The notes beneath the pieces were generated by a model that was not told where the DNA came from, made no database searches, and saw only the letters and a program-made list of their open reading frames with translations. Source: Sphingopyxis sp. DBS4 (GTDB taxonomy: Bacteria > Pseudomonadota > Alphaproteobacteria > Sphingomonadales > Sphingomonadaceae). From it: a stretch of 64,000 bases of DNA. The first letter of the stretch is position 1. Every line of letters begins with the position of its first letter. Position numbers and translations under genes: made by a program. Below, one piece after another: positions 1 to 64,000 of this stretch. The DNA is taken from positions 1,809,001 through 1,873,000 of the forward strand of contig NZ_CP102384.1 in NCBI RefSeq assembly GCF_024628865.1. Reading direction: 5' to 3'.

Positions 1-20
1 TGCGCGGATAGGCCCGCGCC

Positions 21-986
21 TCAGCCCAGCATCGCGCGCCATTCGCGCGAGACATGTTCGCGATTCCCCGTCACCATCGACGCCGCGAGCCCCTGCGCAT
101 CGGCGAGCGCGATCACCTTCTCCGGCCCCAGCACGGTCAGCGCGGTCGCCCAGCCGTCGGCCATCATGCAGCTTCGATGCAGCACCGTCACCGACGACAC
201 GGCGCTGACGATCGGCCGCCCGGTCATCGGATCGAAGCTGTGCGAATAATGCCGCCCGTCCGCCACGAAGCCGCGCCGGTAGTTGCCCGAGGTCGCCACG
301 GACAAATCGTGCAGCGCGATGCGCCACGGTGCGATCGACGTCGTCGGCGGCATCTCGACATCGACCCACCACGGCTGGCCGTCGGGCCGTATCCCCTGCC
401 CACGCAATTCGCCCCCCAGTTCGAGCAGAAAATGACGCACGCCCTGCCCGAGCAGCCATTCCGCGGCGAGATCGACGCCATAGCCCTTGGCGATCCCCGA
501 CAGGTCGAGCTGTGCGCCTTCGCTGCGCCGGATGCGGCCCTCCTCCAGTTCGATGCGCCGCTCCACGATAGGCTGATCGCGCGGGACGCGATCCACCGGA
601 CCCCGGCTCCCGAAGCCCCAGCATTCGGTGATCGCCCCCAGAGCGGGATCGAAGGCGCCATCGCTCGCATCCGCAATCGCCAGCGCCGCCGCGACGACAT
701 GCGCGAACTCAGGCGGAATCTCCCGCCAAGCACCCGCGGGCGCCCGGTTGAAGCGCGACAGGTCGGAGTCAGGCTCCCACTGGCTCATCTGCCGGATGAC
801 GCGGCCGAACGCCGCTTCCACGCCCGCCGCGAGATCGGACAAGGTGGCGACCGCGTGCAGCGACCAGCTCGTCCCCATCGCTTCGCCCGACAGGGTCTGG
901 ATGCCCCCCGCGCCGGTCCGCGCCGCAAAGGCGGCGGGCGTCAACGCGCGAGGGATCAGGATGCGGTCGCCGGGTTGTTCGCTCAG
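21..986 (-). CDS. apbE: FAD:protein FMN transferase (ApbE family)
   Basis: About 321 aa. ApbE moves FMN from FAD onto a Ser/Thr of exported redox proteins. Family blocks seen in order: LSGEAMGTSWSL near the N-terminus, DPALGAITECWGFG, LDLSGIAKGYGVD, LLELGGELRGQG and HSFDPMTGRPI (metal/flavin site). Last gene of a four-gene operon with DUF4198, DUF2271 and PepSY genes. Start: a TTG at 944 has no ribosome site. A CTG at 986 lies 6 nt after GAGGTGAT, an 8-nt match to the anti-SD, and restores the N-terminal RILIP segment; it overlaps the upstream stop as CTGA. The CTG start is inference. The product should act in the periplasm, though no clear signal peptide is visible. Confidence 0.9.
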   Translation of the reverse strand: MSEQPGDRILIPRALTPAAFAARTGAGGIQTLSGEAMGTSWSLHAVATLSDLAAGVEAAFGRVIRQMSQWEPDSDLSRFNRAPAGAWREIPPEFAHVVAAALAIADASDGAFDPALGAITECWGFGSRGPVDRVPRDQPIVERRIELEEGRIRRSEGAQLDLSGIAKGYGVDLAAEWLLGQGVRHFLLELGGELRGQGIRPDGQPWWVDVEMPPTTSIAPWRIALHDLSVATSGNYRRGFVADGRHYSHSFDPMTGRPIVSAVSSVTVLHRSCMMADGWATALTVLGPEKVIALADAQGLAASMVTGNREHVSREWRAMLG

Positions 987-1831
987 GGCGCCATCACCTC
1001 GAGCGTGGTGACATAACCCGCGCGGCGCTGCGGCGCGGCCGATGCCGGCGGCGGGCCGCCCTCGCCACCTTCACCACGCGCGGTCTGCGGGGTGGTGACG
1101 TTCATCCAGTACATACCGGGTTCGGGCCAGGTCACCGCGACCTTGCCCTCGGCATCGGTCTTGAGGTCGATCTGGCCGAGCTGGTCGCGATAGCGGATAC
1201 CGCCGGGGATCACCGTGACCGGCAGGTCCGCGGCGGGCTTGCCGTCGAGCAGGAACTGGAACGTCGCCGCCTCGCCCGCGAACAGGTCGTTGGGATGCGT
1301 CACCGGCACCATCTCGATCCCCTTGCCGGCCGGCTTGAACACCGTCGTCGTCGGCTCGCCGACCGTCACGAAAATCTCGTTGCGGTTGTTCGCTTCAGCG
1401 GTCTGCACATTGGTCGCCCCCGCCGGCAGCCGCTCGGCAAGGTTGGCAGCAGTGGTGCCGCGCGGCAAGCGCTCGGTCTTGCCGTTCAGTTCATAGCTGC
1501 CCATCAACGAATCCGACACCGACGCGATACGATAGGTGCCCTTCTGCGTCAGATGGACGTCGAAGGTGCTGCGATAGCGCCCCGTCGCCTGGTTCTCGAT
1601 CGCCACCTCGCTGCCGTCGGGCGCCCAGGCATGGACGGCATCGAGCCGCAGCGGCTGATGCTCGAAATAGAAAAGGTCGTTCGACACCGCGGCATCGACC
1701 GTCACCCACACGTCATCGCCCGACAGCACCGTCGACGACGGCATCATCCACTGGCGATGCGCGCTCGCCGGAACCGCGGCCATCGCCGCCAGCGCGACCG
1801 TCGCCGCGAAACCCCAAATCTGCTTCTTCAT
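983..1831 (-). CDS. DUF4198 domain-containing periplasmic protein
   Basis: 282 aa with a clear signal peptide (residues 1-21, ending ASA) and a mature N-terminus starting HRQWM, as is usual for DUF4198 proteins. The body looks like a beta-sandwich carrier or binding protein; the biochemical role is unknown. A Gly/Pro/Ala-rich stretch lies near residues 255-270. Operon position 3 of 4, between DUF2271 and apbE. Members of the family co-occur with PepSY, DUF2271 and ApbE genes in iron-responsive clusters, so a part in periplasmic metal or flavin redox chemistry is inferred. The ATG at 1831 was chosen because it begins the signal peptide; the longer open frame upstream runs through the DUF2271 gene. 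Confidence 0.85.
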   Translation of the reverse strand: MKKQIWGFAATVALAAMAAVPASAHRQWMMPSSTVLSGDDVWVTVDAAVSNDLFYFEHQPLRLDAVHAWAPDGSEVAIENQATGRYRSTFDVHLTQKGTYRIASVSDSLMGSYELNGKTERLPRGTTAANLAERLPAGATNVQTAEANNRNEIFVTVGEPTTTVFKPAGKGIEMVPVTHPNDLFAGEAATFQFLLDGKPAADLPVTVIPGGIRYRDQLGQIDLKTDAEGKVAVTWPEPGMYWMNVTTPQTARGEGGEGGPPPASAAPQRRAGYVTTLEVMAP

Positions 1832-1851
1832 TGCCCTGCCCTTTCGTTGGA

Positions 1852-2376
1852 TCAGCGGAAGGCGACCGTGACGGCGCCGAGTTCGGTCTTGCCCGCGGCG
1901 CGCCCGCCCGGGCCGGCCTTGGCAGGCCAGGTGAAGGGGATGCGGAGCAGTTCGCGTCCGCCGACCTCGCGCGCGGCCTCGATCACCAGCACATAATTGC
2001 CGGGCGCCGTGGCGCCGAGCTGGGCGCGGCTGAACGAGATTTTCTGCGCGCCCGGCGCGCGCGTCGCGCCGGTGATACCGTTCGCGGGAAATGTCATCGT
2101 CCGGCCCGAGGCGCGCCACCATTGGCGCACGTCACGCAGCCATTTGGTGCCCTCGTTGTTCTTCATGTCATAATCGTACCAGACCGCGACCGTTTTCGCC
2201 GGAGCGCCCGCTTTCTCGACCCAGATCGCGACGTAAGGACGATGATATTCGGCGACCTTAAGCTGCGGGATGGTGATGGTGACGTCCATCGTCGCGGGCG
2301 CCGCGGCCAGGACCGGGGCGGTCAGCACGGCGCTCAGCGAGCCGCCGATCAGAAGCGTGCGCGAAGGGGACTGCAT
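1852..2376 (-). CDS. DUF2271 protein, probable covalently flavinylated periplasmic redox protein
   Basis: 174 aa with a signal peptide (residues 1-25, APVLAAA). The DUF2271 core includes YVAIWVEKAG and WYDYDMKNNEG near residues 48-76. Residues 99-105 read NGITGAT, close to the D-G-x-S/T-G-A-T acceptor motif that ApbE enzymes modify with FMN, with Thr105 as the predicted attachment residue. With apbE two genes downstream and a PepSY membrane protein just upstream, a periplasmic electron carrier is likely. The flavin itself is inferred. The start is supported by TAAGGAGAG a few bases before ATG 2376. Confidence 0.85.
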   Translation of the reverse strand: MQSPSRTLLIGGSLSAVLTAPVLAAAPATMDVTITIPQLKVAEYHRPYVAIWVEKAGAPAKTVAVWYDYDMKNNEGTKWLRDVRQWWRASGRTMTFPANGITGATRAPGAQKISFSRAQLGATAPGNYVLVIEAAREVGGRELLRIPFTWPAKAGPGGRAAGKTELGAVTVAFR

Positions 2377-2387
2377 GAAGACTCTCC

Positions 2388-3041
2388 TTAGTGGATGAAG
2401 ATGATCGCGATGGCCGCGGGAAGGATCAGGCCGGCGCCGACGAGCGGCCAGGTGCTCTTGCGCTTCGCCGAATGCAGCCAGAGCAGGAACAGGCCGGTGA
2501 TCGCGAAGATCAGGCAGGCGAAGGCGAAAACATCGATGAACAGGCTCCACTCGCCGCCCGAATTGCGGCCCTTGTGGAGATCGTTGAGATAGGAAATCCA
2601 GCCGCGGTCGGTGACCTCGCTCGATACCGCGCCGCTCGCGCGGTCGATCGCAACCCAGGCATCGCCGCCGGGCCGCGGCGCGGGCAGATAGACTTCGTCG
2701 GCGGACCATTCGGCCTCGCCGTTCGCCTTGACCGGGAAATGATCCTCGACCCAGGCCGCGACGGGCCGCGGCAGGACGCCCTTGCCCCCGGCCGGATCGG
2801 CGCCGAGCTGGCCCAGCACCGCCTGCGGCATCTGCGCCGTCTTTTCGACGACAACGGGCGCCCCCTCGATGTCGGCGGCATGATTGAGCGTGAAGCCGGT
2901 GATCGCGAACAGCAGCAGGCCGATCAGGCTGATCGCCGAGCTCATCCAGTGCCACATATGCAACTGCTTCAGCCAGAAGGCTTTGCGGCTCTTCTTGACC
3001 GGCGGGCGCGGGGATGTGCGCGAGGATGGGGGTGCGTGCAT
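2388..3041 (-). CDS. PepSY-associated transmembrane protein
   Basis: 217 aa. After a basic Pro-rich N-terminus come a His-containing amphipathic segment (LKQLHMWHWM, 25-34), TM1 (about 34-52), a periplasmic PepSY-like stretch (about 55-165) with ARPSRAV-type acidic/aromatic patches, TM2 (about 166-185) and TM3 (about 195-215). PepSY-TM proteins of this kind can move electrons across the inner membrane; here one could feed the flavinylated DUF2271 protein. First gene of the operon, preceded by an iron-box-like palindrome 35 bp upstream. ATG 3041 is preferred to the further upstream codon, which lies over the regulatory region. Confidence 0.82.
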   Translation of the reverse strand: MHAPPSSRTSPRPPVKKSRKAFWLKQLHMWHWMSSAISLIGLLLFAITGFTLNHAADIEGAPVVVEKTAQMPQAVLGQLGADPAGGKGVLPRPVAAWVEDHFPVKANGEAEWSADEVYLPAPRPGGDAWVAIDRASGAVSSEVTDRGWISYLNDLHKGRNSGGEWSLFIDVFAFACLIFAITGLFLLWLHSAKRKSTWPLVGAGLILPAAIAIIFIH

Positions 3042-3075
3042 GGGGACTTCTGGTTGAAAACGATGCCCGCCATTA

Positions 3076-3092
3076 TCGAGAACGATTCGCAA
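3076..3092. promoter_or_regulatory. Fur-type iron box upstream of the PepSY-DUF2271-DUF4198-apbE operon
   Basis: TCGAGAACGATTCGCAA matches the perfect palindrome at 48219-48235 in 15 of 17 positions, including the whole CGATTCGCAA half. It lies 35 bp before the first gene of the operon, inside an AT-rich stretch that is unlike its surroundings. Fur-like regulation by iron is inferred from position and shape. Confidence 0.5.
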
Positions 3093-3221
3093 TTACAATA
3101 TAATTACGCTCCGGCCCTGCCCTGGCACCGCCGATATTTCGTGGCCCCGTCGTCTGCTTATGTTAACGGGGCGCGGGTATAGATCACGCGCGCTGCCGCC
3201 TGTCGCCGCTCGGGGAATGAC

Positions 3222-4013
3222 ATGATCCGCCTCTTTCTATCCATCGACATGGTCGGCTCGACCCAGTTCAAGGCCCGTTTTTCGGGCCAGGGAAGTCAGG
3301 GCTGGCTCGAGGTGTTCCAGGCCTTTTTCTGCAATTTCCCGTTGATTCTCGCAGGGCAGGTCGGCTTCGAATTCATCGACGACGAGCGCACGCCGTCGAT
3401 CGACATCTGGAAGGCGATGGGCGACGAGGTCATTTTCGCCGCCGAGCCGCAGAGCGCCGAAGAGGCGGCGTCGATCCTGCGGGCGCTGCTCCGTGCGATG
3501 GCACTCTACGAAAGCCGTTATTTCGAGCGCATTCCGCTGCGGCTCAAGGGCACCGCCTGGCTCGTCGCCTTCGGTGAACAGAATATCGAGCTCGACATCG
3601 CGGAACTGGCGGCGGGCGACGGGGCGCGGCATATCGACTATATCGGCCCCGACGTCGATCTGGGGTTCCGCCTTTCCAAATACGCCCGCCCGTCGAGCCT
3701 TGTCGTCTCGCTCGACCTTCTCGAACAATTGCTGGGTGCCCGCAACGCGGGCGACCTCGCCTTCCACCTCGTCGGCCGCGACGAACTCAAGGGCGTGATG
3801 TTCGGGCGCCCCTATCCGATCGTCTGGGTCAGCGACGCCGAAACCGGCTTCGACTTCCTGCCGTGGGAAATCGAGGAATGCCCGCTCGTTGCCGCGGCGG
3901 CCGACGCGCCGCCCAGTGAGCCGGAACGATTGCGGGGCGCGATCGCCGACATGCGGCTTTATCTGCGCAAGATGCATGGCGTCGACCGCGCGCCGCTGGT
4001 GCTGGGAAGCTAG
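3222..4013 (+). CDS. Class III adenylate cyclase-like protein
   Basis: 263 aa soluble protein with one cyclase homology domain (about 1-205). FLSIDMVGST carries the first metal Asp (D9). WKAMGDEVIF carries a Lys (K64) at the adenine-specifying position and the second metal Asp (D68). IDYIGPDVDLGFRL places D139 at the partner adenine-contact position, D146 in place of the usual Asn, and R150 at the transition-state Arg. These residues suggest a working adenylate cyclase with one substitution. There is no sensory domain. It stands alone, next to an RsbU-type phosphatase and near a cyclic-nucleotide-binding-fold protein (8243-9634). Activity is inferred. Confidence 0.75.
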   Translation: MIRLFLSIDMVGSTQFKARFSGQGSQGWLEVFQAFFCNFPLILAGQVGFEFIDDERTPSIDIWKAMGDEVIFAAEPQSAEEAASILRALLRAMALYESRYFERIPLRLKGTAWLVAFGEQNIELDIAELAAGDGARHIDYIGPDVDLGFRLSKYARPSSLVVSLDLLEQLLGARNAGDLAFHLVGRDELKGVMFGRPYPIVWVSDAETGFDFLPWEIEECPLVAAAADAPPSEPERLRGAIADMRLYLRKMHGVDRAPLVLGS

Positions 4014-4034
4014 GGCTGGTCACGTTGAGGGAAT

Positions 4035-4062
4035 CGTCATCCCGGCGAAGGCCGGGATGACG
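4035..4062. repeat. Short palindromic repeat, GTCATCCCGGC family
   Basis: Near-perfect hairpin CGTCATCCCGG-CGAAG-GCCGGGATGACG between the cyclase-like gene and the convergent phosphatase gene. The same unit forms both arms of the element at 56682-56758. Confidence 0.85.
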
Positions 4063-4102
4063 AGATAAGAACACGGAGTTTCTGGGTTTACTCGATCATG
4101 CC

Positions 4103-5725
4103 CTAACCGCCCCCCGCCGGCCCTTCATAGCAGACCACCAGAATCGCGATATCGTCGGACTGCGGAATTTCGCCGACGAAGGCGCGCACGCTGTCGGCGA
4201 GGCCTTCGGCGATATAGCGCGCCGATGGATTCTCGCGGCTGCGCTCCAGCGCCGCCCGAATACGCGCGGCGGTATAGAGTTCCTCGTCCGGCCCCGTAGC
4301 CTCCGACACGCCATCGGTGAACAGGACCACCGCGTCGCCGGGCTCCAGCGTGAAGCGGTCCGAGCGATATTGGACATCGTCGAAGATGCCCATCGCCATG
4401 CCCTGCTGCTTCTCCAGCCGCTCGACGCGGCCGTCCGCGCGCACGATGAAGGGCGCTTCGTGGCCGGCGTCGCTATAGACGACGCTGCCGTCGCGCAGGT
4501 CCAATATGCCGGCGAGCGCGGTGACGAACATCTCCGCCACATTGTCGCGCGCGAGTTCGGCGTTGACGCGCGTCATGATCTCTGCCGTCGAGGTCGCGGA
4601 CAACGCCTGCGCCTTGAACAGCGTCGTGGTCATCGCCATGAACAGCGCCGCCGGCACCCCCTTGCCCGCGACGTCGCCGACGACGAAGAACAGCCGGTTC
4701 CGGTCGATCAGGAAATAATCGTAAAGGTCGCCGCCGACCTGCTTCGCCGGTTCGAGCATCGCAAAGACGTCGAGGTCGGTGCGCCCCGGAAAGGGCGGGA
4801 ATTTGCGCGGCAGCATCCCGACCTGAATGTCGCGCGCCGCGGTCAACTCGCCCTCGACGCGTTCGCGCGCCGCGGTCGCGGTCTCGACCTCGATCAGATA
4901 GCGCTGCAGCCGCGCGATCATTCCCGACATCGCCTCGGCGAGGCTGCCGACCTCGTCGCGCCGCGCGCCGCCGAGTTCCTGTATCGCGAGCAGTTCGCGC
5001 TCGTCGGGCTCGAAGCTGCGTTCCTCCATCCCGCGGGTGAAGGCGGTAAGCTGCGCCAGCGGCCGCACGATCCGCCCGATCAGCAGCCAGCCGACGGCGA
5101 GCGAAAGCGCGAACATGACGACCCCGACCGCGATCGACTGGATCAGCGCCTTGCGGAGGCTCGCGTCGAGTTGGTGCAGGTCGATGTCGGCCCCGATGAC
5201 GTAGGTGCGCCCGTCGCGCATCCGCATCGGTTTGTAGATCGAGCGGAAGCGGCCGAAGCTGTCGCTATATTCGTCGAACCGCACCCGTCCATCGCGAAAG
5301 CTCTCGCGCAAGCGGGCAGGCGCCGTATCATAGAGCGCGAAGAAGCGCGTCTCTGTCCCCGATTGCATTTCGGCAATCGTCGCGCTGGTCGCGACGGTAC
5401 GTATCTGCGGTCCGAACTGCATATAGGTATAGGCGTAGACCAGCCCCGACTCGTTCGCGAAATGCGACAGCCGGTCCTGCACGACATCGAATTGCTCGGC
5501 CGAGACCGACCTCGCGTCGCTGATTCCGTCGTGATAGCCGCGCGGCACGATTTCCTGCACCGCATTGGCCGCGGTGACGAGTTGCCGGTCGATTCCGGCG
5601 AGTATCTCGGCGCGATCGATCGTGTAGAGCACGACCGAATAGGCCGTCGCCGCGATCAGGTTGAGCGCGAACAGCAGCAAAAGCAGCTGGGGCTTGAGCC
5701 CGAATTTTCGCTTGCGTCCCGTCAT
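4103..5725 (-). CDS. RsbU-type membrane PP2C phosphatase: sensor, HAMP, SpoIIE domain
   Basis: 540 aa from ATG 5725. TM1 (about 12-34), periplasmic sensor region (35-195), TM2 (about 198-220), HAMP and short coiled coil (220-310), SpoIIE phosphatase (320-535). The metal-binding acidic residues are all present: GGDLYDY, GDVAGKGVPAAL, DAGHEAP, FTDGVSEA and SDDIAIL, so it should be active. Such enzymes dephosphorylate a STAS antagonist, here probably the product of 10849-11181, releasing the RsbW-like partner. Divergent from the transporter operon with about 110 bp between. ATG codons at 5743 and 5788 are alternative starts. Confidence 0.9.
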   Translation of the reverse strand: MTGRKRKFGLKPQLLLLLFALNLIAATAYSVVLYTIDRAEILAGIDRQLVTAANAVQEIVPRGYHDGISDARSVSAEQFDVVQDRLSHFANESGLVYAYTYMQFGPQIRTVATSATIAEMQSGTETRFFALYDTAPARLRESFRDGRVRFDEYSDSFGRFRSIYKPMRMRDGRTYVIGADIDLHQLDASLRKALIQSIAVGVVMFALSLAVGWLLIGRIVRPLAQLTAFTRGMEERSFEPDERELLAIQELGGARRDEVGSLAEAMSGMIARLQRYLIEVETATAARERVEGELTAARDIQVGMLPRKFPPFPGRTDLDVFAMLEPAKQVGGDLYDYFLIDRNRLFFVVGDVAGKGVPAALFMAMTTTLFKAQALSATSTAEIMTRVNAELARDNVAEMFVTALAGILDLRDGSVVYSDAGHEAPFIVRADGRVERLEKQQGMAMGIFDDVQYRSDRFTLEPGDAVVLFTDGVSEATGPDEELYTAARIRAALERSRENPSARYIAEGLADSVRAFVGEIPQSDDIAILVVCYEGPAGGG

Positions 5726-5838
5726 CGCCCCTGCCGTCACCATCGCCGCTTTTGTCCGTGCTGACAACCGTGCGGCTGACTTCATCAATATTTTGTTGCT
5801 ATGCGATGCGGCATCGCGGGGCGGAGGGACGAAACATC

Positions 5839-8253
5839 TTGATCGACAGGCTAAACCGTCTGCTGCGCGTCGAGCCGGGCGAAGCCCCGAAACTCGCGCA
5901 GTTCGCGCTGTTCGGCTTTCTGCTGCAAATGGGGCTCGGGATCGGTTTCAGCGCGGGCGACGCCGCCTTCTTCAGCCATGTCGGCGCCGACGCGCTGCCG
6001 GTGATCTTCATGCTCACCCCGGCGGTGATGCTGGTCTACACCGGCCTGTTTTCGGTCCTGATGGTCCGCTTTTCGCTGAACCATATGGTGATGGCGACCC
6101 TGGCGATGCTCGTCGCGGGCGGTGTGATCCTGTGGGCGCTGCTCGGCCGCGCGGGCGACAGCGCGCCGCTCTATTACGTACTGAAGCTCTATCTCGCGAT
6201 GTGGTATATCGCGCTCTACAGCCTGTTCTGGAACTTCACCGACGCCTATTTCGACATTCAGGACGCAAAACGGCTGTTCCCGCTGTTCGCCGCCTTTTGC
6301 GCGCTGGGGACTGCGGCCGGGGCCCTGATCGTCAATATGCTTGCCGCCGTCGTCCCCTTACTGGGTTTCCTCCTGCTCTGGGCCGGCATTGCCCTCGCGA
6401 CGATGCCGCTGGCCTGGTCGCTCGGCCGCCGCTGGCCGCAGCTCAGCGAAAGCGACGCCGAGGAAAGCGGGCAACCGGCGGGGGTAGCCGCGCAGGTCGC
6501 GATGATGGCGAACAGCTTTCGTTCCTCGCGCTATACGCTTGCCCTGACGGCAACCCTGTTCGTCACGCTGTTGATGACCAATCTTGCCGAATATCAATAT
6601 GCGGCGGTGCTGCAGCAGGGGCGCAGCGAGGCCCAGCTCGCGGCGCTGTTCGGCGCGCTCTATGCGGCGTCGAACATCTTCAACCTCTTTGTCTGCCTGT
6701 TCGTCTTCAACCGGCTGGTGATGCGCCTCGGCGTCCGCAACGTCGCCTTCATCCTGCCCCTCACCTATTTCGCGGTGTTCGGATTCTTCTTTCTCAGCAG
6801 CGGCTATGCCGCCGCGATCGCCGCCTTTTTCGCCTATCACGGCGTGCTGACCTCGATCGAATACAACAATCAGAATCTGCTGTTCAACGCGGTGCCCTCG
6901 GCGATCAAGCGCCCGCTCCGCACCGTGATCGAGGGAATGTGCGAACCGCTCGCCAGTCTGATTGCGGGCGGCTTCCTGCTCTATGCCGCCAAATATCTGG
7001 ATCTGCGCGAGCTTTCGGGAATCGGAGTGATATTGGGCGCGCTGCTGATCGCGGTCGTCGTTCTGCTGCGCCAGCTCTATCCGGCCGCGATGGCGGGCAA
7101 CATGCGGCAGGGCTGGCTCAATTTCGGCGCGCCCGCTCCCACGCTGACGCCCGAGGCCGAGGCGCGGCTGCGCGATCTGTCGGCGTCGCCCGGCACGCCG
7201 CTCCACGCCCTGGCAGTCAGCTTGCACGGCGAAACGGACCAGCCCCACCTCGCCGATCCGGACGCCATCGCCGATCTCCTCGCGGAGGCCCCCCGGCAAA
7301 GCCCCCGCGAGCGCCGCCAGAGCGCGGCGATGATCGCCGATTTTGGCGAAACCGCCATTCCGCATCTGGTCGCCGCGCTGCGCGATACGCGCCGACCGCA
7401 GGGCGAACGCGCGGTGGCGGCGCGCGCGCTCGCGAACCTGTCGCAAGCGCAGTTCGCGGCGCAATCGGATATGATCGTCGCCGCCGAACTCGGCGCCGCG
7501 CAGCAGGCGATCGACAGTGCCCGGCGGCTCGACGCGGCCGACGATGGCTCGGGCCTTACCGGCCTGCTCGCCCGCGCGCAGCGCGAGCGCGCGAGCGCCG
7601 CGATCGATTTCCTGCTCGAACTGCTGGCGCTGCGCGGCCTGCTGCCCGATTTCGACCTGCTGATCGTGTCGCTCCATTCCGCCAATGCCAAGGTGCGCGC
7701 CAACGCCATGGAGGCGGTCGAGACGGGCATCGGCCATGCGCTGTTCCGTCACGTCGAAGCGGTGCTGCGACCGCCCGAACCGGATGCCGCCGCGCCGCCA
7801 TCCGGTGACGAGGTCGTCGCACTCGCCGAGACCGCTCTCGTCAGCGGCGCACCGGTCGAGGTGGCCGTTGCGCTGGCGCTGCTCCACCGGCGCCTTTCGC
7901 AAGGCGAATTTGCTCGCCGGACCGCGCCTCTGATCCGCGCGGGAATGCCGACCCCGCTGCGCCTCCAGTTGCTCGCGCTGCTCGGCCTGCGGCGTGCGGC
8001 CGGTCCGGGCCGCGTCGACCTGATCGACGCGCTGCGCCGAACCCCGAATTTCGCCGCCGCGACGCTCGAAGCACTCGCCAGCCTTGCCGAGGCAGCGCGG
8101 ACCGAGCCTCTTGTCGATGCCTGGAGCGGCGTCACCGCCAGCGGCGACCGCTTCTGGATCGCACACGACGATATCGGGCGGGTCGCCGCGCGGCACCCCG
8201 ACCTCGCGCTGGTGATGCTGCGCGTGCAGGACGGGCGCAACCATGCGGCGTAA
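5839..8253 (+). CDS. ADP/ATP carrier-like (TLC/Npt-type) membrane transporter fused to HEAT repeats
   Basis: 804 aa from a TTG preceded by GGAGGG at 10 nt; an in-frame ATG at 5806 has no ribosome site. The N-terminal 435 or so residues form about 12 TM helices resembling the nucleotide transporters of Chlamydia and plastids, with the signature DAKRLFPLF at 142-150. The C-terminal 340 residues are Ala/Arg-rich helical HEAT-like repeats. The substrate is unknown; free-living bacteria do not normally import ATP, so a signalling or other transport role is possible. First gene of a three-gene overlapping operon with two membrane sensors. Confidence 0.8.
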   Translation: MIDRLNRLLRVEPGEAPKLAQFALFGFLLQMGLGIGFSAGDAAFFSHVGADALPVIFMLTPAVMLVYTGLFSVLMVRFSLNHMVMATLAMLVAGGVILWALLGRAGDSAPLYYVLKLYLAMWYIALYSLFWNFTDAYFDIQDAKRLFPLFAAFCALGTAAGALIVNMLAAVVPLLGFLLLWAGIALATMPLAWSLGRRWPQLSESDAEESGQPAGVAAQVAMMANSFRSSRYTLALTATLFVTLLMTNLAEYQYAAVLQQGRSEAQLAALFGALYAASNIFNLFVCLFVFNRLVMRLGVRNVAFILPLTYFAVFGFFFLSSGYAAAIAAFFAYHGVLTSIEYNNQNLLFNAVPSAIKRPLRTVIEGMCEPLASLIAGGFLLYAAKYLDLRELSGIGVILGALLIAVVVLLRQLYPAAMAGNMRQGWLNFGAPAPTLTPEAEARLRDLSASPGTPLHALAVSLHGETDQPHLADPDAIADLLAEAPRQSPRERRQSAAMIADFGETAIPHLVAALRDTRRPQGERAVAARALANLSQAQFAAQSDMIVAAELGAAQQAIDSARRLDAADDGSGLTGLLARAQRERASAAIDFLLELLALRGLLPDFDLLIVSLHSANAKVRANAMEAVETGIGHALFRHVEAVLRPPEPDAAAPPSGDEVVALAETALVSGAPVEVAVALALLHRRLSQGEFARRTAPLIRAGMPTPLRLQLLALLGLRRAAGPGRVDLIDALRRTPNFAAATLEALASLAEAARTEPLVDAWSGVTASGDRFWIAHDDIGRVAARHPDLALVMLRVQDGRNHAA

Positions 8254-9634
8254 CCGGAAAATCGGCATCCAGACGCTGCTGCTGCGAATATTCCTGCCGG
8301 TGGTCGCGCTCGCGGCGCTGCTGGGGGCGATTTTCGTCTACAACCGGATCAACGCCACGATCCTGCGCCAGTTCGACGACCGGCTGATCGCGACGAGCGC
8401 GCTGACCGGCGCGCTGATCGATCCGGCCGATCACGACTGGCTGATCGACGCAGCAAAGACCAGGCGCGACCCGGCGGCGATCGAGCATGACATCCGCTAC
8501 CGCCGCAATGTCGAGCCGATGCGCCGGATTCGCGAGCGGCTGGGGCTCACCTATATCTATACGCAGGTGACGAGCGGCCGGGCCGAAGTGCGCTACATCC
8601 TCGACGGCACCGAGGGTGAGGAGCATACGGCGATCGGATCGCCCGACACCCTGCCCGAAGAGACGATGGCCGGGCTCCGCGACGTGCAGCGTCGGCGGGA
8701 TATTTATGTCTCGCCGGTCGAATATCAGGAAAAATGGGGGCTGCTGAAAACCGCGGCGGCACCGGTCTATGGCGCCGACGGAGTGATCAGCGGCACGGCC
8801 GGCGCAGACGTCAATGTGTCGGTCATTCGCGTCGCGACCCAGAACGCCCTGTTCCTGAGCGCAATGATCGGCATCGCCTCGCTTCTCGCCTGCCTGCTGG
8901 TCACCTTGCAGATCGTGCGGCGCGTCGCGCGGCCGATCGAGCGGCTGACGCAGGAAGCGCTACGCATCGCCGCCGGCGATCATCGCCCACCCGCCGATGG
9001 GCACGCCCCGCGCGAGGCGCGCGATCTCACCGCTTCGCTCGCGGCACTGAGCGCCCACGCGACCGCCGATCTCGAAAGCGCCGCCACGCGCGCCGCGCGG
9101 CATCGGCTGGCGGCGAGCGAAGCATGGCTGTTCGGCGGCGAAGGCGGAGCGCCGGTCATGCCGGTGAACGGCCCGCACGACCGTGCGTCCGAAGCCCGCG
9201 CGCCGCGCACCGGCCCGGTCGATCCCGAACGGGAGCACGCGGCCATCCCGGCCGAGGTCATCGATCATATGACAGCGCTGGCCTCGATCGCGCCGTTCGA
9301 CAGACTGTCAGCCCGCGAGCTTCTGCTCGTCGCGCAGCACGTCCGCGCGCGATTGTCGCAGCCGGGCGCGCTGCTGATCGAGCGCGGCCAGCCCGCGCAG
9401 ATGCTGTACATCGTCATCGCAGGCTGGGGGATGGCGGGCGAATTGCGCGCTCCGTCGATCTTCGATGTTCCATCGCTGCTCTTTTCGCTTCCCGCCGCAC
9501 AGGATTACCGCGCGGGCGCCGAAGGGATGCAATCGCTTTGCCTCGCGCGCGCGCACCTGTTCACCATCGCACGCGAATGCCCGGAGTTCATCGTCGGCCT
9601 GCTCGACATGGAGGCGCTGCCGTCATGCGGATAA
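8243..9634 (+). CDS. Membrane sensor with HAMP and cyclic nucleotide-binding-like domain
   Basis: 463 aa. TM1 (11-33), a periplasmic CACHE-like sensor (about 35-190, including LGLTYIYTQV and VYGADGVISGTAG), TM2 (about 195-217), HAMP (218-265), a linker, then a cNMP-binding beta-roll (about 335-455). The phosphate-binding cassette is weak: FDVPSLL replaces the usual FGE-x-ALL, while an Arg remains in DYRAGAEG, so ligand binding is uncertain. Overlaps the transporter stop by 11 nt and the next gene start by 10 nt, implying translational coupling. It may sense a periplasmic signal and the product of the nearby cyclase-like protein. Confidence 0.78.
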   Translation: MRRNRKIGIQTLLLRIFLPVVALAALLGAIFVYNRINATILRQFDDRLIATSALTGALIDPADHDWLIDAAKTRRDPAAIEHDIRYRRNVEPMRRIRERLGLTYIYTQVTSGRAEVRYILDGTEGEEHTAIGSPDTLPEETMAGLRDVQRRRDIYVSPVEYQEKWGLLKTAAAPVYGADGVISGTAGADVNVSVIRVATQNALFLSAMIGIASLLACLLVTLQIVRRVARPIERLTQEALRIAAGDHRPPADGHAPREARDLTASLAALSAHATADLESAATRAARHRLAASEAWLFGGEGGAPVMPVNGPHDRASEARAPRTGPVDPEREHAAIPAEVIDHMTALASIAPFDRLSARELLLVAQHVRARLSQPGALLIERGQPAQMLYIVIAGWGMAGELRAPSIFDVPSLLFSLPAAQDYRAGAEGMQSLCLARAHLFTIARECPEFIVGLLDMEALPSCG

Positions 9635-10848
9635 GGTCGATCATCCTTGCCGCGGCGATCCCGCTGCTGCTGCTGCTTGCGGCAGTGAACGGCGCCCTCC
9701 TCTATTTTCAGACGAAGGCCGAGATGCGACGCGGCCTCGACGAGCGCGCGCTTGCGGTGGCGATTACCACCGCCGAATTCCTCTCGGCGATGGACGATCC
9801 GGCAGAATCGGTCGGCAGCGCACCGCGCCGTGCGGCGCTGGTGTCGGCAGCGCGGCACGTCGAAGGTCTCGAAGGCCTGTATCTGGTGGACGCCGCCGGC
9901 CGGGCCACCGCGCTCGTGACCGCGCATCGGCGGTGGACTCCATCCCTAGCCGCACCGCGCGGCGCGGCCGAGGTCGGTGCGATGACGAACGCCGACGGAA
10001 ACCGCCATGTCGTCGCGCGTGCGCGTGTCGCGGGCGGCGGCTTCGTGGCCGCTCGTATCGATGCCGAACCGCTGTTCGCGCGGCTGGACGATCTGTTGCG
10101 CTGGATCGTCGCCGGGGTCGCGGCGGCGGGAGTCCTCGGCCTGACCGCCGGCTGGCATGTCGCGCGACGAATCCAGCGCGAACTGGCGGTAAGCCGGCAG
10201 TTGATGACCGCGCTCGACACGGGAGGTCCTACGCCCGATACGAGCGCGCTGACCATTATCGAAGCCTCCGATCTCGCCGCTGCGCTCCGCCTGCTCGACG
10301 CCAATCGGCGCGCCACGCTTTCGGCAATCGACGCGCGGCGAACGCGCGAGGATCGCGACCGGACCGACATCGCGGCCTTTGCCACCTGGCGCGCTGCGGC
10401 CTTTCCATCGCTCGATACGACGGTTGCGGGCGGAGGGATCGCAGCCCGGCTATGCGGCGACGCGGCGCCCGGCTGCTTTTTCGCGCTCTGCACAAACGAG
10501 GATCGGGCTGCGCTGATCGTCGGCGAATGCAACGGCGACGACGCGCGCGAAGCATTGGCGCGCGCGGTCGCCGCGCGCGATTTTCTGAAACGGCATTGGC
10601 ATGAAGGGACTCCCGACGAAGCGCTGGCCGCCGTGCGCGAGGCTTTCGCCGCGCTGCGGCTTCATCATCTGGCGTGGAGCGAGCGCAATCCGCCGACCGC
10701 CCCCTGCCTGCTGGCGATCATCGATGAGGCAACTGCCGCGGAATCCTATGCCCGTATGGCCCCCGACGCGCCGCCCGCAACAACGGTCGAGCGGATCGAC
10801 GCTTTGCTCAAATTGGACGGCGTCCTCGCCGTCGTCAGTCCAGCCTGA
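9625..10848 (+). CDS. Membrane sensor with degenerate SpoIIE-like domain
   Basis: 407 aa starting at ATG 9625 inside the end of the previous gene. TM1 (5-24), periplasmic region (25-148), TM2 (about 150-172), HAMP-like linker, then a C-terminal region (about 255-400) whose order of segments resembles a SpoIIE phosphatase. CFFALCTNEDRAALIVGEC stands where the family has a GDV-G-G segment, and the metal Asp residues are missing. It is likely a catalytically dead paralogue that could bind, but not dephosphorylate, a STAS protein. Third gene of the transporter operon, ending against the convergent STAS gene. The assignment rests on weak similarity and position. Confidence 0.65.
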   Translation: MRIRSIILAAAIPLLLLLAAVNGALLYFQTKAEMRRGLDERALAVAITTAEFLSAMDDPAESVGSAPRRAALVSAARHVEGLEGLYLVDAAGRATALVTAHRRWTPSLAAPRGAAEVGAMTNADGNRHVVARARVAGGGFVAARIDAEPLFARLDDLLRWIVAGVAAAGVLGLTAGWHVARRIQRELAVSRQLMTALDTGGPTPDTSALTIIEASDLAAALRLLDANRRATLSAIDARRTREDRDRTDIAAFATWRAAAFPSLDTTVAGGGIAARLCGDAAPGCFFALCTNEDRAALIVGECNGDDAREALARAVAARDFLKRHWHEGTPDEALAAVREAFAALRLHHLAWSERNPPTAPCLLAIIDEATAAESYARMAPDAPPATTVERIDALLKLDGVLAVVSPA

Positions 10849-11181
10849 TCAACGGAGCGCGGCAAGCCCCGCATCGACATCGGCCTCGATGGCAAAGATC
10901 GGCGTGAAACCGCTGATGTCGAAAACCTCGTGAACCGCCGGCGACAGGCCGGTCAGCACCAGCCGGTGGCCGCCCGCCTTCGCCGCTTTCATGCCCTTCA
11001 AAAAGACGCGCAGCCCGGCCGAACTGACATAGGCGACCCCGGCCAGATCCATGATCGTCGCCGCATGCTGCTGAACGCGATCGGGCAGCACCGCCTCGAG
11101 TTCCGGCGCGCTGTTGCTGTCGATTCGGCCCGATGCCGCGACGAGCCAGGCACCGTCGAGTTGCTGTTCGCTGATATCCAT
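10849..11181 (-). CDS. STAS-domain anti-anti-sigma factor (RsbV/SpoIIAA-like)
   Basis: 110 aa single STAS domain. The conserved phosphorylation segment reads YVSSAGLRV (about 51-59), with Ser residues in place. RsbV-like proteins are phosphorylated by an RsbW kinase and dephosphorylated by an RsbU phosphatase; both partners are encoded within 6 kb (11308-11736 and 4103-5725). The stop codon directly abuts the stop of the convergent sensor gene. Divergent from the RsbW-like gene, with about 125 bp between them for promoters. Confidence 0.9.
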   Translation of the reverse strand: MDISEQQLDGAWLVAASGRIDSNSAPELEAVLPDRVQQHAATIMDLAGVAYVSSAGLRVFLKGMKAAKAGGHRLVLTGLSPAVHEVFDISGFTPIFAIEADVDAGLAALR

Positions 11182-11307
11182 CGTTCCGTCCCATTGCCCT
11201 GCGGCGCGCGCCGCCGCGCACCCTTATGTAGCGATTGTGAAATTTTTCCACTCGATTAAGCTGACGTCCCGCGGGCGCAAGCCCCGCATTCTGGAACGAT
11301 CGGCATC

Positions 11308-11736
11308 GTGGCGACCGAATTCAACTGCACCTTGTCCGATGGCAATGCCGGCTTGCAGGCGATGATGGACGGCGCGGAGGCCTTTCTCGCGGACAATGCC
11401 ATTCCCGATCGGACCGCCGCCCGGGTCCTGATCGCGCTGGACGAGATCGTCAGCAATATCTTCGCCCATGGCGTCCGCGAGGGCGAGCCGACCGTCGCGG
11501 TCGGCCTGCGCATCGCGGAGGGGCGGATCGCGGGCGAGATCGTCGACGACGGCATCGCCTTCGATCCGCTCGCCGCCCCGCCGCCCGACACCGGGCTGTC
11601 GCTCGAAGATCGGCCGATCGGCGGGCTCGGCCTTCATATCGTCCGCGAAACGATGGACGAAATCCGCTATGATCGCGATCACGGACAGAACCGTCTACGA
11701 TTCCATAAGATGTTCGCGCTAAAGGATTCGGACTAG
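11308..11736 (+). CDS. Anti-sigma regulatory factor, RsbW-like serine kinase ATPase
   Basis: 142 aa HATPase_c_2 protein from a GTG start. N-box ALDEIVSNIFAHG (about 46-58), G1-type DDGIAFDP (about 78-85) and G2-type GGLGLHIV (about 107-114) are intact, so ATP binding is likely. It is the expected switch kinase for the divergent STAS protein. Its final target could be a sigma factor or an enzyme; no sigma factor gene lies in the window, so the output is unknown. Followed 47 bp later by the SET-domain gene. Confidence 0.88.
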   Translation: MATEFNCTLSDGNAGLQAMMDGAEAFLADNAIPDRTAARVLIALDEIVSNIFAHGVREGEPTVAVGLRIAEGRIAGEIVDDGIAFDPLAAPPPDTGLSLEDRPIGGLGLHIVRETMDEIRYDRDHGQNRLRFHKMFALKDSD

Positions 11737-11783
11737 GGACCGCGGCGCCGCCTGTGGGGGCACGGCGCCAAGGGGGAAGCTGC

Positions 11784-12260
11784 ATGTTCACATCGTCGCG
11801 CAAATTCGTGCCCGATCCGGCGGCGCCCGCGCCTTTGCTCGCGGTCTGCCGCGACGCGGCGCTGGGACTTTGCGTCCGGGCGCTCGGCGCCTGCGCACCG
11901 GGAAGCGTCATCGAACGCTTCGAGGGCGACATCGGCCCGCGCGTTTCGCAGCACAGCCTGCAGGTGCGACCGGGGTCGCACATCGCGGGGACGCGGCATA
12001 TCGGCTATCTGTCGCACGCCTGCGACCCCAACTGCCGCCTCGACATGGCGCGCTTCGAGCTGGTGGCGCTGCGCATGATCGCGGCGGGCGAACTGTTGTC
12101 GATCGACTATGCGGCGACCGAGGACCGGCTCTATGCGCAATTCGCCTGCGCCTGCGGCGCGCCCGATTGCCGGCGCTGGATCACCGGGCGTGACGAGCCG
12201 ATCAGTGCGGCGGGCGTTCGCTATCTGGCGGGACTGCGCGGCGCCGTCGCTCCCGTCTGA
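11784..12260 (+). CDS. SET domain protein (putative protein lysine methyltransferase)
   Basis: 158 aa. Compact SET domain: GYLSHACDPNC (the NHxCxPN motif variant), LLSIDYA (the catalytic Tyr segment) and a post-SET Cys cluster, FACACGAPDCRRW (about 130-142), for zinc. AGGGGGAAG a few bases before ATG 11784 fixes the start. It is followed at 12 bp by a PLP-dependent decarboxylase and probably co-transcribed. The substrate is unknown; a protein Lys or a small amine is possible. Its small size suggests little beyond the catalytic core. Confidence 0.85.
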   Translation: MFTSSRKFVPDPAAPAPLLAVCRDAALGLCVRALGACAPGSVIERFEGDIGPRVSQHSLQVRPGSHIAGTRHIGYLSHACDPNCRLDMARFELVALRMIAAGELLSIDYAATEDRLYAQFACACGAPDCRRWITGRDEPISAAGVRYLAGLRGAVAPV

Positions 12261-12272
12261 CGAGGTCAAGCG

Positions 12273-13478
12273 ATGACGGCCCCTTGGTGGCAACGCGACG
12301 ACCTTCGCCATGATGCCGACCGGCTGATCTTCGCCGGCCGCGACGTCGCGACGCTCGCCGCGGCCGCGGAAGGCCCGCTCTATCTCTATTCCGCCGCGCG
12401 TATCCGCTCCAATCTGGCGCGCCTGCACGCCGCGCTCGCCGAAACCGGCCGCCCGCACCGCCTCTATTATGCAATGAAGGCCAACCGCCACCCGCCCCTC
12501 CTCGCAATGCTGGCCGCAACCGGCGCGTGCGGCATCGATATCTGTTCGCCACGCGAACTGGAGCGCGCGCTGGCCTGCGGCTTCACCGCCGACCGGATCA
12601 GCTTCACCGGCACCGGCGTCGCACGCCGCGATCTCGATACGCTCCTCGCCCACGACGACCTCGTCATCAATTGCGATTCGATCGGCATGATTCGCCGGAT
12701 CGGCGAACGCGAGCCCGGCCGCGCGATCGGCCTTCGCGTCAATCCGGCGCGCGGAGTCGGCTATGGCGACAGCGAGCGCCTGACCTATGCCGGGGCGCGG
12801 ACGACCAAGTTCGGGATCTACCGCGAACAATGGGCGGAGGCGCTGGCCGCCGCGCGAGCGCACGATCTTCGCGTCACCAGCCTGCATTTCCATGTCGGCT
12901 GCGGCTATCTCGACGAACAGCTCGCCGAGTGGGAAGCGGCGCTGGAAGCGGGCCTCGCTTTCCTCGCCGACCTCCCCGACGTGCGCGTCGTCAATATCGG
13001 CGGCGGCCTGGGCGTGCCGCACCGCGCATCGGACAAGCCGCTCGATCTTGCGAAATGGGCGGCGCTGCTGCGGCGCCATTTCGCCGGTCGCGCGGTCGAG
13101 ATCGCGGTCGAGCCCGGCGATTATCTGGTCAAGGACGCCGGAATGCTCCTGCTCGGCGTCACCAATGTCGAGCGCAAGCGGGACACGCTGTTCGTCAGCG
13201 TCGACGGCGGTTTCAACCTGCACCCCGAACCGGCCTTCTATGACCTCCCGTGCGAGCCCGTGGCCTGCGTTCCGCGCGCCTTAGACCCCGTGTCGTTCGA
13301 GCGCTGCACCGTGGCCGGCAACATCAACGAGGCGCTTGACCTCTGGGCCGAGGACGCGCTGCTACCCCCGCTCGAAGAGGGCGACGTCATCGCCCTGCTC
13401 AATGCCGGCGGCTATGGCGCCGCGATGAGTTCGGATCATTGTATGCGCGGCGTCTTTCGCGAAATTCTGCTCGACTGA
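12273..13478 (+). CDS. PLP-dependent decarboxylase, fold III (DAP/ornithine decarboxylase-like)
   Basis: 401 aa. An alanine-racemase-like barrel with the PLP Lys in YYAMKANRHP (about 67-76), SLHFHVGCG, NIGGGLGVPH and VEPGDYLV, then a C-terminal beta domain. The catalytic CESxD segment of diaminopimelate decarboxylase is replaced by TVAGNINEALDLW, so the substrate is probably not meso-DAP; ornithine, lysine or a modified amino acid are possible. Pairs with the SET gene 12 bp upstream. Start backed by GAGG at a 7 nt spacing. Confidence 0.85.
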   Translation: MTAPWWQRDDLRHDADRLIFAGRDVATLAAAAEGPLYLYSAARIRSNLARLHAALAETGRPHRLYYAMKANRHPPLLAMLAATGACGIDICSPRELERALACGFTADRISFTGTGVARRDLDTLLAHDDLVINCDSIGMIRRIGEREPGRAIGLRVNPARGVGYGDSERLTYAGARTTKFGIYREQWAEALAAARAHDLRVTSLHFHVGCGYLDEQLAEWEAALEAGLAFLADLPDVRVVNIGGGLGVPHRASDKPLDLAKWAALLRRHFAGRAVEIAVEPGDYLVKDAGMLLLGVTNVERKRDTLFVSVDGGFNLHPEPAFYDLPCEPVACVPRALDPVSFERCTVAGNINEALDLWAEDALLPPLEEGDVIALLNAGGYGAAMSSDHCMRGVFREILLD

Positions 13479-13485
13479 GAGAAGA

Positions 13486-14850
13486 TCAGAAATCGAACTG
13501 GGTGCGCAGGCCGAAGGCGTCGGCCGAATAGTCGCGGTCGCCCGTCACCGTACCGGTCGCGGCATTGTCGAACATCAGATGCCCGTAATTGGCCGTCAGG
13601 CGGACATAGGAAATCGGCGCCCATACCAGCGAGACGCCCAGCGTGCGCTGGCGCCCGCCGACGATCCCCGCGTCGTTGAGGTCGAGATGGTCGTAACGTG
13701 CGTTGATCTCGATCGCGCCGGGGCCACCCTCGGTGATCGGGCGCTTCGGCGACAGTCGGTCGAAGGCGCCGTCCTTGTAGCCGCGCGCATCGCCGCGTGT
13801 CAGGACATAGCCGACCTCGGCATAGCCGCCAAAGAAGGTCGGGTTTGCAAAGCCGGGACGGCTTGCCTTTTGCCAATAGGCTTCGCTCGCGACGTGGAAG
13901 GGCCCGTTGATCAGCGCAGCCTCCAATCCGAGCCCGCGTTCGCGCGACACGGCAAAGACGCCGGTATCGACGAGGCGGGCATCGGTCGTATGGACGAACG
14001 GACGCGGCGCATAACGCACCCCGTTCGGCCCGTCGTTGAGCTTGCGCCAATGCGCCGATCCGGCGAGGTGGAGCTGCGTGTCGCCGAATTTGGGCATCCA
14101 CACCGCGCGGCCGTCGAGGCTGAAGCTGTTGTTGGTATCGCTGAGCAGGTCGTTGGCATTGTCACCGAATATCCCGCCCTGAAGCAGCAAGGCCTTGCCC
14201 TTATACTGCCCCGACAGGCCGACGCGGCGCTTGAAATTGAACGCCTGGGTAAAGGCGGCGCGCTCGGTAAAGCTGTTGAACAGATCGCTCGTCAGTTCGT
14301 CGAGCGACCAGAAGGGCTTGATCTGACCCGCGGTCACCGAAAAGGGACCGGGGCCATAGGTCAGATAGACATCGGCCAGTTCGACGCCGCTGTTCGCGAT
14401 GTCGGCCTCGGCACGATAGGCGAACCCGCCCGGAATCTTGCCGTCGAACCCCAGATAGATGCGGCGGAACTCGGTGCCGACGCCGCCGCGCGCGCCGGTC
14501 ACGCCCGCCGGTGCATCGATGCTCGCGACATCGACCTGCATCCGCCCGCGCGGCTTGAAGCTCCAGCCATCGGCGGTCCTGATCTCGGGCGCCCCTTTCC
14601 AGACGATTTCGGTCGCGGGCCTCGCGGTCACCGCCGGCACGGCAGGCGCTGGTGTCGTCACGGGCGCGGGTGCCGGTTGCCCGGTCGCAGCGTCGAGCCG
14701 CGACTCGAGCGTCTGCACCTGCGCCTTCAGCGCTTCGATCTGCGCACGCAGGTCGGCGGCTTCCTCGGCGGTCATCGCCTGCGCATGCGCCGCCTGCGGC
14801 AGGATGAACATCGTCGTCGCCAGAAAAGAGGCGGTCAGAAGGTGGCGCAT
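13486..14850 (-). CDS. Phosphate-selective porin, OprO/OprP family
   Basis: 454 aa outer-membrane porin. Signal peptide (1-23, AAHAQA), a heptad coiled coil (about 25-55, EEAADLRAQIEALKAQVQTL), an Ala/Pro linker, then a beta-barrel ending in the outer-membrane Phe (FGLRTQFDF). Internal landmarks are FRRIYLGFDGK and AEADIANSG. A four-heptamer Pho box lies 47 bp upstream, which strongly supports phosphate-starvation control by PhoB and uptake of phosphate or polyphosphate. ATG 14850 starts the signal peptide. Confidence 0.9.
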   Translation of the reverse strand: MRHLLTASFLATTMFILPQAAHAQAMTAEEAADLRAQIEALKAQVQTLESRLDAATGQPAPAPVTTPAPAVPAVTARPATEIVWKGAPEIRTADGWSFKPRGRMQVDVASIDAPAGVTGARGGVGTEFRRIYLGFDGKIPGGFAYRAEADIANSGVELADVYLTYGPGPFSVTAGQIKPFWSLDELTSDLFNSFTERAAFTQAFNFKRRVGLSGQYKGKALLLQGGIFGDNANDLLSDTNNSFSLDGRAVWMPKFGDTQLHLAGSAHWRKLNDGPNGVRYAPRPFVHTTDARLVDTGVFAVSRERGLGLEAALINGPFHVASEAYWQKASRPGFANPTFFGGYAEVGYVLTRGDARGYKDGAFDRLSPKRPITEGGPGAIEINARYDHLDLNDAGIVGGRQRTLGVSLVWAPISYVRLTANYGHLMFDNAATGTVTGDRDYSADAFGLRTQFDF

Positions 14851-14896
14851 CGGGGAATTGCTCCGCTGTGATAGGTGACAATCTCGCGGCGCTCCT

Positions 14897-14936
14897 ATGA
14901 CCGCTGCATGACAGTTGCACGTCATTTCGATGACAT
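14897..14936 (-). promoter_or_regulatory. Tandem Pho box upstream of porin
   Basis: Read on the minus strand, four heptamers follow every 11 bp: ATGTCAT, ATGACGT, CTGTCAT and CGGTCAT, separated by CGAA, GCAA and GCAG. This is the spacing of PhoB direct repeats (7 bp with 4-bp AT-rich gaps). It ends 47 bp before the porin start, overlapping the expected -35 region. Confidence 0.8.
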
Positions 14937-15057
14937 TTCGGTTACCGAATAGCTTTTCATTCGCCCCTTGCCTGCCCGCGACGAACGGCTAAGGACGTGC
15001 CAGCTTTCTGGCCAGTTTTTGCGGGCAACCTTTCGGCGCCCCTTTCAGGAGATCATC

Positions 15058-15960
15058 ATGACGATCAAATTTGACGGACGTGTTGCCATCGTGACCGGCG
15101 CGGGCGGCGGGCTCGGCCGCGCCTATGCGCTCGAACTGGCGCGCCGCGGCGCGAAGGTCGTGGTCAACGACCTCGGCGGCGCGCGCGACGGCACCGGCCA
15201 TTCGGACGCCGCGCTCCAGGTCGTCGAGGAAATCCGCGCCGCGGGCGGCATCGCCATGTCGAACGGCGGCAGCGTCACCGAATATGACCATATGGCCGAA
15301 ATGGTCGCCAAGGCGAAGGCCGAGTGGGGCAGCGTCGACATTTTGATCAACAACGCCGGCATCCTGCGCGACAAGAGCTTCGCGAAGATGGAGCCCGCCG
15401 ACTTCGACCTCGTCGTCCAGGTCCACCTGCTCGGCAGCGCCAACGTCACCAAAGCAGCGTGGGACATCATGCGCGAGCAGGCCTATGGCCGCATCCTGAT
15501 GACCGCCTCGTCGACCGGCCTCTACGGCAATTTCGGCCAGGCCAATTACGGGGCGGCGAAGCTGGGCCTCGCCGGCCTCACCAAGACGCTCCATCTCGAA
15601 GGCGCGAAATACAACATCCGCTGCAACACGATCGCGCCGGTCGCGGGCACGCGCATGACCGAAGACATCTTCCCGCCCGAACTGTTCGAGAAGTTCACGC
15701 CGGAGAATGTCGTCCCCGCCGCGCTCTATCTGGTCAGCGAGGACGCGCCGACGAACATGATCGTCGGCGCCGGCGCCGGCGCCTTCCACGCCGCCTATGT
15801 CACCATGACCCCCGGCGTCGCGCTGCCCGAGGGCGAGCGTACCCCCGAAGGCGTCGCCGCCGCATGGGACAAGATCATCGACCGAAATGGCGAGACTGTT
15901 CCGCAATCGGGCGCCGAGCAGTCGATGGCGGTGATGAAGGCATTGCAAGCCCTGGGCTGA
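15058..15960 (+). CDS. SDR family NAD(P)-dependent oxidoreductase, MFE-type 3-hydroxyacyl-CoA dehydrogenase-like
   Basis: 300 aa. Rossmann motif [13 protein letters not shown] (about 12-24), [16 protein letters not shown] (about 96-102), active-site Ser in TASSTG and Tyr/Lys in NYGAAKLG. The NDLGG-RDG segment and the C-terminal extension are typical of the dehydrogenase part of peroxisomal-type multifunctional beta-oxidation enzymes, so a fatty or steroid acyl-CoA substrate is inferred. CAGGAG at the right distance fixes ATG 15058. Confidence 0.85.
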
Positions 15961-15983
15961 GCCTGATACCCCATCCTTCCGAA

Positions 15984-16006
15984 GGGGGCGCCGGGGCGGC
16001 GCCCCC
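15984..16006 (+). terminator. GC-rich perfect hairpin after SDR gene
   Basis: GGGGGCGCC-GGGGC-GGCGCCCCC, a 9-bp perfect stem 24 bp after the SDR stop codon and just before the DUF4328 gene. There is no T tract, so it may act as an RNA stabiliser or weak terminator. Confidence 0.45.
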
Positions 16007-16024
16007 CGGAAGCGGGGGGACAAT

Positions 16025-16681
16025 ATGGCCGAAATGAGCCTTGCCGACGGCATCGATCTGCTTCAGCGGCGCGCGAAGATCGTCAAATTTCTGCTGGCCG
16101 GGGGATTCGTCGTGATTGCCGCGGTCCTCATGGGGCAGATCGCCGAGCTTCTGGGATATGTTTCGCTCGATGAAAGCGTCGAACTGACCGGAGCATCGGG
16201 GCTCTACGCCATCGTCGGGATGGCCGACGGCGTGCTCACGCTTGTCACGATCGTCTTTTTCTCCATGTGGATATATCGCGCGGCCGCCAATGTCGTCGCC
16301 GCCAACGTCGCTGGCTTCGCCTACACGCCCGGATGGGCGGTGGGCTGGTATTTCATTCCCTTCGCCAACCTGTTCAAACCCTTTTCGGCGATGCGCCAGA
16401 TCTGGAACGCGAGCCATGGCGAACAAGGCGAACGGCTGGATTACGCAGAGGGCCTGCTCGCATTATGGTGGGGTTGCTGGATAGTCTCCAACATCGCCTC
16501 CAACATATCCTTCCGCATGACCTTCAACCCGTCTTCGGCGGAATCCCTCCTCATGGGACAACAGGTGGGCCTCGTCGCATCGGCGGTCAGCCTGGTGCTC
16601 TACCCCGCCGCCTACCGGCTGGTGGACCGGATCACCGAAGCGCAGCGCGCGCAGCTCAACGCCGCCCATATTTTTGCGTGA
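16025..16681 (+). CDS. DUF4328 domain membrane protein
   Basis: 218 aa integral membrane protein with about five TM helices. The family hallmark TPGWAVGWYFIPFANLFKPF (about 100-119) is followed by a conserved AMRQIWNAS segment. Function unknown. It follows the SDR gene after a strong hairpin and may have its own promoter. Confidence 0.85.
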   Translation: MAEMSLADGIDLLQRRAKIVKFLLAGGFVVIAAVLMGQIAELLGYVSLDESVELTGASGLYAIVGMADGVLTLVTIVFFSMWIYRAAANVVAANVAGFAYTPGWAVGWYFIPFANLFKPFSAMRQIWNASHGEQGERLDYAEGLLALWWGCWIVSNIASNISFRMTFNPSSAESLLMGQQVGLVASAVSLVLYPAAYRLVDRITEAQRAQLNAAHIFA

Positions 16682-16762
16682 CATATCGTATTGCAACACT
16701 AATACAGTTTTGCTAAAAAGCCGCTTGGGGCAAGGGGATCGATCCAGAAAGGGACGACCCCG

Positions 16763-17836
16763 ATGTATAGTGAAAGCGACCTGCAAGCCGCGGTCGATGC
16801 GAAGGTGTTGACGCCGGAGGCCGCGCAGGCCTTTCGGTCGCATATCGCATCGGTGCGCGAAGCTCCCGGAGCGGACGAGGAATCCTTCCGCCTCATCACC
16901 GGTTTCAACGACATCTTCGTCAGCATCGCCGCGGTAATCCTGCTCGTCGCGGTCGGCTGGATCGGCGAATCGATCCACCCCGCACTCGCCGGCGCTTTCG
17001 TTGCCGCATCGGCGTGGGGTCTCGCCGAATATTTCACGCGCAAACGCCGTATGGCGCTGCCGAGCATCGTCCTCGTCCTCGCCTTTTCGGCGGGGGTCTG
17101 CGCAACGATGATCGGCTTCCTGTTCAAGCATGGCGAGGACATCTTCGGCCCGCGGCTCGGCGATACGACCGCGGCTATCCTCTTCGGCTCCATCGCCGCG
17201 GTGACGGCTGTCGCGACATGGTTCCACTGGAAGCGCTTCATGGTGCCGATCACCGTCGCCGCCGGAACCGCGGCCCTCGCCGCGACCGCGGTGGCGCTCG
17301 TGCTGGCCGCCACCGGCGTGCCCGGCCCCGACGGCACACTGCCGATGATCCTCGTGCTGATCGCCGGCCTCGGCGTCTTCACGCTCGCCATGTGGTGGGA
17401 CCGCAGCGACCGCGTGCGCCAGACGCGCCGCAGCGACGTCGCCTTCTGGCTTCACCTGCTCGCCGCGCCGATGATTGCTCACCCGGCCTTTCACCTGCTG
17501 GGCGTGACGCGCGGCGACGATATCGGCAGCGGCGCGGCGGTGCTCGTCATCGGCATCTATATCCTGTTCGGGCTGATCGCGCTCGCGATCGACCGCCGCG
17601 CGCTGCTCGTCTCGGCGCTCGCCTATGTGCTGTTCGCGATGACGCAGCTTTTCCGCACTTTCGGCGCGGTCGAACTCAACGTCGCGCTGACGGCGTTCGT
17701 GATCGGGTCGGCGCTGCTGCTGCTTTCCGCCTTCTGGCAGAATGCCCGGGCCGCGGTGGTCGGCCTGCTCCCCGACAATCTGGCGAGCCAGCTGCCGGCG
17801 ACGATCCGTTCGATCAGTCCCCGACCAGCTTCATAA
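16763..17836 (+). CDS. Polytopic membrane protein, DUF2157-like
   Basis: 357 aa. A soluble N-terminus (1-45) is followed by roughly ten closely spaced hydrophobic helices from residue 50 to 340. No catalytic motifs are visible; the layout resembles DUF2157/DUF4401 proteins of unknown role. The end overlaps the convergent DUF2794 gene by 23 bp. Confidence 0.7.
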   Translation: MYSESDLQAAVDAKVLTPEAAQAFRSHIASVREAPGADEESFRLITGFNDIFVSIAAVILLVAVGWIGESIHPALAGAFVAASAWGLAEYFTRKRRMALPSIVLVLAFSAGVCATMIGFLFKHGEDIFGPRLGDTTAAILFGSIAAVTAVATWFHWKRFMVPITVAAGTAALAATAVALVLAATGVPGPDGTLPMILVLIAGLGVFTLAMWWDRSDRVRQTRRSDVAFWLHLLAAPMIAHPAFHLLGVTRGDDIGSGAAVLVIGIYILFGLIALAIDRRALLVSALAYVLFAMTQLFRTFGAVELNVALTAFVIGSALLLLSAFWQNARAAVVGLLPDNLASQLPATIRSISPRPAS

Positions 17837-18161
17837 GCTTGCGCTCGACGGGGGCGAGCACGCCTGCAAGCTCGTCCCCGCGCTTCAATATCGCCCCGGC
17901 TTCGGAGACAAGGGCCCACATGCCCTGCCGGCTCCGCAAGGCGGGGCGTTTTTCTATGCGATATTCGGGCCGCTCGGCGGCGCGGCGAAAGGCGGAGAAA
18001 ATCGCGGCATCGCGGTGGAAATCCATCGCATAGTCGCGCCAATGCCCCGCGGCGACCATACGGCCATAGAGGTCGAGGATGCGCATCAATTCGGTGCGCT
18101 CGAAGCCGGTTTGCTGCGGTGCCGCCCGATTGCCGAACGGCAGAGGCGTCACCGTTCCCAT
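17814..18161 (-). CDS. DUF2794 domain-containing protein
   Basis: 115 aa small soluble protein with ERTELMRILDLYGRMVAAGHWRDYAMDF and an EYRIEKRP segment, typical of the alphaproteobacterial DUF2794 family of unknown function. Its ATG overlaps the stop of cysE by one base (TGATG), so it is translationally coupled to serine acetyltransferase. Confidence 0.85.
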   Translation of the reverse strand: MGTVTPLPFGNRAAPQQTGFERTELMRILDLYGRMVAAGHWRDYAMDFHRDAAIFSAFRRAAERPEYRIEKRPALRSRQGMWALVSEAGAILKRGDELAGVLAPVERKLMKLVGD

Positions 18162-18880
18162 CAGGCGCTTTTCCGACTCCCCTTGCGCTGCGGCGCGTCG
18201 GCTTCCCCTTTGAGCGCATCGCGCTCGGCGACCAGCATCGCGATCTGCTTCTGCATCTGCTCGAGCTGGCATTGCAGCAGTTCGAGTTTCTGCGTCGCGG
18301 GATCGAAGGTCTCGCAGCACGGCGTGCCATAGGGGACGAATTCGCGCGCATATTCGCTTGCGTCGAGCAGGGTTGAGCGCGCCGGGATGCCGACCATCAC
18401 CGCGCCTTCGGGCACATCCTTGGTCACCACCGCATTGGCGCCGACGCGCGCCCGCGCATGGACGGTGACGGGGCCGAGAATCTGCGCGCCCGACCCGACG
18501 ATCACATCGTCGCACAGCGTCGGGTGGCGCTTGCCGCCGATGCCGTTGGCGGGATCGGTGCCGCCCAGCGTCACGTCCTGATAGATGGAGACATTGTCGC
18601 CGATCTCGGCGGTCTCGCCGATCACCACGCCAAAGCCGTGATCGATGAACAGATGACGTCCGATCGTCGCGCCCGGATGGATGTCGATCCCGGTCAGCCA
18701 GCGCGACAGATGATTGACGAAGCGCGCAAGGAAGAACAGGTCCGCCTCGAACAGCCAGTGCGCGATGCGGTGCATCCCGACCGCGAGCAGCCCCGGATAG
18801 AGCAGGATTTCCCAGCGCGTCCGCGGCGCGGGATCGCGCGCCTTGATCGAATCCAGATAGGCGATCAGCCCGTTGAACAT
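18161..18880 (-). CDS. cysE: Serine O-acetyltransferase (EpsC/CysE family)
   Basis: 239 aa. Makes O-acetylserine from serine and acetyl-CoA, the first step of cysteine synthesis. An N-terminal helical domain (1-70) is followed by a left-handed beta-helix of hexapeptide repeats (75-190) with DIHPGATIG, DHGFGVVIGETAEIG and SIYQDVTLGG. A Gln/Glu-rich coiled coil at the C-terminus (about 205-230) is unusual in length. AGGGGAC lies 6 nt before ATG 18880. Confidence 0.9.
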   Translation of the reverse strand: MFNGLIAYLDSIKARDPAPRTRWEILLYPGLLAVGMHRIAHWLFEADLFFLARFVNHLSRWLTGIDIHPGATIGRHLFIDHGFGVVIGETAEIGDNVSIYQDVTLGGTDPANGIGGKRHPTLCDDVIVGSGAQILGPVTVHARARVGANAVVTKDVPEGAVMVGIPARSTLLDASEYAREFVPYGTPCCETFDPATQKLELLQCQLEQMQKQIAMLVAERDALKGEADAPQRKGSRKSA

Positions 18881-18967
18881 GCGTCTGTCCCCTGCGACCC
18901 TATTTCTGTACCGCGCAAGATAGATGTTCAGCGGCGGCATTTCCACCCCCGCGCGTGCTTTTGTCGC

Positions 18968-19600
18968 TCAGCGCCCGAAAAGGCCGATCCGCAGCAGCCG
19001 CAATTCCTCGCTCCGCCAGCGCCGTTCGCCATCGCGCGCGGCGATCGCGGCGGCCCAGCGGTCGAGCATCAGCAGGGCCTTTTTCCCCCGAAAAGACGCG
19101 CGCGACGGGATCGGCTGGTCGCGGGCATCGGCGAAGAGTTGCCGCGCCTCCGCTTCGCCTTGCTGAAGCCCGGCGCCCCAGAGCAATCCCCAGCGCGCCC
19201 CGCCAGCGCCGCCCGAAAGGGAGAACAAGGCTTCACCGAACCCCGCCGCCGCGTCGCGCCGTTCCGTTTCGTTTTCGGCAAGCAGCATTGCCTCGGCAGC
19301 ATCGACAAGCGCATCGAGCCCACTCTGCCCGCCCCATGCCGCCTGCAATTCGGCAAGCAGCGGCTCGCCCTTCGGCAGCATCGCGGGATCGCTGGCGAGC
19401 AGCGCCATCATGTCGCGCCACCAGGCGAGCTTGATCTGCCCGATCATCGGCTCGCGCGCATCGCCGAGCAGCTTGGTCAATCGCTCGGCGAGCGCCCACA
19501 GCGCCGTGATCGCGGGCCGCCGGTCGCGCGGTACCGCCACCATAACGCGCGGGTCGCGGATGTCGGGGCACCGGAGGGTTTCGGAAGCGGCGTTCTCCAT
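18968..19600 (-). CDS. Squalene/phytoene synthase family protein, short form
   Basis: 210 aa, much shorter than functional phytoene synthases (about 300). It keeps VPRDRRPAITALWALAERL and QIKLAWWRDMM (about 65-75) but I see no pair of DxxxD catalytic motifs. It resembles the short homologues related to the complex I assembly factor NDUFAF6. An NDUFS4-like protein is encoded at 29513-29791, but a shared role is only suggestive. Confidence 0.75.
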   Translation of the reverse strand: MENAASETLRCPDIRDPRVMVAVPRDRRPAITALWALAERLTKLLGDAREPMIGQIKLAWWRDMMALLASDPAMLPKGEPLLAELQAAWGGQSGLDALVDAAEAMLLAENETERRDAAAGFGEALFSLSGGAGGARWGLLWGAGLQQGEAEARQLFADARDQPIPSRASFRGKKALLMLDRWAAAIAARDGERRWRSEELRLLRIGLFGR

Positions 19601-19625
19601 AATCGGGCCGCTACCACTACACCGT

Positions 19626-19708
19626 CGTCATTGCGAGCGAAGCGAAGCAATCCAGAGCGGTTTACGCACACTCTGGATTGCTTCGTCGCTTCGCTCCTCG
19701 CAATGACG
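19626..19708. repeat. Long palindromic repeat, GTCATTGCGAG family
   Basis: Arms CGTCATTGCGAGCGAAGCGA and the matching TCGCTTCGCTCCTCGCAATGAC enclose an inner CCAGAG/CTCTGG stem. Lies between pdhB and the squalene/phytoene synthase-like gene. Related elements: 29403-29500, 45615-45691 and 49010-49141. Confidence 0.9.
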
Positions 19709-19715
19709 AGGATAT

Positions 19716-21113
19716 TTATGTCCGATTGCACACCGCCTTCACCGCCGCGATCACCCGCGGTGTGTCGACCAGAGCCGCCTTTTCGAGATTGTCGGCATAG
19801 GGCAGCGGCACATCCTCGTTGCAGACGCGCACCACCGGGGCGTCGAGATCGTCGAAGCCCTGCTCCATCGCGACCATCGCGAGCTCGCTGGCGATCGAAC
19901 AGGTCGGCCAGCCCTCCTCGACGACGACGAGGCGATTGGTCTTCTTGAGGCTGGCGAGCACCGTCGCGATGTCGAGCGGACGGATCGTGCGCAGGTCGAT
20001 GACCTCGGCCTCGATCCCCTCGCCCGCCAGCGCATCAGCGGCTTCGAGCGCGAGCCCGACGCCGATCGAATAGCTGACGATCGTCACGTCCTTGCCTTCG
20101 CGCATCACCCGTGCCTTGCCGATCGGCAGGACATAGTCGGCGACGTCGGGAACGTCGAAGCTGCGGCCATAGAGGAGTTCGTTTTCGAGGAAGACGACCG
20201 GATCCTCGCTGCGGATCGCGGCCTTGAGCAGGCCCTTGGCATCGGCAGCGTCATAGGGCGCGATCACGATCAGGCCGGGGACGCTCGCATACCAGGGGGC
20301 GTAATTCTGGCTGTGCTGCGCCGCGACACGCGACGCGGCGCCATTCGGCCCCCGGAACACGATCGGGCAGCGCATCTGGCCGCCCGACATATAATTGGTC
20401 TTCGCGGCCGAGTTGATGATGTGATCGATCGCCTGCATCGCGAAATTGAAGGTCATAAACTCGATGATCGGCTTGAGCCCGCCCATCGCCGCACCGGTGC
20501 CGAGCCCGGCGAAGCCATATTCGGTGATCGGCGTGTCGATGACACGGCGCGCGCCGAATTCGTCGAGCAGCCCCTGCGTCACCTTGTAGGCACCCTGATA
20601 TTCGGCGACCTCCTCGCCCATCACGAAGATGCGGTCGTCGGCGCGCATCTCTTCCGCCATCGCATCGCGAAGCGCCTCGCGGACGGTGAGCTTCACCGTC
20701 GCCGTACCCTCGGGAATCGACGGATCGGCGGCGCGCACGGCGGGCGCGGGCGCCTTGACCGTCGCCCCAGCGGAAGCTGGGGCCGCTGGCGTCGGCTCGC
20801 TCTCGTTGGCGGCCCCAGCTTCCGCTGGGGCGACGGTCTTGGCGGGCGCAGGCGCAGGCGCCGCCTCTTCCCCCTCGCCCGCGATCGTCGCGATCACGGT
20901 GCCGACCTTCACATTGTCGGTGCCTTCGGGAACCAGGATCGACGCGATCGTGCCTTCGTCGATCGCTTCATATTCCATCGTCGCCTTGTCAGTCTCGATC
21001 TCCGCCAAAATGTCGCCCGACTTGACCGTGTCGCCTTCCTTGACGAGCCACTTGGCGAGCGTGCCCTCTTCCATCGTCGGCGATAGCGCCGGCATCTTCA
21101 GTTCGATCGCCAT
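19716..21113 (-). CDS. pdhB: Pyruvate dehydrogenase E1 subunit beta with lipoyl domain
   Basis: 465 aa. A lipoyl domain (1-80) with the lipoylated Lys43 in [10 protein letters not shown], an Ala/Pro linker (82-128), then the E1-beta transketolase-like domain (about 135-465) with [17 protein letters not shown] and [13 protein letters not shown]. The lipoyl domain on E1-beta is the usual alphaproteobacterial arrangement. The linker is partly built from a perfect 30-bp inverted repeat (20757-20838) encoding TVAPAEAGA and APASAGATV. Starts 1 bp after pdhA ends. Confidence 0.95.
20757..20838. repeat. Perfect 30-bp inverted repeat inside the pdhB linker
   Basis: Left arm 20757-20786 and right arm 20809-20838 are exact reverse complements separated by 22 bp. 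Each arm holds its own CCCCAG-CGGAAG-CTGGGG mini-palindrome. The element is in frame and codes for residues 92-119 of PdhB, between the lipoyl and catalytic domains. It looks like a REP-type element captured in coding sequence. Confidence 0.85.
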
Positions 21114-21114
21114 C

Positions 21115-22185
21115 TCAATATTGCTCCACCAGCACGTCGGTATAAAGTTCGTGAAGTTCGGGTTCGGGCGCGCTTTCGGCGAAGTCGGCCGCGTCGCTCA
21201 CGATCTGGCGGATTTCCTTGTCGATATCCTTGACCTTGTCCTCCGTGATCCCGGCGTCGAGCATCAGCTTCTTGAGATGCTCGATCGCGTCGCTCTTGTC
21301 GCGCACCGCCTGCACTTCCTCGCGGCTGCGATATTTGGCGGGGTCGGACATCGAGTGGCCGCGATAGCGATAGGTCTTGAGTTCGAGCAGGATCGGCCCC
21401 TTGCCCGCGCGCACCCATTCGAGCGCCGCTTCGGCCGCGCCGCGCACCGCGAGCACGTCCATGCCGTCGACCTGCATGCCGGGAATGCGGAAGCTTTCGC
21501 CGCGGCGATAGAGCTGATCTTCGGCGCTGCTGCGGTTGACCGAGGTGCCCATGGCGTACTGGTTGTTCTCGATCACGAAGATGATCGGCAGCTTCCAGAG
21601 CTCGGCCATGTTGAAGCTCTCGTACACCTGGCCCTGGTTCGCGGCGCCGTCGCCAAAATAGGCCATGGCGACGCCGCCGTCGCCGCGATATTTGTGCGCG
21701 AAGGCGAGGCCGGTGCCGAGCGACACCTGCGCGCCGACGATGCCGTGACCGCCATAGAATTTATGCTCGACGCTGAACATGTGCATCGAGCCGCCCTTGC
21801 CGCGCGAAATGCCCGCGGCGCGACCGGTGAGTTCGGCCATGATCACCTTGGGGTCGATGCCGTAGGCGAGCATGTGACCGTGGTCGCGATAGCCGGTGAT
21901 GACGCTGTCCTTGTCGCCGTCGAGCGCCGACTGGAGCCCGACCGCGACCGCTTCCTGGCCGATATAGAGGTGGCAGAAACCGCCGATCAGGCCAAGGCCG
22001 TAAAGCTGCCCCGCCTTCTCCTCGAAGCGGCGGATAAGCAGCATTTCGCGATAGAATTTCTCAAGCTCTTCGGGCGTCGCCTGATAGGGAGCGGGCTCGC
22101 TCGGCTGCTCGCGGTTGGTGGCGGGCGCTGGGGTGGAAGCGGATTTTTTCGGCGCGGCAGTCTTACGCGCAGGTTCTTTGGCCAA
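21115..22185 (-). CDS. pdhA: Pyruvate dehydrogenase E1 subunit alpha
   Basis: 356 aa. Thiamine diphosphate-binding E1-alpha: [23 protein letters not shown], the TPP motif [19 protein letters not shown] (about 185-203) and the phosphorylation-loop-like [15 protein letters not shown]. An extra N-terminal Lys/Ala/Pro-rich tail (1-30) precedes the domain. First gene of pdhA-pdhB. Converts pyruvate to acetyl units for the complex. Confidence 0.95.
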
Positions 22186-22392
22186 GGCGGATTTCCTCTT
22201 GCGGTTAGCCGTTACGGCAAGGCCCCCTATAGGAGAGCGACGGCCCGCTTGGCAACGCCCGCTTGGCGGGCACAGGGCCCGGCGTTACGTATGCATTTTT
22301 TGCAATCAGGGAGTGGAGAAGAAGGGGCGTCCTACCCTTCAGACCATGGGCCCTGAAACAGGTCCAGGGTGACGAATGTTTCAGGGGCCAGC

Positions 22393-22718
22393 TTACGGCT
22401 TCTCGTTACCGTCCATCGGAATGGCGATCTCATCGGGGTGCATGACCCCCAGCTTCTCGCGGACATATTCGTCGGCCAGGTCGGGGTCGACGCGGCGCCG
22501 GTCGAGCAGGTTGACCCGATTCTGAAGCTCGCTCTGCTTCTTGGCGAGCTGGTTCAGCACGATGCGCTTCTTCTCGACCGACTGGCTGTAGTCGCCCCAG
22601 GCATAAAGCCCCGTCGGCCCGAAGATCGCATAGCCGATCATCGCCAGCACCGCGATCAGCGCCACCGCGGGACCAATGGCCCGATTCATCGATTTGCGGA
22701 ATTTGTGGCGCTGCGTCA
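22393..22718 (-). CDS. ftsB: Septum formation initiator FtsB/DivIC-like
   Basis: 108 aa from ATG 22718. One TM helix (about 15-37), then a periplasmic coiled coil (50-75, YSQSVEKKRIVLNQLAKKQS) and the conserved DPDLADEYVREKLG segment. Bitopic cell-division protein of the FtsBLQ complex. It sits just upstream of pdhA, as in other sphingomonads. An internal ATG at 22689 is a possible shorter start. Confidence 0.85.
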
Positions 22719-22797
22719 TTTCGGCCCTTGAATCAGAGTTGATTCGCGGCGTCAAGGCATCAAACTCCATTGGGAGGAAAATGCGCTCCCGTCCGTC

Positions 22798-23616
22798 TCA
22801 ATGCGCCAGCATCACCGGCATGTCAGCCGCAGCGAGCAGATGCCGCGTCGTCCCGCCCAGCAACCATTCGACCACCGCCGGATAGCGATAGGCGCCGGCC
22901 ACCAGCAGGTCGGCGCCGACGTCATGCGCTTCGCGCATGAGCTGCGCGCCCAAATTCGCATGGTCAGGCGCCACAACGTGCAGCGCGGCCTCCGTTCCGG
23001 CTTCGGCCAGCAGCCGCGTCAGCCCGCGCACGGCATCGTCGCGCGCACCGATGCGGATGCCGGTGATCCGATCGGCATGCCGTAGCCACGGACCGGCACC
23101 CTCGATCGCATGGCGCGCGACCTCGCTGTCGCTGAGGCCCACGGCGATATGCGCGAAAGCCGTGCGCTCGCCGCCGCGCCAGCCCGGCGGCACGATCAGC
23201 ACCGGCTTGCCGCTGCGAAAGATCGCGGCATGAAAGGCGTCGGCGCTGTCGAGATTGGCCTCGCGCACCAGCACGAGGATGATCACGTCGGCCGCCTTCG
23301 CTTCCTCGCAGAGCAGCGCCGCCTCGGCCCCGACCAGTGCCTTCCATCGCACCGGCGGCGTGCCCTCGGCCGCGCCGGTATTCCAGGCCAGAAAAGCCGA
23401 GCGGACGGCCTGCGCGCGTTCCTGCGCAGTGCCTTCCCGGCGTTCGCGAAGGAGCTGGATGTCGATTTCCTCGGGCGCGACGACCAGATGTTCGGGATCG
23501 ACGACGACATGCAGCGCCTCGATGCTGGCGCCACCCAGCGACCGCGCCGCGACGACGGCGGCGTCGAGGCAGGCGGGGGCGCTCGCGGCGCCGGTCAATA
23601 TGGCGAGCAGCCGCAT
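22798..23616 (-). CDS. Universal stress protein (tandem UspA)
   Basis: 272 aa with two Usp-like halves. The second half (about 145-272) ends in GADLLVAGAYRYPAVVEWLL-GG-TRHLLAAADMPVMLAH, the nucleotide-binding G-2x-G-9x-G-S/T type loop. Its ATG follows the crcB stop by one base (TGACATG), so it shares the fluoride-riboswitch transcript. A stress role under fluoride is inferred. Confidence 0.88.
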   Translation of the reverse strand: MRLLAILTGAASAPACLDAAVVAARSLGGASIEALHVVVDPEHLVVAPEEIDIQLLRERREGTAQERAQAVRSAFLAWNTGAAEGTPPVRWKALVGAEAALLCEEAKAADVIILVLVREANLDSADAFHAAIFRSGKPVLIVPPGWRGGERTAFAHIAVGLSDSEVARHAIEGAGPWLRHADRITGIRIGARDDAVRGLTRLLAEAGTEAALHVVAPDHANLGAQLMREAHDVGADLLVAGAYRYPAVVEWLLGGTTRHLLAAADMPVMLAH

Positions 23617-23617
23617 G

Positions 23618-24058
23618 TCAGCCTCGCATTCCGTGCAGCGCCGACGATCCCGCATATCCGGCCCAGACCGCCAGCAGGCACAGCAGGACCGAAAGCAGGA
23701 CGTTCGCCGCCGCCCGCACCGGTTCGCCGGATTGCAGCAGCGCGAGCGTTTGCAGGCTGAAGGAGGAAAAGGTCGTATAGCCGCCGCACAAACCGACCAG
23801 GATGAAGAGGCGCACGTCGGGCGGCACCGTCAGGCGCCCGCCGGGTTCGGTCAGCGCCGCGAACAGGCCGATCGCGAACGATCCGGTGACATTGATGACG
23901 ATCGTGCCCCAGGGCATGGCCTCGCCAAGGCGCGCCGTGATCAGCAGGTTGATCCAGTAGCGCAGCAGCGTGCCCGTGGCGCCGCCCGCGGCAAGCCAGA
24001 GCGCGGTCACCACCGCACCTGTCCCGCCGGCTTTCGTTGCAAAATCATCATGTCCCAT
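23618..24058 (-). CDS. crcB: Fluoride efflux channel CrcB/Fluc
   Basis: 146 aa, four TM helices. Fluc hallmarks: GATGTLLRYW (about 26-35), GTIVINVTGSFAIG (about 51-64) with the pore Asn, and GLCGGYTTFSSFS (about 89-101) with the Phe box and the Na+ turn. Exports fluoride as a dual-topology dimer. A fluoride riboswitch lies 50 nt upstream. The start codon follows GAGGAG with almost no spacing, and TCTCC/GGAGA can pair over it, so initiation may be structure-controlled. Confidence 0.92.
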   Translation of the reverse strand: MGHDDFATKAGGTGAVVTALWLAAGGATGTLLRYWINLLITARLGEAMPWGTIVINVTGSFAIGLFAALTEPGGRLTVPPDVRLFILVGLCGGYTTFSSFSLQTLALLQSGEPVRAAANVLLSVLLCLLAVWAGYAGSSALHGMRG

Positions 24059-24107
24059 CTCCTCGTGCGGGAGAAGGACGAACGCCTACCCGCGCACCAT
24101 GGCGCAA

Positions 24108-24155
24108 GGCAGGAGTCATCAGCCGGAATGGCGGTTATCGGGGAACTCCATCCCC
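24108..24155 (-). promoter_or_regulatory. Fluoride riboswitch (crcB motif)
   Basis: On the minus strand the leader reads GGGGATGGAGTTCCCC, then GATAACCGCC, then GGCTGATGACTCCTGCC. This is the crcB-motif layout: the first stem with GAUG, the unpaired AUAA pseudoknot loop, and the conserved CUGAUG-CUCCU 3' strand. Between it and crcB, a TCTCC-CGCACGA-GGAGA hairpin (24058-24074) covers the ribosome site, which suggests translational control. Confidence 0.9.
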
Positions 24156-24235
24156 ATCGGCGGCTGTTATAGCGCCAATCGGCGGCGATGACAACGAGCT
24201 GGGACAACGCGCGAACACGCCGCTGCGGGAGCCTC

Positions 24236-25006
24236 TCAAACGGGTCGCAGGAAAACCAGCCGGAAATCGCCGCGCTCCACGTCGGCGAGCGTGAACTGGA
24301 AGAAATTCAACTGTCCCCCGACGGGATGGTCGAATCCCCGCGCGCCGCCCTCGTGCGCCAGGATCGCCTGCCGCTCCCATAACGACGCGAACTCCGCGCT
24401 GTCGGCCCGCAGTCGCTCGACGACGGCGCGCACGCGCGGATCGGCCAGCGACCGTCCGTAATCGTGGCGGAACTCCGACAAAAGGCGCTCGGCGCGCGCG
24501 TGCCAGTCGGGAAGCAGGTCGCGCGCTGCGGGATGGAGGAACATGTAGTGGAGCAGGTTCGGATGCGCCTCCCCATCGAACAGGCCGGTGAACAAGGTGT
24601 GCGCCGCCGCGTTGGCGCAGCATACATACCAAGCAGGATCGAGGCCATAGGCGGGCCAGGGCAGCGCCTCGACCGCCGCGGCCAGCGCAGGCGGCGCGGC
24701 CTCCACGGGCGCGGCGACGGGCAGGTCGGGATCGCGCCGGTTGGCGAGCGCGAACATGTAATCGCGCTCGGCGCGCGACAGGCGCAGCGCGACGGCGAGG
24801 CGGGCCAGCGTCGCTGCCGAAGCACGGACGTCGCGCCCCTGCTCGATCCACGCCACCCATGTCGTCCCGATCCCGGCCAAGTCGGCCAGTTCCTCGCGGC
24901 GCAGGCCCGGCGTGCGGCGGCGGCGGAGCGGCCCCGCCGGCGCCATCGATTCGCGCCGGGCGCGCACGAAGGCGCCGAGCAGTGCGCGTTGTTCGTCCGT
25001 CTGCAT
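24236..25006 (-). CDS. Helix-turn-helix regulator with MmyB-like ligand domain
   Basis: 256 aa. An N-terminal XRE-type HTH (about 8-80; PGLRREELADLAGIGTTWVAWIEQGR) is followed by an MmyB-like PAS-type ligand domain (about 100-255; WPAYGLDPAWYVCCANAAA, HPNLLHYMFLHPAARDL). This family often represses a divergent oxidoreductase or methyltransferase gene and binds small lipophilic ligands. Divergent from the methyltransferase at 25094, with repeated sites between them. Confidence 0.88.
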   Translation of the reverse strand: MQTDEQRALLGAFVRARRESMAPAGPLRRRRTPGLRREELADLAGIGTTWVAWIEQGRDVRASAATLARLAVALRLSRAERDYMFALANRRDPDLPVAAPVEAAPPALAAAVEALPWPAYGLDPAWYVCCANAAAHTLFTGLFDGEAHPNLLHYMFLHPAARDLLPDWHARAERLLSEFRHDYGRSLADPRVRAVVERLRADSAEFASLWERQAILAHEGGARGFDHPVGGQLNFFQFTLADVERGDFRLVFLRPV

Positions 25007-25017
25007 GGATCAATTTA

Positions 25018-25053
25018 TAACAGGATAATTATCTCTATTGTAACAGGGTAATT
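25018..25053. promoter_or_regulatory. Candidate operator between divergent regulator and methyltransferase
   Basis: Direct repeats TAACAGGATAATT (25018-25030) and TAACAGGGTAATT (25041-25053), 23 bp apart, with a perfect palindrome GATAATTATC at 25024-25033. The AT-rich block stands out in a GC-rich context and lies between the two start codons. Confidence 0.5.
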
Positions 25054-25093
25054 TGTGGCGATCATCGCGGAGAAACCTTTGGAGGCAACACGC

Positions 25094-25852
25094 ATGACCG
25101 CCCACCACGATCAGATCGTCCAGGATCAATTCGGCCCCACCGCCAACGCCTATGTCGCCAGCAGCGTCCACGCGGCGGGCGCCGACCTGGTCCGCATCGG
25201 CGAGCGCGCGGCGAGCGCGCGTCCCCGCCGCGCGCTCGACCTGGGCGCGGGCGGCGGCCATGTCGCCTATGCGCTGGCACCCCATGCCGCAGAGGTGATT
25301 GCGTGCGACCTCTCGCCCGACATGCTGACCGCGGTCACCGCCGAAGCCGGCCGGCGCGGCCTCGGCAATATCGCGGTCGCGGCAGCGGCGGCCGAGGCCC
25401 TGCCCTTCGCCGACGGCAGCTTCGATTTCCTCGCCTGCCGCTTTTCGACCCACCATTGGCGCGATGCCGACGCCGGACTGCGCGAGGCGCGGCGCGTTCT
25501 GGCCGATGGCGCGCCGGCCATTTTCGCCGACGTCGTCGCCCCCGGCGGCGCGGCGCTCGACACCCATTTGCAGGCGGTTGAGGTGCTGCGCGATCCTTCG
25601 CACGTCCGCGATTATGCCGTCGCGGAATGGACTGCCATGCTCGCGCGCGCCGGTTTCTCGATCCGGGCCCTGACGCGGTCGCGGCTGCGCATGGATTTCG
25701 CCGGTTGGACCGCAAGAATGCGGACCCCGCCGGTGCAGGCGGACGCCATCCGCGCGCTCCAGCAGGCCGCGAGCCGCGATGTCACGGCGCATTATGCGAT
25801 CGAGCGCGACGGCTCCTTCACGATCGACGTGGCGCTGTTCGAGGCCGAATAG
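25094..25852 (+). CDS. Class I SAM-dependent methyltransferase
   Basis: 252 aa. SAM-binding motif I is ALDLGAGGGHVAYAL (about 47-61), followed by VIACDLSPDML, EALPFADGSFDFL and the UbiE-like CRFSTHHWRDADAGLREARRV segment. Substrate unknown. GGAGGC at a 7 nt spacing fixes ATG 25094 over the upstream in-frame ATG at 25055. Probably controlled by the divergent MmyB-like regulator. Confidence 0.88.
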   Translation: MTAHHDQIVQDQFGPTANAYVASSVHAAGADLVRIGERAASARPRRALDLGAGGGHVAYALAPHAAEVIACDLSPDMLTAVTAEAGRRGLGNIAVAAAAAEALPFADGSFDFLACRFSTHHWRDADAGLREARRVLADGAPAIFADVVAPGGAALDTHLQAVEVLRDPSHVRDYAVAEWTAMLARAGFSIRALTRSRLRMDFAGWTARMRTPPVQADAIRALQQAASRDVTAHYAIERDGSFTIDVALFEAE

Positions 25853-25864
25853 CCCGCGAGCCGA

Positions 25865-27244
<1,380 letters not shown>

Positions 27245-27354
27245 CTATGGAACCATTGGCCGCGCCTTGCTATATATCTGGACATGACCAAAGGGCTCAC
27301 GACCGGCACTCCCCTGACGGCACGAGGCTCGATAAAAGAAGAGGATAGTGCCCC

Positions 27355-27894
27355 ATGGCCAAAGCCGCCACTCCCACCGCCAAGAAAGCCACGCCCAAAG
27401 CGCCCGCGAAAGCCGCCGCAACCAAGGCCGCGCCCGCGCGCAAGCCCGCCGCCGCAAAGGCGACGGCCAAGGATCATCCGATCCGCGACCAGCTCGCGGC
27501 GACGCGCGATACGATCCGGTCGGAAGCGTCGAAAAAGGCCGCGTCGCTGAAGGAAGAGGCGACGACGCTGAAGAATCAGGCGTCGGCCAGGGCGCGCGAC
27601 GCCGCGACCAAAGGCAAGGACAAGGCCGCCGAAGCCGTCGGCAGCCTCGCCAAGATGCTTGAGGACAGCGCCGGCACCGTCGACAGCAAATTCGGCAAGC
27701 AATATGGCGACTATGCCCGCTCGGCCGCGTCGACCGTCGCCGGCCTCGCCACGACGCTCGACAAGAAGGATCTCGACGAGCTCGCCGCCTCGACCAAGGA
27801 TATGGTCAAGAAGAACCCGGCGGTCGCCGTCGGAGCCGCGGCGGTGATCGGCTTCGTGCTTGCGCGGATGCTCAAGGGCGGTTCGAACGACTGA
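27355..27894 (+). CDS. Ala/Lys-rich DUF883/ElaB-like protein
   Basis: 179 aa. A Lys/Ala/Pro-rich N-terminus (1-42, histone-H1-like), a long amphipathic helical region (45-150) and a C-terminal Gly-zipper membrane anchor, KKNPAVAVGAAAVIGFVLARMLKGG (split here at residues 150-175), as in YqjD/ElaB ribosome- and membrane-associated proteins. First of four small genes of this type (27355-29080). Role unknown; a stationary-phase or envelope-stress function is inferred from the family. The 215 bp between the enolase start and this gene hold no gene that I can see. Confidence 0.75.
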   Translation: MAKAATPTAKKATPKAPAKAAATKAAPARKPAAAKATAKDHPIRDQLAATRDTIRSEASKKAASLKEEATTLKNQASARARDAATKGKDKAAEAVGSLAKMLEDSAGTVDSKFGKQYGDYARSAASTVAGLATTLDKKDLDELAASTKDMVKKNPAVAVGAAAVIGFVLARMLKGGSND

Positions 27895-27901
27895 CAGCCG
27901 C

Positions 27902-28354
27902 TTGCCGTCCTCCGACCCCAACCTCCCGCCCGCTTCCGGGCCGCGCAGCTTCGACGGCGTCAGCCACGGCTATGCGCCCGACGGACGTCCGGTCGCGCCG
28001 CCGCCGGTGCCGCTAGAGAAGATCGTCGATGACGTCATCGACAATCTCTCGGCGACCGCGAAAGCCGAACTGGCGCTGCTCGAAGCGCGCAGCGAGCTGG
28101 CGCTGCACGGCGCAAGCTGGACCGCGGCGTGGGGCGCGATCGCGGCCTCGGCGCTAGGCATCGCGATGCTCGCGCTCGCGTTCGGGGCGATCCTGGTGCT
28201 CGCCCCGCATATCGGCCCGCTGCTGGCGACGCTGATCGTCGTCGGCGTGCTGCTCGCCATCGCCGCCTTTGCGGGATGGCGCGCGCAGCGCAGCTATGGC
28301 GACATCCGCACCGCGCTGCGGCGCGACCTGACCAGCGAAAGGGGCGACGACTGA
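27902..28354 (+). CDS. Phage holin family protein (DUF1469/YqjE-like)
   Basis: About 150 aa from a TTG; a second TTG at 27860 is an alternative and neither has a clear ribosome site. A Pro-rich start, then an amphipathic helix (VDDVIDNLSATAKAELALLEARSELALHG) and two TM helices (about 75-97 and 102-124), the layout of YqjE-type holin-fold proteins. In this context it belongs to a chromosomal envelope cluster, not a prophage. The stop overlaps the next start as TGATG. Confidence 0.72.
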   Translation: MPSSDPNLPPASGPRSFDGVSHGYAPDGRPVAPPPVPLEKIVDDVIDNLSATAKAELALLEARSELALHGASWTAAWGAIAASALGIAMLALAFGAILVLAPHIGPLLATLIVVGVLLAIAAFAGWRAQRSYGDIRTALRRDLTSERGDD

Positions 28355-28725
28355 TGCCGGGAACGCGCAACCGCCTGATCAACGCCGCGCGCCGTTCGAT
28401 GCTTCAGCGCGCCGAACTGCACCGGCGGCTCGACGTCGCCAAGGCGGCGTTCAAGCCGGGAGCGCTCGTCGATCGCGGCAAATATCGCCTCGGCGAGAAG
28501 GTCGACGATGCCGCGCATATCGTGCGGCAGGAGTTTCGCGACAATCGCCTGCCGATCGCGCTTGCCGCGGTGGCGGGCGTGGCGTGGCTGTTTCGCGAAC
28601 CGATCAAGGACCATGTGCCGAAGCTGGCGCAAAAGGCGCAGGATCTGGCGGACGCCGTCCTGGACAAATTCCGGCCCGATGCGGCCGAGCCATATCTGGA
28701 GGAAGATGATGAAGCCGCTGAGTGA
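28354..28725 (+). CDS. Small membrane-associated protein, YqjK-like position
   Basis: 123 aa. A basic N-terminus (RNRLINAARRSMLQRAELHRR), a short hydrophobic segment (LPIALAAVAGVAWLF, about 67-81) and an acidic C-terminus (YLEEDDEAAE). I do not recognise a named family. Coupled by TGATG to the holin-like gene and overlapping the next gene by 17 nt, so it is part of the four-gene envelope set. Confidence 0.7.
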   Translation: MPGTRNRLINAARRSMLQRAELHRRLDVAKAAFKPGALVDRGKYRLGEKVDDAAHIVRQEFRDNRLPIALAAVAGVAWLFREPIKDHVPKLAQKAQDLADAVLDKFRPDAAEPYLEEDDEAAE

Positions 28726-29080
28726 AACCGCCAACGACGCCCGCGCGAAAGCGAGTGAACTTGCGGAGAAAACCGCCGAAAATGCGCGCGCGACCGCCGA
28801 AGCGGCGAAGGCGCGCATCCAGGACGGCTATGGCCGCGCCCGCGCCGCGACGAGCGAGCTTGCCGCGAAAGCAGGCGAACAGGCCGATGCCGCGCGCGAA
28901 GCCGCAGGCGAGGCTTATGCAAAGGGCAAGGCGCAGGCAAAACGCGCGAACAGCAAGCTCAAAAGCGCGGCCGAGAAACAGCCGCTGGCGCTTGTCGCGG
29001 GGGCCGTCGCGATCGGCGCGCTGCTCGGTTCGCTGCTGCCGAAATCGGTTCGCAGGGATCGCGCCGACGACGAGGAATGA
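28709..29080 (+). CDS. Ala-rich DUF883/ElaB-like protein
   Basis: 123 aa from ATG 28709, 6 nt after GGAGG (the adjacent ATG at 28706 is too close). An amphipathic Ala/Lys/Glu helix (10-90, LEA-like repeats of the AKA-AE-A kind) then a Gly-zipper anchor, QPLALVAGAVAIGALLGSLL (about 91-110). Like the first gene of the cluster, it resembles YqjD/ElaB. Two anchored paralogues flank the holin-like gene. Confidence 0.72.
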   Translation: MKPLSETANDARAKASELAEKTAENARATAEAAKARIQDGYGRARAATSELAAKAGEQADAAREAAGEAYAKGKAQAKRANSKLKSAAEKQPLALVAGAVAIGALLGSLLPKSVRRDRADDEE

Positions 29081-29161
29081 GCCGACTTGCCGTAGCGGCA
29101 AAGCGCTGGTAGGGGCGCGCATCCTCCCCTCCCCAGCGCTAACCCGCAAGGAAAGCTAGCC

Positions 29162-29377
29162 ATGAGCAAATTGCACCTCGTGTTCGGCGGACGCGTCAGC
29201 GATCCGCAGGGCCTCGATTTCGTCGACCTGAATGCGCTCGACGTCGTCGGCCTGTTCCCCGATTACAAATCCGCCGAAAAGGCGTGGCGTAGCGCAGCCC
29301 AGCGCACGGTCGACGATGCCGAAATGAAATATGTCGTCGTCCACCTGCACAAGCTGTTGCAGCCGGACGCGGAGTAA
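29162..29377 (+). CDS. DUF4170 domain-containing protein
   Basis: 71 aa small soluble protein of a family widespread in alphaproteobacteria. LHLVFGGRVSDPQGLDFVDL and VGLFPDYKSAEKAWRSAAQ are the family landmarks. Function unknown. GGAAAGC lies before the ATG. Confidence 0.85.
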   Translation: MSKLHLVFGGRVSDPQGLDFVDLNALDVVGLFPDYKSAEKAWRSAAQRTVDDAEMKYVVVHLHKLLQPDAE

Positions 29378-29402
29378 TCCGCAGGGCCGCCGCGATAGTT
29401 CC

Positions 29403-29500
29403 CGTCATTGCGAGCGCAGCGAAGCAATCTCCAGCTATCAGCCTTGCGCAAGGCCGATAGCTGGAGATTGCCGCGTCGCCTTCGGCTCCTCGCAATGACG
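29403..29500. repeat. Long palindromic repeat, GTCATTGCGAG family
   Basis: Outer arms CGTCATTGCGAGCGCAGCGA and the matching CTCGCAATGACG enclose a perfect inner stem, CAATCTCCAGCTATC with GATAGCTGGAGATTG, around CAGCCTTGCGCAAGGCC. Located between the DUF4170 gene and the convergent NDUFS4-like gene. Confidence 0.88.
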
Positions 29501-29512
29501 GCTAATTAGAAC

Positions 29513-29791
29513 TCAGCGGAAATTGTCGGCGTAGGCCTGAATCTTCAGCGTCCGGACCGGCGTCGGCGCGATCTCGACATCGATCCCGTTCTTCTCGGCA
29601 TAGGCGACCGCTTCGTCGCGGGTCGCGAAGCCCAGCCGAAGCTGGCGCCGCGTGTCACCGCTGCCCGCCCAACCCATCAGCGGATCGGCCTTGCGCGCCT
29701 CGGCGGGCGCATATTCCAGCATCCAGCGCTGCGTGCCGGCACGGCCCGACTGCATCGCATTCTTGGGTTTCTGGAAGATACGCGCTTTCAT
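29513..29791 (-). CDS. NADH dehydrogenase accessory subunit, NDUFS4/ETC complex I-like
   Basis: 92 aa from ATG 29791, with a GGACGAG ribosome site; a GTG at 29797 is an alternative. ARIFQKPKNAMQSG at the start, and the GWAGSGDTRRQLRLGFATRDEAVAYAEKNG segment (split at about residues 42-70), are typical of the alphaproteobacterial homologue of the 18-kDa complex I subunit. Peripheral subunit of respiratory complex I. Confidence 0.88.
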   Translation of the reverse strand: MKARIFQKPKNAMQSGRAGTQRWMLEYAPAEARKADPLMGWAGSGDTRRQLRLGFATRDEAVAYAEKNGIDVEIAPTPVRTLKIQAYADNFR

Positions 29792-29858
29792 CGACACTCG
29801 TCCTGACAGGGTGACTCTGCAGCCGCCTTAGCGCCAAGCGGGCGGCACGAAAAGAGGC

Positions 29859-32324
29859 CTATTGCCCATCGCGCCGCGCCTGCGCCGCCTTGGTCAGCAA
29901 AGTCGGCCGCGCGGACGCCGGGTCGTCGGGCCAGCTATGCCTGGGGTAGCGCCCACGCATCTCCTTCGCGACCTCGGACCAGCTTCCGGTCCAGAAGCTG
30001 GCGATGTCGCGGCTCGTCTGGATCGGGCGGTGCGCGGGCGAGGTCAGCGCGAGGACGAGCGGCACCGGCGGATCGCCGATCGCCGGATGGCGCGCGAGGC
30101 CGAACATCTCCTGCACCCGCACGCTGACCGTCGGGCCGCCGTCGGCGCCATAGTCGATCGCATGGCGACTGCCTGCAGGGGTTACATAATCGGCGGGGGC
30201 GAGCTTTTCGAGCAATTGCCGCGCGGGCCAGTCGAGCAGGCCGGACAGCGCGTCGGCAAGCCGCTGGTCGCCGATATCGCGCAGCCCGCGCGTCTTGTCG
30301 AGCAAGGGCGCGAGCCAGATGTCGAGGCTGTCGGCGAGCGCGGGCGCCGATAGCGCATCGAGCCCCGCAAAGGACGCGCGCTGGCGCAGCGCCTGCGACA
30401 CCGGCCCCCAACCGATCAGCCCGAGCCCCTTTTCGCGCACCGCCGCGAGGCGTACCGCGACATCATCCTCGGCGCCTTCGGCCCGCCCCGCCTGCCCGCT
30501 CGACAGCGCGATCGCACCAAGCCGCCGCTCGCGGCGATGGTCGACGCGGTCGCTGTCCGCATCGTAGCGGCTCGCCGAGCGGCTGACGATCTGATCGGCG
30601 AAAATCGCCTCGACCTCGGCGAGCGTGATCGGTGCCGCGCCGAGGATGCGCACGCCCGCCGCGTGCCCCTGCGCGTCGGCGATGGCGAGCCATTCGCTGT
30701 TCGCCAGCGGATCGAGCGGATCGAGCTTGTAGGCGCGGCCGCCCGCGCTCAGATAGTCGCCGCGCTGGCCTGCGCGCTGGCGCGCGACGCGATCGGGCCA
30801 CGCCGTCGCGATCCAGCCGCCGACCGACCGCTCGCCGAGCGCCCCCGCGTCCGCCGCCAGCCTTTCGCCAAGCCCGGCCAGCCGCCGCGCGAGCCGCCAC
30901 GCCCCTTCGGCGCGGTCGCCCTTCATACCGCGCCAGCGCGAAAGCCGCGCCTCGACATCGACCCCGCGTCCGCCGAGCCCCGGCTCGGTGAGCAGCACCG
31001 CGAGCTTCGCGGCCCTATCGGCCTCCCCCGCGCGCGCCGCGTCGAGCAGCATGTGCGCGAGCGGCACCGGCAGTGGAATTGCGGCGAGCGCCTTGCCGTG
31101 CGCGGTGATCCGTCCGTCGTAGCCGAGCGCGCCGATTGCCTGGAGCCGCGCCTTGGCTTCGGCGATCGCGGCCGGCGACGGCGGGTCGAGCCAGCCCAGT
31201 TGGCGCGGATCGACGATCCCCCAACTCGCGCAGTCGAGCACGACGGGCATCAGGTCGTTTTCGTGAATTTCAGGCGGGTCGAAGGGCGGCATTCCCGCCG
31301 TCGCGGCCGCTTCCCACAAACGATAGGCGACCCCCGGCCCCTGCCGCGCCGCGCGGCCCGCGCGCTGGGTCGCCGACGCCTGGCTCGCGCGCTCGGTGAC
31401 GAGCCGCGCGATGCCGGCAGCCTTGTCGAAGCGCGGACGCCGCGACAGCCCCGCATCGATCACGATCCGCACCCCCTCGATGGTCAAACTCGTCTCGGCG
31501 ATGCTGGTGGCGAGGATCAGCTTGCGCCCGCCGTCGGGATCGCGAACGAGTGCGCGCCGTTGCGCCGCCGGATCGATCTGGCCGTGCAGCCGGTGGACGA
31601 CGAGCGGTAGCCCCGCCGCCTCGACCGCCGCCGCGGCGCGCTCGATGTCAGCGGCGCCAGGCAGAAAGGCGAGCATGTCACCCTCCCCTTCATCGGCCAT
31701 CGCCTGCCGCACCGCCATGAGCACGCTCGCTTCCAGTCGATCCTCGGCGCGGCGGCTCACATGGCGCAGGTCGAGCGGCCAGCTCTTGCCTTCGCTCCTC
31801 ACCACCGGTGCATCGCCGAGCAGCGCCGCGAAGCGGGCGCCGTCGAGCGTTGCCGACATCGCGACAAGACGGAGGTCGTCGCGCAGCCCCTGCTGCGCGT
31901 CGATGGCGAGCGCGAGCGCGAAATCGCCGTCGAGGCTGCGTTCGTGCACCTCGTCGAACAATACGGCGGAAACGCCTTGCAACTCGGGGTCGGCGAGGAT
32001 GCGGTTGCGAAACAGCCCCGGCGTCATCACCAGCAGCCGCGTCGCCGCCGACTGCTTGCTGTCGAGCCGCGTGGCATAGCCGACGCGCCCACCGACAGTC
32101 TCGCCCATCTCCTCGGCGATCCGCTCGGCCGCCGCGCGCGCCGCGAGCCGACGCGGCGACAGCAACCACACCGCGCCCTTGCACCACGGTTGATCGAGCA
32201 ACGCGGGCGCGACCCGCGTCGTCTTGCCCGCCCCCGGCGGCGCGACGACGACCGCGTTAGGCTTCAGCAGCAGCGCCGCCATGATGTCGGGCAGCACCGC
32301 ATCGATCGGCAGCGCCTGCCTCAT
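29859..32324 (-). CDS. hrpB: ATP-dependent helicase HrpB
   Basis: 821 aa DEAH-box helicase. Walker A APPGAGKTT (about 28-36), LLSPRRLAARAAAERI, the DEVH box LFDEVHERSLDGD, SAT in VAMSATLDG, LATSIAETSLTIEGV and QRAGRAARQGPG, then the HrpB C-terminal domain (about 480-820). Substrate RNA unknown in this group. Starts 4 bp after the polyprenyl synthase stop and may be co-transcribed. Confidence 0.95.
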   Translation of the reverse strand: MRQALPIDAVLPDIMAALLLKPNAVVVAPPGAGKTTRVAPALLDQPWCKGAVWLLSPRRLAARAAAERIAEEMGETVGGRVGYATRLDSKQSAATRLLVMTPGLFRNRILADPELQGVSAVLFDEVHERSLDGDFALALAIDAQQGLRDDLRLVAMSATLDGARFAALLGDAPVVRSEGKSWPLDLRHVSRRAEDRLEASVLMAVRQAMADEGEGDMLAFLPGAADIERAAAAVEAAGLPLVVHRLHGQIDPAAQRRALVRDPDGGRKLILATSIAETSLTIEGVRIVIDAGLSRRPRFDKAAGIARLVTERASQASATQRAGRAARQGPGVAYRLWEAAATAGMPPFDPPEIHENDLMPVVLDCASWGIVDPRQLGWLDPPSPAAIAEAKARLQAIGALGYDGRITAHGKALAAIPLPVPLAHMLLDAARAGEADRAAKLAVLLTEPGLGGRGVDVEARLSRWRGMKGDRAEGAWRLARRLAGLGERLAADAGALGERSVGGWIATAWPDRVARQRAGQRGDYLSAGGRAYKLDPLDPLANSEWLAIADAQGHAAGVRILGAAPITLAEVEAIFADQIVSRSASRYDADSDRVDHRRERRLGAIALSSGQAGRAEGAEDDVAVRLAAVREKGLGLIGWGPVSQALRQRASFAGLDALSAPALADSLDIWLAPLLDKTRGLRDIGDQRLADALSGLLDWPARQLLEKLAPADYVTPAGSRHAIDYGADGGPTVSVRVQEMFGLARHPAIGDPPVPLVLALTSPAHRPIQTSRDIASFWTGSWSEVAKEMRGRYPRHSWPDDPASARPTLLTKAAQARRDGQ

Positions 32325-32328
32325 GGTG

Positions 32329-33342
32329 TCAGTAAGCGCGGGCGACCGCGAAGGCGACGGCTTCGGTCAGCGCGTTCTTCGCCTGGCTTGCGCGAAAACC
32401 GCCGATCGCATCGACCGCGCGCTGGCCGTAATGGCGCGCCCGCGCCAGCGTGTCGGCGATCGTGTCGTGCTTCAACAGCAGGCTCTTGGCATGGGCAAGG
32501 TCGGCATCCGACGTGCGGTGCCCGACGATCGCCTGTTTCCAGAACTCGCGCTCCTCGGCGCTGCCGCGCGCATAGGCGAGGATCACGGGCAGCGTCACCT
32601 TGCCGTCGCGGAAGTCGTCACCGACCCCCTTCCCCATCGTTTCCGCGTCGGAGACATAGTCGATCGCGTCGTCGACGAGCTGGAAAGCGATGCCGAGGTT
32701 GCGGCCATAGGCGTCGAGCGCGGCTTCGGTCGCGTCGTCGCGCTCGGCAACGACCGCGGCGATCTTGCATGCGGCGGCGAACAGTTCGGCGGTCTTGGCG
32801 TTGATGATCGCGAGATACTGGTCCTCGCTCGTCTCGATCCGGCGCTGCGCCGAAAGCTGGTTGACCTCGCCCTCCGCGATCACCGCCGAGGCGCGCGAGA
32901 GGATCTTCAGCACCTTCAGCGACCCGTCTTCGACCATCACCTCGAAAGCGCGGCTGAACAGGAAATCGCCGACCAGCACCGAGGCGCTGTTGCCCCAGAT
33001 GATGTTCGCGGTCTTGCGGCCGCGGCGCAGGTCCGACCCGTCGACGACATCGTCGTGAAGCAGGGTTGCGGTGTGGATGAACTCGACCGCGGCGGCGAGC
33101 TTGCAATGGCGATGCCCCGGATAATCGAGCAACTTGCCGCAGGCGAGCGTCAGCATCGGCCGCATCCGCTTGCCGCCGCCCGCGATCAGGTGGCCCGCCA
33201 GCTCGGGAATCAGCGGAACTTCGGACTGCATCCGGTCGAGAATGACCGCATTCACTTCGTTCATGTCGGCGGCGACGAGCGCCATCATCGGGTCGAGCGA
33301 GGGCGGCCGGTCGCCGTGGAGCTGGTGGATGTCCGCAGTCAT
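32329..33342 (-). CDS. Polyprenyl (octa-/decaprenyl) diphosphate synthase
   Basis: 337 aa trans-isoprenyl diphosphate synthase that makes the quinone side chain. First Asp-rich motif TLLHDDVVDGSDLRRG (about 93-108), second FQLVDDAIDY (about 221-230), plus GGGKRMRP near residue 55. The small residues before the first motif suggest a long product, such as the Q10 tail typical of sphingomonads. The ATG at 33342 was chosen over the upstream frame. Confidence 0.92.
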   Translation of the reverse strand: MTADIHQLHGDRPPSLDPMMALVAADMNEVNAVILDRMQSEVPLIPELAGHLIAGGGKRMRPMLTLACGKLLDYPGHRHCKLAAAVEFIHTATLLHDDVVDGSDLRRGRKTANIIWGNSASVLVGDFLFSRAFEVMVEDGSLKVLKILSRASAVIAEGEVNQLSAQRRIETSEDQYLAIINAKTAELFAAACKIAAVVAERDDATEAALDAYGRNLGIAFQLVDDAIDYVSDAETMGKGVGDDFRDGKVTLPVILAYARGSAEEREFWKQAIVGHRTSDADLAHAKSLLLKHDTIADTLARARHYGQRAVDAIGGFRASQAKNALTEAVAFAVARAY

Positions 33343-33446
33343 GACAAGCGCCGCATTGGCCGCGCGCCTGCAAATTTGCAACGACTTTCGGCTTGCCTTG
33401 CTCCCCCGCCCGGTGCCAAGCGTGCCGGGCATAAGAGGAGCCGCGC

Positions 33447-33734
33447 ATGGACGATCAACTCAGCCGTTACCGCCAGAGCATCGACAATATCGACGCGGCG
33501 CTCGTCTATATGCTGGCGGAGCGGTTCAAGGTGACCAAGGCGGTCGGCGAGCTCAAGGCGCGGATCGACCTGCCCCCCGCCGACCCGGACCGCGAGGCGC
33601 GACAGGTCGAGCGGATGCGCAGCCTGGCGCGCGATGCCGATCTCGATCCCGATTTCACCGAAAAATTCCTGCGCTTCATCATCGACGAAGTGATCCGTCA
33701 CCACGAACAGGCCAAGCGGGAGAGCGAGGCATGA
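33447..33734 (+). CDS. Chorismate mutase, AroQ type
   Basis: 95 aa all-helical AroQ domain. RQSIDNIDAALVYMLAERF gives the N-terminal Arg and the Arg/Lys (KVTKAVGELKA) active-site residues. Converts chorismate to prephenate for Phe and Tyr. The stop overlaps the GST start as ATGA. A second AroQ-like gene is at 52737-53045. Confidence 0.9.
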   Translation: MDDQLSRYRQSIDNIDAALVYMLAERFKVTKAVGELKARIDLPPADPDREARQVERMRSLARDADLDPDFTEKFLRFIIDEVIRHHEQAKRESEA

Positions 33735-34420
33735 CCCATCCGATCTTCGCCAAATGGCCGGCCGAGCACCCCGACCGGCTCCAGCTTTTCGGCGCGCCGA
33801 CCCCCAACGGGGTCAAGGTCAGCATCATGCTCGAAGAAACCGGCCTGCCCTATGAGGCGCACCGCGTCGACATCATGGCGAACGAAAGCCACGACCCCGC
33901 TTTCCTGTCGCTCAACCCGAACGGCAAGATTCCGGCGATCTACGACCCCGACGGCCCCGGCGGCAAACCGCTCGCGCTGTTCGAATCGGGCGCGATCCTG
34001 ATCTATCTTGCGGACAAGACGGGGCGGTTCCTTCCCGAGGACGCCGGCCGCCGGTACGAAGCGATCCAGTGGCTGATGTGGCAGATGGGCGGCGCCGGGC
34101 CGATCTTCGGTCAACTCGGCTTCTTCCACAAATTCGTTGGCCGCGACTATGAGGACAAGCGCCCTCGCGATCGCTACGCGGCGGAATCGGCGCGGCTGCT
34201 CGGCGTTCTCGATGGCCGGCTGGCGGAGCGGACGTGGATCATGGACGAAGATTACAGCATCGCCGACATCTCGCTGCTCGGCTGGGTGCGCAACCTGATT
34301 ACCTTCTACGACGCGGCGGAAATCGTCGGGTTCGAGCGGTTCGAGCATGTCCAGGCCTGGCTCGACCGCGGGCTCGCGCGTCCGGCGGTGCAGCGCGGAT
34401 TGGTCGTCGGAGCGGCCTGA
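33731..34420 (+). CDS. Glutathione S-transferase family protein, YfcG/Ure2p-like
   Basis: 229 aa. Thioredoxin-like N-terminal domain (15-100) with TPNGVKVSIMLEETGLPYE and SLNPNGKIPAI and a GSH-contact ESGAILIYLA; all-helical C-terminal domain (105-225) with MWQMGGAGPIFGQLGFF and YSIADISLLGW. Disulfide-bond oxidoreductase-like GST. Translationally coupled to chorismate mutase. Confidence 0.9.
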   Translation: MTHPIFAKWPAEHPDRLQLFGAPTPNGVKVSIMLEETGLPYEAHRVDIMANESHDPAFLSLNPNGKIPAIYDPDGPGGKPLALFESGAILIYLADKTGRFLPEDAGRRYEAIQWLMWQMGGAGPIFGQLGFFHKFVGRDYEDKRPRDRYAAESARLLGVLDGRLAERTWIMDEDYSIADISLLGWVRNLITFYDAAEIVGFERFEHVQAWLDRGLARPAVQRGLVVGAA

Positions 34421-34537
34421 ACCGCACATGGTGGATAAGTAGCCGCAGCGTCCGCGTCGGCGCTTGCTCGCGACAACCGGCTCCTTCACCATTGGGGCGG
34501 GGCGCGATGATCATGCTCCGCGGACCAGGAGGATGAC

Positions 34538-35515
34538 ATGCTGCGCCGATCCGGTCTCGTGACGACATTGTTGGCGAGCCTGACGATCGCCCCGGCGGTC
34601 GTGACGGCCGGAGCAGAAGCCAAGCCGACAGCGGCAGCGCCAGCGGGCGTCTGGCAACCTCCGTCCGGTCTTCGCCAGATACCGATCTGGCCCAGCGAAA
34701 GACCCGATGGCACCGATGCATCGCAGCCCGCGGAGAGCGCGGTGACCGCGGATCGCCCCGTCGCGGGACGCCCATGGACTTTCATCCTCAATGTCTCCGT
34801 CCCGACGATGACCGTGTTTCCCGCCAAGGGCCGGAACAGCGGCGTATCGATGATCGTCTTTCCCGGCGGCGGGTTTCAGGGGCTCGCCATCGATCTGGAG
34901 GGAACCGAGATATGCGATTGGATGACGGCGAAGGGCATCACCTGCATACTCCTGAAATACCGCGTCCCAAAAAGCGCCCATCATTGGGACAAGGGTTGCA
35001 AATGCCATATCACCCCCGACGTTCCGCGCGCGCTTCAGGATGCCCAGCGAACGATCCGGCTCGTTCGCAGCCAGGCCAAGGCCTTGATGGTCGATCCGGC
35101 CAAGATCGGCGTGATCGGCATGTCGGCGGGCGGATACCTCGTCGCGCAGACCAGCAACCTGTTCGATCCGGTCTATAAACCCGTCGACGACGCCGACAGG
35201 CTGAGCAGTCGTCCCGATTTCGCGATCGCGCTTTATCCCGGCCACCTCTGCCGCACCGGCGCGACGCTCGACCCCGATCTGCACGTCACCAAACAGACCT
35301 CGCCGACTTTTCTGCTGCAGGCGTGGAACGACCCGGTCGACGATATATGCAACAGCACGCTCTATGCGCGCGCGCTCGACGACGCCGGCGTGTCTGCCGA
35401 GGTTCATCTGTTCGCCAAAGGCGGCCACGCGTTCGGCCTGAGGCCGAACGAACACGGCATCACCCGCTGGCCGGAACTGGTGGAAAATTGGCTGAAGGAA
35501 ATGGCGTTTCTTTAG
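34538..35515 (+). CDS. Exported alpha/beta hydrolase, BD-FAE-type esterase
   Basis: 325 aa with a signal peptide (1-28). Oxyanion segment VFPGGGFQGL (about 107-116), nucleophile elbow GMSAGG (about 193-198), Asp in WNDPVDD and His in GGHAFGL. Layout of periplasmic carbohydrate esterases. GGAGG at a 5-6 nt spacing fixes ATG 34538. A substrate with acetyl or feruloyl esters is inferred from the family. Confidence 0.88.
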   Translation: MLRRSGLVTTLLASLTIAPAVVTAGAEAKPTAAAPAGVWQPPSGLRQIPIWPSERPDGTDASQPAESAVTADRPVAGRPWTFILNVSVPTMTVFPAKGRNSGVSMIVFPGGGFQGLAIDLEGTEICDWMTAKGITCILLKYRVPKSAHHWDKGCKCHITPDVPRALQDAQRTIRLVRSQAKALMVDPAKIGVIGMSAGGYLVAQTSNLFDPVYKPVDDADRLSSRPDFAIALYPGHLCRTGATLDPDLHVTKQTSPTFLLQAWNDPVDDICNSTLYARALDDAGVSAEVHLFAKGGHAFGLRPNEHGITRWPELVENWLKEMAFL

Positions 35516-35529
35516 GGTCAGGACCCTAA
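35512..35529. other. Perfect short palindrome at esterase stop
   Basis: TTAGGGTC-AG-GACCCTAA, an 8-bp perfect inverted repeat that includes the stop codon of the esterase gene. It may end transcription or mark a protein site; no T tract follows. Confidence 0.35.
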
Positions 35530-35562
35530 GCCCATCGGTCGTCGTCGACGTGGTCGACGCGG

Positions 35563-37332
35563 CTAGAGCCGGTCCATCCGCAGCCAGCGCGCATCCCCCA
35601 GCCAGGCCTTCGACAGGGCTCTGTCGGCCGCCGCGGCTTCCAGCTTATTCCCTTGCCTGGCCTCGCTGCGACTTAGGCCATACAACGCCCAGCCGTTGTT
35701 CGGCGTCTGCGCCAACGCGCCGCGAAACGCCGCGCTGGCATCGGCATAGCGCCCCGCCTCGAACAGCGCCGCCCCCAGCGACTGCCGGACCGGATAATAC
35801 CAGTAAGCGGGTTCCTGATAGGGAATCCGTCCCTCGATCTCGATCGCCTGCCGATAGAAGGCGATCGCCTCGTCATGGCGACGCTCGGTCGCGGCGAAGC
35901 GGCCACGCGCAACCAGCTCGGCGAGTTTCACCAGATCATCGGCCGGAACGCCCTGCTCGATCATGCCCTTCATGGCGTCCGATGTTCTGAGCCGCGCCAT
36001 CGCCGCCAGCTCGGCCTCGAAGCCGGCTCGATCGCGGAGGCGGGCATAAGCGATGCTGCGGGCATAATGGCGCATCGCGGTGGGGTAAGCGAGGCGCGCA
36101 TCGGGCGCCGCCATCGCCAATATGGCTTTCGGTTCGGCAAATTGCGCCATTGCCAGATAAGGCGCCGCGTCGATCGACTGGATCCACGCGATCCGTTCCG
36201 ACATCGCGGGGTCGAGCACCGTGCCGAGCCGCTGCGCCTCGCGGATTGCGGTGGGCATGTCGCCCGCCATCTGCGCCGACGTCACGATGAAGTGGATATT
36301 GTGCGGATAATAGCCGTAGCGGACGAGACCATGATCGCCGGCGCTGCGAATGAAGGCTTCGTCAGCGCGCGCCGCCGCGACGTTCACGCGGATCGAATCG
36401 GCGTGGCGCCCGCGCAGTTGATAGATATGCCCCGGCATGTGCACGAGATGCGCCGCGCTCGGCGCACGCGGGTTCGCCAGCCGGTCCGCAGCGGCCTCGG
36501 CACGCTGCGGATCGCTCGCTTCCATCAGGTGTATATAGAGATGGTTTGCCTGAACATGCGCGGGATTGCGGCCCAGCACCGTTTCGATCAGCCGCACCGC
36601 TTCGCCGCTGCGGGCCACCGGCGTTTTCTTGTCGCTCTCCCAATAATTCCACGGACTCGTGTCCATCGCGGCCTCGGCGGCGAGCACCGCGACATCGTCG
36701 TCACCCGGAAAGCGGCGCGCGACATCCAGCATCGCGTCGGCATAGGCCATGTCCAGCGCCGCGCGATCCGCGCCCGGATCGCGCGAATAGCGATGCGCGA
36801 CGGCTTCGATCAGCGCCCGTTCCATGGGAGACGCCCCGTCGCGCCGCGCCATCGCCCGGTCCATCGCGTCGAGCGCCGCCGCATGGTCGCGGTCGTCCAT
36901 CGGCGCGTTGATGTTCGGGCCGAGAGCGACCGCCTCGCCCCACCAGCACATCGCGCATTCCGGGTCGAGCCGCTGCGCCTCGCGGAACGAGCGCACCGCG
37001 CCCGCGTGGTTGAAGCCATAGGTCAGGAGAAGCCCCTGGCTGAAATAGCGCCGCGCCTGCGGATCGCGGGTCGAAACGGGAAACGGCGATGCGGCGAGAT
37101 CAGCGAAAAGCGGAATCGGCCCCGCCTCGCTTGCCGGCGCCGCGAACGCCGAGGCGATCAGAAGTTCGCGAGCCAGAGTCGATCCCGCCTTTTCCGCTCC
37201 GCAGAACAGAGTGGCAAGGCGGCTGGGATCGAGGGCATCGAGAGCGGCGGCCGAAAAAACCGGCAAGGGCGTATAGCTTGAAAGCGAAAACCCGATCCCG
37301 AAGATCGCGGCAATCTTGAGAGGCCCGTGCAT
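35563..37332 (-). CDS. TPR-repeat protein, probably exported
   Basis: 589 aa. A signal-like N-terminus (1-35; LKIAAIFGIGFSLSSYTPLPVF), then many degenerate TPR helices, for example YFSQGLLLTYGFNHAGAVRSF (split at about residues 95-115) and the WALYGLSRSEARQGN segment near the end. CAMCWWGEAVALGPNIN is the conserved start of this sphingomonad/proteobacterial family of unknown role. GGAAGGG lies 6 nt before ATG 37332. No enzymatic motif is visible. Confidence 0.78.
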   Translation of the reverse strand: MHGPLKIAAIFGIGFSLSSYTPLPVFSAAALDALDPSRLATLFCGAEKAGSTLARELLIASAFAAPASEAGPIPLFADLAASPFPVSTRDPQARRYFSQGLLLTYGFNHAGAVRSFREAQRLDPECAMCWWGEAVALGPNINAPMDDRDHAAALDAMDRAMARRDGASPMERALIEAVAHRYSRDPGADRAALDMAYADAMLDVARRFPGDDDVAVLAAEAAMDTSPWNYWESDKKTPVARSGEAVRLIETVLGRNPAHVQANHLYIHLMEASDPQRAEAAADRLANPRAPSAAHLVHMPGHIYQLRGRHADSIRVNVAAARADEAFIRSAGDHGLVRYGYYPHNIHFIVTSAQMAGDMPTAIREAQRLGTVLDPAMSERIAWIQSIDAAPYLAMAQFAEPKAILAMAAPDARLAYPTAMRHYARSIAYARLRDRAGFEAELAAMARLRTSDAMKGMIEQGVPADDLVKLAELVARGRFAATERRHDEAIAFYRQAIEIEGRIPYQEPAYWYYPVRQSLGAALFEAGRYADASAAFRGALAQTPNNGWALYGLSRSEARQGNKLEAAAADRALSKAWLGDARWLRMDRL

Positions 37333-37455
37333 CAGTATCCCTTCCCCCAAAGGTGAACTACAAACGGCTTCGGGAAACTAACATGAGGAACGGTTTATCC
37401 AAAGCGCGATAGACGGATGTCTGAAGTCGGCGGAAGTCGATCTATTATCTTTCAT

Positions 37456-37531
37456 CGTCACCCCGGACTTGATCCGGGGTCCATTCGCACAGCGCTAAGA
37501 AAATGGATTCCGGATCAAGTCCGAAATGACG
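37456..37531. repeat. Palindromic repeat, GTCACCCCGGACTTGATCC family
   Basis: Arms GGACTTGATCCGGGGTCCAT and GGATTCCGGATCAAGTCCG pair imperfectly. Sits with the next repeat in the 361-bp gap between the TPR gene and the histidine kinase gene; I see no gene in that gap. Confidence 0.8.
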
Positions 37532-37577
37532 AAGGTCTATTAACGACTGGAAGGTGACGTTCTTCGCCCTATAACTT

Positions 37578-37656
37578 CGTCATTCCCGCGAAAGCGGGAA
37601 CCCAGAGAGGGGTCAGCCGACGCACGCTCTGGGTTCCCGCTTTCGCGGGAATGACG
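37578..37656. repeat. Palindromic repeat, GTCATTCCCGCGAAAGCGGG family
   Basis: Near-perfect outer arms CGTCATTCCCGCGAAAGCGG and CCGCTTTCGCGGGAATGACG, each itself a mini-hairpin, with inner stem AACCCAGAG and CTCTGGGTT. Lies 46 bp from the repeat at 37456. Confidence 0.88.
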
Positions 37657-37693
37657 AAAGTTGGGAAGGTGCCGCTCCCCGCCCCAAACCCGC

Positions 37694-39088
37694 CTACCCC
37701 GCCGGCAGCCTGAGCCGCACGAGCAGCCCACCCAGATCCTCGCTTTCCTCCAGCGCGATGCTACCGCCGTAAATCTCCGCCACATCGCGGACGATCGCGA
37801 GCCCCAGCCCGGTTCCCGGCTTGCCGCTGTCGAGCCGCACGCCGCGGTCGATCACCCGCTCGCGATCGGCGGGCGAGATACCCGCGCCATCGTCCTCGAC
37901 CAATATCTCGGCCATATTGCCGTCCCGCTGGATCGTGACGAAGACGCTGCCACCGCCATATTTGGCGGCGTTTTCCAGCAGATTTCCGATCAGCTCGTCC
38001 AGATCCTGCCGCTCCAGCCGCGCGACAAGCGTCCGGTCGCCCGCCGCGTCGAGACGGACATTGGGGTAGAGCAGCCCGACCGCGCGCGAGACGCTGTCGA
38101 CGCTCTCGCGCACATTGGCGCGCGCCTGCGCCGCGCCGCGGCGGCCGACCGCGCGCGCGCGCGCGAGGTGATGCTCGACCTGCCGCTGCATCGTCGCCGC
38201 CTCGCGCCGCACCGTGTTCGCGAGGTCGCTGTCGGAGCCGGTCGCGCTGTTCACCAGCACGGTCAGCGGCGTCTTGAGCGCATGGGCGAGATTGCCCGCA
38301 TGCAGCCGCGCTTCCTCGGCCTGTTTCTCATTATGCGCGAGCAGCGCGTTGAGTTCGTCGACCATCGGCTGCACCTCGAGCGGCAGCGGCGCGGTTACGC
38401 GGCGGTTCTGCCCGCCGCGCATCGCCGCGATCGCGCGGCGGATATGGCGCAGCGGCAGAAGGCCGTAGAAAGTCTGAAGCGCCGCGAGGATGATCAACCC
38501 GAGGCCGAGCAGCGCCAGGCTGGGGATCAGCGTCGCGCGCACCGCGCGGACCTGAAGGTCGAGCGCGTCGCGCGACTGGGCGATCTGAAAGCGCCAGTTG
38601 GTCTTGCTGCCCGGCAGGATGACGTTGCGTTCGAGGACGCGCAGTTCCTCGTCGGGAAACTGATTGCTGTTATAGGTGTGGAGCGCCGTATCGATATGCT
38701 CGCGCGGCGGCCGCAGCGTGCGCTCCCACAAGGAACGCGAGCGATAGGGTTCCTGCCCCGCGCCGCTGATCTGCCAATACAGACCGCTATAGGGCTCGAG
38801 GAAGCGCTGGTCGCCGAGCGGCTCGATCAGCCGCACCTCGCCGTCGGGACCGATTTCGGACGAGCGGATCATCGCGATCAGCACATATTCGAGGCTCGAA
38901 TCGAAATTGCGCGTGATCGCCCCGGTCAGCACCCGGTCGAGCGCGAAGCCGCCGCCGATCAGCAGCACCGAAATCCAGATCGCCGCGATCGCGATCATGC
39001 GCCGCGCGAGGCTGCCGGTGACGCGGCTGATCAGCGCCGCGGGCCGCGGCGGCGTTTCGGTCACGGCGGCCGGGGCGGCGTCCGCCAC
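37694..39088 (-). CDS. Sensor histidine kinase, PhoQ-like
   Basis: 464 aa. TM1 (about 31-52), periplasmic sensor (53-185), TM2 (about 190-213), HAMP, a DHp H-box NLAHALKTPLTVL (about 258-270) and a HATPase domain with N-box NLLENAAKYG, DDGAGI and GTGLGLAIV. Autophosphorylates and transfers to the response regulator encoded 7 bp upstream. Stimulus unknown; the PepSY gene at the head of the operon suggests an envelope signal. Confidence 0.92.
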   Translation of the reverse strand: MADAAPAAVTETPPRPAALISRVTGSLARRMIAIAAIWISVLLIGGGFALDRVLTGAITRNFDSSLEYVLIAMIRSSEIGPDGEVRLIEPLGDQRFLEPYSGLYWQISGAGQEPYRSRSLWERTLRPPREHIDTALHTYNSNQFPDEELRVLERNVILPGSKTNWRFQIAQSRDALDLQVRAVRATLIPSLALLGLGLIILAALQTFYGLLPLRHIRRAIAAMRGGQNRRVTAPLPLEVQPMVDELNALLAHNEKQAEEARLHAGNLAHALKTPLTVLVNSATGSDSDLANTVRREAATMQRQVEHHLARARAVGRRGAAQARANVRESVDSVSRAVGLLYPNVRLDAAGDRTLVARLERQDLDELIGNLLENAAKYGGGSVFVTIQRDGNMAEILVEDDGAGISPADRERVIDRGVRLDSGKPGTGLGLAIVRDVAEIYGGSIALEESEDLGGLLVRLRLPAG

Positions 39089-39095
39089 GCGCGGA

Positions 39096-39761
39096 TCAGC
39101 CCTGCGGATCGTCGAGCTGGTAGCCGAGACCGCGGATCGTGGTGATGATGTCGGCGCCCAGCTTCTTGCGGATGCGCGTCACGAACACCTCGATCGTGTT
39201 CGAATCGCGGTCGAAATCCTGGTCGTAGATATGCTCGATCAGCTCGGTCCGCGACACGACCTTGCCCTTGTGATGGAGCAGGTAGGACAGCAGCTTATAT
39301 TCCTGCGCGGTGAGCTTGACCGGCTCGCCGTCGAGCGTCACGCGGCCCGAGCGCGTGTCGAGGCGGACCTTGCCCGCGATCAGCTCGCTCGACGCATTGC
39401 CCGAGGCGCGGCGGATCAGCGCGCGCAGGCGGGCGATCAGTTCCTCGGTCTGGAACGGCTTCGCCAGATAATCGTCGGCCCCCGCGTCGAGCCCCGCCAC
39501 CTTGTCCGACCAGCTGTCGCGCGCGGTCAGGACGAGAACGGGGAAGTTTCGCTTCTCGCGCCGCCAGCGGTCGAGCACCGTCAGCCCGTCGATCTCGGGA
39601 AGCCCGAGGTCGAGGATCGCCGCGTCGTAATTTTCGGTCGAGCCGAGGAAATGGCCGTCCTCGCCGTCGGTCGCGAGGTCGACGGCATAGCCGGCGCCTT
39701 CCAGCGTGGCCTTGAGCTGCGGGCCCAGCGTGGGCTCGTCCTCGACAATCAAAATCCGCAT
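39096..39761 (-). CDS. OmpR-family response regulator
   Basis: 221 aa. Receiver domain (1-115) with acidic pocket IVEDE and phospho-acceptor Asp in AAILDLGLPEIDG (about 48-60), Thr in LTARD and Lys in LAKPF; winged-helix DNA-binding domain (125-220) ending DIITTIRGLGYQL. Co-encoded with the histidine kinase downstream and a PepSY protein upstream. Confidence 0.94.
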   Translation of the reverse strand: MRILIVEDEPTLGPQLKATLEGAGYAVDLATDGEDGHFLGSTENYDAAILDLGLPEIDGLTVLDRWRREKRNFPVLVLTARDSWSDKVAGLDAGADDYLAKPFQTEELIARLRALIRRASGNASSELIAGKVRLDTRSGRVTLDGEPVKLTAQEYKLLSYLLHHKGKVVSRTELIEHIYDQDFDRDSNTIEVFVTRIRKKLGADIITTIRGLGYQLDDPQG

Positions 39762-39882
39762 TCAGGCGCCTTTCCTTTGCGCGCCGACATTCCGGCGGCC
39801 GTGTCACGACTGTGTATCAAGTCCGAACGATCATCGCAAAATGTCGTTGCGGTTCTCGTTCGGCAATGGGGAGTCAGGGGGG

Positions 39883-40188
39883 TCAGGGTTTGCGGCCGAC
39901 GATCCGGCCGGTGCGGGCGTCGACATAGACGATGACGACCTGCGAGCCGTCCATGAATTTGAGCGCATAGATCATCCGGCTGGAGTCGAACTGCGGCCCG
40001 CCGAGATAGGTCATGCCGTTGTAGGGCGGCCGCGCCTTCACTTCCGCCACCAGCCGGTTGAGCGGAATGACCTGCCCCTGCGCCGCGGCGTCGCGCATAT
40101 TGTCCTGATCGCGCTCGACGCGCGCCGACGCGGGCGAAGCGGCAAGGAGCAGGACGGAAGCGAGCGAGAGGAACAGGGTGCGGATCAT
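39883..40188 (-). CDS. Small periplasmic PepSY-domain protein
   Basis: 101 aa with a signal peptide (1-22, ASPASA). One PepSY domain: QGQVIPLNRLVAEVKARPPY and ALKFMDGSQVVIVYVDARTG (about 76-95). PepSY proteins upstream of kinase/regulator pairs are often their periplasmic input or inhibitor. First gene of the operon; 121 bp before the response regulator. Confidence 0.88.
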   Translation of the reverse strand: MIRTLFLSLASVLLLAASPASARVERDQDNMRDAAAQGQVIPLNRLVAEVKARPPYNGMTYLGGPQFDSSRMIYALKFMDGSQVVIVYVDARTGRIVGRKP

Positions 40189-40283
40189 GGCCCGTGCTTC
40201 TAATGCGAACGCATTGAATAAGCGATGAATGAAGCGGTCAGCCGATATTCGGCCTCTGCGCCGCGCCGGTCGGGTCGGGGGAA

Positions 40284-40358
40284 TGGTGGGCGCGACAGGG
40301 ATTGAACCTGTGACCCCACCCGTGTGAAGGGTGTGCTCTACCGCTGAGCTACGCGCCC
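40284..40358 (-). tRNA. tRNA-Val (CAC)
   Basis: 75 nt with an encoded CCA. The acceptor starts GGGCGCG; the D arm has GCTCAGCGGTAGAGC; the anticodon stem-loop is CACCC-TTCACAC-GGGTG with CAC at positions 34-36; the T arm has GGTTCAATCC. Folds as a standard cloverleaf. Confidence 0.95.
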
Positions 40359-40473
40359 ATTCCATGCCGACCGAAAAGCCGACGGCTTCCGAAAGCCGGC
40401 CGTCCATAGCCGCTCGCGCGGGTAATGCAACGCCCATTCGACATCGATCGTCCGGGATCGCCCGGAATCAAAT

Positions 40474-40499
40474 CGGGCCGCGGCTTGCGCCACGGCCCG
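40474..40499 (-). terminator. Hairpin terminator after HU gene
   Basis: Minus strand stem CGGGCCG/CGGCCCG with a 12-nt loop, followed by ATTTGATT. It lies 30 bp after the HU stop. Confidence 0.5.
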
Positions 40500-40528
40500 A
40501 AAAGATGTCACCCAAAGGTGCGGTCAAC

Positions 40529-40801
40529 TTAGTTGACGGCATCCTTGAGGGCCTTGCCGGCCTTGAACTTCGGCTGGTTCGACGCCGCAATGGTCATCGT
40601 TTCGCCGGTGCGCGGGTTGCGGCCGGTCGACGCCTTGCGCTTGCTGACCGCGAAGGTGCCGAAGCCGACGAGACGGACTTCGCCGCCCTTCTTGAGCGCG
40701 CCGGTGATCGAATCGAACACGGCTTCGACCGCCTTGCTCGCATCGCCCTTGGTGAGGCCGCTCGAGTCAGCGACGGCGGCGATCAGGTCTTGTTTGTTCA
40801 T
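40529..40801 (-). CDS. hupB: HU family DNA-binding protein
   Basis: 90 aa. MNKQDLIAAVADSSGLTKGDASKAV start (split at residues 1-25), the central GFGTFAVSKRKASTGRNPRTG beta-arm (47-67) and a C-terminal GKALKDAVN. Nucleoid protein that bends DNA. Lies downstream of lon, the classical lon-hup order. Confidence 0.95.
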   Translation of the reverse strand: MNKQDLIAAVADSSGLTKGDASKAVEAVFDSITGALKKGGEVRLVGFGTFAVSKRKASTGRNPRTGETMTIAASNQPKFKAGKALKDAVN

Positions 40802-40974
40802 GCCTAAGGAACCCCTGTGAGTGGTTGGTTGATCGAATGATTCATGGCCCGAAGCCATGGCGCGCCACTAACGATGTTTCGGACCGGCTTGTCAAAGCAA
40901 AAAACGCAGAAAACCGCTCCAAAACGCCGATTTTACGGCGAATCAGGACGAATGGAGGGTGATCAGCCGGCCGA

Positions 40975-43371
<2,397 letters not shown>

Positions 43372-43507
43372 TACGGCTCCTGAGCGAGCCCCGGCTTCGG
43401 CGGCTCCGCCCTTCTTATAGGGTGTTCATCGCTAATATGGCGTAACTTGCCGCGCATTCAATGACGGTGGGGTGAACGGGTAAGGCTCGCTCTCCCGTCT
43501 CAATCCG

Positions 43508-43843
43508 TCAAAACGGCAGCTTGAACCCCGGCGGCAGCGGCAGGCCGCTCGTCATCTTGCCCATTTCCTCGTTGCTCACCGCATCGGCCTTTTCGCGCGC
43601 ATCGTTGAACGCGGCGGCGAGCAGGTCTTCGAGCATCTGCTTGTCCGACGGGACGATCAGGCTGTCGTCGATATGGATCGCCTTGATGCGTCCCTTGGCG
43701 GTCGCGACGATCCTGACGAGGCCTCCGCCCGAAACACCCTCGACCTCGAGGGTGTCGAGCTTCGTCTGCGCCTCCTGCATCTGCGCCTGCACCGTGGCGG
43801 CGGCTTCCTGCGCCGCCTTCATCATTTCTTCGATCGATTTCAT
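43508..43843 (-). CDS. YbaB/EbfC nucleoid-associated protein
   Basis: 111 aa. MKSIEEMMKAAQEAAATVQAQ helix, VEGVSGGGLVRIVATAKGRI and a Pro-rich C-terminus, LPLPPGFKLPF. Dimeric DNA-binding protein. Its ATG overlaps the dnaX stop (ATGA), the common dnaX-ybaB pairing. Confidence 0.93.
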   Translation of the reverse strand: MKSIEEMMKAAQEAAATVQAQMQEAQTKLDTLEVEGVSGGGLVRIVATAKGRIKAIHIDDSLIVPSDKQMLEDLLAAAFNDAREKADAVSNEEMGKMTSGLPLPPGFKLPF

Positions 43844-45549
43844 GGATTGGACCTATGATGGTTGTTGTCGTCTTCGACAAGCCTCGCGTCAGGAAAAGCC
43901 GCCAGAGCGGCCTTCACGACCGGCAGTTCGCGGATGCGTGCGTCATTATCGGCCAGTTTCGCGGCCTTCATCTGCCCCAGGCTCGGGCGGGCGTCGCCTT
44001 CGCCGGGGCGAACCTGCCAACGGCTCCCCGTCTGGGTCAGCAGCGCTTCGCCGAGCTTGCGCGCGAAATCGCCGTCGAGCGCGGGCGCTGCGGCATAGAC
44101 AATCAAGCCGGGTTCGAGCTCGACAAGCTGGAGATGATCGTAAACCTGCAGCGCAAGCTGATGATTGCCAGTGCTTTCGAGGAGCTGGTGAATCTGGGCG
44201 ATGGTCAGCGACGCGGGCGCTTCGCTGTGAAGCGTCGCCGGGGCTTCGGCAACCGGTTCGGCCGCCGCGTGCTCCGTCCCGCCCGGCGCCGGCGGCGCGG
44301 AAAGCGGCATCGTCGGCACGCCGCCCTTTTCGAGCAGCTTCGCCAATTCGCCCGGATCGGGCAGCGAGGCCGCATAAATCACGCGGAGCAGCAGCATTTC
44401 GAGATGTTCGAGCGGATTGTTCGCGCGCAACACCTCGTCATGCCCCTTGAGCAGCAATTGCCAGAGGCGGTTCAGCGGCGCGAAGCCCAGCTTCTTCGCC
44501 CAGTCGCCGATCCGCTCGCGATCGGCTTCGGCCAGCGCGGGGTCGTCGTGGCGCGAAACCTTGGCGAGCGTGACCGCGTGGGTCAGGTCCATCAGCCCGC
44601 GCACCATCGCGACCGGTTCGATCCCCAGCGCATATTGCGCGCGCGCGAGGTCGATCGCGCCGCCGCTGTCGCCTTCCAATATCGCCGCCATCAACTGCGC
44701 GATCGACGAGCGGTCGGACAGGCCGAGCATCGCGCGCACCTGTTCGGCGCCGATCCTGCCGCCGCCATCGAGGTCGGCATGGGCAATCGCCTGATCGAGG
44801 ATCGACAGGCCGTCGCGCACCGATCCTTCGGCGGCGCTCGCGATCAGCCAGACCGCGGGCGCCTCGGCCTCGACGCCTTCCTTTTGCAGAATGGCGCTGA
44901 AATGCGCGAACAGCATGTCGGGGGTGATGCGGCGAAGGTCGAAGCGCTGGCAGCGCGACAGCACCGTCACCGGCACCTTGTTGACTTCGGTGGTCGCGAA
45001 CAGGAATTTGACGTGCGGCGGCGGCTCTTCGAGCGTTTTCAGCAACGCATTGAAGGCGTTACGCGACAACATGTGCACTTCGTCGATGATGTAGATCTTG
45101 TAGCGCGCCGACACCGCCGCATAGCGCACCGCCTCGATGATCTCGCGCACGTCGTCGACGCCGGTGTTCGACGCGGCGTCCATCTCGATCACGTCGATAT
45201 GACGGCCTTCGGTGATCGCGCGGCACGGCTCACAGACGCCGCACGGGTCAATCGTCGGCCCGCCCTGCCCGTCGGGGCCGATGCAGTTCAGTGCCTTGGC
45301 GATCAGCCGCGCGGTCGAGGTCTTGCCCACCCCGCGCACCCCGGTCATCAGGAAGGCGTGCGCCAGCCGATCGCGCGCGATGGCGTTGCCCAGCGTCTTG
45401 ACCATCGCATCCTGGCCGATCAGCTCGGCAAAGGTCTGCGGGCGGTATTTGCGGGCAAGGACGCGGTACGGCCCGCTCGATGCGGGCGCCGGAGTCTCCG
45501 GCAAATCCATCCCCAGCATCGGGGTATCGTCGTCGGCGGAATCGCTCAT
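43840..45549 (-). CDS. dnaX: DNA polymerase III subunit gamma/tau
   Basis: 569 aa. Clamp-loader ATPase: YRPQTFAELIGQDAMVKTL, Walker A GVRGVGKTS (about 78-86), zinc-binding Cys cluster (CIGPDGQGGPTIDPCGVCEPC, split at residues 96-116) and IIDEVHMLS. The C-terminal tau region (about 400-569) is longer than gamma alone. I see no A-tract for a programmed frameshift. Confidence 0.95.
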   Translation of the reverse strand: MSDSADDDTPMLGMDLPETPAPASSGPYRVLARKYRPQTFAELIGQDAMVKTLGNAIARDRLAHAFLMTGVRGVGKTSTARLIAKALNCIGPDGQGGPTIDPCGVCEPCRAITEGRHIDVIEMDAASNTGVDDVREIIEAVRYAAVSARYKIYIIDEVHMLSRNAFNALLKTLEEPPPHVKFLFATTEVNKVPVTVLSRCQRFDLRRITPDMLFAHFSAILQKEGVEAEAPAVWLIASAAEGSVRDGLSILDQAIAHADLDGGGRIGAEQVRAMLGLSDRSSIAQLMAAILEGDSGGAIDLARAQYALGIEPVAMVRGLMDLTHAVTLAKVSRHDDPALAEADRERIGDWAKKLGFAPLNRLWQLLLKGHDEVLRANNPLEHLEMLLLRVIYAASLPDPGELAKLLEKGGVPTMPLSAPPAPGGTEHAAAEPVAEAPATLHSEAPASLTIAQIHQLLESTGNHQLALQVYDHLQLVELEPGLIVYAAAPALDGDFARKLGEALLTQTGSRWQVRPGEGDARPSLGQMKAAKLADNDARIRELPVVKAALAAFPDARLVEDDNNHHRSNP

Positions 45550-45614
45550 GGGGTCCGTCTTAGGGGGGCCAGGGACGCTTGTCGAAGGGGAATACGAACA
45601 CCCATCCCACCCGC

Positions 45615-45691
45615 CGTCATTGCGAGCGAAGCGAAGCAATCCAGAGTGTGCGTAAACCGCTCTGGATTGCTTCGCTTCGCTCGCAATGACG
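45615..45691. repeat. Long palindromic repeat, GTCATTGCGAG family
   Basis: Arms CGTCATTGCGAGCGAAGCGA and TCGCTTCGCTCGCAATGACG pair, with inner CCAGAG/CTCTGG. Nearly identical to 19626-19708 with the internal loop inverted. Between dnaX and the SRP RNA gene. Confidence 0.9.
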
Positions 45692-45754
45692 GATAAGGAT
45701 GCAAGAGAGACAGCGGCGATCGAGCGCGGGTCGATGATTCAGCAATGTCGCAAG

Positions 45755-45848
45755 GGGTGGGAGCCGGAACGACCCGCAGCGAATTCGTTGCGGCTGCTTC
45801 CTTCCGGACCTGACCGGGTTGGCGAAGACTGCGTCCGCCCGACTCCCG
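45755..45848 (-). ncRNA. ffs: Signal recognition particle RNA, small bacterial type
   Basis: On the minus strand the SRP domain IV core reads GGTCAGGTCCGGAAGGAAGC with AGCC following, the Ffh-binding symmetric loop and GGAA tetraloop. The ends GGGAGTCGGGCGG and CCGGCTCCCACCCC pair to close the hairpin. Boundaries are estimated to within about 5 nt. Located upstream of dnaX, as is common. Confidence 0.93.
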
Positions 45849-45891
45849 CGGCGCATATGGCGGCGGCGGCGCGGAAATGCAAGCCGCGCGG

Positions 45892-46773
45892 TCAGTCGAA
45901 CGGATTCTCCACGAAAGCGCGGGCCACATCGGCAAGGATCGCGTCCGCGGCATCGCCGTTCACCGTCGGACGGTCGAGATAGGCGGCGATCATATATTGG
46001 TTGCCGTCGGGCGCCTCGACGAAGGCGACGTCGTTATAGGCGGTGCCGCATGATCCGGTCTTGTCCCCGGCAATCCACGCCGGCGGCAGCCCGGCGCGAA
46101 GGCGCGCGCGGCCGGTCCCGCTGCCGATCAGCCAGCCGCGCAGCGTCCGCCGGTCATCGGCGGTCAAATGGTCGCCATAGACGAGCATCGCGCCGCTTTT
46201 CGCCATCGCCGCGGGGCTGGTGGTGTCGCGCGAATCGCCGGGCACATTCTCGTTGAGTTCGGGCTCGGTTCGGTCGAGCCGCGTCACCGCATCGCCCATC
46301 GCGCGCATATGCCGGGTAAAGCTCGCGGGCCCGCCCGTCGCCTTGAGGATCAGATTGGCCGCGGCATTGTCGCTGATCCTGACGCTATGTTCGGCGGCCG
46401 CCCCAAGACTGACTTCGCCCGCCGCGACTTGGGTCTCGCTATAGGGCGAATGCGGCAGCAGATCGGCGCGGGTCAGCGGCAGCGGCGTGCGCAGCGGCAG
46501 GCCGCCGCTCTCCGCGCCGCGCAACACCTGCCCCGCGAGAAGCAGCTTGAAGGTCGAGCACATGGCGAAACGTTCGTCGGCGCGGTGGCCGAACAGCAGC
46601 CGGCCGGTGGTGTCGGTCACCGCGACGCCCAGACGCCCGCCCGAGCGGCGCTCGATGTCGGTGAGTTGCCTGGCGAGAAGCACCGAATCGCCCGTCGCCT
46701 CACGCACTGGAGCGGAGGCGGCGGAACAGGCTGCCAGGCTAAACAGCGCGGCGACGGCAATGGCCGCGCGCAT
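45892..46773 (-). CDS. Class A beta-lactamase, lipoprotein, carbapenemase-like Cys pair
   Basis: 293 aa. Lipobox FSLAAC gives a lipidated Cys16. Serine beta-lactamase motifs: CSTFK with active Ser73, SDN (134-136), EPELN with Glu170 (Ambler 166) and KTG (238-240). Cys72 directly before the active Ser and Cys242 after KTG-S match Ambler 69 and 238, the disulfide pair of class A carbapenemases such as KPC and SME. Hydrolysis of carbapenems is inferred, not shown. Its ATG overlaps the ferredoxin stop (TGATG), so it is coupled to iron-sulfur genes. Confidence 0.9.
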   Translation of the reverse strand: MRAAIAVAALFSLAACSAASAPVREATGDSVLLARQLTDIERRSGGRLGVAVTDTTGRLLFGHRADERFAMCSTFKLLLAGQVLRGAESGGLPLRTPLPLTRADLLPHSPYSETQVAAGEVSLGAAAEHSVRISDNAAANLILKATGGPASFTRHMRAMGDAVTRLDRTEPELNENVPGDSRDTTSPAAMAKSGAMLVYGDHLTADDRRTLRGWLIGSGTGRARLRAGLPPAWIAGDKTGSCGTAYNDVAFVEAPDGNQYMIAAYLDRPTVNGDAADAILADVARAFVENPFD

Positions 46774-47108
46774 CACCTCGGCCCCTGCATATTGCGGCTC
46801 TCGGACGGGATATGGACGGTCAGCCCGTCGAGGTCGCCGGTCAGGACGATCTGGCAAGCAAGCCGACTGGTGCGGCGCACCCCGGCAGCGAGGTCGAGCA
46901 TATCTTCCTCCTCCTCGCTCGCGGACGGCAAGCGGTCGAAATCCTCTTTGGCGACGATGACGTGGCAGGTCGAACAGGCCATCTGGCCTTCGCACGTCCC
47001 TTCGAGCGGCATCATGTGCGCCTGTGCGACATCGAGCAGGACGTCGCCTGCGTTCGCTTCGGCCTCGGTGCGCCCCTTGCCGTCGGCGTGGATGAAGGTG
47101 ACGCGCAC
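46773..47108 (-). CDS. 2Fe-2S ferredoxin, ISC/adrenodoxin type
   Basis: 111 aa from a GTG directly after the cysteine desulfurase stop. Cluster ligands appear in CEGQMACSTCHV (Cys39, 45, 48) and RLACQIVL (about Cys85). Adrenodoxin-like acidic helix SASEEEEDMLDLA. Serves as an electron donor for Fe-S assembly or for P450-type enzymes. Confidence 0.92.
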   Translation of the reverse strand: MRVTFIHADGKGRTEAEANAGDVLLDVAQAHMMPLEGTCEGQMACSTCHVIVAKEDFDRLPSASEEEEDMLDLAAGVRRTSRLACQIVLTGDLDGLTVHIPSESRNMQGPR

Positions 47109-48200
47109 TCAATTCACTCCCTGCAGCCGCGCCGCATCCCTGATCGCGGTCAGCCCGGCGCGCAATTCCGCTTCGCTGGTATAGCGTCCCCAGCCGAGCC
47201 GGATCGAGGCGCGGGCGTCGGCCTCGCTCACCCCCATCGCGCGCAGCACATGGCTGACCTTGCCCGATCCACTGCCGCACGCGCTGCCGAGCGAGAAAGC
47301 GACATCGCGCGCGTCGGACATCAGACGGAGGCCATTCACCCCTTCGCGCCGGACGTTGAGATTGCCGTGATAGCGCGGCGCCGCGGCGCCGCCCAGCGTC
47401 CATTCGGGCAGCATGTCCATCGCCAGCGACCACAGCCGCTCGACATGCGCCGCGTCCGCATCGAAGCGCTCGGCCGCAAGCGCCGCCGCCGCGCCGAACC
47501 CGGCGCACAGAGCCGGGGAAACGGTGCCCGACCGCATCCCCTGTTCCTGCGCGCCGCCGAACATCAGCGGTTCGAGGTCGACACCGTCCTTCACCCACAG
47601 CGCGCCTATGCCTTTCGGCCCGTGAATCTTGTGCGCTGAAAGCGCGATCAGGTCGGCACCGTCGGGGATGGCAACGCGGCCGTACCCCTGCACCGCGTCG
47701 CAGAGCAGCAAGCTGCCCTTCGCGTGCGCGGCGGCGGCGAAAGCGGCGACCGGCTGGATCGTCCCGACCTCGTTGTTCACCAGCATCGCCGCGACGAGGC
47801 CATTCTCGGGGATCAGCGCGTCATCGAGGGGCAGCGCGACCCCCGCGCCGTCGACCGGCAGGATCGTCGCGTTCAGCCGCTCGAGGCATTGCAGCGACGC
47901 GGCATGTTCGATGCTCAGCCCCGCGACCCCGCCCGGTTTCGCCTCCGCGCCGCGAAACAGCGCCCAGTTGAGCGCCTCGGTCGCGCCCGAAGTGAAGAAG
48001 ACGCGTCCGCCCCCCGGCAGCAGCGCCGCGACCTGATCGCGCGCGACCTCGACCGCCGCCGCCGCCGCACGGCCCGCCTTGTGCGTGCTCGACGGGTTCG
48101 CGAAACCATCGCCCTCGCCCGGCCCCTCGAGCCAGCGTAGCATCGCCTCGCGCGCCTCGGGAGCGAGCGGCGTCGTGGCCTGATAGTCGAGGTAAATCAT
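47109..48200 (-). CDS. Cysteine desulfurase (aminotransferase class V, NifS/IscS-like)
   Basis: 363 aa. MIYLDYQATTPL start, FTSGATEALNWAL, PLP Lys in SAHKIHGPKG (about 199-208) and active-site Cys in SLGSACGSGSGKVSHVL. Releases sulfur from cysteine for Fe-S clusters. First gene of an operon with ferredoxin and beta-lactamase. A perfect 17-bp palindrome, probable iron box, lies 19 bp before the start. Confidence 0.92.
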   Translation of the reverse strand: MIYLDYQATTPLAPEAREAMLRWLEGPGEGDGFANPSSTHKAGRAAAAAVEVARDQVAALLPGGGRVFFTSGATEALNWALFRGAEAKPGGVAGLSIEHAASLQCLERLNATILPVDGAGVALPLDDALIPENGLVAAMLVNNEVGTIQPVAAFAAAAHAKGSLLLCDAVQGYGRVAIPDGADLIALSAHKIHGPKGIGALWVKDGVDLEPLMFGGAQEQGMRSGTVSPALCAGFGAAAALAAERFDADAAHVERLWSLAMDMLPEWTLGGAAAPRYHGNLNVRREGVNGLRLMSDARDVAFSLGSACGSGSGKVSHVLRAMGVSEADARASIRLGWGRYTSEAELRAGLTAIRDAARLQGVN

Positions 48201-48218
48201 TCCGCGAAACGATCCTTA

Positions 48219-48235
48219 TTGCGAACGATTCGCAA
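48219..48235. promoter_or_regulatory. Fur-type iron box, perfect palindrome
   Basis: TTGCGAACGATTCGCAA, a 7-3-7 perfect inverted repeat 19 bp before the cysteine desulfurase start and 105 bp before the divergent hydrolase gene. Similar box at 3076-3092. Confidence 0.65.
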
Positions 48236-48339
48236 AAGTTGCAAGTCGAGACCTATTTTCTATATAGACGCGCATCCAGCTCCGCCACCCCGCCGTCCGG
48301 CGAATCGGTGACCAGCCCCGAACCAAAGAAGGTGCGCCC

Positions 48340-48996
48340 ATGCCCGACGTTATTTTCCCCGGCCCCGAAGGCCGCATCGAAGGCCGCTTCTCGCCCCCGC
48401 CGCGCCCGCGCGCGCCGGTCGCGCTGATCCTGCATCCGCACCCGCAGGGCGGCGGCACGATGAACGACCGCATCACCCAGGCGATGTACAAGAGCTTCGT
48501 CGCGCGCGGCTTTGCGGTGCTGCGCTTCAACTTCCGCGGCGTCGGTCGCAGCCAGGGCACCTTCGACAACGGCATCGGCGAACTCAGCGATGCGGCCTCG
48601 GCGCTCGACTGGGTGCAGTCGATACACCCCGAGGCGCAGACGACCTGGGTCGCGGGCTTCAGCTTCGGCGCGTGGATCGGGATGCAGCTTCTGATGCGGC
48701 GTCCCGAGATCCGCGGCTTCCTGTCGGTCGCGCCGCCCGCGAACATGTACGACTTCAGCTTCCTCGCCCCCTGCCCTTCGTCGGGGATCATCGTCGCGGG
48801 CGGACAGGACGAGATCGTTCCGCCCGCCGCGATCCAGAAGCTGGTCGACAAGCTGCGCACGCAGAAGGGGATCACCATCCACCACGACGAAATCCCGCGC
48901 GCGAACCATTTCTTCGAGCATGAGCTCGACCAGCTCATGAAGTCGCTCGATAATTATCTGGATATGCGCCTCGCCCCCGATTCGCCGATTCGGTGA
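48340..48996 (+). CDS. Alpha/beta hydrolase
   Basis: 218 aa. LHPHPQGGGTMND (about 32-44), FNFRGVGRSQG and nucleophile elbow GFSFGAW (about 106-112), with Asp in GGQDEIVPP and His in ANHFFEH. Typical of short cytoplasmic hydrolases (COG2945). Substrate unknown. Divergent from cysteine desulfurase. Confidence 0.88.
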   Translation: MPDVIFPGPEGRIEGRFSPPPRPRAPVALILHPHPQGGGTMNDRITQAMYKSFVARGFAVLRFNFRGVGRSQGTFDNGIGELSDAASALDWVQSIHPEAQTTWVAGFSFGAWIGMQLLMRRPEIRGFLSVAPPANMYDFSFLAPCPSSGIIVAGGQDEIVPPAAIQKLVDKLRTQKGITIHHDEIPRANHFFEHELDQLMKSLDNYLDMRLAPDSPIR

Positions 48997-49009
48997 CGAA
49001 TCAAACCTG

Positions 49010-49141
49010 GTCATTGCGAGCGGCCCTTCGGCTGGCCGGCAGGCCGGCCGCTCAGGATAAACTTCGACTTTGTCGAAGCCGCGCGGCAATCCAGAGCAAG
49101 CGTAAACCGCCCTGGATTGCTTCGCTCCGCTCGCAATGACG
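49010..49141. repeat. Composite palindromic repeat, GTCATTGCGAG family with insert
   Basis: Left end GTCATTGCGAGCGG and right end TTCGCTCCGCTCGCAATGAC belong to the family seen at 19626 and 45615. About 60 bp, with its own stems GGCCGGC/GCCGGCC and CTTCGAC/GTCGAAG, is inserted near the left arm. Confidence 0.82.
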
Positions 49142-49157
49142 AAGGTTTTTGTCGGAT

Positions 49158-49322
49158 CTATTTCGTCGGCACCAGCCAGATCGCGATATTCGCGAACATC
49201 ACCAGCGCCGCGACGAACATCAGCAGCGCGCGCTTGCGGTCGCCGGTGCGGAAAATATAGACCGCGCCGCCGGTCAGCGCGACCCCGGCGAGCATCAGCA
49301 GGGACATGATGGTGTCGGACAT
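49158..49322 (-). CDS. Small two-helix membrane protein
   Basis: 54 aa: MSDTIMSLLMLAGVALTGG at the start, TM1 about 5-23, a short basic turn (FRTGDRKR) and TM2 about 32-52, ending LVPTK. No known family. It is short enough to be missed by usual length cut-offs, but has a clean two-helix hairpin pattern and a regular codon pattern. It ends 17 bp from the repeat at 49010-49141 and is divergent from rpiB. Confidence 0.65.
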   Translation of the reverse strand: MSDTIMSLLMLAGVALTGGAVYIFRTGDRKRALLMFVAALVMFANIAIWLVPTK

Positions 49323-49435
49323 AGGGCGGCTTTATCGCCCGCGTCACAAATTTGCCACCTGGCTTATGGTCAATCCCGGCGGCTTCGCCTAAAGCGCGCT
49401 CATCGATTCCCTATCACCCTGCGGGAGCCGCCCCG

Positions 49436-49888
49436 ATGCGCATCGCGATAGCCTCTGACCACGCCGCTTACGAGCTCAAGGCCGTGCTCGCGGCCTGGCT
49501 GCGAGACCTCGATCACGAAGTGCTGGACCTCGGTCCAGCGACGGCGGACCGGGTGGATTATCCCGACTTCGGCTACAAGCTCGCCGAGGCCATCGCCGAT
49601 GGCCGCGCCGAACGCGGTATCGCGCTGTGCGGTTCGGGGATCGGCATTTCAATCGCGATCAACCGCCATCCCGCCGCTCGCTGCGCATTGGTGAGCGACC
49701 CCTATTCGGCGGCGCTCTCCCGGGAGCATAATGACGCCAATGTGCTCGCAATGGGCGCGCGGCTGATCGGCGAGGATATGGCAAAGGCCTGCGTCACATC
49801 CTTTCTCGTCGGTGATTTTGCCGGCGGCCGCCACGGCCCGCGCGTCGACAAGCTTTCCCACCCGCCCCAACTGGAGACCAGCCGATGA
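49436..49888 (+). CDS. rpiB: Ribose 5-phosphate isomerase B
   Basis: 150 aa. [13 protein letters not shown] start, active-site Cys in [17 protein letters not shown] (about 61-77), and [15 protein letters not shown]. Interconverts ribose 5-phosphate and ribulose 5-phosphate. Stop overlaps glyA start (ATGA); rpiB-glyA is a common pairing. Confidence 0.95.
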
Positions 49889-51192
49889 CCACCGAAACGC
49901 TCGACAAGCCCATCAAATCGGCCGGCTATTTCACCGACGGCGTCGCCGCGACCGACCCCGCCGTCGCCGCCGCGATGAAGCATGAACTCGACCGCGAACA
50001 GCATCAGATCGAACTGATCGCGTCGGAGAATATCGTCTCCAAGGCGGTTCTCGAGGCGCAGGGCAGCGTCTTCACCAACAAATATGCCGAAGGCTATCCG
50101 GGCAAGCGCTATTATCAGGGTTGCGGCCCGTCGGACGAGGTCGAGACGCTGGCGATCGACCGCGCGAAACAGCTTTTCGACTGCAATTTCGTCAATGTTC
50201 AGCCGCACTCGGGCGCGCAGGCGAACGGCGCGGTCATGCTCGCGCTGACCAAACCCGGCGCGACGATCATGGGCATGAGCCTCGATGCGGGCGGCCATCT
50301 GACGCACGGCGCGGCGCCCGCGATGTCGGGCAAATGGTATAATGCGGTACAATATGGCGTGCGCGCCGACGATCATCTCGTCGATTTCGACCAGGTCGAG
50401 CGCCTTGCGAAGGAGCATCGCCCCTCGCTGATCATCGCGGGCGGCTCGGCCTATCCGCGCACGCTCGACTTCGCGCGCTTCCGTGCCATCGCCGACGACG
50501 TCGGCGCGCTGCTGATGGTCGACATGGCGCATTTCGCGGGGCTGGTCGCGGGCGGCGCGCATCCCTCGCCGATGGAACATGCGCATGTCGTCACCACGAC
50601 GACGCACAAGACGCTGCGGGGCCCGCGCGGCGGCATGATCCTGACCAATGACGAGGCGATCGCGAAACGCATCAACTCGGCGGTCTTCCCCGGCCTCCAG
50701 GGCGGCCCGCTGGTCCATGTCATCGCCGCGAAAGCGGTCGCCTTCGGCGAAGCGTTGCGCCCCGAGTTCAAGGCCTATGCCAGGGCGACGATCGCCAATG
50801 CGCAGGCGCTCGCGAACCGGCTGAAGGCGCGCGGCGCCGATGTCGTCGCGGGCGGCACCGACACCCATCTTGCGCTGATCGACCTTCGTCCGCTCGGCAT
50901 CACCGGCCGCGACGCCGACGAAGCGCTCGAACGCAGCGCGATCACCTGCAACAAGAACGGCGTCCCCTTCGATCCGCTGCCGCCGGTCAAGACCAGCGGC
51001 ATCCGCGTCGGATCGCCCGCGGGCACGACGCGCGGCTTCGGCATTGCCGAGTTCGAGGAGATCGGCGACATGGTCGCGGATGTTCTGGAGGCCTTGCGCG
51101 ACAAGGGCGAGCATGGCGACGCCGATGTCGAAGCCGACGTTCGCGGCCGCGTCCGCGCGCTGTGCGAGCGCTTCCCCATCTATCAGGGGTAA
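49885..51192 (+). CDS. glyA: Serine hydroxymethyltransferase
   Basis: 435 aa. [36 protein letters not shown] Lys in [16 protein letters not shown] (about 232-247) and [14 protein letters not shown]. Converts serine and tetrahydrofolate to glycine and methylene-tetrahydrofolate. Head of the rpiB-glyA-small protein-nrdR-trmJ string. Confidence 0.97.
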
Positions 51193-51197
51193 ATGCG

Positions 51198-51416
51198 ATG
51201 GCGCGGCAGCACCCCGAAGAGCCGACACTGGTCGAGCTGACGATCGAAGAGGTCAAGGCGATGGGCAAGCAGGGGATCGATCATCCCTCGACGCGCCCTG
51301 TCCTGACCGGCGGCGTCATCGGTGCGATCGCGGGCGCGGTGCTGCCGGTCGTCACCTGGCCGGTCGGCCTGTTCGCGGGCGCCGCTATCGCGCTCTATTC
51401 GCGGGTGAAACGCTGA
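51198..51416 (+). CDS. Small membrane protein of unknown function
   Basis: 72 aa. A soluble N-terminus (1-38) and a Gly/Ala-rich hydrophobic stretch (about 40-67; VIGAIAGAVLPVVTWPVGL and FAGAAIAL) ending SRVKR. Located 5 bp after glyA and 3 bp before nrdR, so it is expressed with them. Not a family that I recognise. Confidence 0.7.
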   Translation: MARQHPEEPTLVELTIEEVKAMGKQGIDHPSTRPVLTGGVIGAIAGAVLPVVTWPVGLFAGAAIALYSRVKR

Positions 51417-51419
51417 CCG

Positions 51420-51887
51420 ATGCGCTGCCCCTATTGCGGACATGAAGACAGCCAGGTGAAGGACAGCCGTCCGACCGAGGACGGCGCCGCGATCCGCCGC
51501 CGCCGCCAGTGCGAGGACTGCGGCGCGCGCTTCACCACCTTCGAGCGCATCCAACTCCGCGAGGTCGCGGTGCTCAAGGCCGGCGGCACCCGCGAGCCCT
51601 TCGACCGCGAGAAATTGATGCGCAGCGTCCAGATCGCCTGCCGCAAGCGCCCGATCGACGGCGCGCGGATCGAACGGCTCGTCTCGGGCATCCAGCGCCA
51701 GCTCGAAACCTCGGGCGACAACGAAGTGCAGGCGGCGCAGATCGGCGCAATGGTGATGGAGGCGCTGAAGGGCTTCGACAATGTCGCCTATATCCGCTTC
51801 GCCAGCGTCTACCGCGACTTCACCGAAGCCAAGGATTTCGAGGAATTCGCCTCGTCGATCACCGAGGCGGCGCGGCCCAGCAAATGA
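51420..51887 (+). CDS. nrdR: Transcriptional repressor NrdR
   Basis: 155 aa. Zinc ribbon [18 protein letters not shown] and [18 protein letters not shown] (about 23-40), then an ATP-cone (50-140; [19 protein letters not shown]). Represses ribonucleotide reductase genes. Stop overlaps trmJ start (ATGA). glyA-nrdR is a frequent neighbourhood. Confidence 0.96.
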
Positions 51888-52624
51888 TCGCGGCCGCCCC
51901 GCCCCCCGTCATCGTCCTCGTCCGTCCGCAACTTGGCGAGAATATCGGCAAGGCGGCGCGCGCGATGCTCAATTTCGGGCTCACCGAACTGCGCCTCGTC
52001 GCCCCGCGTGACGGCTGGCCGAACCCCGATGCCGGTCCGGCTGCATCGGGCGCCGATATCGTGCTGGCCGACGCCACCGTTTACGACAGCCTTGCCGAGG
52101 CAGTTGCCGACTGCACGACCGTCTATGCTACCACCGTGCGCAAGCGCGGCGTGACCAAGCCGGTGCTGACGCCCGAGGCAGCGGCGAAGCAGGTTCACGC
52201 GAACGCAGGCCGGTCGGCCTATGTCTTCGGGCCCGAACGATCGGGACTGGAAACCGACGATGTCGCCTTGGCGCACAGCATCGTCACGGTGCCGATCAAC
52301 CCCGAGTTCGGGTCGCTCAACCTCGCGCAGGCGGTGATCCTGCTCGCCTATGAATGGTCGAAGGGCGTCGCGCTGGCGAGTCCGCCTGCGGTTGATCTCG
52401 ATCCGCCCGCACTCCAGGGCGAGTTCGAGCAGTTGATCGAGCATCTGAAGCGCGACCTTGACGCCGCGGGCTATTTCTTCCCGTCCGAGCGAACCGAAGC
52501 GACGTTGCGCACCATCCGCACCGCGATCGCCAAGACGGGCTGGTCCTATAACGACATCCGGATGATGCACGGCATCATCACGACGCTGGGGCGAAAGCGC
52601 AAATCGGCTGGTGAAGGGTCATAA
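51884..52624 (+). CDS. trmJ: tRNA (cytidine/uridine-2'-O-)-methyltransferase TrmJ
   Basis: 246 aa SPOUT enzyme. [21 protein letters not shown] (split at about residues 11-31; motif 1 Asn/Arg), [15 protein letters not shown] and [16 protein letters not shown] (about 141-156), which form the knot. Methylates position 32 of some tRNAs. Unusual N-terminal MIAAAPPP. Follows nrdR by ATGA overlap. Confidence 0.92.
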
Positions 52625-52644
52625 CCGCCACCGATGAGAATGCC

Positions 52645-52729
52645 GTGCTCCCCCGCGAAGGCGGGGGTCCATCTCCGGCCGGTGCCAGATGAAACCGGCG
52701 GGCGATGGGTCCCCGCCTTCGGGGACACG
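52645..52729. repeat. Palindromic repeat, CCCCCGCGAAGGCGGGGG family
   Basis: Arms CTCCCCCGCGAAGGCGGGGG and GTCCCCGCCTTCGGGGAC, with inner ATCTCCGGCCGG. Same family as 58355-58438. Between trmJ and the convergent chorismate mutase gene. Confidence 0.85.
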
Positions 52730-52736
52730 CTGGGGT

Positions 52737-53045
52737 TTAACCGCGAATCCCGTCCCAGCGATCGAATTCATGCGCGATCGACTGTTCGACCAGTTCGTTC
52801 CACACCGCGCGGATGCGGTCGGGATCGAGCCCCGCCGCCGCTGCCTCGCGCGCGACATTGTCGAGAACCTGCGCCTTGCGCGCTTCGTCGCGGACAGTGC
52901 CGCGATCGCTCTTGATCCGCGCCGCGGCATCCATGTAACCGAAGCGGCGGACGAGCAGCGCGACCAGTTCGCGGTCGACCGTATCGACGCCGATCCGGAC
53001 TTCGGTCATCGTTTCGCACTGTTCGGGGAGTTTCGCGGCTGTCAT
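52737..53045 (-). CDS. Chorismate mutase, second AroQ-type protein
   Basis: 102 aa. RIGVDTVDRELVALLVRRF, YMDAAARIKSDRG and a C-terminal helix VWNELVEQSIAHEFDR give the AroQ helical fold with active-site Arg and Lys. More like the PchB/isochorismate-type variants than the first copy at 33447. The start at 53045 has no good ribosome site; MTEVRIG at 53009 is an alternative. Confidence 0.85.
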   Translation of the reverse strand: MTAAKLPEQCETMTEVRIGVDTVDRELVALLVRRFGYMDAAARIKSDRGTVRDEARKAQVLDNVAREAAAAGLDPDRIRAVWNELVEQSIAHEFDRWDGIRG

Positions 53046-53178
53046 GCGCGCTGCCTTTAACGGCTTTTTCCGCGCTGTCGAGGCGGGTGTCTCGCCTCGC
53101 GCCGCAACGCTTGACTTTCCGCCCTTTCCCGTCTAGTCGCGCGCCTTCGCAATGGACCCCGCACCCCGGTGAAGCGGT

Positions 53179-53236
53179 GGTCGCATATGGAAATCTCCAT
53201 ATGGTGCGACCCGGGATACCGCCGAAATCCTTCGGC
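53179..53236 (+). promoter_or_regulatory. Structured rpsD leader: two hairpins
   Basis: Hairpin 1 (53179-53212): GGTCGCATATGGA, loop AATC, TCCATATG-GT-GCGACC. Hairpin 2 (53221-53236): GCCGAA-ATCC-TTCGGC. Both lie directly before the S4 start at 53259. S4 autoregulation at such leaders is known in other bacteria; here it is inferred. Confidence 0.5.
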
Positions 53237-53258
53237 ACATAGCATATTGGAGACGACA

Positions 53259-53870
53259 ATGTCGAAGCGCCAGAGCGCCAAGTATAAACTCGACCGCCGC
53301 ATGGGCGAGAATATCTGGGGTCGCCCGAAGAGCCCGGTCAACCGCCGCGAATATGGCCCCGGCCAGCACGGTCAGCGCCGCAAGGGCAAGATGTCGGACT
53401 TCGGCATCCAGCTCCGCGCGAAGCAGAAGCTGAAGGGCTATTACGGCGACATCACCGAAAAGCAGTTCAAGAAGAACTATTTCGAAGCGTCGCGCATGAA
53501 GGGCGACACCGGCCAGAATCTGATCGGCCTGCTCGAACGTCGCCTCGATGCGGTCGTCTATCGCTCGAAATTCACGCCGACCATCTTCTCGGCGCGCCAG
53601 CTCGTCAGCCATGGCCACGTCTATGTGAACGGCGTGAAGTGCAACGTCGCGAGCCGTCTCGTGAAGCCGGGCGATGAAATCACCCTCGGCAAGAAGGCGC
53701 AGGAAATGGCGCTGGTCGCCGAAGCGCAGAGCCTGCCCGAGCGCGACCTGCCCGAATATCTGTCGGTCGACGGTACCAAGACGACCTACGTCCGCGTGCC
53801 CACGCTCGACGAAGTGCCTTATCCGGTGAAGATGGAGCCGAATCTGGTCGTCGAATTCTATTCGCGCTGA
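53259..53870 (+). CDS. rpsD: 30S ribosomal protein S4
   Basis: 203 aa, full length. [21 protein letters not shown] start (split at residues 1-21), central S4 RNA-binding domain (90-155; [20 protein letters not shown] and SHGHVYVNG). Primary binder of 16S rRNA that nucleates the 30S head. Monocistronic with its own leader and terminator. Confidence 0.98.
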
Positions 53871-53897
53871 TCCGGTTTCGACCGAAACGATTTCAGG

Positions 53898-53924
53898 AGG
53901 GCGGTCCGAAAGGGCCGCCCTTCT
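53898..53924 (+). terminator. rpsD intrinsic terminator
   Basis: AGGGCGGTCC-GAAA-GGGCCGCCCT stem with one mismatch, then TTCTTGC, starting 28 bp after the stop codon. Confidence 0.75.
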
Positions 53925-53986
53925 TGCATCGGGGCCGCGCGGCTGGCACAAGTCCGGCGTCGCAAACGAAAATCCAAGGACATTCC

Positions 53987-55672
53987 ATGCTTCGCTTCCC
54001 CCGAACAACCGCGGCTTTCGCGGTCCTTCTGTCCGTTGCCGCGTGCAGCGGATCCGACAAGGCGGCCGGCCCCGACGCGGCCTCGCTTCCCGACGTCCAG
54101 TTTCCCGAGCTGTCGCTGCAGACGCTGCAGGGCGTGACCAAGGAGCTGTCGTCGGATGCCTATGAAGGCCGCGCGCCGGGCACGGCGGGCGAGGAAAAGA
54201 CCCTCGCTTATCTGATCAAGCAGTTCGAGGAAGCGGGGCTCAAGCCCGGCAACAACGGCAAGTGGACGCAGGATGTGCCGCTGGTCGAGATCACCGCGAA
54301 GAATGCGACGCCGCTCAGCTTCACCGGCGGCAAGGCGCCCGTCACGCTGAATTACGGCAACGACTATGTCGCCTTCAGCTATCGCGTGCAGCCGAAGACC
54401 GAGGTCAAGGACAGCGACGTCGTTTTCGTCGGTTACGGCATCAACGCGCCCGAAAAGGGCTGGAACGACTATGCCGGACTCGACGTCAAGGGCAAGACCG
54501 TCATCATCCTCGTCAACGACCCCGATTGGCAGACCCCCGAAGCCAAGGGCGAGTTCGGCGGCCGCGCGATGACCTATTACGGCCGCTGGACCTATAAATA
54601 TGAGGAAGCGGCGCGCCAGGGCGCCGCCGCGGCCTTGATCGTCCACGACACCGAACCCGCCGCCTATGGCTGGAACGTCGTGGAAAGCAGCAACACCGGC
54701 ACCCAATATCTGGCAGAGACCAAGAATGGCGGCGCCGACCAGACCGCGGCGAACGGCTGGATTCAGCTTGCGAAGGCGAAGGAATTGCTCGCGAGCGCGG
54801 GCCAGGATTTCGACAAGCTGCGCGCGGCGGCGGGCAAGAAGGGCTTCAAGGCGGTGCCGCTGACCGGCGTGAAGGCTTCGTTCGGCTTCGACAACCAGAT
54901 CGCGAAGAAGATGTCGCATAACGTCGTCGGCGTGCTGCCGGGGACGAAGCGCCCCGACGAATATGTGCTCTATACCGCGCACTGGGATCATCTCGGCCGC
55001 TGCACGCCGGTGAACGGCGACGACATCTGCAACGGCGCGGTCGACAATGCGAGCGGGGTCGCGGGACTCGTGACGCTGGCGCAAGCCTATCAGAAAGCGC
55101 CCGCGCCCGATCGCAGCATCGTCTTCCTGGCGGTGACCGCAGAGGAATCGGGGCTGCTTGGTTCGGCCTATTATGCGGACAACCCGGTCTTCCCGCTCGC
55201 TCAGACCGTCGGCGGCGTCAACATGGACGCGCTGAACCCGAACGGCCCGGCGAAGGACATCGTCGTCGTCGGCCGCGGCAAGTCGGACCTCGACACCTAT
55301 CTGGAAAAGATCGCCAAAGCGGCGAAGGTGACGATCGTCGACGAACCGACGCCGGAGAAGGGCTTCTATTACCGCTCCGATCATTTCAGCTTCGCGAAGC
55401 ACGGCGTGCCTTTCTTCAACTTCGGCTCGGGCGAAGACCTGGTCGATGGCGGCAAGGAAGCCGGCAAGAAAGCGGCCGAGGATTATGAGAAAAACCGCTA
55501 TCACGCGCCTGGCGACGAATATGCGGCGATCAAGAATTGGGACGGCATGCTCGCCGACCTCAAGCTCTTCTATGCCGCAGGCCGCATGCTCGCCTCGACC
55601 GACGCCTGGCCGAACTGGGTGAAGGGCGACGAATTCCGGGCCGCGCGCGACAAGTCGCGCCCGGCGAAGTAA
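53987..55672 (+). CDS. M28-family zinc peptidase, lipoprotein
   Basis: 561 aa. Lipobox LSVAAC at about 15-20. A PA-like insert (about 100-270) precedes the catalytic domain: zinc ligands in TAHWDHLG, GAVDNASGV, TAEESGLLGS and NMDALN, and YHAPGDEY near the end. Aminopeptidase-like; Ser/Asp-rich substrates are unknown. Start at ATG 53987 next to the lipobox. Confidence 0.92.
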   Translation: MLRFPRTTAAFAVLLSVAACSGSDKAAGPDAASLPDVQFPELSLQTLQGVTKELSSDAYEGRAPGTAGEEKTLAYLIKQFEEAGLKPGNNGKWTQDVPLVEITAKNATPLSFTGGKAPVTLNYGNDYVAFSYRVQPKTEVKDSDVVFVGYGINAPEKGWNDYAGLDVKGKTVIILVNDPDWQTPEAKGEFGGRAMTYYGRWTYKYEEAARQGAAAALIVHDTEPAAYGWNVVESSNTGTQYLAETKNGGADQTAANGWIQLAKAKELLASAGQDFDKLRAAAGKKGFKAVPLTGVKASFGFDNQIAKKMSHNVVGVLPGTKRPDEYVLYTAHWDHLGRCTPVNGDDICNGAVDNASGVAGLVTLAQAYQKAPAPDRSIVFLAVTAEESGLLGSAYYADNPVFPLAQTVGGVNMDALNPNGPAKDIVVVGRGKSDLDTYLEKIAKAAKVTIVDEPTPEKGFYYRSDHFSFAKHGVPFFNFGSGEDLVDGGKEAGKKAAEDYEKNRYHAPGDEYAAIKNWDGMLADLKLFYAAGRMLASTDAWPNWVKGDEFRAARDKSRPAK

Positions 55673-55685
55673 TCGGACGGCGCCC

Positions 55686-56669
55686 ATGACGCTGCGCATG
55701 TTTGCCGAATGGGCGCCGCACGAAGCGGTATGGATCGGCTTTCCGCACCTCGACGAGGAGTGGGCGGGCCAGATCGACGCGGCGCGTGCCGATGTCGCCG
55801 CCTTTGCGGCCGCCGTCCATGACGGCGGCCGCGGCGAGGAGGTGCGGCTGGTCGTCAACGACGAGCGCCAGGCAGCCATCGCCGCGGGGCTCGTCGAGGC
55901 GGGCGTGCGCATAATCGTCCAGCCGCTCGGCGACATCTGGTTGCGCGATACCGGGCCGATCGTCGCGGGCACCGGCGCCACACGGCGCGCGCGCAATTTC
56001 GAATTCAATTGGTGGGGCGAGAAATTCGTCATGCCCGGCGACCGGGAAGTCGGCGCGGCGCTCGCGGCGGCCAGCGGGCTTCCGGTCGACGATCAGGACT
56101 GGGTGCTCGAAGGCGGCGCGATCGACGTCGACGGCACCGGGCTCTGCGTGACCACCGAGGAATGCCTGCTCAATAGCAACCGCAACCCGACGCTGACGCG
56201 CGAGGATATCGCCGTCAGGCTGCACCAGTCGCTCGGCATCGAGCGGCTGCTGTGGCTCGGCAAGGGGCTGATCGGCGATCATACCGACGGCCATGTCGAC
56301 AATCTGGCGCGCTTCGTCGGCGAAGGCCGGCTCGCGATCCCCGTCGCAGCAGGCGATGACGACCCCAATGCTGAAATCTACGCCGACGCGCACGCCCGCG
56401 CTGCGGCGTTCGGGGGCATCGAGATCGTCGACCTCCCCTCGCCCGGCCGCGTCGAAGTGGACGGCGAGCTCGCGGCGGCGAGCTATATGAACTTCTATAT
56501 CGGCAACACGGTCGTCGTCGTGCCGACCTATGGCGTCCCGAACGATCAAGCGGCAGTCGATGCGCTCGCCGCACTCTTTCCCGACCGCCGCGCCGTCGGC
56601 GTGCCGGCGCGCGGGATCATCGGCGGCGGCGGCAGCTTCCACTGTTCGAGCCAGCAGCTTCCGGCATAA
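55686..56669 (+). CDS. aguA: Agmatine deiminase
   Basis: 327 aa. Guanidino-modifying enzyme fold: EWAPHEAVWIGFPH, DIWLRDTGP (about 80-88), EGGAIDVDG, DHTDGHVDN and catalytic Cys in GGGGSFHCSSQQ near the end. Makes N-carbamoylputrescine from agmatine. Followed by aguB; the repeat at 56682-56758 separates them. Confidence 0.95.
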   Translation: MTLRMFAEWAPHEAVWIGFPHLDEEWAGQIDAARADVAAFAAAVHDGGRGEEVRLVVNDERQAAIAAGLVEAGVRIIVQPLGDIWLRDTGPIVAGTGATRRARNFEFNWWGEKFVMPGDREVGAALAAASGLPVDDQDWVLEGGAIDVDGTGLCVTTEECLLNSNRNPTLTREDIAVRLHQSLGIERLLWLGKGLIGDHTDGHVDNLARFVGEGRLAIPVAAGDDDPNAEIYADAHARAAAFGGIEIVDLPSPGRVEVDGELAAASYMNFYIGNTVVVVPTYGVPNDQAAVDALAALFPDRRAVGVPARGIIGGGGSFHCSSQQLPA

Positions 56670-56681
56670 TCACCTTTAATG

Positions 56682-56758
56682 GTCATCCCGGCGAAGGCCG
56701 GGATCTCGACCTTGCATCCCAACGCACCGGCGAGATCCCGGCCTTCGCCGGGATGACG
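56682..56758. repeat. Palindromic repeat, GTCATCCCGGC family
   Basis: Two GGTCATCCCGGCGAAGGCCG-type hairpins facing each other, with an inner GGGATCTCG/CGAGATCCC stem. Same unit as 4035-4062. Between aguA and aguB. Confidence 0.88.
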
Positions 56759-56822
56759 GAAATGAAGCATCGACCTCGGCTTTTGCGCTGGCAAGATGCG
56801 CCACCTCGCCTATATCCGCTCC

Positions 56823-57674
56823 ATGACCCGCACGATCTCCGTCGCCGCGCTGCAGCTTGCCCTGCCCGGCCCCGTCCAACCGAATATCGATGCGGTCGCC
56901 GCGCTCGTCGAGGAGGCGGCCTCGAAAGGCGCGCAGATCATCCTGCCCCCCGAACTCTTCGAAGGCCCCTATTTCTGCCAGGTCGAGGAGGAAGAGCTCT
57001 TCGCCAGTGCACGGCCGACCGCCGAGCATCCGAGCGTCATCCGGATGCAGGCGCTCGCGGAAAAGCTGAAGGTCGCAATCCCGACCAGCTTTTTCGAGAA
57101 GGACGGCCCGCATTATTACAATACGCTCGCGATGATCGGGCCCGATGGCGCGATCATGGGCACCTATCGTAAAAGTCACATCCCCGACGGCCCCGGCTAC
57201 GAGGAAAAATATTATTTCCGCCCCGGCAATACGGGGTTCAAGGTCTGGGACGTCTTCGGCACGCGGATCGGCGTCGGCGTCTGCTGGGACCAATGGTATC
57301 CCGAATGCGCGCGCGCGATGGCGCTGATGGGGGCCGAACTGCTTTTCTATCCGACCGCGATCGGATCGGAGCCCTATGACGCCGATCTCGACACCAGCCG
57401 CATGTGGCGGCGCGCGATGCAGGGCCATGCGGTGTCGAACTGTATGCCGGTGATCGCGGCGAACCGCATCGGCGCCGAGGACGAAGCGAATTTTTATGGG
57501 CACAGCTTCATCACCGACGAATGGGGCGACCTGACGCAGGCATTCGGCGCAGACGAGACCGGCGTTCTCGTGGAGGCGATCGATCTCGATCGCGCCGCGA
57601 AGCACCGCGCCGGCATGGGCTTTTTCCGCGACCGCCGTCCGCAGCTCTATGCGCGGTTGGCCGAAGATATCTGA
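56823..57674 (+). CDS. aguB: N-carbamoylputrescine amidase
   Basis: 283 aa nitrilase-fold enzyme. Catalytic triad: Glu in LPPELFEGPYF (about 42-52), Lys in YRKSHIPDGPGY and Cys in GVGVCWDQWYPE (about 147-158). Releases putrescine from N-carbamoylputrescine. ATG 56823 gives the usual TRTISVAALQ start; ATG 56796 is a longer alternative. Confidence 0.93.
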   Translation: MTRTISVAALQLALPGPVQPNIDAVAALVEEAASKGAQIILPPELFEGPYFCQVEEEELFASARPTAEHPSVIRMQALAEKLKVAIPTSFFEKDGPHYYNTLAMIGPDGAIMGTYRKSHIPDGPGYEEKYYFRPGNTGFKVWDVFGTRIGVGVCWDQWYPECARAMALMGAELLFYPTAIGSEPYDADLDTSRMWRRAMQGHAVSNCMPVIAANRIGAEDEANFYGHSFITDEWGDLTQAFGADETGVLVEAIDLDRAAKHRAGMGFFRDRRPQLYARLAEDI

Positions 57675-57693
57675 CAGACCCAAAGGGGGCAGC

Positions 57694-58335
57694 ATGGACA
57701 TACCCAAGGACATCTTCACCGAGCCCGAGGACGTCGATCCTGATACGCTCGCCAATCTCGGCCCGCTGCGGCGGCTCGCGGGCGTCTGGGAAGGGACGCG
57801 CGGCGTCGACGTAAATCCCAAGGCCGACGGCCCCGAGACGCGCAAATATTACGAACGGATCGAGATGCATCCGATCGACCCGCAGGCGAACGGGCCGCAG
57901 CTTTTCTATGGCCTGCGCTACCACGTCCATATCAACACGCCCGAGGAGGACATCGCCTTCCACGATCAGGTCGGCTATTGGCTCTATGAGGCGGCAACGG
58001 GTCTGATCATCCAGACGCTCGCCATCCCGCGCGGCCAGATCGCGATCGCCGCGGGGCACGCCAAGCCCGGTGCGAAGCAGTTGATCGTCAAGGCGACACG
58101 CGGACAAACCGAATATGGCATCTGCTCGACCACCTTCCTCGAACAGGCCTTTCGCACCGACAGCTACGAGCTGACCGTCGATTTCCACGACGACGGGTCG
58201 TGGAGCTATGTCTCCGACACGATGCTGATGGTAAAGGATCAGGGGCTGTTCCGGCATCGCGACCACAACCGGCTGAGCAAGATCGCCGAACCCGATCTCA
58301 ACCCCTGGGCCAAGATCGCGAAAGGCGCGGCTTAG
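57694..58335 (+). CDS. Nitrobindin-like heme-binding beta-barrel protein
   Basis: 213 aa. LGPLRRLAGVWEGTRGVDVN (split at about residues 22-41) carries the G-x-W-x-G motif of nitrobindin/FABP-like barrels; HDQVGYWLYEAATG and HAKPGAKQLIVKA follow. Nitrobindins bind heme and nitric oxide or peroxynitrite; the heme His position is not certain here. GGGGGC at a 4-5 nt spacing before ATG 57694. Confidence 0.8.
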   Translation: MDIPKDIFTEPEDVDPDTLANLGPLRRLAGVWEGTRGVDVNPKADGPETRKYYERIEMHPIDPQANGPQLFYGLRYHVHINTPEEDIAFHDQVGYWLYEAATGLIIQTLAIPRGQIAIAAGHAKPGAKQLIVKATRGQTEYGICSTTFLEQAFRTDSYELTVDFHDDGSWSYVSDTMLMVKDQGLFRHRDHNRLSKIAEPDLNPWAKIAKGAA

Positions 58336-58354
58336 GGACTGCGGAAGAAAAGCT

Positions 58355-58438
58355 GTGTCCCCGCGAAGGCGGGGACCCATCTCCGGCCGGTTCCATCTTG
58401 CTCCGGCGGGAGATGGGCTCCCGCCTTCGCGGGAGCAC
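58355..58438. repeat. Palindromic repeat, CCCCGCGAAGGCGGGG family
   Basis: GTGTCCCCGCGAAGGCGGGG and CTCCCGCCTTCGCGGGAGCA arms around CCCATCTCCGGCCGG. Matches 52645-52729. Confidence 0.85.
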
Positions 58439-58516
58439 ACAGTTTTTTCAGATCGCGACGCTCTAACCGCTCCACTGCGTAAGATGCGCGCTCATCTGCG
58501 AAGGCTTGATCCCGCC

Positions 58517-59137
58517 CTAGTTCTGAAAGCGACGGATGCTTTCGAGGTCGGCACGGTCGAGCGGCTGGGTCAGCCACAAACCGCCGCGCGTCCCGCGCGA
58601 CCAGCGCACGATCGCCTTGCGGCGGATTCCGCTCGCGAGCACGAGATCGAGTTCCTTGCCGACCTCCAGATGCCCGTCGTGGACGAAACCCGCGCCGCTC
58701 TGCGACAGGTCGACGAGCTCGATCTCGCTCGTGCCTTCGTCGGTCACCACCTGCGCGCTGCTGTGGACGGGAAGTCGCGGCTGACGATAGCCGCTCGCAC
58801 GCTGTTCGGCAGCGAGCTGTTTGAGCACGTCGGCGACGTCGACTTCCTCGTCGAACGCGACGCCGCAACGGCCGCCTTCGGACCACACGACCTTGCCCCG
58901 CACGGTCACCGCATCCGAAAGCGCGATTTCGAGCTGTTCGCCGACCGTGATCGGCACATCGGCGGCGAGCATCATGCCGTTGTCGGACATGTTGCGCACA
59001 CGCCACAGACCAACGTCGCCATCGCGCGTGACCTTCGCGATGCGCCACACGGTGCGATAGCGGTCGGCGCCACGGCGATCGGCCTCGCCCGCCGGTAGCG
59101 GCTCAGGCGTCGCGCTGGAGAGGAGCGGTTTCTTCAT
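58517..59137 (-). CDS. Tandem PilZ-domain protein
   Basis: 206 aa from ATG 59137, with GAGG 5 nt before it. Domain 1 (15-110): ADRRGADRYR (the RxxxR motif) and RNMSDNGMML (the D/NxSxxG motif). Domain 2 (about 120-205): LPVHSSAQV and LVDLSQSGAGF. The first domain should bind c-di-GMP; the second lacks the RxxxR, so may be structural. Output unknown. The 287 bp between this gene and dctD are AT-rich with no gene that I can see. Confidence 0.88.
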   Translation of the reverse strand: MKKPLLSSATPEPLPAGEADRRGADRYRTVWRIAKVTRDGDVGLWRVRNMSDNGMMLAADVPITVGEQLEIALSDAVTVRGKVVWSEGGRCGVAFDEEVDVADVLKQLAAEQRASGYRQPRLPVHSSAQVVTDEGTSEIELVDLSQSGAGFVHDGHLEVGKELDLVLASGIRRKAIVRWSRGTRGGLWLTQPLDRADLESIRRFQN

Positions 59138-59424
59138 GCCATCCTCGTTGAAAGCAGCACCGGAAGAATGGGAATATGTCATAATATACTCAGCACAACT
59201 CGATGCCGACGCCCAATATTAGCAAAATTTCGCATAATATTCAACGACACTAGAAATCACAGTTAACCTAAATTCAACGAACTGGCCTTCGCACCAACGA
59301 CCATGGCGGGTGATTATGAATAAAATCCCCAATTTGCAGAATTTAACGGCACCATAGTGGCAGCATTAAGCGATCACGGCCCGTCGAAAAACGCCGGGAC
59401 GGATCGAACGAGCTGGAAACGCCC

Positions 59425-60762
59425 TCAGCCTCGATAGATTTTCGGATCGATGCCGTGACGCGCGATCTTGTCATAGAGTGTCTTGCGCGGGATGCGCAGG
59501 AACGCGAGCGTGGCCGCGATATCGCCGCCCGCGCTTGCCAGCGCGTCGCGAATGGCATGCGCCTCGAACTGCGCCACCCGCTCGGGCAGCGCCGGCGGTA
59601 TCGCACCGTCTTCGGGGACCGGCGCCTCCAGTCCCAGCACCTCGCTATAGGCGAAATTGCGAAGCTCGCGGACATTGCCCGGCCAGTCATGTTCGATCAG
59701 GTGCCGGCGCGCGGCATCGCCCAGGGTAAAATCCCGCGCGCCCATGCGGCCTGTCGCTTCCTCGACGAAAGACGCAAAAAGCTGCGGGATATCGACCCTG
59801 CGCTCGCGAAGCGGCGGCATCCGCAGCCGCACGACGTTGAGGCGATAGAAAAGGTCTTCGCGAAATTCGCCGGCACGAACCGCCTGTTGCAGGTCGCGGC
59901 GCGACGACGCGATAATGCGCAGGTCGACCCCGCGCGGCTCGCTCGCGCCGATCGGGCGGATCTTTCGCTCCTCGACGACGCGGAGCAGCGTCGCCTGGAT
60001 CGCAAGCGGCATATTGTCGATGCCGTCGAGGAACAGGGTACCGCGATGGCTCTGTTCGATCCGCCCTTCGCGGGCAATCGGGCCATAGCCGGGGGCGCCG
60101 CGATCGTGGCCGAACAGTTCGACCTCGGCGAGCCCTTCGGGAAGCGCACCGCAATCGACCGCGACGAAGGGGCGGCCCGACCGCGGCCCCTGGCGATGGA
60201 GGAGCAGCGCCGCGAGTTCCTTGCCCGTACCCGTCTCGCCTTCGACGAGCACGTCGATGTCGGCGCGCGCGATCTGGACGATCGTCGCGCGAAGCTGCGC
60301 CATGACCGGGCTGTCGCCGATCAGCGGGCTGTCGACGCTGGTCTCGGCGGCGGCGCGCAACATCCGATTGTCGAGAATCAGACGCCGGGAAGTCAGCGCC
60401 TTGCGAACGGCCGCGATCAGATGATCGGTCGCATAGGGCTTGGCGAGAAAATCGAATGCCCCGCCTTTCAGCGCCCCGATCGCCATCGGCACGTCGGCGT
60501 GCCCGGTGATCAGGATGACGGGGATCTCGGCGTCGATCGCCCGGATGCGCGCGAAGAATTCGAGCCCGTCGAGGCGCGGCATGCGGATATCGGTGACCAC
60601 CGCGCCGCTGAACGCATCGTCGATCGCCGCAAGCGCCGTCTCGGCATCGACGAAGGCCCGGACCTCGATATCGGCGAGTTCGAGCGACTGCACGGTCGCC
60701 GCGCGCAGAGCGTCGTCGTCGTCGACGAAAATGACCTGCTGGTGAGACACGAATTCGCTCAT
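59425..60762 (-). CDS. dctD: DctD-like response regulator with altered AAA+ motifs
   Basis: 445 aa. Receiver (1-125; VFVDDDDALR, Asp in AVVTDIRMPRLDG), AAA+ domain (140-375) with intact Walker A GETGTGKE, and a Fis-type HTH at the C-terminus (IPRKTLYDKIARHG). The sigma-54 loop GAFTGA is replaced by GAPGYGP, and the Walker B segment reads GTLFLDGID instead of LFLDEI. Sigma-54 activation is therefore doubtful; it may work with sigma-70, as some NtrC-type regulators do. Overlaps dctB by ATGA. Confidence 0.9.
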   Translation of the reverse strand: MSEFVSHQQVIFVDDDDALRAATVQSLELADIEVRAFVDAETALAAIDDAFSGAVVTDIRMPRLDGLEFFARIRAIDAEIPVILITGHADVPMAIGALKGGAFDFLAKPYATDHLIAAVRKALTSRRLILDNRMLRAAAETSVDSPLIGDSPVMAQLRATIVQIARADIDVLVEGETGTGKELAALLLHRQGPRSGRPFVAVDCGALPEGLAEVELFGHDRGAPGYGPIAREGRIEQSHRGTLFLDGIDNMPLAIQATLLRVVEERKIRPIGASEPRGVDLRIIASSRRDLQQAVRAGEFREDLFYRLNVVRLRMPPLRERRVDIPQLFASFVEEATGRMGARDFTLGDAARRHLIEHDWPGNVRELRNFAYSEVLGLEAPVPEDGAIPPALPERVAQFEAHAIRDALASAGGDIAATLAFLRIPRKTLYDKIARHGIDPKIYRG

Positions 60763-62513
60763 GCGCGGCGAACCTCCAGCCGAAAGGCCGCGCCGCCCAG
60801 CGGCGACGCGACACTGTCGAGTGCGCCGCCGAATTCGCGCGCGATGTCACGCGCGATGCCCAGCCCCAGTCCGAGCCCATCAGCCTTTCCGGTGACGAAG
60901 GGCGTGAAGAGATTGTCGGCGACGTCGGGCGCAATCCCCGGCCCGTTGTCGGCGACGGTGATCGCGATATCGCCCTGCTCTCGCGTTTCGATACGGATGC
61001 GCGGATCGGGGCGGCCGGTCAGCGCGTCGAGCGCGTTCTGGAGCAGGTTGACGAGAATCTGTTCGAACCGCACACGGTCGGCGATGCAGCGCATTCCCGG
61101 CGCTTCGCCGACGCGCTCGACCGTGACGCCATGTTCGCGGATGCGATCGCCGACGAGCAGCAGCGCTCCGTCGATCACCCGCGCGATCTCGACCGGGCCG
61201 AGCACAGGCGTGCTGCGCCGCGCGAAGCTGCGCAGTTCGGCAATGATCGCGGCGATCCGCTCGGTCAGCGCGACGATCGTGCCGATATTGTCGCGCGCCT
61301 TGCCCGCGTCGCCGCGATCGAGAAACGTGCCGGCGTTTTCGGCAAAACCACGGATCGCCGCGACCGGCTGGTTGATTTCGTGCGCGACGCCCGCGGTAAT
61401 CTGCCCGATCGTGCCGAGGCGGCTCGCCTGCGACAATTCCTCGCGCGCGGCGCGGAACCGCCGGTTTGCCTCGACCAGATCGGCGGTGCGCGCCGCAACC
61501 TCGATTTCGAGCATGTGGCGTGCTTCCGCCTGCAACCGCTGCTTCTCGCGCGCGCGGAACACCCAGGTCAGCAGCGCGGCGAGCAGGATGAAGGCGATCA
61601 GGATCGCGGTGCGCGCGGTCGCATTGGCGCTGGCCTCGGCCGGCGCGAGCGGCTGGAAGGCGTGCAGCCGGGCGCCCGCCATCGGCACCGGAACCGTCGC
61701 TTCGCGGTAGCGCGCGTCGCCGTTCGCCCAGGTCGCTCCGTCTTTCGTGAGAGGGAGCGGCGTGAGCGGCAGATCGCCGAATTGCAGCACCGCACGAATC
61801 GCCGCGCGCGTCCGCTCGTCGATCGGCGCGAGAGTGCGAAAGCGCCAGTCGGGGCGGCTGGTGATGATGACGACGCCATGATCGTCGGTGACGAAGGTTG
61901 CGAGCGGCTGGCGCGCCCATTCGGCTTCGAGGCCGCCGAACTCGACCTTGACGACGATCACGCCGAGCGCCCGGCCGCCTTCCTCGACGCGGCGGGCGAT
62001 GAACAGCCCGGGCCGGCCGCTAACCGTGCCGAGCGCGAACAATTCGGCGCTGCCCTTTGCCATGGCGTCGCGGAAATAGGGGCGAAAGCCGTAATTCTGG
62101 CCGACGAAGCTCTGCGGGCGGCGCCAGTTGCTCGCGGCGATCGTCCGGCCGTCGCGCGCGATCAGGTAGATGACCGCGGCATCGGTGCGATCGGCGAGCA
62201 GTTCGAGCTTGTCGTTCATCCGCCGCGCCGCCCCGGCATCGCCGCTGCCCAGCACGGTGCGGACGTCGGGATATTCGGTGAGCACCAGCGGAAGCAGGCG
62301 GAATTTCTGAAGCTCGCCCGCCAGCCGGCGCGACGCGCTTCGCGCCTGCTGCTCGGCGGCGGCGTCGGATGCGACGCGCGCATGGCCCGCTGCCCAGCCG
62401 AAGGCGGCGACCGCGATCATCGCCAGCAGCAGCAAGGCGAGCAGGGCCGCCCAGATCAGGCGCCGCCCAGCACCCGGCGCGTGCGAATCATCAAGGATGA
62501 CCGGAGTCGTCAT
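60759..62513 (-). CDS. dctB: DctB-like sensor histidine kinase
   Basis: 584 aa. TM1 (about 17-38), a double-CACHE periplasmic sensor (40-295; RRLAGELQKFRLLPLVLTEYP, FVGQNYGFRPYFRDAM and GRPGLFIARRV), TM2 (about 298-318), coiled coil, then DHp with GVAHEINQPVAAIRGF (about 372-387) and HATPase (DNGPGI, GLGLGLGIA). Senses C4-dicarboxylates. Its start codon lies in a palindromic operator. Confidence 0.92.
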   Translation of the reverse strand: MTTPVILDDSHAPGAGRRLIWAALLALLLLAMIAVAAFGWAAGHARVASDAAAEQQARSASRRLAGELQKFRLLPLVLTEYPDVRTVLGSGDAGAARRMNDKLELLADRTDAAVIYLIARDGRTIAASNWRRPQSFVGQNYGFRPYFRDAMAKGSAELFALGTVSGRPGLFIARRVEEGGRALGVIVVKVEFGGLEAEWARQPLATFVTDDHGVVIITSRPDWRFRTLAPIDERTRAAIRAVLQFGDLPLTPLPLTKDGATWANGDARYREATVPVPMAGARLHAFQPLAPAEASANATARTAILIAFILLAALLTWVFRAREKQRLQAEARHMLEIEVAARTADLVEANRRFRAAREELSQASRLGTIGQITAGVAHEINQPVAAIRGFAENAGTFLDRGDAGKARDNIGTIVALTERIAAIIAELRSFARRSTPVLGPVEIARVIDGALLLVGDRIREHGVTVERVGEAPGMRCIADRVRFEQILVNLLQNALDALTGRPDPRIRIETREQGDIAITVADNGPGIAPDVADNLFTPFVTGKADGLGLGLGIARDIAREFGGALDSVASPLGGAAFRLEVRRA

Positions 62514-62587
62514 ATGTGCGGATTATCGCACATATAAGTTCATGGTAAGCGGAAAATCGCACATTCGAAACGGGGAAATATCGCACC
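62512..62587. promoter_or_regulatory. Repeated TCGCACAT sites between dctB and dctA
   Basis: Perfect palindrome ATATGTGCG-GATTAT-CGCACATAT (62512-62535), then half-sites AAATCGCACAT (62554-62564) and ATATCGCACC (62578-62587). Candidate DctD sites controlling both directions. I see no GG-N10-GC sigma-54 promoter in the intergenic region. Confidence 0.55.
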
Positions 62588-62709
62588 CCCCTCCGCAATG
62601 GCCTTATTTTCTGCCGTTTTTCGGATAATGCGAAGTTCGTGGACCGGCGATGGGGCCGGCCATAATTTTGGGGAAGCAACGGCGAAAGGCCGTGCTCGGG
62701 AGGATGTAC

Positions 62710-64000
62710 GTGGCAGCCATCATAATCGACGAGACCGGACGGGCGCCGGCGGGAACGACACCGTTCTACCGCCACCTCTATGTCCAGGTGCTCGCCGCCA
62801 TTCTTCTGGGCGTGATCATCGGCCATCTCTGGCCCGCGACCGGCGAGGCGCTGCGGCCGCTCGGCGACGGCTTCATCAAGCTCGTCAAGATGATCATCGC
62901 CCCGGTGATCTTCATCACCCTCGTCACCGGCATCGCGGGAATGACCGAATTGCGTTCGGTCGGCCGTGTCGCGGGCAAGGCCTTCGCCTATTTCCTCTTC
63001 TTCTCGACACTGGCGCTGATCGTCGGCCTGATCGTCGCCAACACGGTGCAGCCGGGCGCGGGCATGAACATCGACCCGAAGACGCTCGATGCCGGCGCGG
63101 TGTCCGGCTATGTCGAAAAGGCGAAACACAGCGGACTGGTCGATTTCATCATGTCGGCGATTCCGACGACGCTCGTCTCGGCGCTCACCGGGGATTCGCT
63201 GCTCCAGGTGTTACTGGTCTCGATCCTGTTCGGGATTGCGCTGTCGATGGTCGGCGAACCCGCCGCGCCGGTGCGCGACCTGTTCGAGCGCGTCGGGCTC
63301 GTCATCTTCCGGCTTGTCGCGATCCTGATGCGCGCGGCGCCGGTCGGGGCGTTCGGCGCGATGGCCTTCACGATCGGCAAATATGGGGTCGGATCGCTCG
63401 CGAATCTCGCCGGGCTGCTCGCGACCTTCTATCTCACCTCGGCGATCTTCGTGGTCGTCGTGCTCGGCATCGCGGCGCGGCTCGCGGGCTTTTCGATCTT
63501 CAAGCTGATCCGCTATCTGCGCGCCGAGCTGTTGCTCGTGCTCGGCACCTCCTCGTCGGAAAGTGCGCTGCCCAGCCTGATGGAGAAGATGGAGCGCGCC
63601 GGCTGCGCCAAGTCGGTCGTAGGGCTGGTGGTGCCGACGGGCTACAGCTTCAACCTCGACGGCACCAACATCTATATGACGCTCGCCGCGCTGTTCATCG
63701 CGCAGGCTTGCAATGTCGACCTGTCGCTCGGCCAGCAGGTCGCGCTGCTGCTCGTCGCGATGATCAGCTCGAAAGGCGCGGCGGGCGTCACCGGCGCGGG
63801 GTTCGTCACGCTGGCCGCGACGCTGTCGATCGTGCCGTCGGTTCCGGTCGCGGGCATGGCGCTGATCCTCGGCATCGACCGCTTCATGTCGGAATGCCGC
63901 AGCCTCACCAATTTCATCGGCAACGCGGTGGCGACGGTCGTCGTCGCTCGCTGGGACAATGCGCTCGATCGCGATCAGCTGCGACTGGCGCTCGACGGCG
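62710..64000 (+). CDS. dctA: C4-dicarboxylate/amino acid:cation symporter DctA (runs off window)
   Basis: About 430 residues visible, C-terminus cut by the window end. GTG 62710 chosen because GGGAGG is 6 nt upstream; ATG 62704 touches the ribosome site. About eight TM helices, the Ser-rich hairpin [18 protein letters not shown] (about 277-294) and the substrate-binding [18 protein letters not shown] (about 317-334). Imports succinate, fumarate or malate with cations. Divergent from dctB-dctD. Confidence 0.94.

Follow-up and report, generated by a model that had tools for sequence, protein, structure and literature searches.

A conserved ten-gene block of Sphingopyxis sp. DBS4 encodes an NTT-HEAT protein, paired membrane sensors, a partner switch and two enzymes

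Introduction

On what does a partner switch act when its genes lie among those of a transporter-like protein, membrane sensors and a cyclase-like protein, and do these genes work together at all? The question is raised by a locus of Sphingopyxis sp. DBS4 in the window analysed here, i.e., the whole stretch of 64,000 nucleotides from contig NZ_CP102384.1. A sigma factor or other regulator is typically, although not universally, encoded alongside an Rsb switch. The initial annotation of this DNA listed seven products up to position 11736 and regarded them as one circuit, feeding periplasmic and cyclic-nucleotide signals into a switch whose output lies outside the window. We found all seven products and confirmed the block. 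Yet, the set is larger than was given and comprises ten genes at 3222-13478; the named genes stand, while the end at 11736 does not, since genes for a SET-domain protein (11784-12260) and a PLP enzyme (12273-13478) belong to the block too.

The NTT-HEAT/cNBD neighbourhood has already been published, while searches of an open-licence library showed none on the whole module. According to the consulted sections of Major, Embley and Williams (2017, PMC5381601), fusions of the NTT-HEAT type occur widely, with cyanobacteria, Chlamydiaceae and oomycetes as examples, and lack functional characterisation; a possible functional link is proposed for NTT-HEAT and NTT-HEAT-cNBD proteins, in which a CNB-domain gene is adjacent or fused. 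The block resembles the NTT-HEAT-cNBD proteins of those sections (PMC5381601) in combining a TLC-like membrane domain, HEAT repeats and a nearby CNB domain. In contrast to the layout given there, a sensor gene intervenes between NTT and the CNB domain of the block, and in the window this sensor and the CNB domain form one protein. The same sections do not mention sensors, SpoIIE, STAS, an RsbW-like kinase, SET or a PLP enzyme, and the string "sphingo" is absent from the main text as consulted.

Results

Conservation and spread of the block

Of 35 alphaproteobacterial loci, window included, 30 are complete, and order and orientation were found to be identical in all 30; the comparison covered nine members, as NTT, the tenth, was used to find the loci. 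This is the conservation across relatives that the neighbourhood check, named beforehand, had asked about. Family matches were assigned by score thresholds, and start codons were assigned by script. Four loci truncated by contig ends (L037, L044, L049, L058) were classed as incomplete, while Phenylobacterium SCN 70-31 (L035) represents a true exception: it retains CYC to SEN2 next to an integrase-like ORF, and STAS, HATP, SET and DECARB were not found within the 5.4 kb up to the contig end. The loci span Sphingomonas, Novosphingobium, Erythrobacter and Phenylobacterium, with transporter identity as low as about 48%, and the carriers include Sphingopyxis witflariensis DSM 14551 and Novosphingobium mathurense SM117. 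In one locus (L036), excluded from A6, the transporter read from the tblastn start has an in-frame stop. On the basis of this synteny, chance clustering was rejected.

The transporter was found in six of 80 congeneric genomes, and strong SpoIIE matches are confined to the same six. The probability of such identical sets is 3e-9 if NTT and SpoIIE are taken as unlinked and the genomes as independent, relatedness and linkage being ignored; since the two genes are in fact linked, the figure shows joint gain and loss. Four of these congeners (G003, G035, G836, G841) were treated as the same as L026, L028, L025 and L024 and counted once, and a fifth with the block (G814), outside the 30 loci, carries CYC to part of SEN2 before its contig ends. 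In one further congener (G847), the transporter is absent and SpoIIE is matched weakly and in part (2.2e-6).

Beyond Alphaproteobacteria, NTT-HEAT, the two sensors and the CNB protein are found together as a core in two genomes of Cyanobacteriota, i.e., in Leptolyngbya (L060), where NTT is cut by the contig start, and, in permuted order, in L139. The transporter and sensors also recur in two gammaproteobacteria: the Thiorhodospira locus (L056) holds only NTT, SEN1 and SEN2, while that of Thiohalocapsa (L059) keeps SET, DECARB and HATP with the transporter in a different arrangement, STAS and CNB not being found there. Fusion of CNB to the transporter was detected in Leptolyngbya L060 and not in L056 or L059, and CYC was not found in three non-alphaproteobacterial genomes. 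In samples that each contain their own centre genome, SEN1 was detected at E<=1e-15 in 1 of 229 genomes of the Thiohalocapsa class and 2 of 194 of the Leptolyngbya phylum. The SEN2 profile gave 12 matches at E<=1e-6 among 289 class genomes, 11 of which span at most about 200 of 415 positions in the HAMP/linker area and were not counted as modules. Both sensor profiles pulled in RSBU sequences via shared sensor/HAMP parts, and RSBU ORFs were removed by score before counting.

TorF, a porin, is the one further conserved neighbour that we identified; many neighbour clusters are antisense ORFs, and the clusters are annotated in part. It adjoins 20 of the 35 loci, at two alternative ends, and is not present in the window.

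The transporter-like protein, the sensors and the cyclase-like protein

NTT-HEAT (about 5806-8253, plus strand, start codon uncertain) was recognized as a TLC/ATP-ADP-translocase-like membrane domain followed by HEAT repeats through the matches of its relatives. The window protein itself scores below the cut-off of 21 against TLC (PF03219; E 0.11, 11.7 bits), whereas TLC is matched at E<=1 by 12 of 15 relatives (best 8.4e-6) and the HEAT family PF02985 by 10 of 15. The C-terminal part matches alphaRep and HEAT-repeat chains. An alignment of the membrane domain gave no match at E<=1 against PDB chains, and one relative reached E 0.19 with the chloroplast ADP,ATP carrier. The reported gene for a TLC-type transporter fused to HEAT repeats is present, its tentative TLC assignment resting on relatives that score better than the sub-threshold window copy. 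As had been noted, the transporter and two sensor genes overlap each other in the window, NTT-HEAT with SEN1 by 11 nt and SEN1-CNB with SEN2 by 10 nt.

SEN1-CNB (8243..9634, plus strand) consists of a HAMP sensor (about residues 1-300; HAMP E 3.9e-7) and a CNB-fold domain (about 335-459), the profile of which matches PKG chains at E about 5e-18; the SEN1 C-terminus gave no match as SpoIIE. The sensor with a cNMP-binding-like end is real in the window, but local: SEN1 and CNB share a single frame in three Sphingopyxis and are two genes with a 4-nt overlap in 31 of 35 alphaproteobacterial loci. CNB and SEN2 overlap by 4 nt in 32 of 35; these overlap counts, too, rest on script-chosen starts. In the alignment to PKG, by which we placed what we take to be the Glu and Arg of the phosphate-binding cassette, none of the 17 sequences retains the Glu, and none has the Arg at the aligned column, although 5 of 17 show an Arg one column later. 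Canonical cNMP binding by the CNB protein is therefore doubtful, and the proposed cyclic-nucleotide input is not supported, even though the block contains a cyclase-like gene.

That gene, CYC (3222..4013, plus strand, 263 aa), encodes a class III nucleotide-cyclase-like protein, as the initial annotation held; it was identified by profile, Pfam giving no cyclase match. A profile of CYC and a distant paralogue retrieved 1ybt (listed as lipJ; E 8e-4), which we take to be the Rv1900c cyclase domain, followed by the unrelated Rad26 (0.015) and class III cyclases (0.86-1.2). The presumed metal-binding Asp 9 is found in 32 of 33 sequences, one row being gapped, and the Gly-Asp at 68, Asp139 and Arg150 in 33/33; the second presumed metal Asp is among the residues kept in 33/33. 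Asp146 occupies what is presumably the place of the transition-state Asn in 33/33, and the Arg that we assume to accompany it is likewise kept (33/33). Because the block holds both a cyclase and a CNB domain, a Pycsar-like defence system was considered as well; it was rejected, with 0 PADLOC matches at E<=0.1 for 9 window proteins and one cyclase paralogue.

SEN2 (9625..10848, plus strand) is a second membrane sensor, the end of which possibly represents a SpoIIE pseudophosphatase. It had been described as decayed. No Pfam match was found for the window protein, and among 21 relatives Pfam detected SpoIIE in none and HAMP once. In a profile-profile comparison against 29 SpoIIE sequences, hhalign gave P=0.0013 and a probability of 18.5%, compared with P=0.014 for the best of 7 control alignments and 0.076 for the best of 20 column shuffles. 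The best E of the SpoIIE profile against 57 SEN2 sequences was 0.042, and the hhalign probability against RSBU alone was 4%. As for the two aligned metal sites, Asp is found at site 1 in one of 21 sequences and at site 2 in one, and no sequence has both. Decay was rejected on account of dN/dS of 0.17-0.37 in 4 of 5 pairs (those with computable dS), which indicates purifying selection on the SpoIIE-like end, together with retention of SEN2 in lineages as distant as cyanobacteria. If this end is SpoIIE at all, these two observations point to a retained pseudo-enzyme.

The partner switch

The RsbU-RsbV-RsbW-type triad described earlier is intact by conserved residues in all three proteins. RSBU (4103..5725, minus strand, 540 aa) is a membrane sensor with a HAMP-like part (E 0.036, under the cut-off) and an active-type SpoIIE phosphatase domain (PF07228, E 1.1e-49); its metal residues GGD and GD are conserved in 35/35 and the third-site Asp-Asp in 34/35, with one gap. 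STAS (10849..11181, minus strand), an anti-anti-sigma-type, RsbV-like protein, matches PF01740 at E 3.1e-16 and TIGR00377 over the cut-off, and retains the motif YVSSAGLR in 32/32. HATP (11308..11736, plus strand) is an RsbW-like serine kinase (PF13581, HATPase_c_2, E 7.5e-22, above the cut-off), with the N-box Asn and GGLG in 33/33. In the host genome, RSBU is the sole SpoIIE match at E<=1e-5, HATP the single short-frame RsbW-like kinase match and STAS the single short-frame PF01740 match, in a count based on PF01740 with PF13466 left out. As these single copies all lie in the block, the host switch is very probably self-contained.

In the partly annotated gene clusters that are conserved with the block, we saw no gene for a sigma factor or a DNA-binding protein. 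The divergent STAS/HATP intergenic region holds a conserved element (11235..11258, no strand assigned), read by eye from an alignment of 32 such regions; the window has one copy within 3 mismatches versus 0 in 100 shuffles, and the element is a probable promoter or operator. A general-stress-type promoter (GGAAC-N16-18-CGTT) was found in 0/32 and 0/34 of the two divergent regions.

RSBU shares the sensor-HAMP-SpoIIE membrane layout of SiaA-type phosphatases and matches NF038263 over 196-551; the 70 bits obtained are, however, far under the 700-bit cut-off of the SiaA family. The Sia pathway, as we presume its composition, includes a diguanylate cyclase and SiaB/SiaC, and no such genes are among the block members. 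Another parallel is RbaV-RbaW-RbaY of Rhodobacter capsulatus, an alphaproteobacterial STAS, HATPase and PP2C-type phosphatase set with, in the consulted sections of the source, no adjacent sigma factor (PMC3999984). Unlike RSBU, RbaY has a REC domain and is encoded elsewhere in the genome, and those sections (PMC3999984) describe no transporter, CNB, cyclase, SET or PLP enzyme for the Rba system.

The two enzyme genes

Two genes missed by the initial annotation follow HATP. SET (11784..12260, plus strand, 158 aa; PF00856, 8.7e-6) encodes a lysine-methyltransferase-like protein retaining His-x-Cys, Tyr and three post-SET Cys in 33/33. DECARB (12273..13478, plus strand; PF02784, 5.5e-36) encodes a diaminopimelate-decarboxylase-like PLP enzyme with an altered active site. 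In the HATP-bearing alphaproteobacterial loci, SET starts 2-76 nt after HATP in 32/32 and DECARB comes next in 31/32, the other being cut by a contig end. The two overlap by 4 nt in 14 of 31 loci, again with script-chosen starts, and share one open frame in Novosphingobium mangrovi (L053), where the frame may have changed recently or in error.

DECARB belongs with LysA and BtrK to the fold-III PLP decarboxylase family (E. coli LysA E 4.8e-37, BtrK E 1.6e-25) and stays under the cut-off of TIGR01048 (229 against 297.9 bits). The PLP Lys is conserved in 32/32. Unlike LysA and BtrK, DECARB has Asn in the column of the E. coli LysA Cys, which we take to be catalytic (32/32), and Asp replacing the Arg of EPGR, giving EPGD (30/32). 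As three plasmid homologues have these changes in common, they and DECARB probably form a separate subfamily. Two of the three lie beside NRPS/PKS-type genes, and two adjoin or are fused with a class I methyltransferase.

Discussion

Since the same gene order persists in several genera, the block very probably constitutes one signalling machine rather than a chance cluster. Read from the sequences, a transporter-centred sensor complex that feeds the partner switch, with the two enzymes perhaps as its output, is to us the probable arrangement. NTT-HEAT, SEN1, the CNB-fold protein and SEN2 would form a membrane complex reporting an extracytoplasmic or transported ligand, which in many species may enter via the TorF porin. 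The membrane phosphatase RSBU, the sensor part of which is related, would remove phosphate from STAS and HATP would restore it, while SEN2, devoid of the metal residues, might bind or titrate STAS or HATP non-catalytically. The free partner would then act on a target. As the block has no sigma factor and the host no second short-frame STAS or kinase, the most economical target lies inside the block, the candidates being SET, the PLP enzyme and also the cyclase-like protein; gene order suggests that SET or DECARB may be the output. Thus, an output outside the window, as first proposed, is still conceivable, but two conserved enzyme genes within it are the first candidates. Overall, one conserved unit, an intact triad, tight transporter/sensor coupling and the failure to find a description in an open-licence library stand from the earlier reading; cNMP signals are doubtful, decay was rejected, and the sensor-CNB fusion is local.

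The most serious competitor keeps the same module but has the switch control a sigma factor, or another regulator, whose gene lies outside the block; SET and the PLP enzyme would then be regulated or accessory rather than direct targets. We regard this as rather unlikely, though far from negligible, as RsbW-type kinases commonly target sigma factors. In the consulted sections on R. capsulatus, attempts to identify a sigma factor cognate to RbaW were unsuccessful, and it is RbaV that seems to determine regulation (PMC3999984), which offers a precedent for a distant, non-neighbouring target. Against a distant target speak the partly annotated conserved neighbours, devoid of such a gene, and the constancy with which SET and DECARB follow HATP, L035 being without all of them.

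It is improbable that the block is a transport and metabolism operon, in which a nucleotide-like or amino-acid-like substrate is imported by TorF and NTT-HEAT and then processed by SET and the PLP enzyme, with the switch controlling expression or transport only. TorF beside more than half of the loci would fit, as would the NRPS/PKS-type and methyltransferase surroundings of the plasmid DECARB relatives, but SET proteins in known cases act on proteins, and among the partly annotated conserved neighbours we saw no catabolic or biosynthetic gene other than the SET/DECARB pair. A merely clustered, selfish or hitchhiking island with no shared circuit is very improbable: patchy spread among congeners, a complete copy with TorF on a Sphingomonas plasmid and the clustering of S. 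flava with Novosphingobium (support 1.0, in a tree excluding L056, L058 and L060) agree with it, yet strict order across several genera, TorF attached at two different ends, the SEN1-CNB and SET-DECARB fusions, and the rearranged Thiohalocapsa set argue against it.

More broadly, and tentatively, NTT-HEAT proteins may serve as sensory receptors (transceptors) rather than, or in addition to, being transporters. Together with two paralogous sensors, a CNB adaptor that binds no ligand and a pseudophosphatase, they would form an ancient receptor complex. In Alphaproteobacteria, this complex would drive a partner switch with a direct output that is not a sigma factor but post-translational or metabolic (SET methyltransferase, Asn-type DapDC-like PLP enzyme). 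The block suggests a partner switch with enzymatic output alongside a long-retained pseudophosphatase, and gives NTT-HEAT proteins defined partners in free-living bacteria. A phenotype would not be masked by paralogues of the switch proteins in the single host examined, which has none.

Composition and Conservation of the Block

The initial annotation had proposed a signalling module at 3222–11736, and all seven of its genes were found at the coordinates it gave; the interval itself is too short, with SET (11784–12260, +) and DECARB (12273–13478, +), a diaminopimelate-decarboxylase-like PLP enzyme, lying beyond it. By gene mapping of the loci, the block consists of ten genes: CYC+ (cyclase-like), RSBU− (sensor-SpoIIE phosphatase), the transporter gene NTT-HEAT+, SEN1+ (membrane sensor), CNB+ (cyclic-nucleotide-binding fold), SEN2+ (second membrane sensor), STAS−, HATP+ (RsbW-like kinase), SET+ and DECARB+. 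A scan of named genomes with transporter alignment yielded 37 loci, of which 34 are alphaproteobacterial, two gammaproteobacterial and one cyanobacterial. We ran the check suggested in that annotation, i.e., conservation of the gene set across related genomes: with the window counted, all members are present in 30 of 35 alphaproteobacterial loci, and order and orientation, scored on the nine members other than NTT (which served to find the loci), are identical in all 30. Four of the five incomplete loci end at contig ends; in the fifth (L035), STAS, HATP, SET and DECARB are absent from the remaining 5.4 kb of contig. An integrase-like ORF is found there soon after SEN2 (L035 15389–18152).

Measured from script-chosen start codons, on which all overlaps and spacings depend, SEN1 and CNB overlap by 4 nt in 31/35 loci and CNB and SEN2 by 4 nt in 32/35. 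STAS and HATP are divergent with a spacer of 90–137 nt, and SET lies 2–76 nt downstream of HATP (32/32 each), while SET and DECARB overlap by 4 nt in 14/31 loci and by 11 nt in 7/31. The STAS/HATP spacer contains a conserved AT-rich element, TTGWGAAATTTTTCCACTCGATTA (11235–11258), present in one copy in the window and discernible by eye in many of the 32 aligned spacers. The most labile junction is CYC-RSBU, where the gap holds unrelated ORFs in several loci. The window gene at 35563–37350 resembles by eye the ORF located there in two Sphingomonas-group loci (L039 4566–6383; L052 4511–6349).

The Partner Switch and SEN2

RSBU (4103–5725, −; PF07228, E 1.1e-49), the switch phosphatase, STAS (10849–11181, −; PF01740, E 3.1e-16) and HATP (11308–11736, +; PF13581, E 7.5e-22) retain their key residues, as does SET. 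The only SpoIIE match of the host genome (E ≤ 1e-5) lies inside the block. Its PF01740 matches comprise one in a short frame, the block STAS, and two in longer frames (568 and 578 residues) presumed to be SulP-type transporters; the sole short-frame HATPase_c_2 match is the block HATP, the 13 others residing in frames of 441–892 residues that presumably encode histidine kinases. Since the sole SpoIIE, short-frame STAS and short-frame kinase of the host all fall within the block, the three proteins are very probably each other's partners.

The C-terminal part of SEN2 (9625–10848, +) had been described as a decayed SpoIIE end, a view that does not hold: with dN/dS of 0.17–0.37 in the four of five pairs for which a value could be computed, above that of RSBU and below 1, it is a retained domain. 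Its profile alignment with the SpoIIE core gave P = 0.0013 and a probability of 18.5% (best of seven control alignments, 0.014; best of 20 column shuffles, 0.076), and that with RSBU alone a probability of 4%. The SpoIIE HMM reached at best E 0.042 on 57 SEN2 sequences, Pfam detected SpoIIE in 0/21, and the two metal Asp occur together in 0/21 rows. The SEN2 of L139, a genome sampled from the phylum of Leptolyngbya, carries VVGRISGKG where RSBU has a V[IV]GDV[SA]GKG-like motif. If the domain is SpoIIE at all, it has, judged by sequence, probably lost catalytic activity.

Transporter, Sensors and Cyclase-Like Protein

NTT-HEAT (about 5806–8253, +) combines a TLC/NTT-like membrane domain with HEAT repeats. 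Its TLC match is sub-threshold in the window (E 0.11) and better in relatives (12/15 at E ≤ 1, best 8.4e-6). In L036 (10001–11350), the transporter read from the tblastn start has an in-frame stop, owing either to the frame chosen or to a disrupted gene. The HAMP sensor with a cNMP-binding end noted initially does exist in the window (8243–9634, +), yet it is a local derivative: SEN1 and CNB form one gene in the window, L024 and a third congener (L147), and two genes in the other loci examined. Such a fusion points to a joint role of SEN1 and CNB. In CNB, both the Glu and the aligned Arg of what we take to be the phosphate-binding motif are absent (17/17 each), with an Arg one column later in five.

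CYC (3222–4013, +) has no cyclase match in Pfam. Its profile with distant paralogues ranked 1ybt (listed as lipJ), which we take to be the Rv1900c cyclase domain, first (E 8e-4), followed by an unrelated Rad26 chain (0.015) and class III cyclases (0.86–1.2). Because Rad26 (0.021) outranks 1ybt (0.037) in the block-only profile, the assignment as cyclase-like relies mainly on conserved motifs; both metal Asp are kept, and Asp occupies the place of the transition-state Asn in 33/33. Longer second CYC paralogues without Pfam match occur in Erythrobacter (L079 1036–2118) and Phenylobacterium (L080 2–691).

In the simplest model, which starts from the conservation of the block, the intact triad and the lack of host paralogues, we infer that NTT-HEAT, SEN1, CNB and SEN2 would form a membrane complex that senses a ligand and passes the signal to a dedicated partner switch, with SEN2 as a putative decoy. 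Since neither a sigma factor nor a DNA-binding protein was recognised among the members of the block, we consider, with moderate confidence, an output inside it (SET, DECARB, CYC) somewhat more likely than one outside.

NTT-HEAT fusions and adjacent or fused cNBD genes, with no function known, were already described by Major et al. (2017; PMC5381601), and the nearest alphaproteobacterial switch found is RbaVWY (PMC3999984). Searches of titles and terms, with several terms demanded at once, returned no open-licence paper joining NTT-HEAT with a partner switch, or the SET/PLP pair with either, an absence that is not proof.

SET, DECARB and the TorF Porin

In Novosphingobium mangrovi (L053 16264–17949), a single open frame, 561 codons long, encodes both SET and DECARB, a fusion suggestive of joint action by these enzymes. 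The Cys column of DECARB is occupied by Asn (32/32), and EPGR is replaced by EPGD (30/32). Both changes recur in three plasmid homologues of 53–56% identity from Eleftheria, Rhizobium and Rhodovulum (L141 8986–10197; L142 8941–10197; L143 8935–10581). Those of L141 and L142 adjoin NRPS/PKS-type genes; those of L142 and L143 have a class I methyltransferase either next to them or fused to them, a pairing parallel to that of DECARB and SET, and are preceded, with an 8-nt overlap, by a small protein, TusA-like below cut-off in L143.

An eleventh, facultative gene encodes a TorF-family porin (TIGR02001, three members tested). Found in 20/35 loci and nowhere in the 64-kb window, it lies upstream of CYC (14 loci, 11–114 nt away) or downstream of DECARB (six Phenylobacterium-group loci, 17–63 nt away). 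Its attachment at two different ends independently supports a link of the block to the outer membrane.

Distribution and Mobility

The block is rare and patchy, as a full-length SEN2 match was obtained only in the window's own genome among 289 drawn from the class. Within 80 Sphingopyxis genomes, the transporter occurs in six, the same six have a strong SpoIIE match, and a seventh shows a weak partial SpoIIE match; apparently, gain or loss affects the block as a whole. It is also sometimes transferred. An 850-kb Sphingomonas paeninsulae plasmid carries a complete block with TorF; RefSeq names the genes of this copy singly (MFS transporter, Crp/Fnr regulator, diaminopimelate decarboxylase, hypothetical proteins, etc.). 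In the concatenated-protein tree, loci group mostly by genus, but S. flava is placed with Novosphingobium (support 1.0). With the tree rooted on Thiohalocapsa, the Sphingomonas/Rhizorhabdus loci diverge before other sphingomonads and Phenylobacterium, indicating either an unsafe root or a history that is not purely vertical.

The association of the transporter with two sensors extends beyond the alphaproteobacterial block, as it was found in Leptolyngbya (L060: NTT-HEAT, truncated at the start of the contig and carrying a CNB fusion of its own, plus SEN1, CNB and SEN2), L139 (SEN1-CNB-SEN2-NTT-HEAT, one strand), Thiohalocapsa (L059: RSBU, NTT, SEN1, SEN2, DECARB, SET, HATP in a different arrangement) and Thiorhodospira (L056: NTT, SEN1, SEN2 only). 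SET, DECARB and HATP thus accompany transporter and sensors in one gammaproteobacterium too.

Outside the block, the flanks of the window resemble only those of L024 among the loci compared. Upstream of it, at 983–3092, DUF4198 and PepSY-TM-like proteins are encoded.
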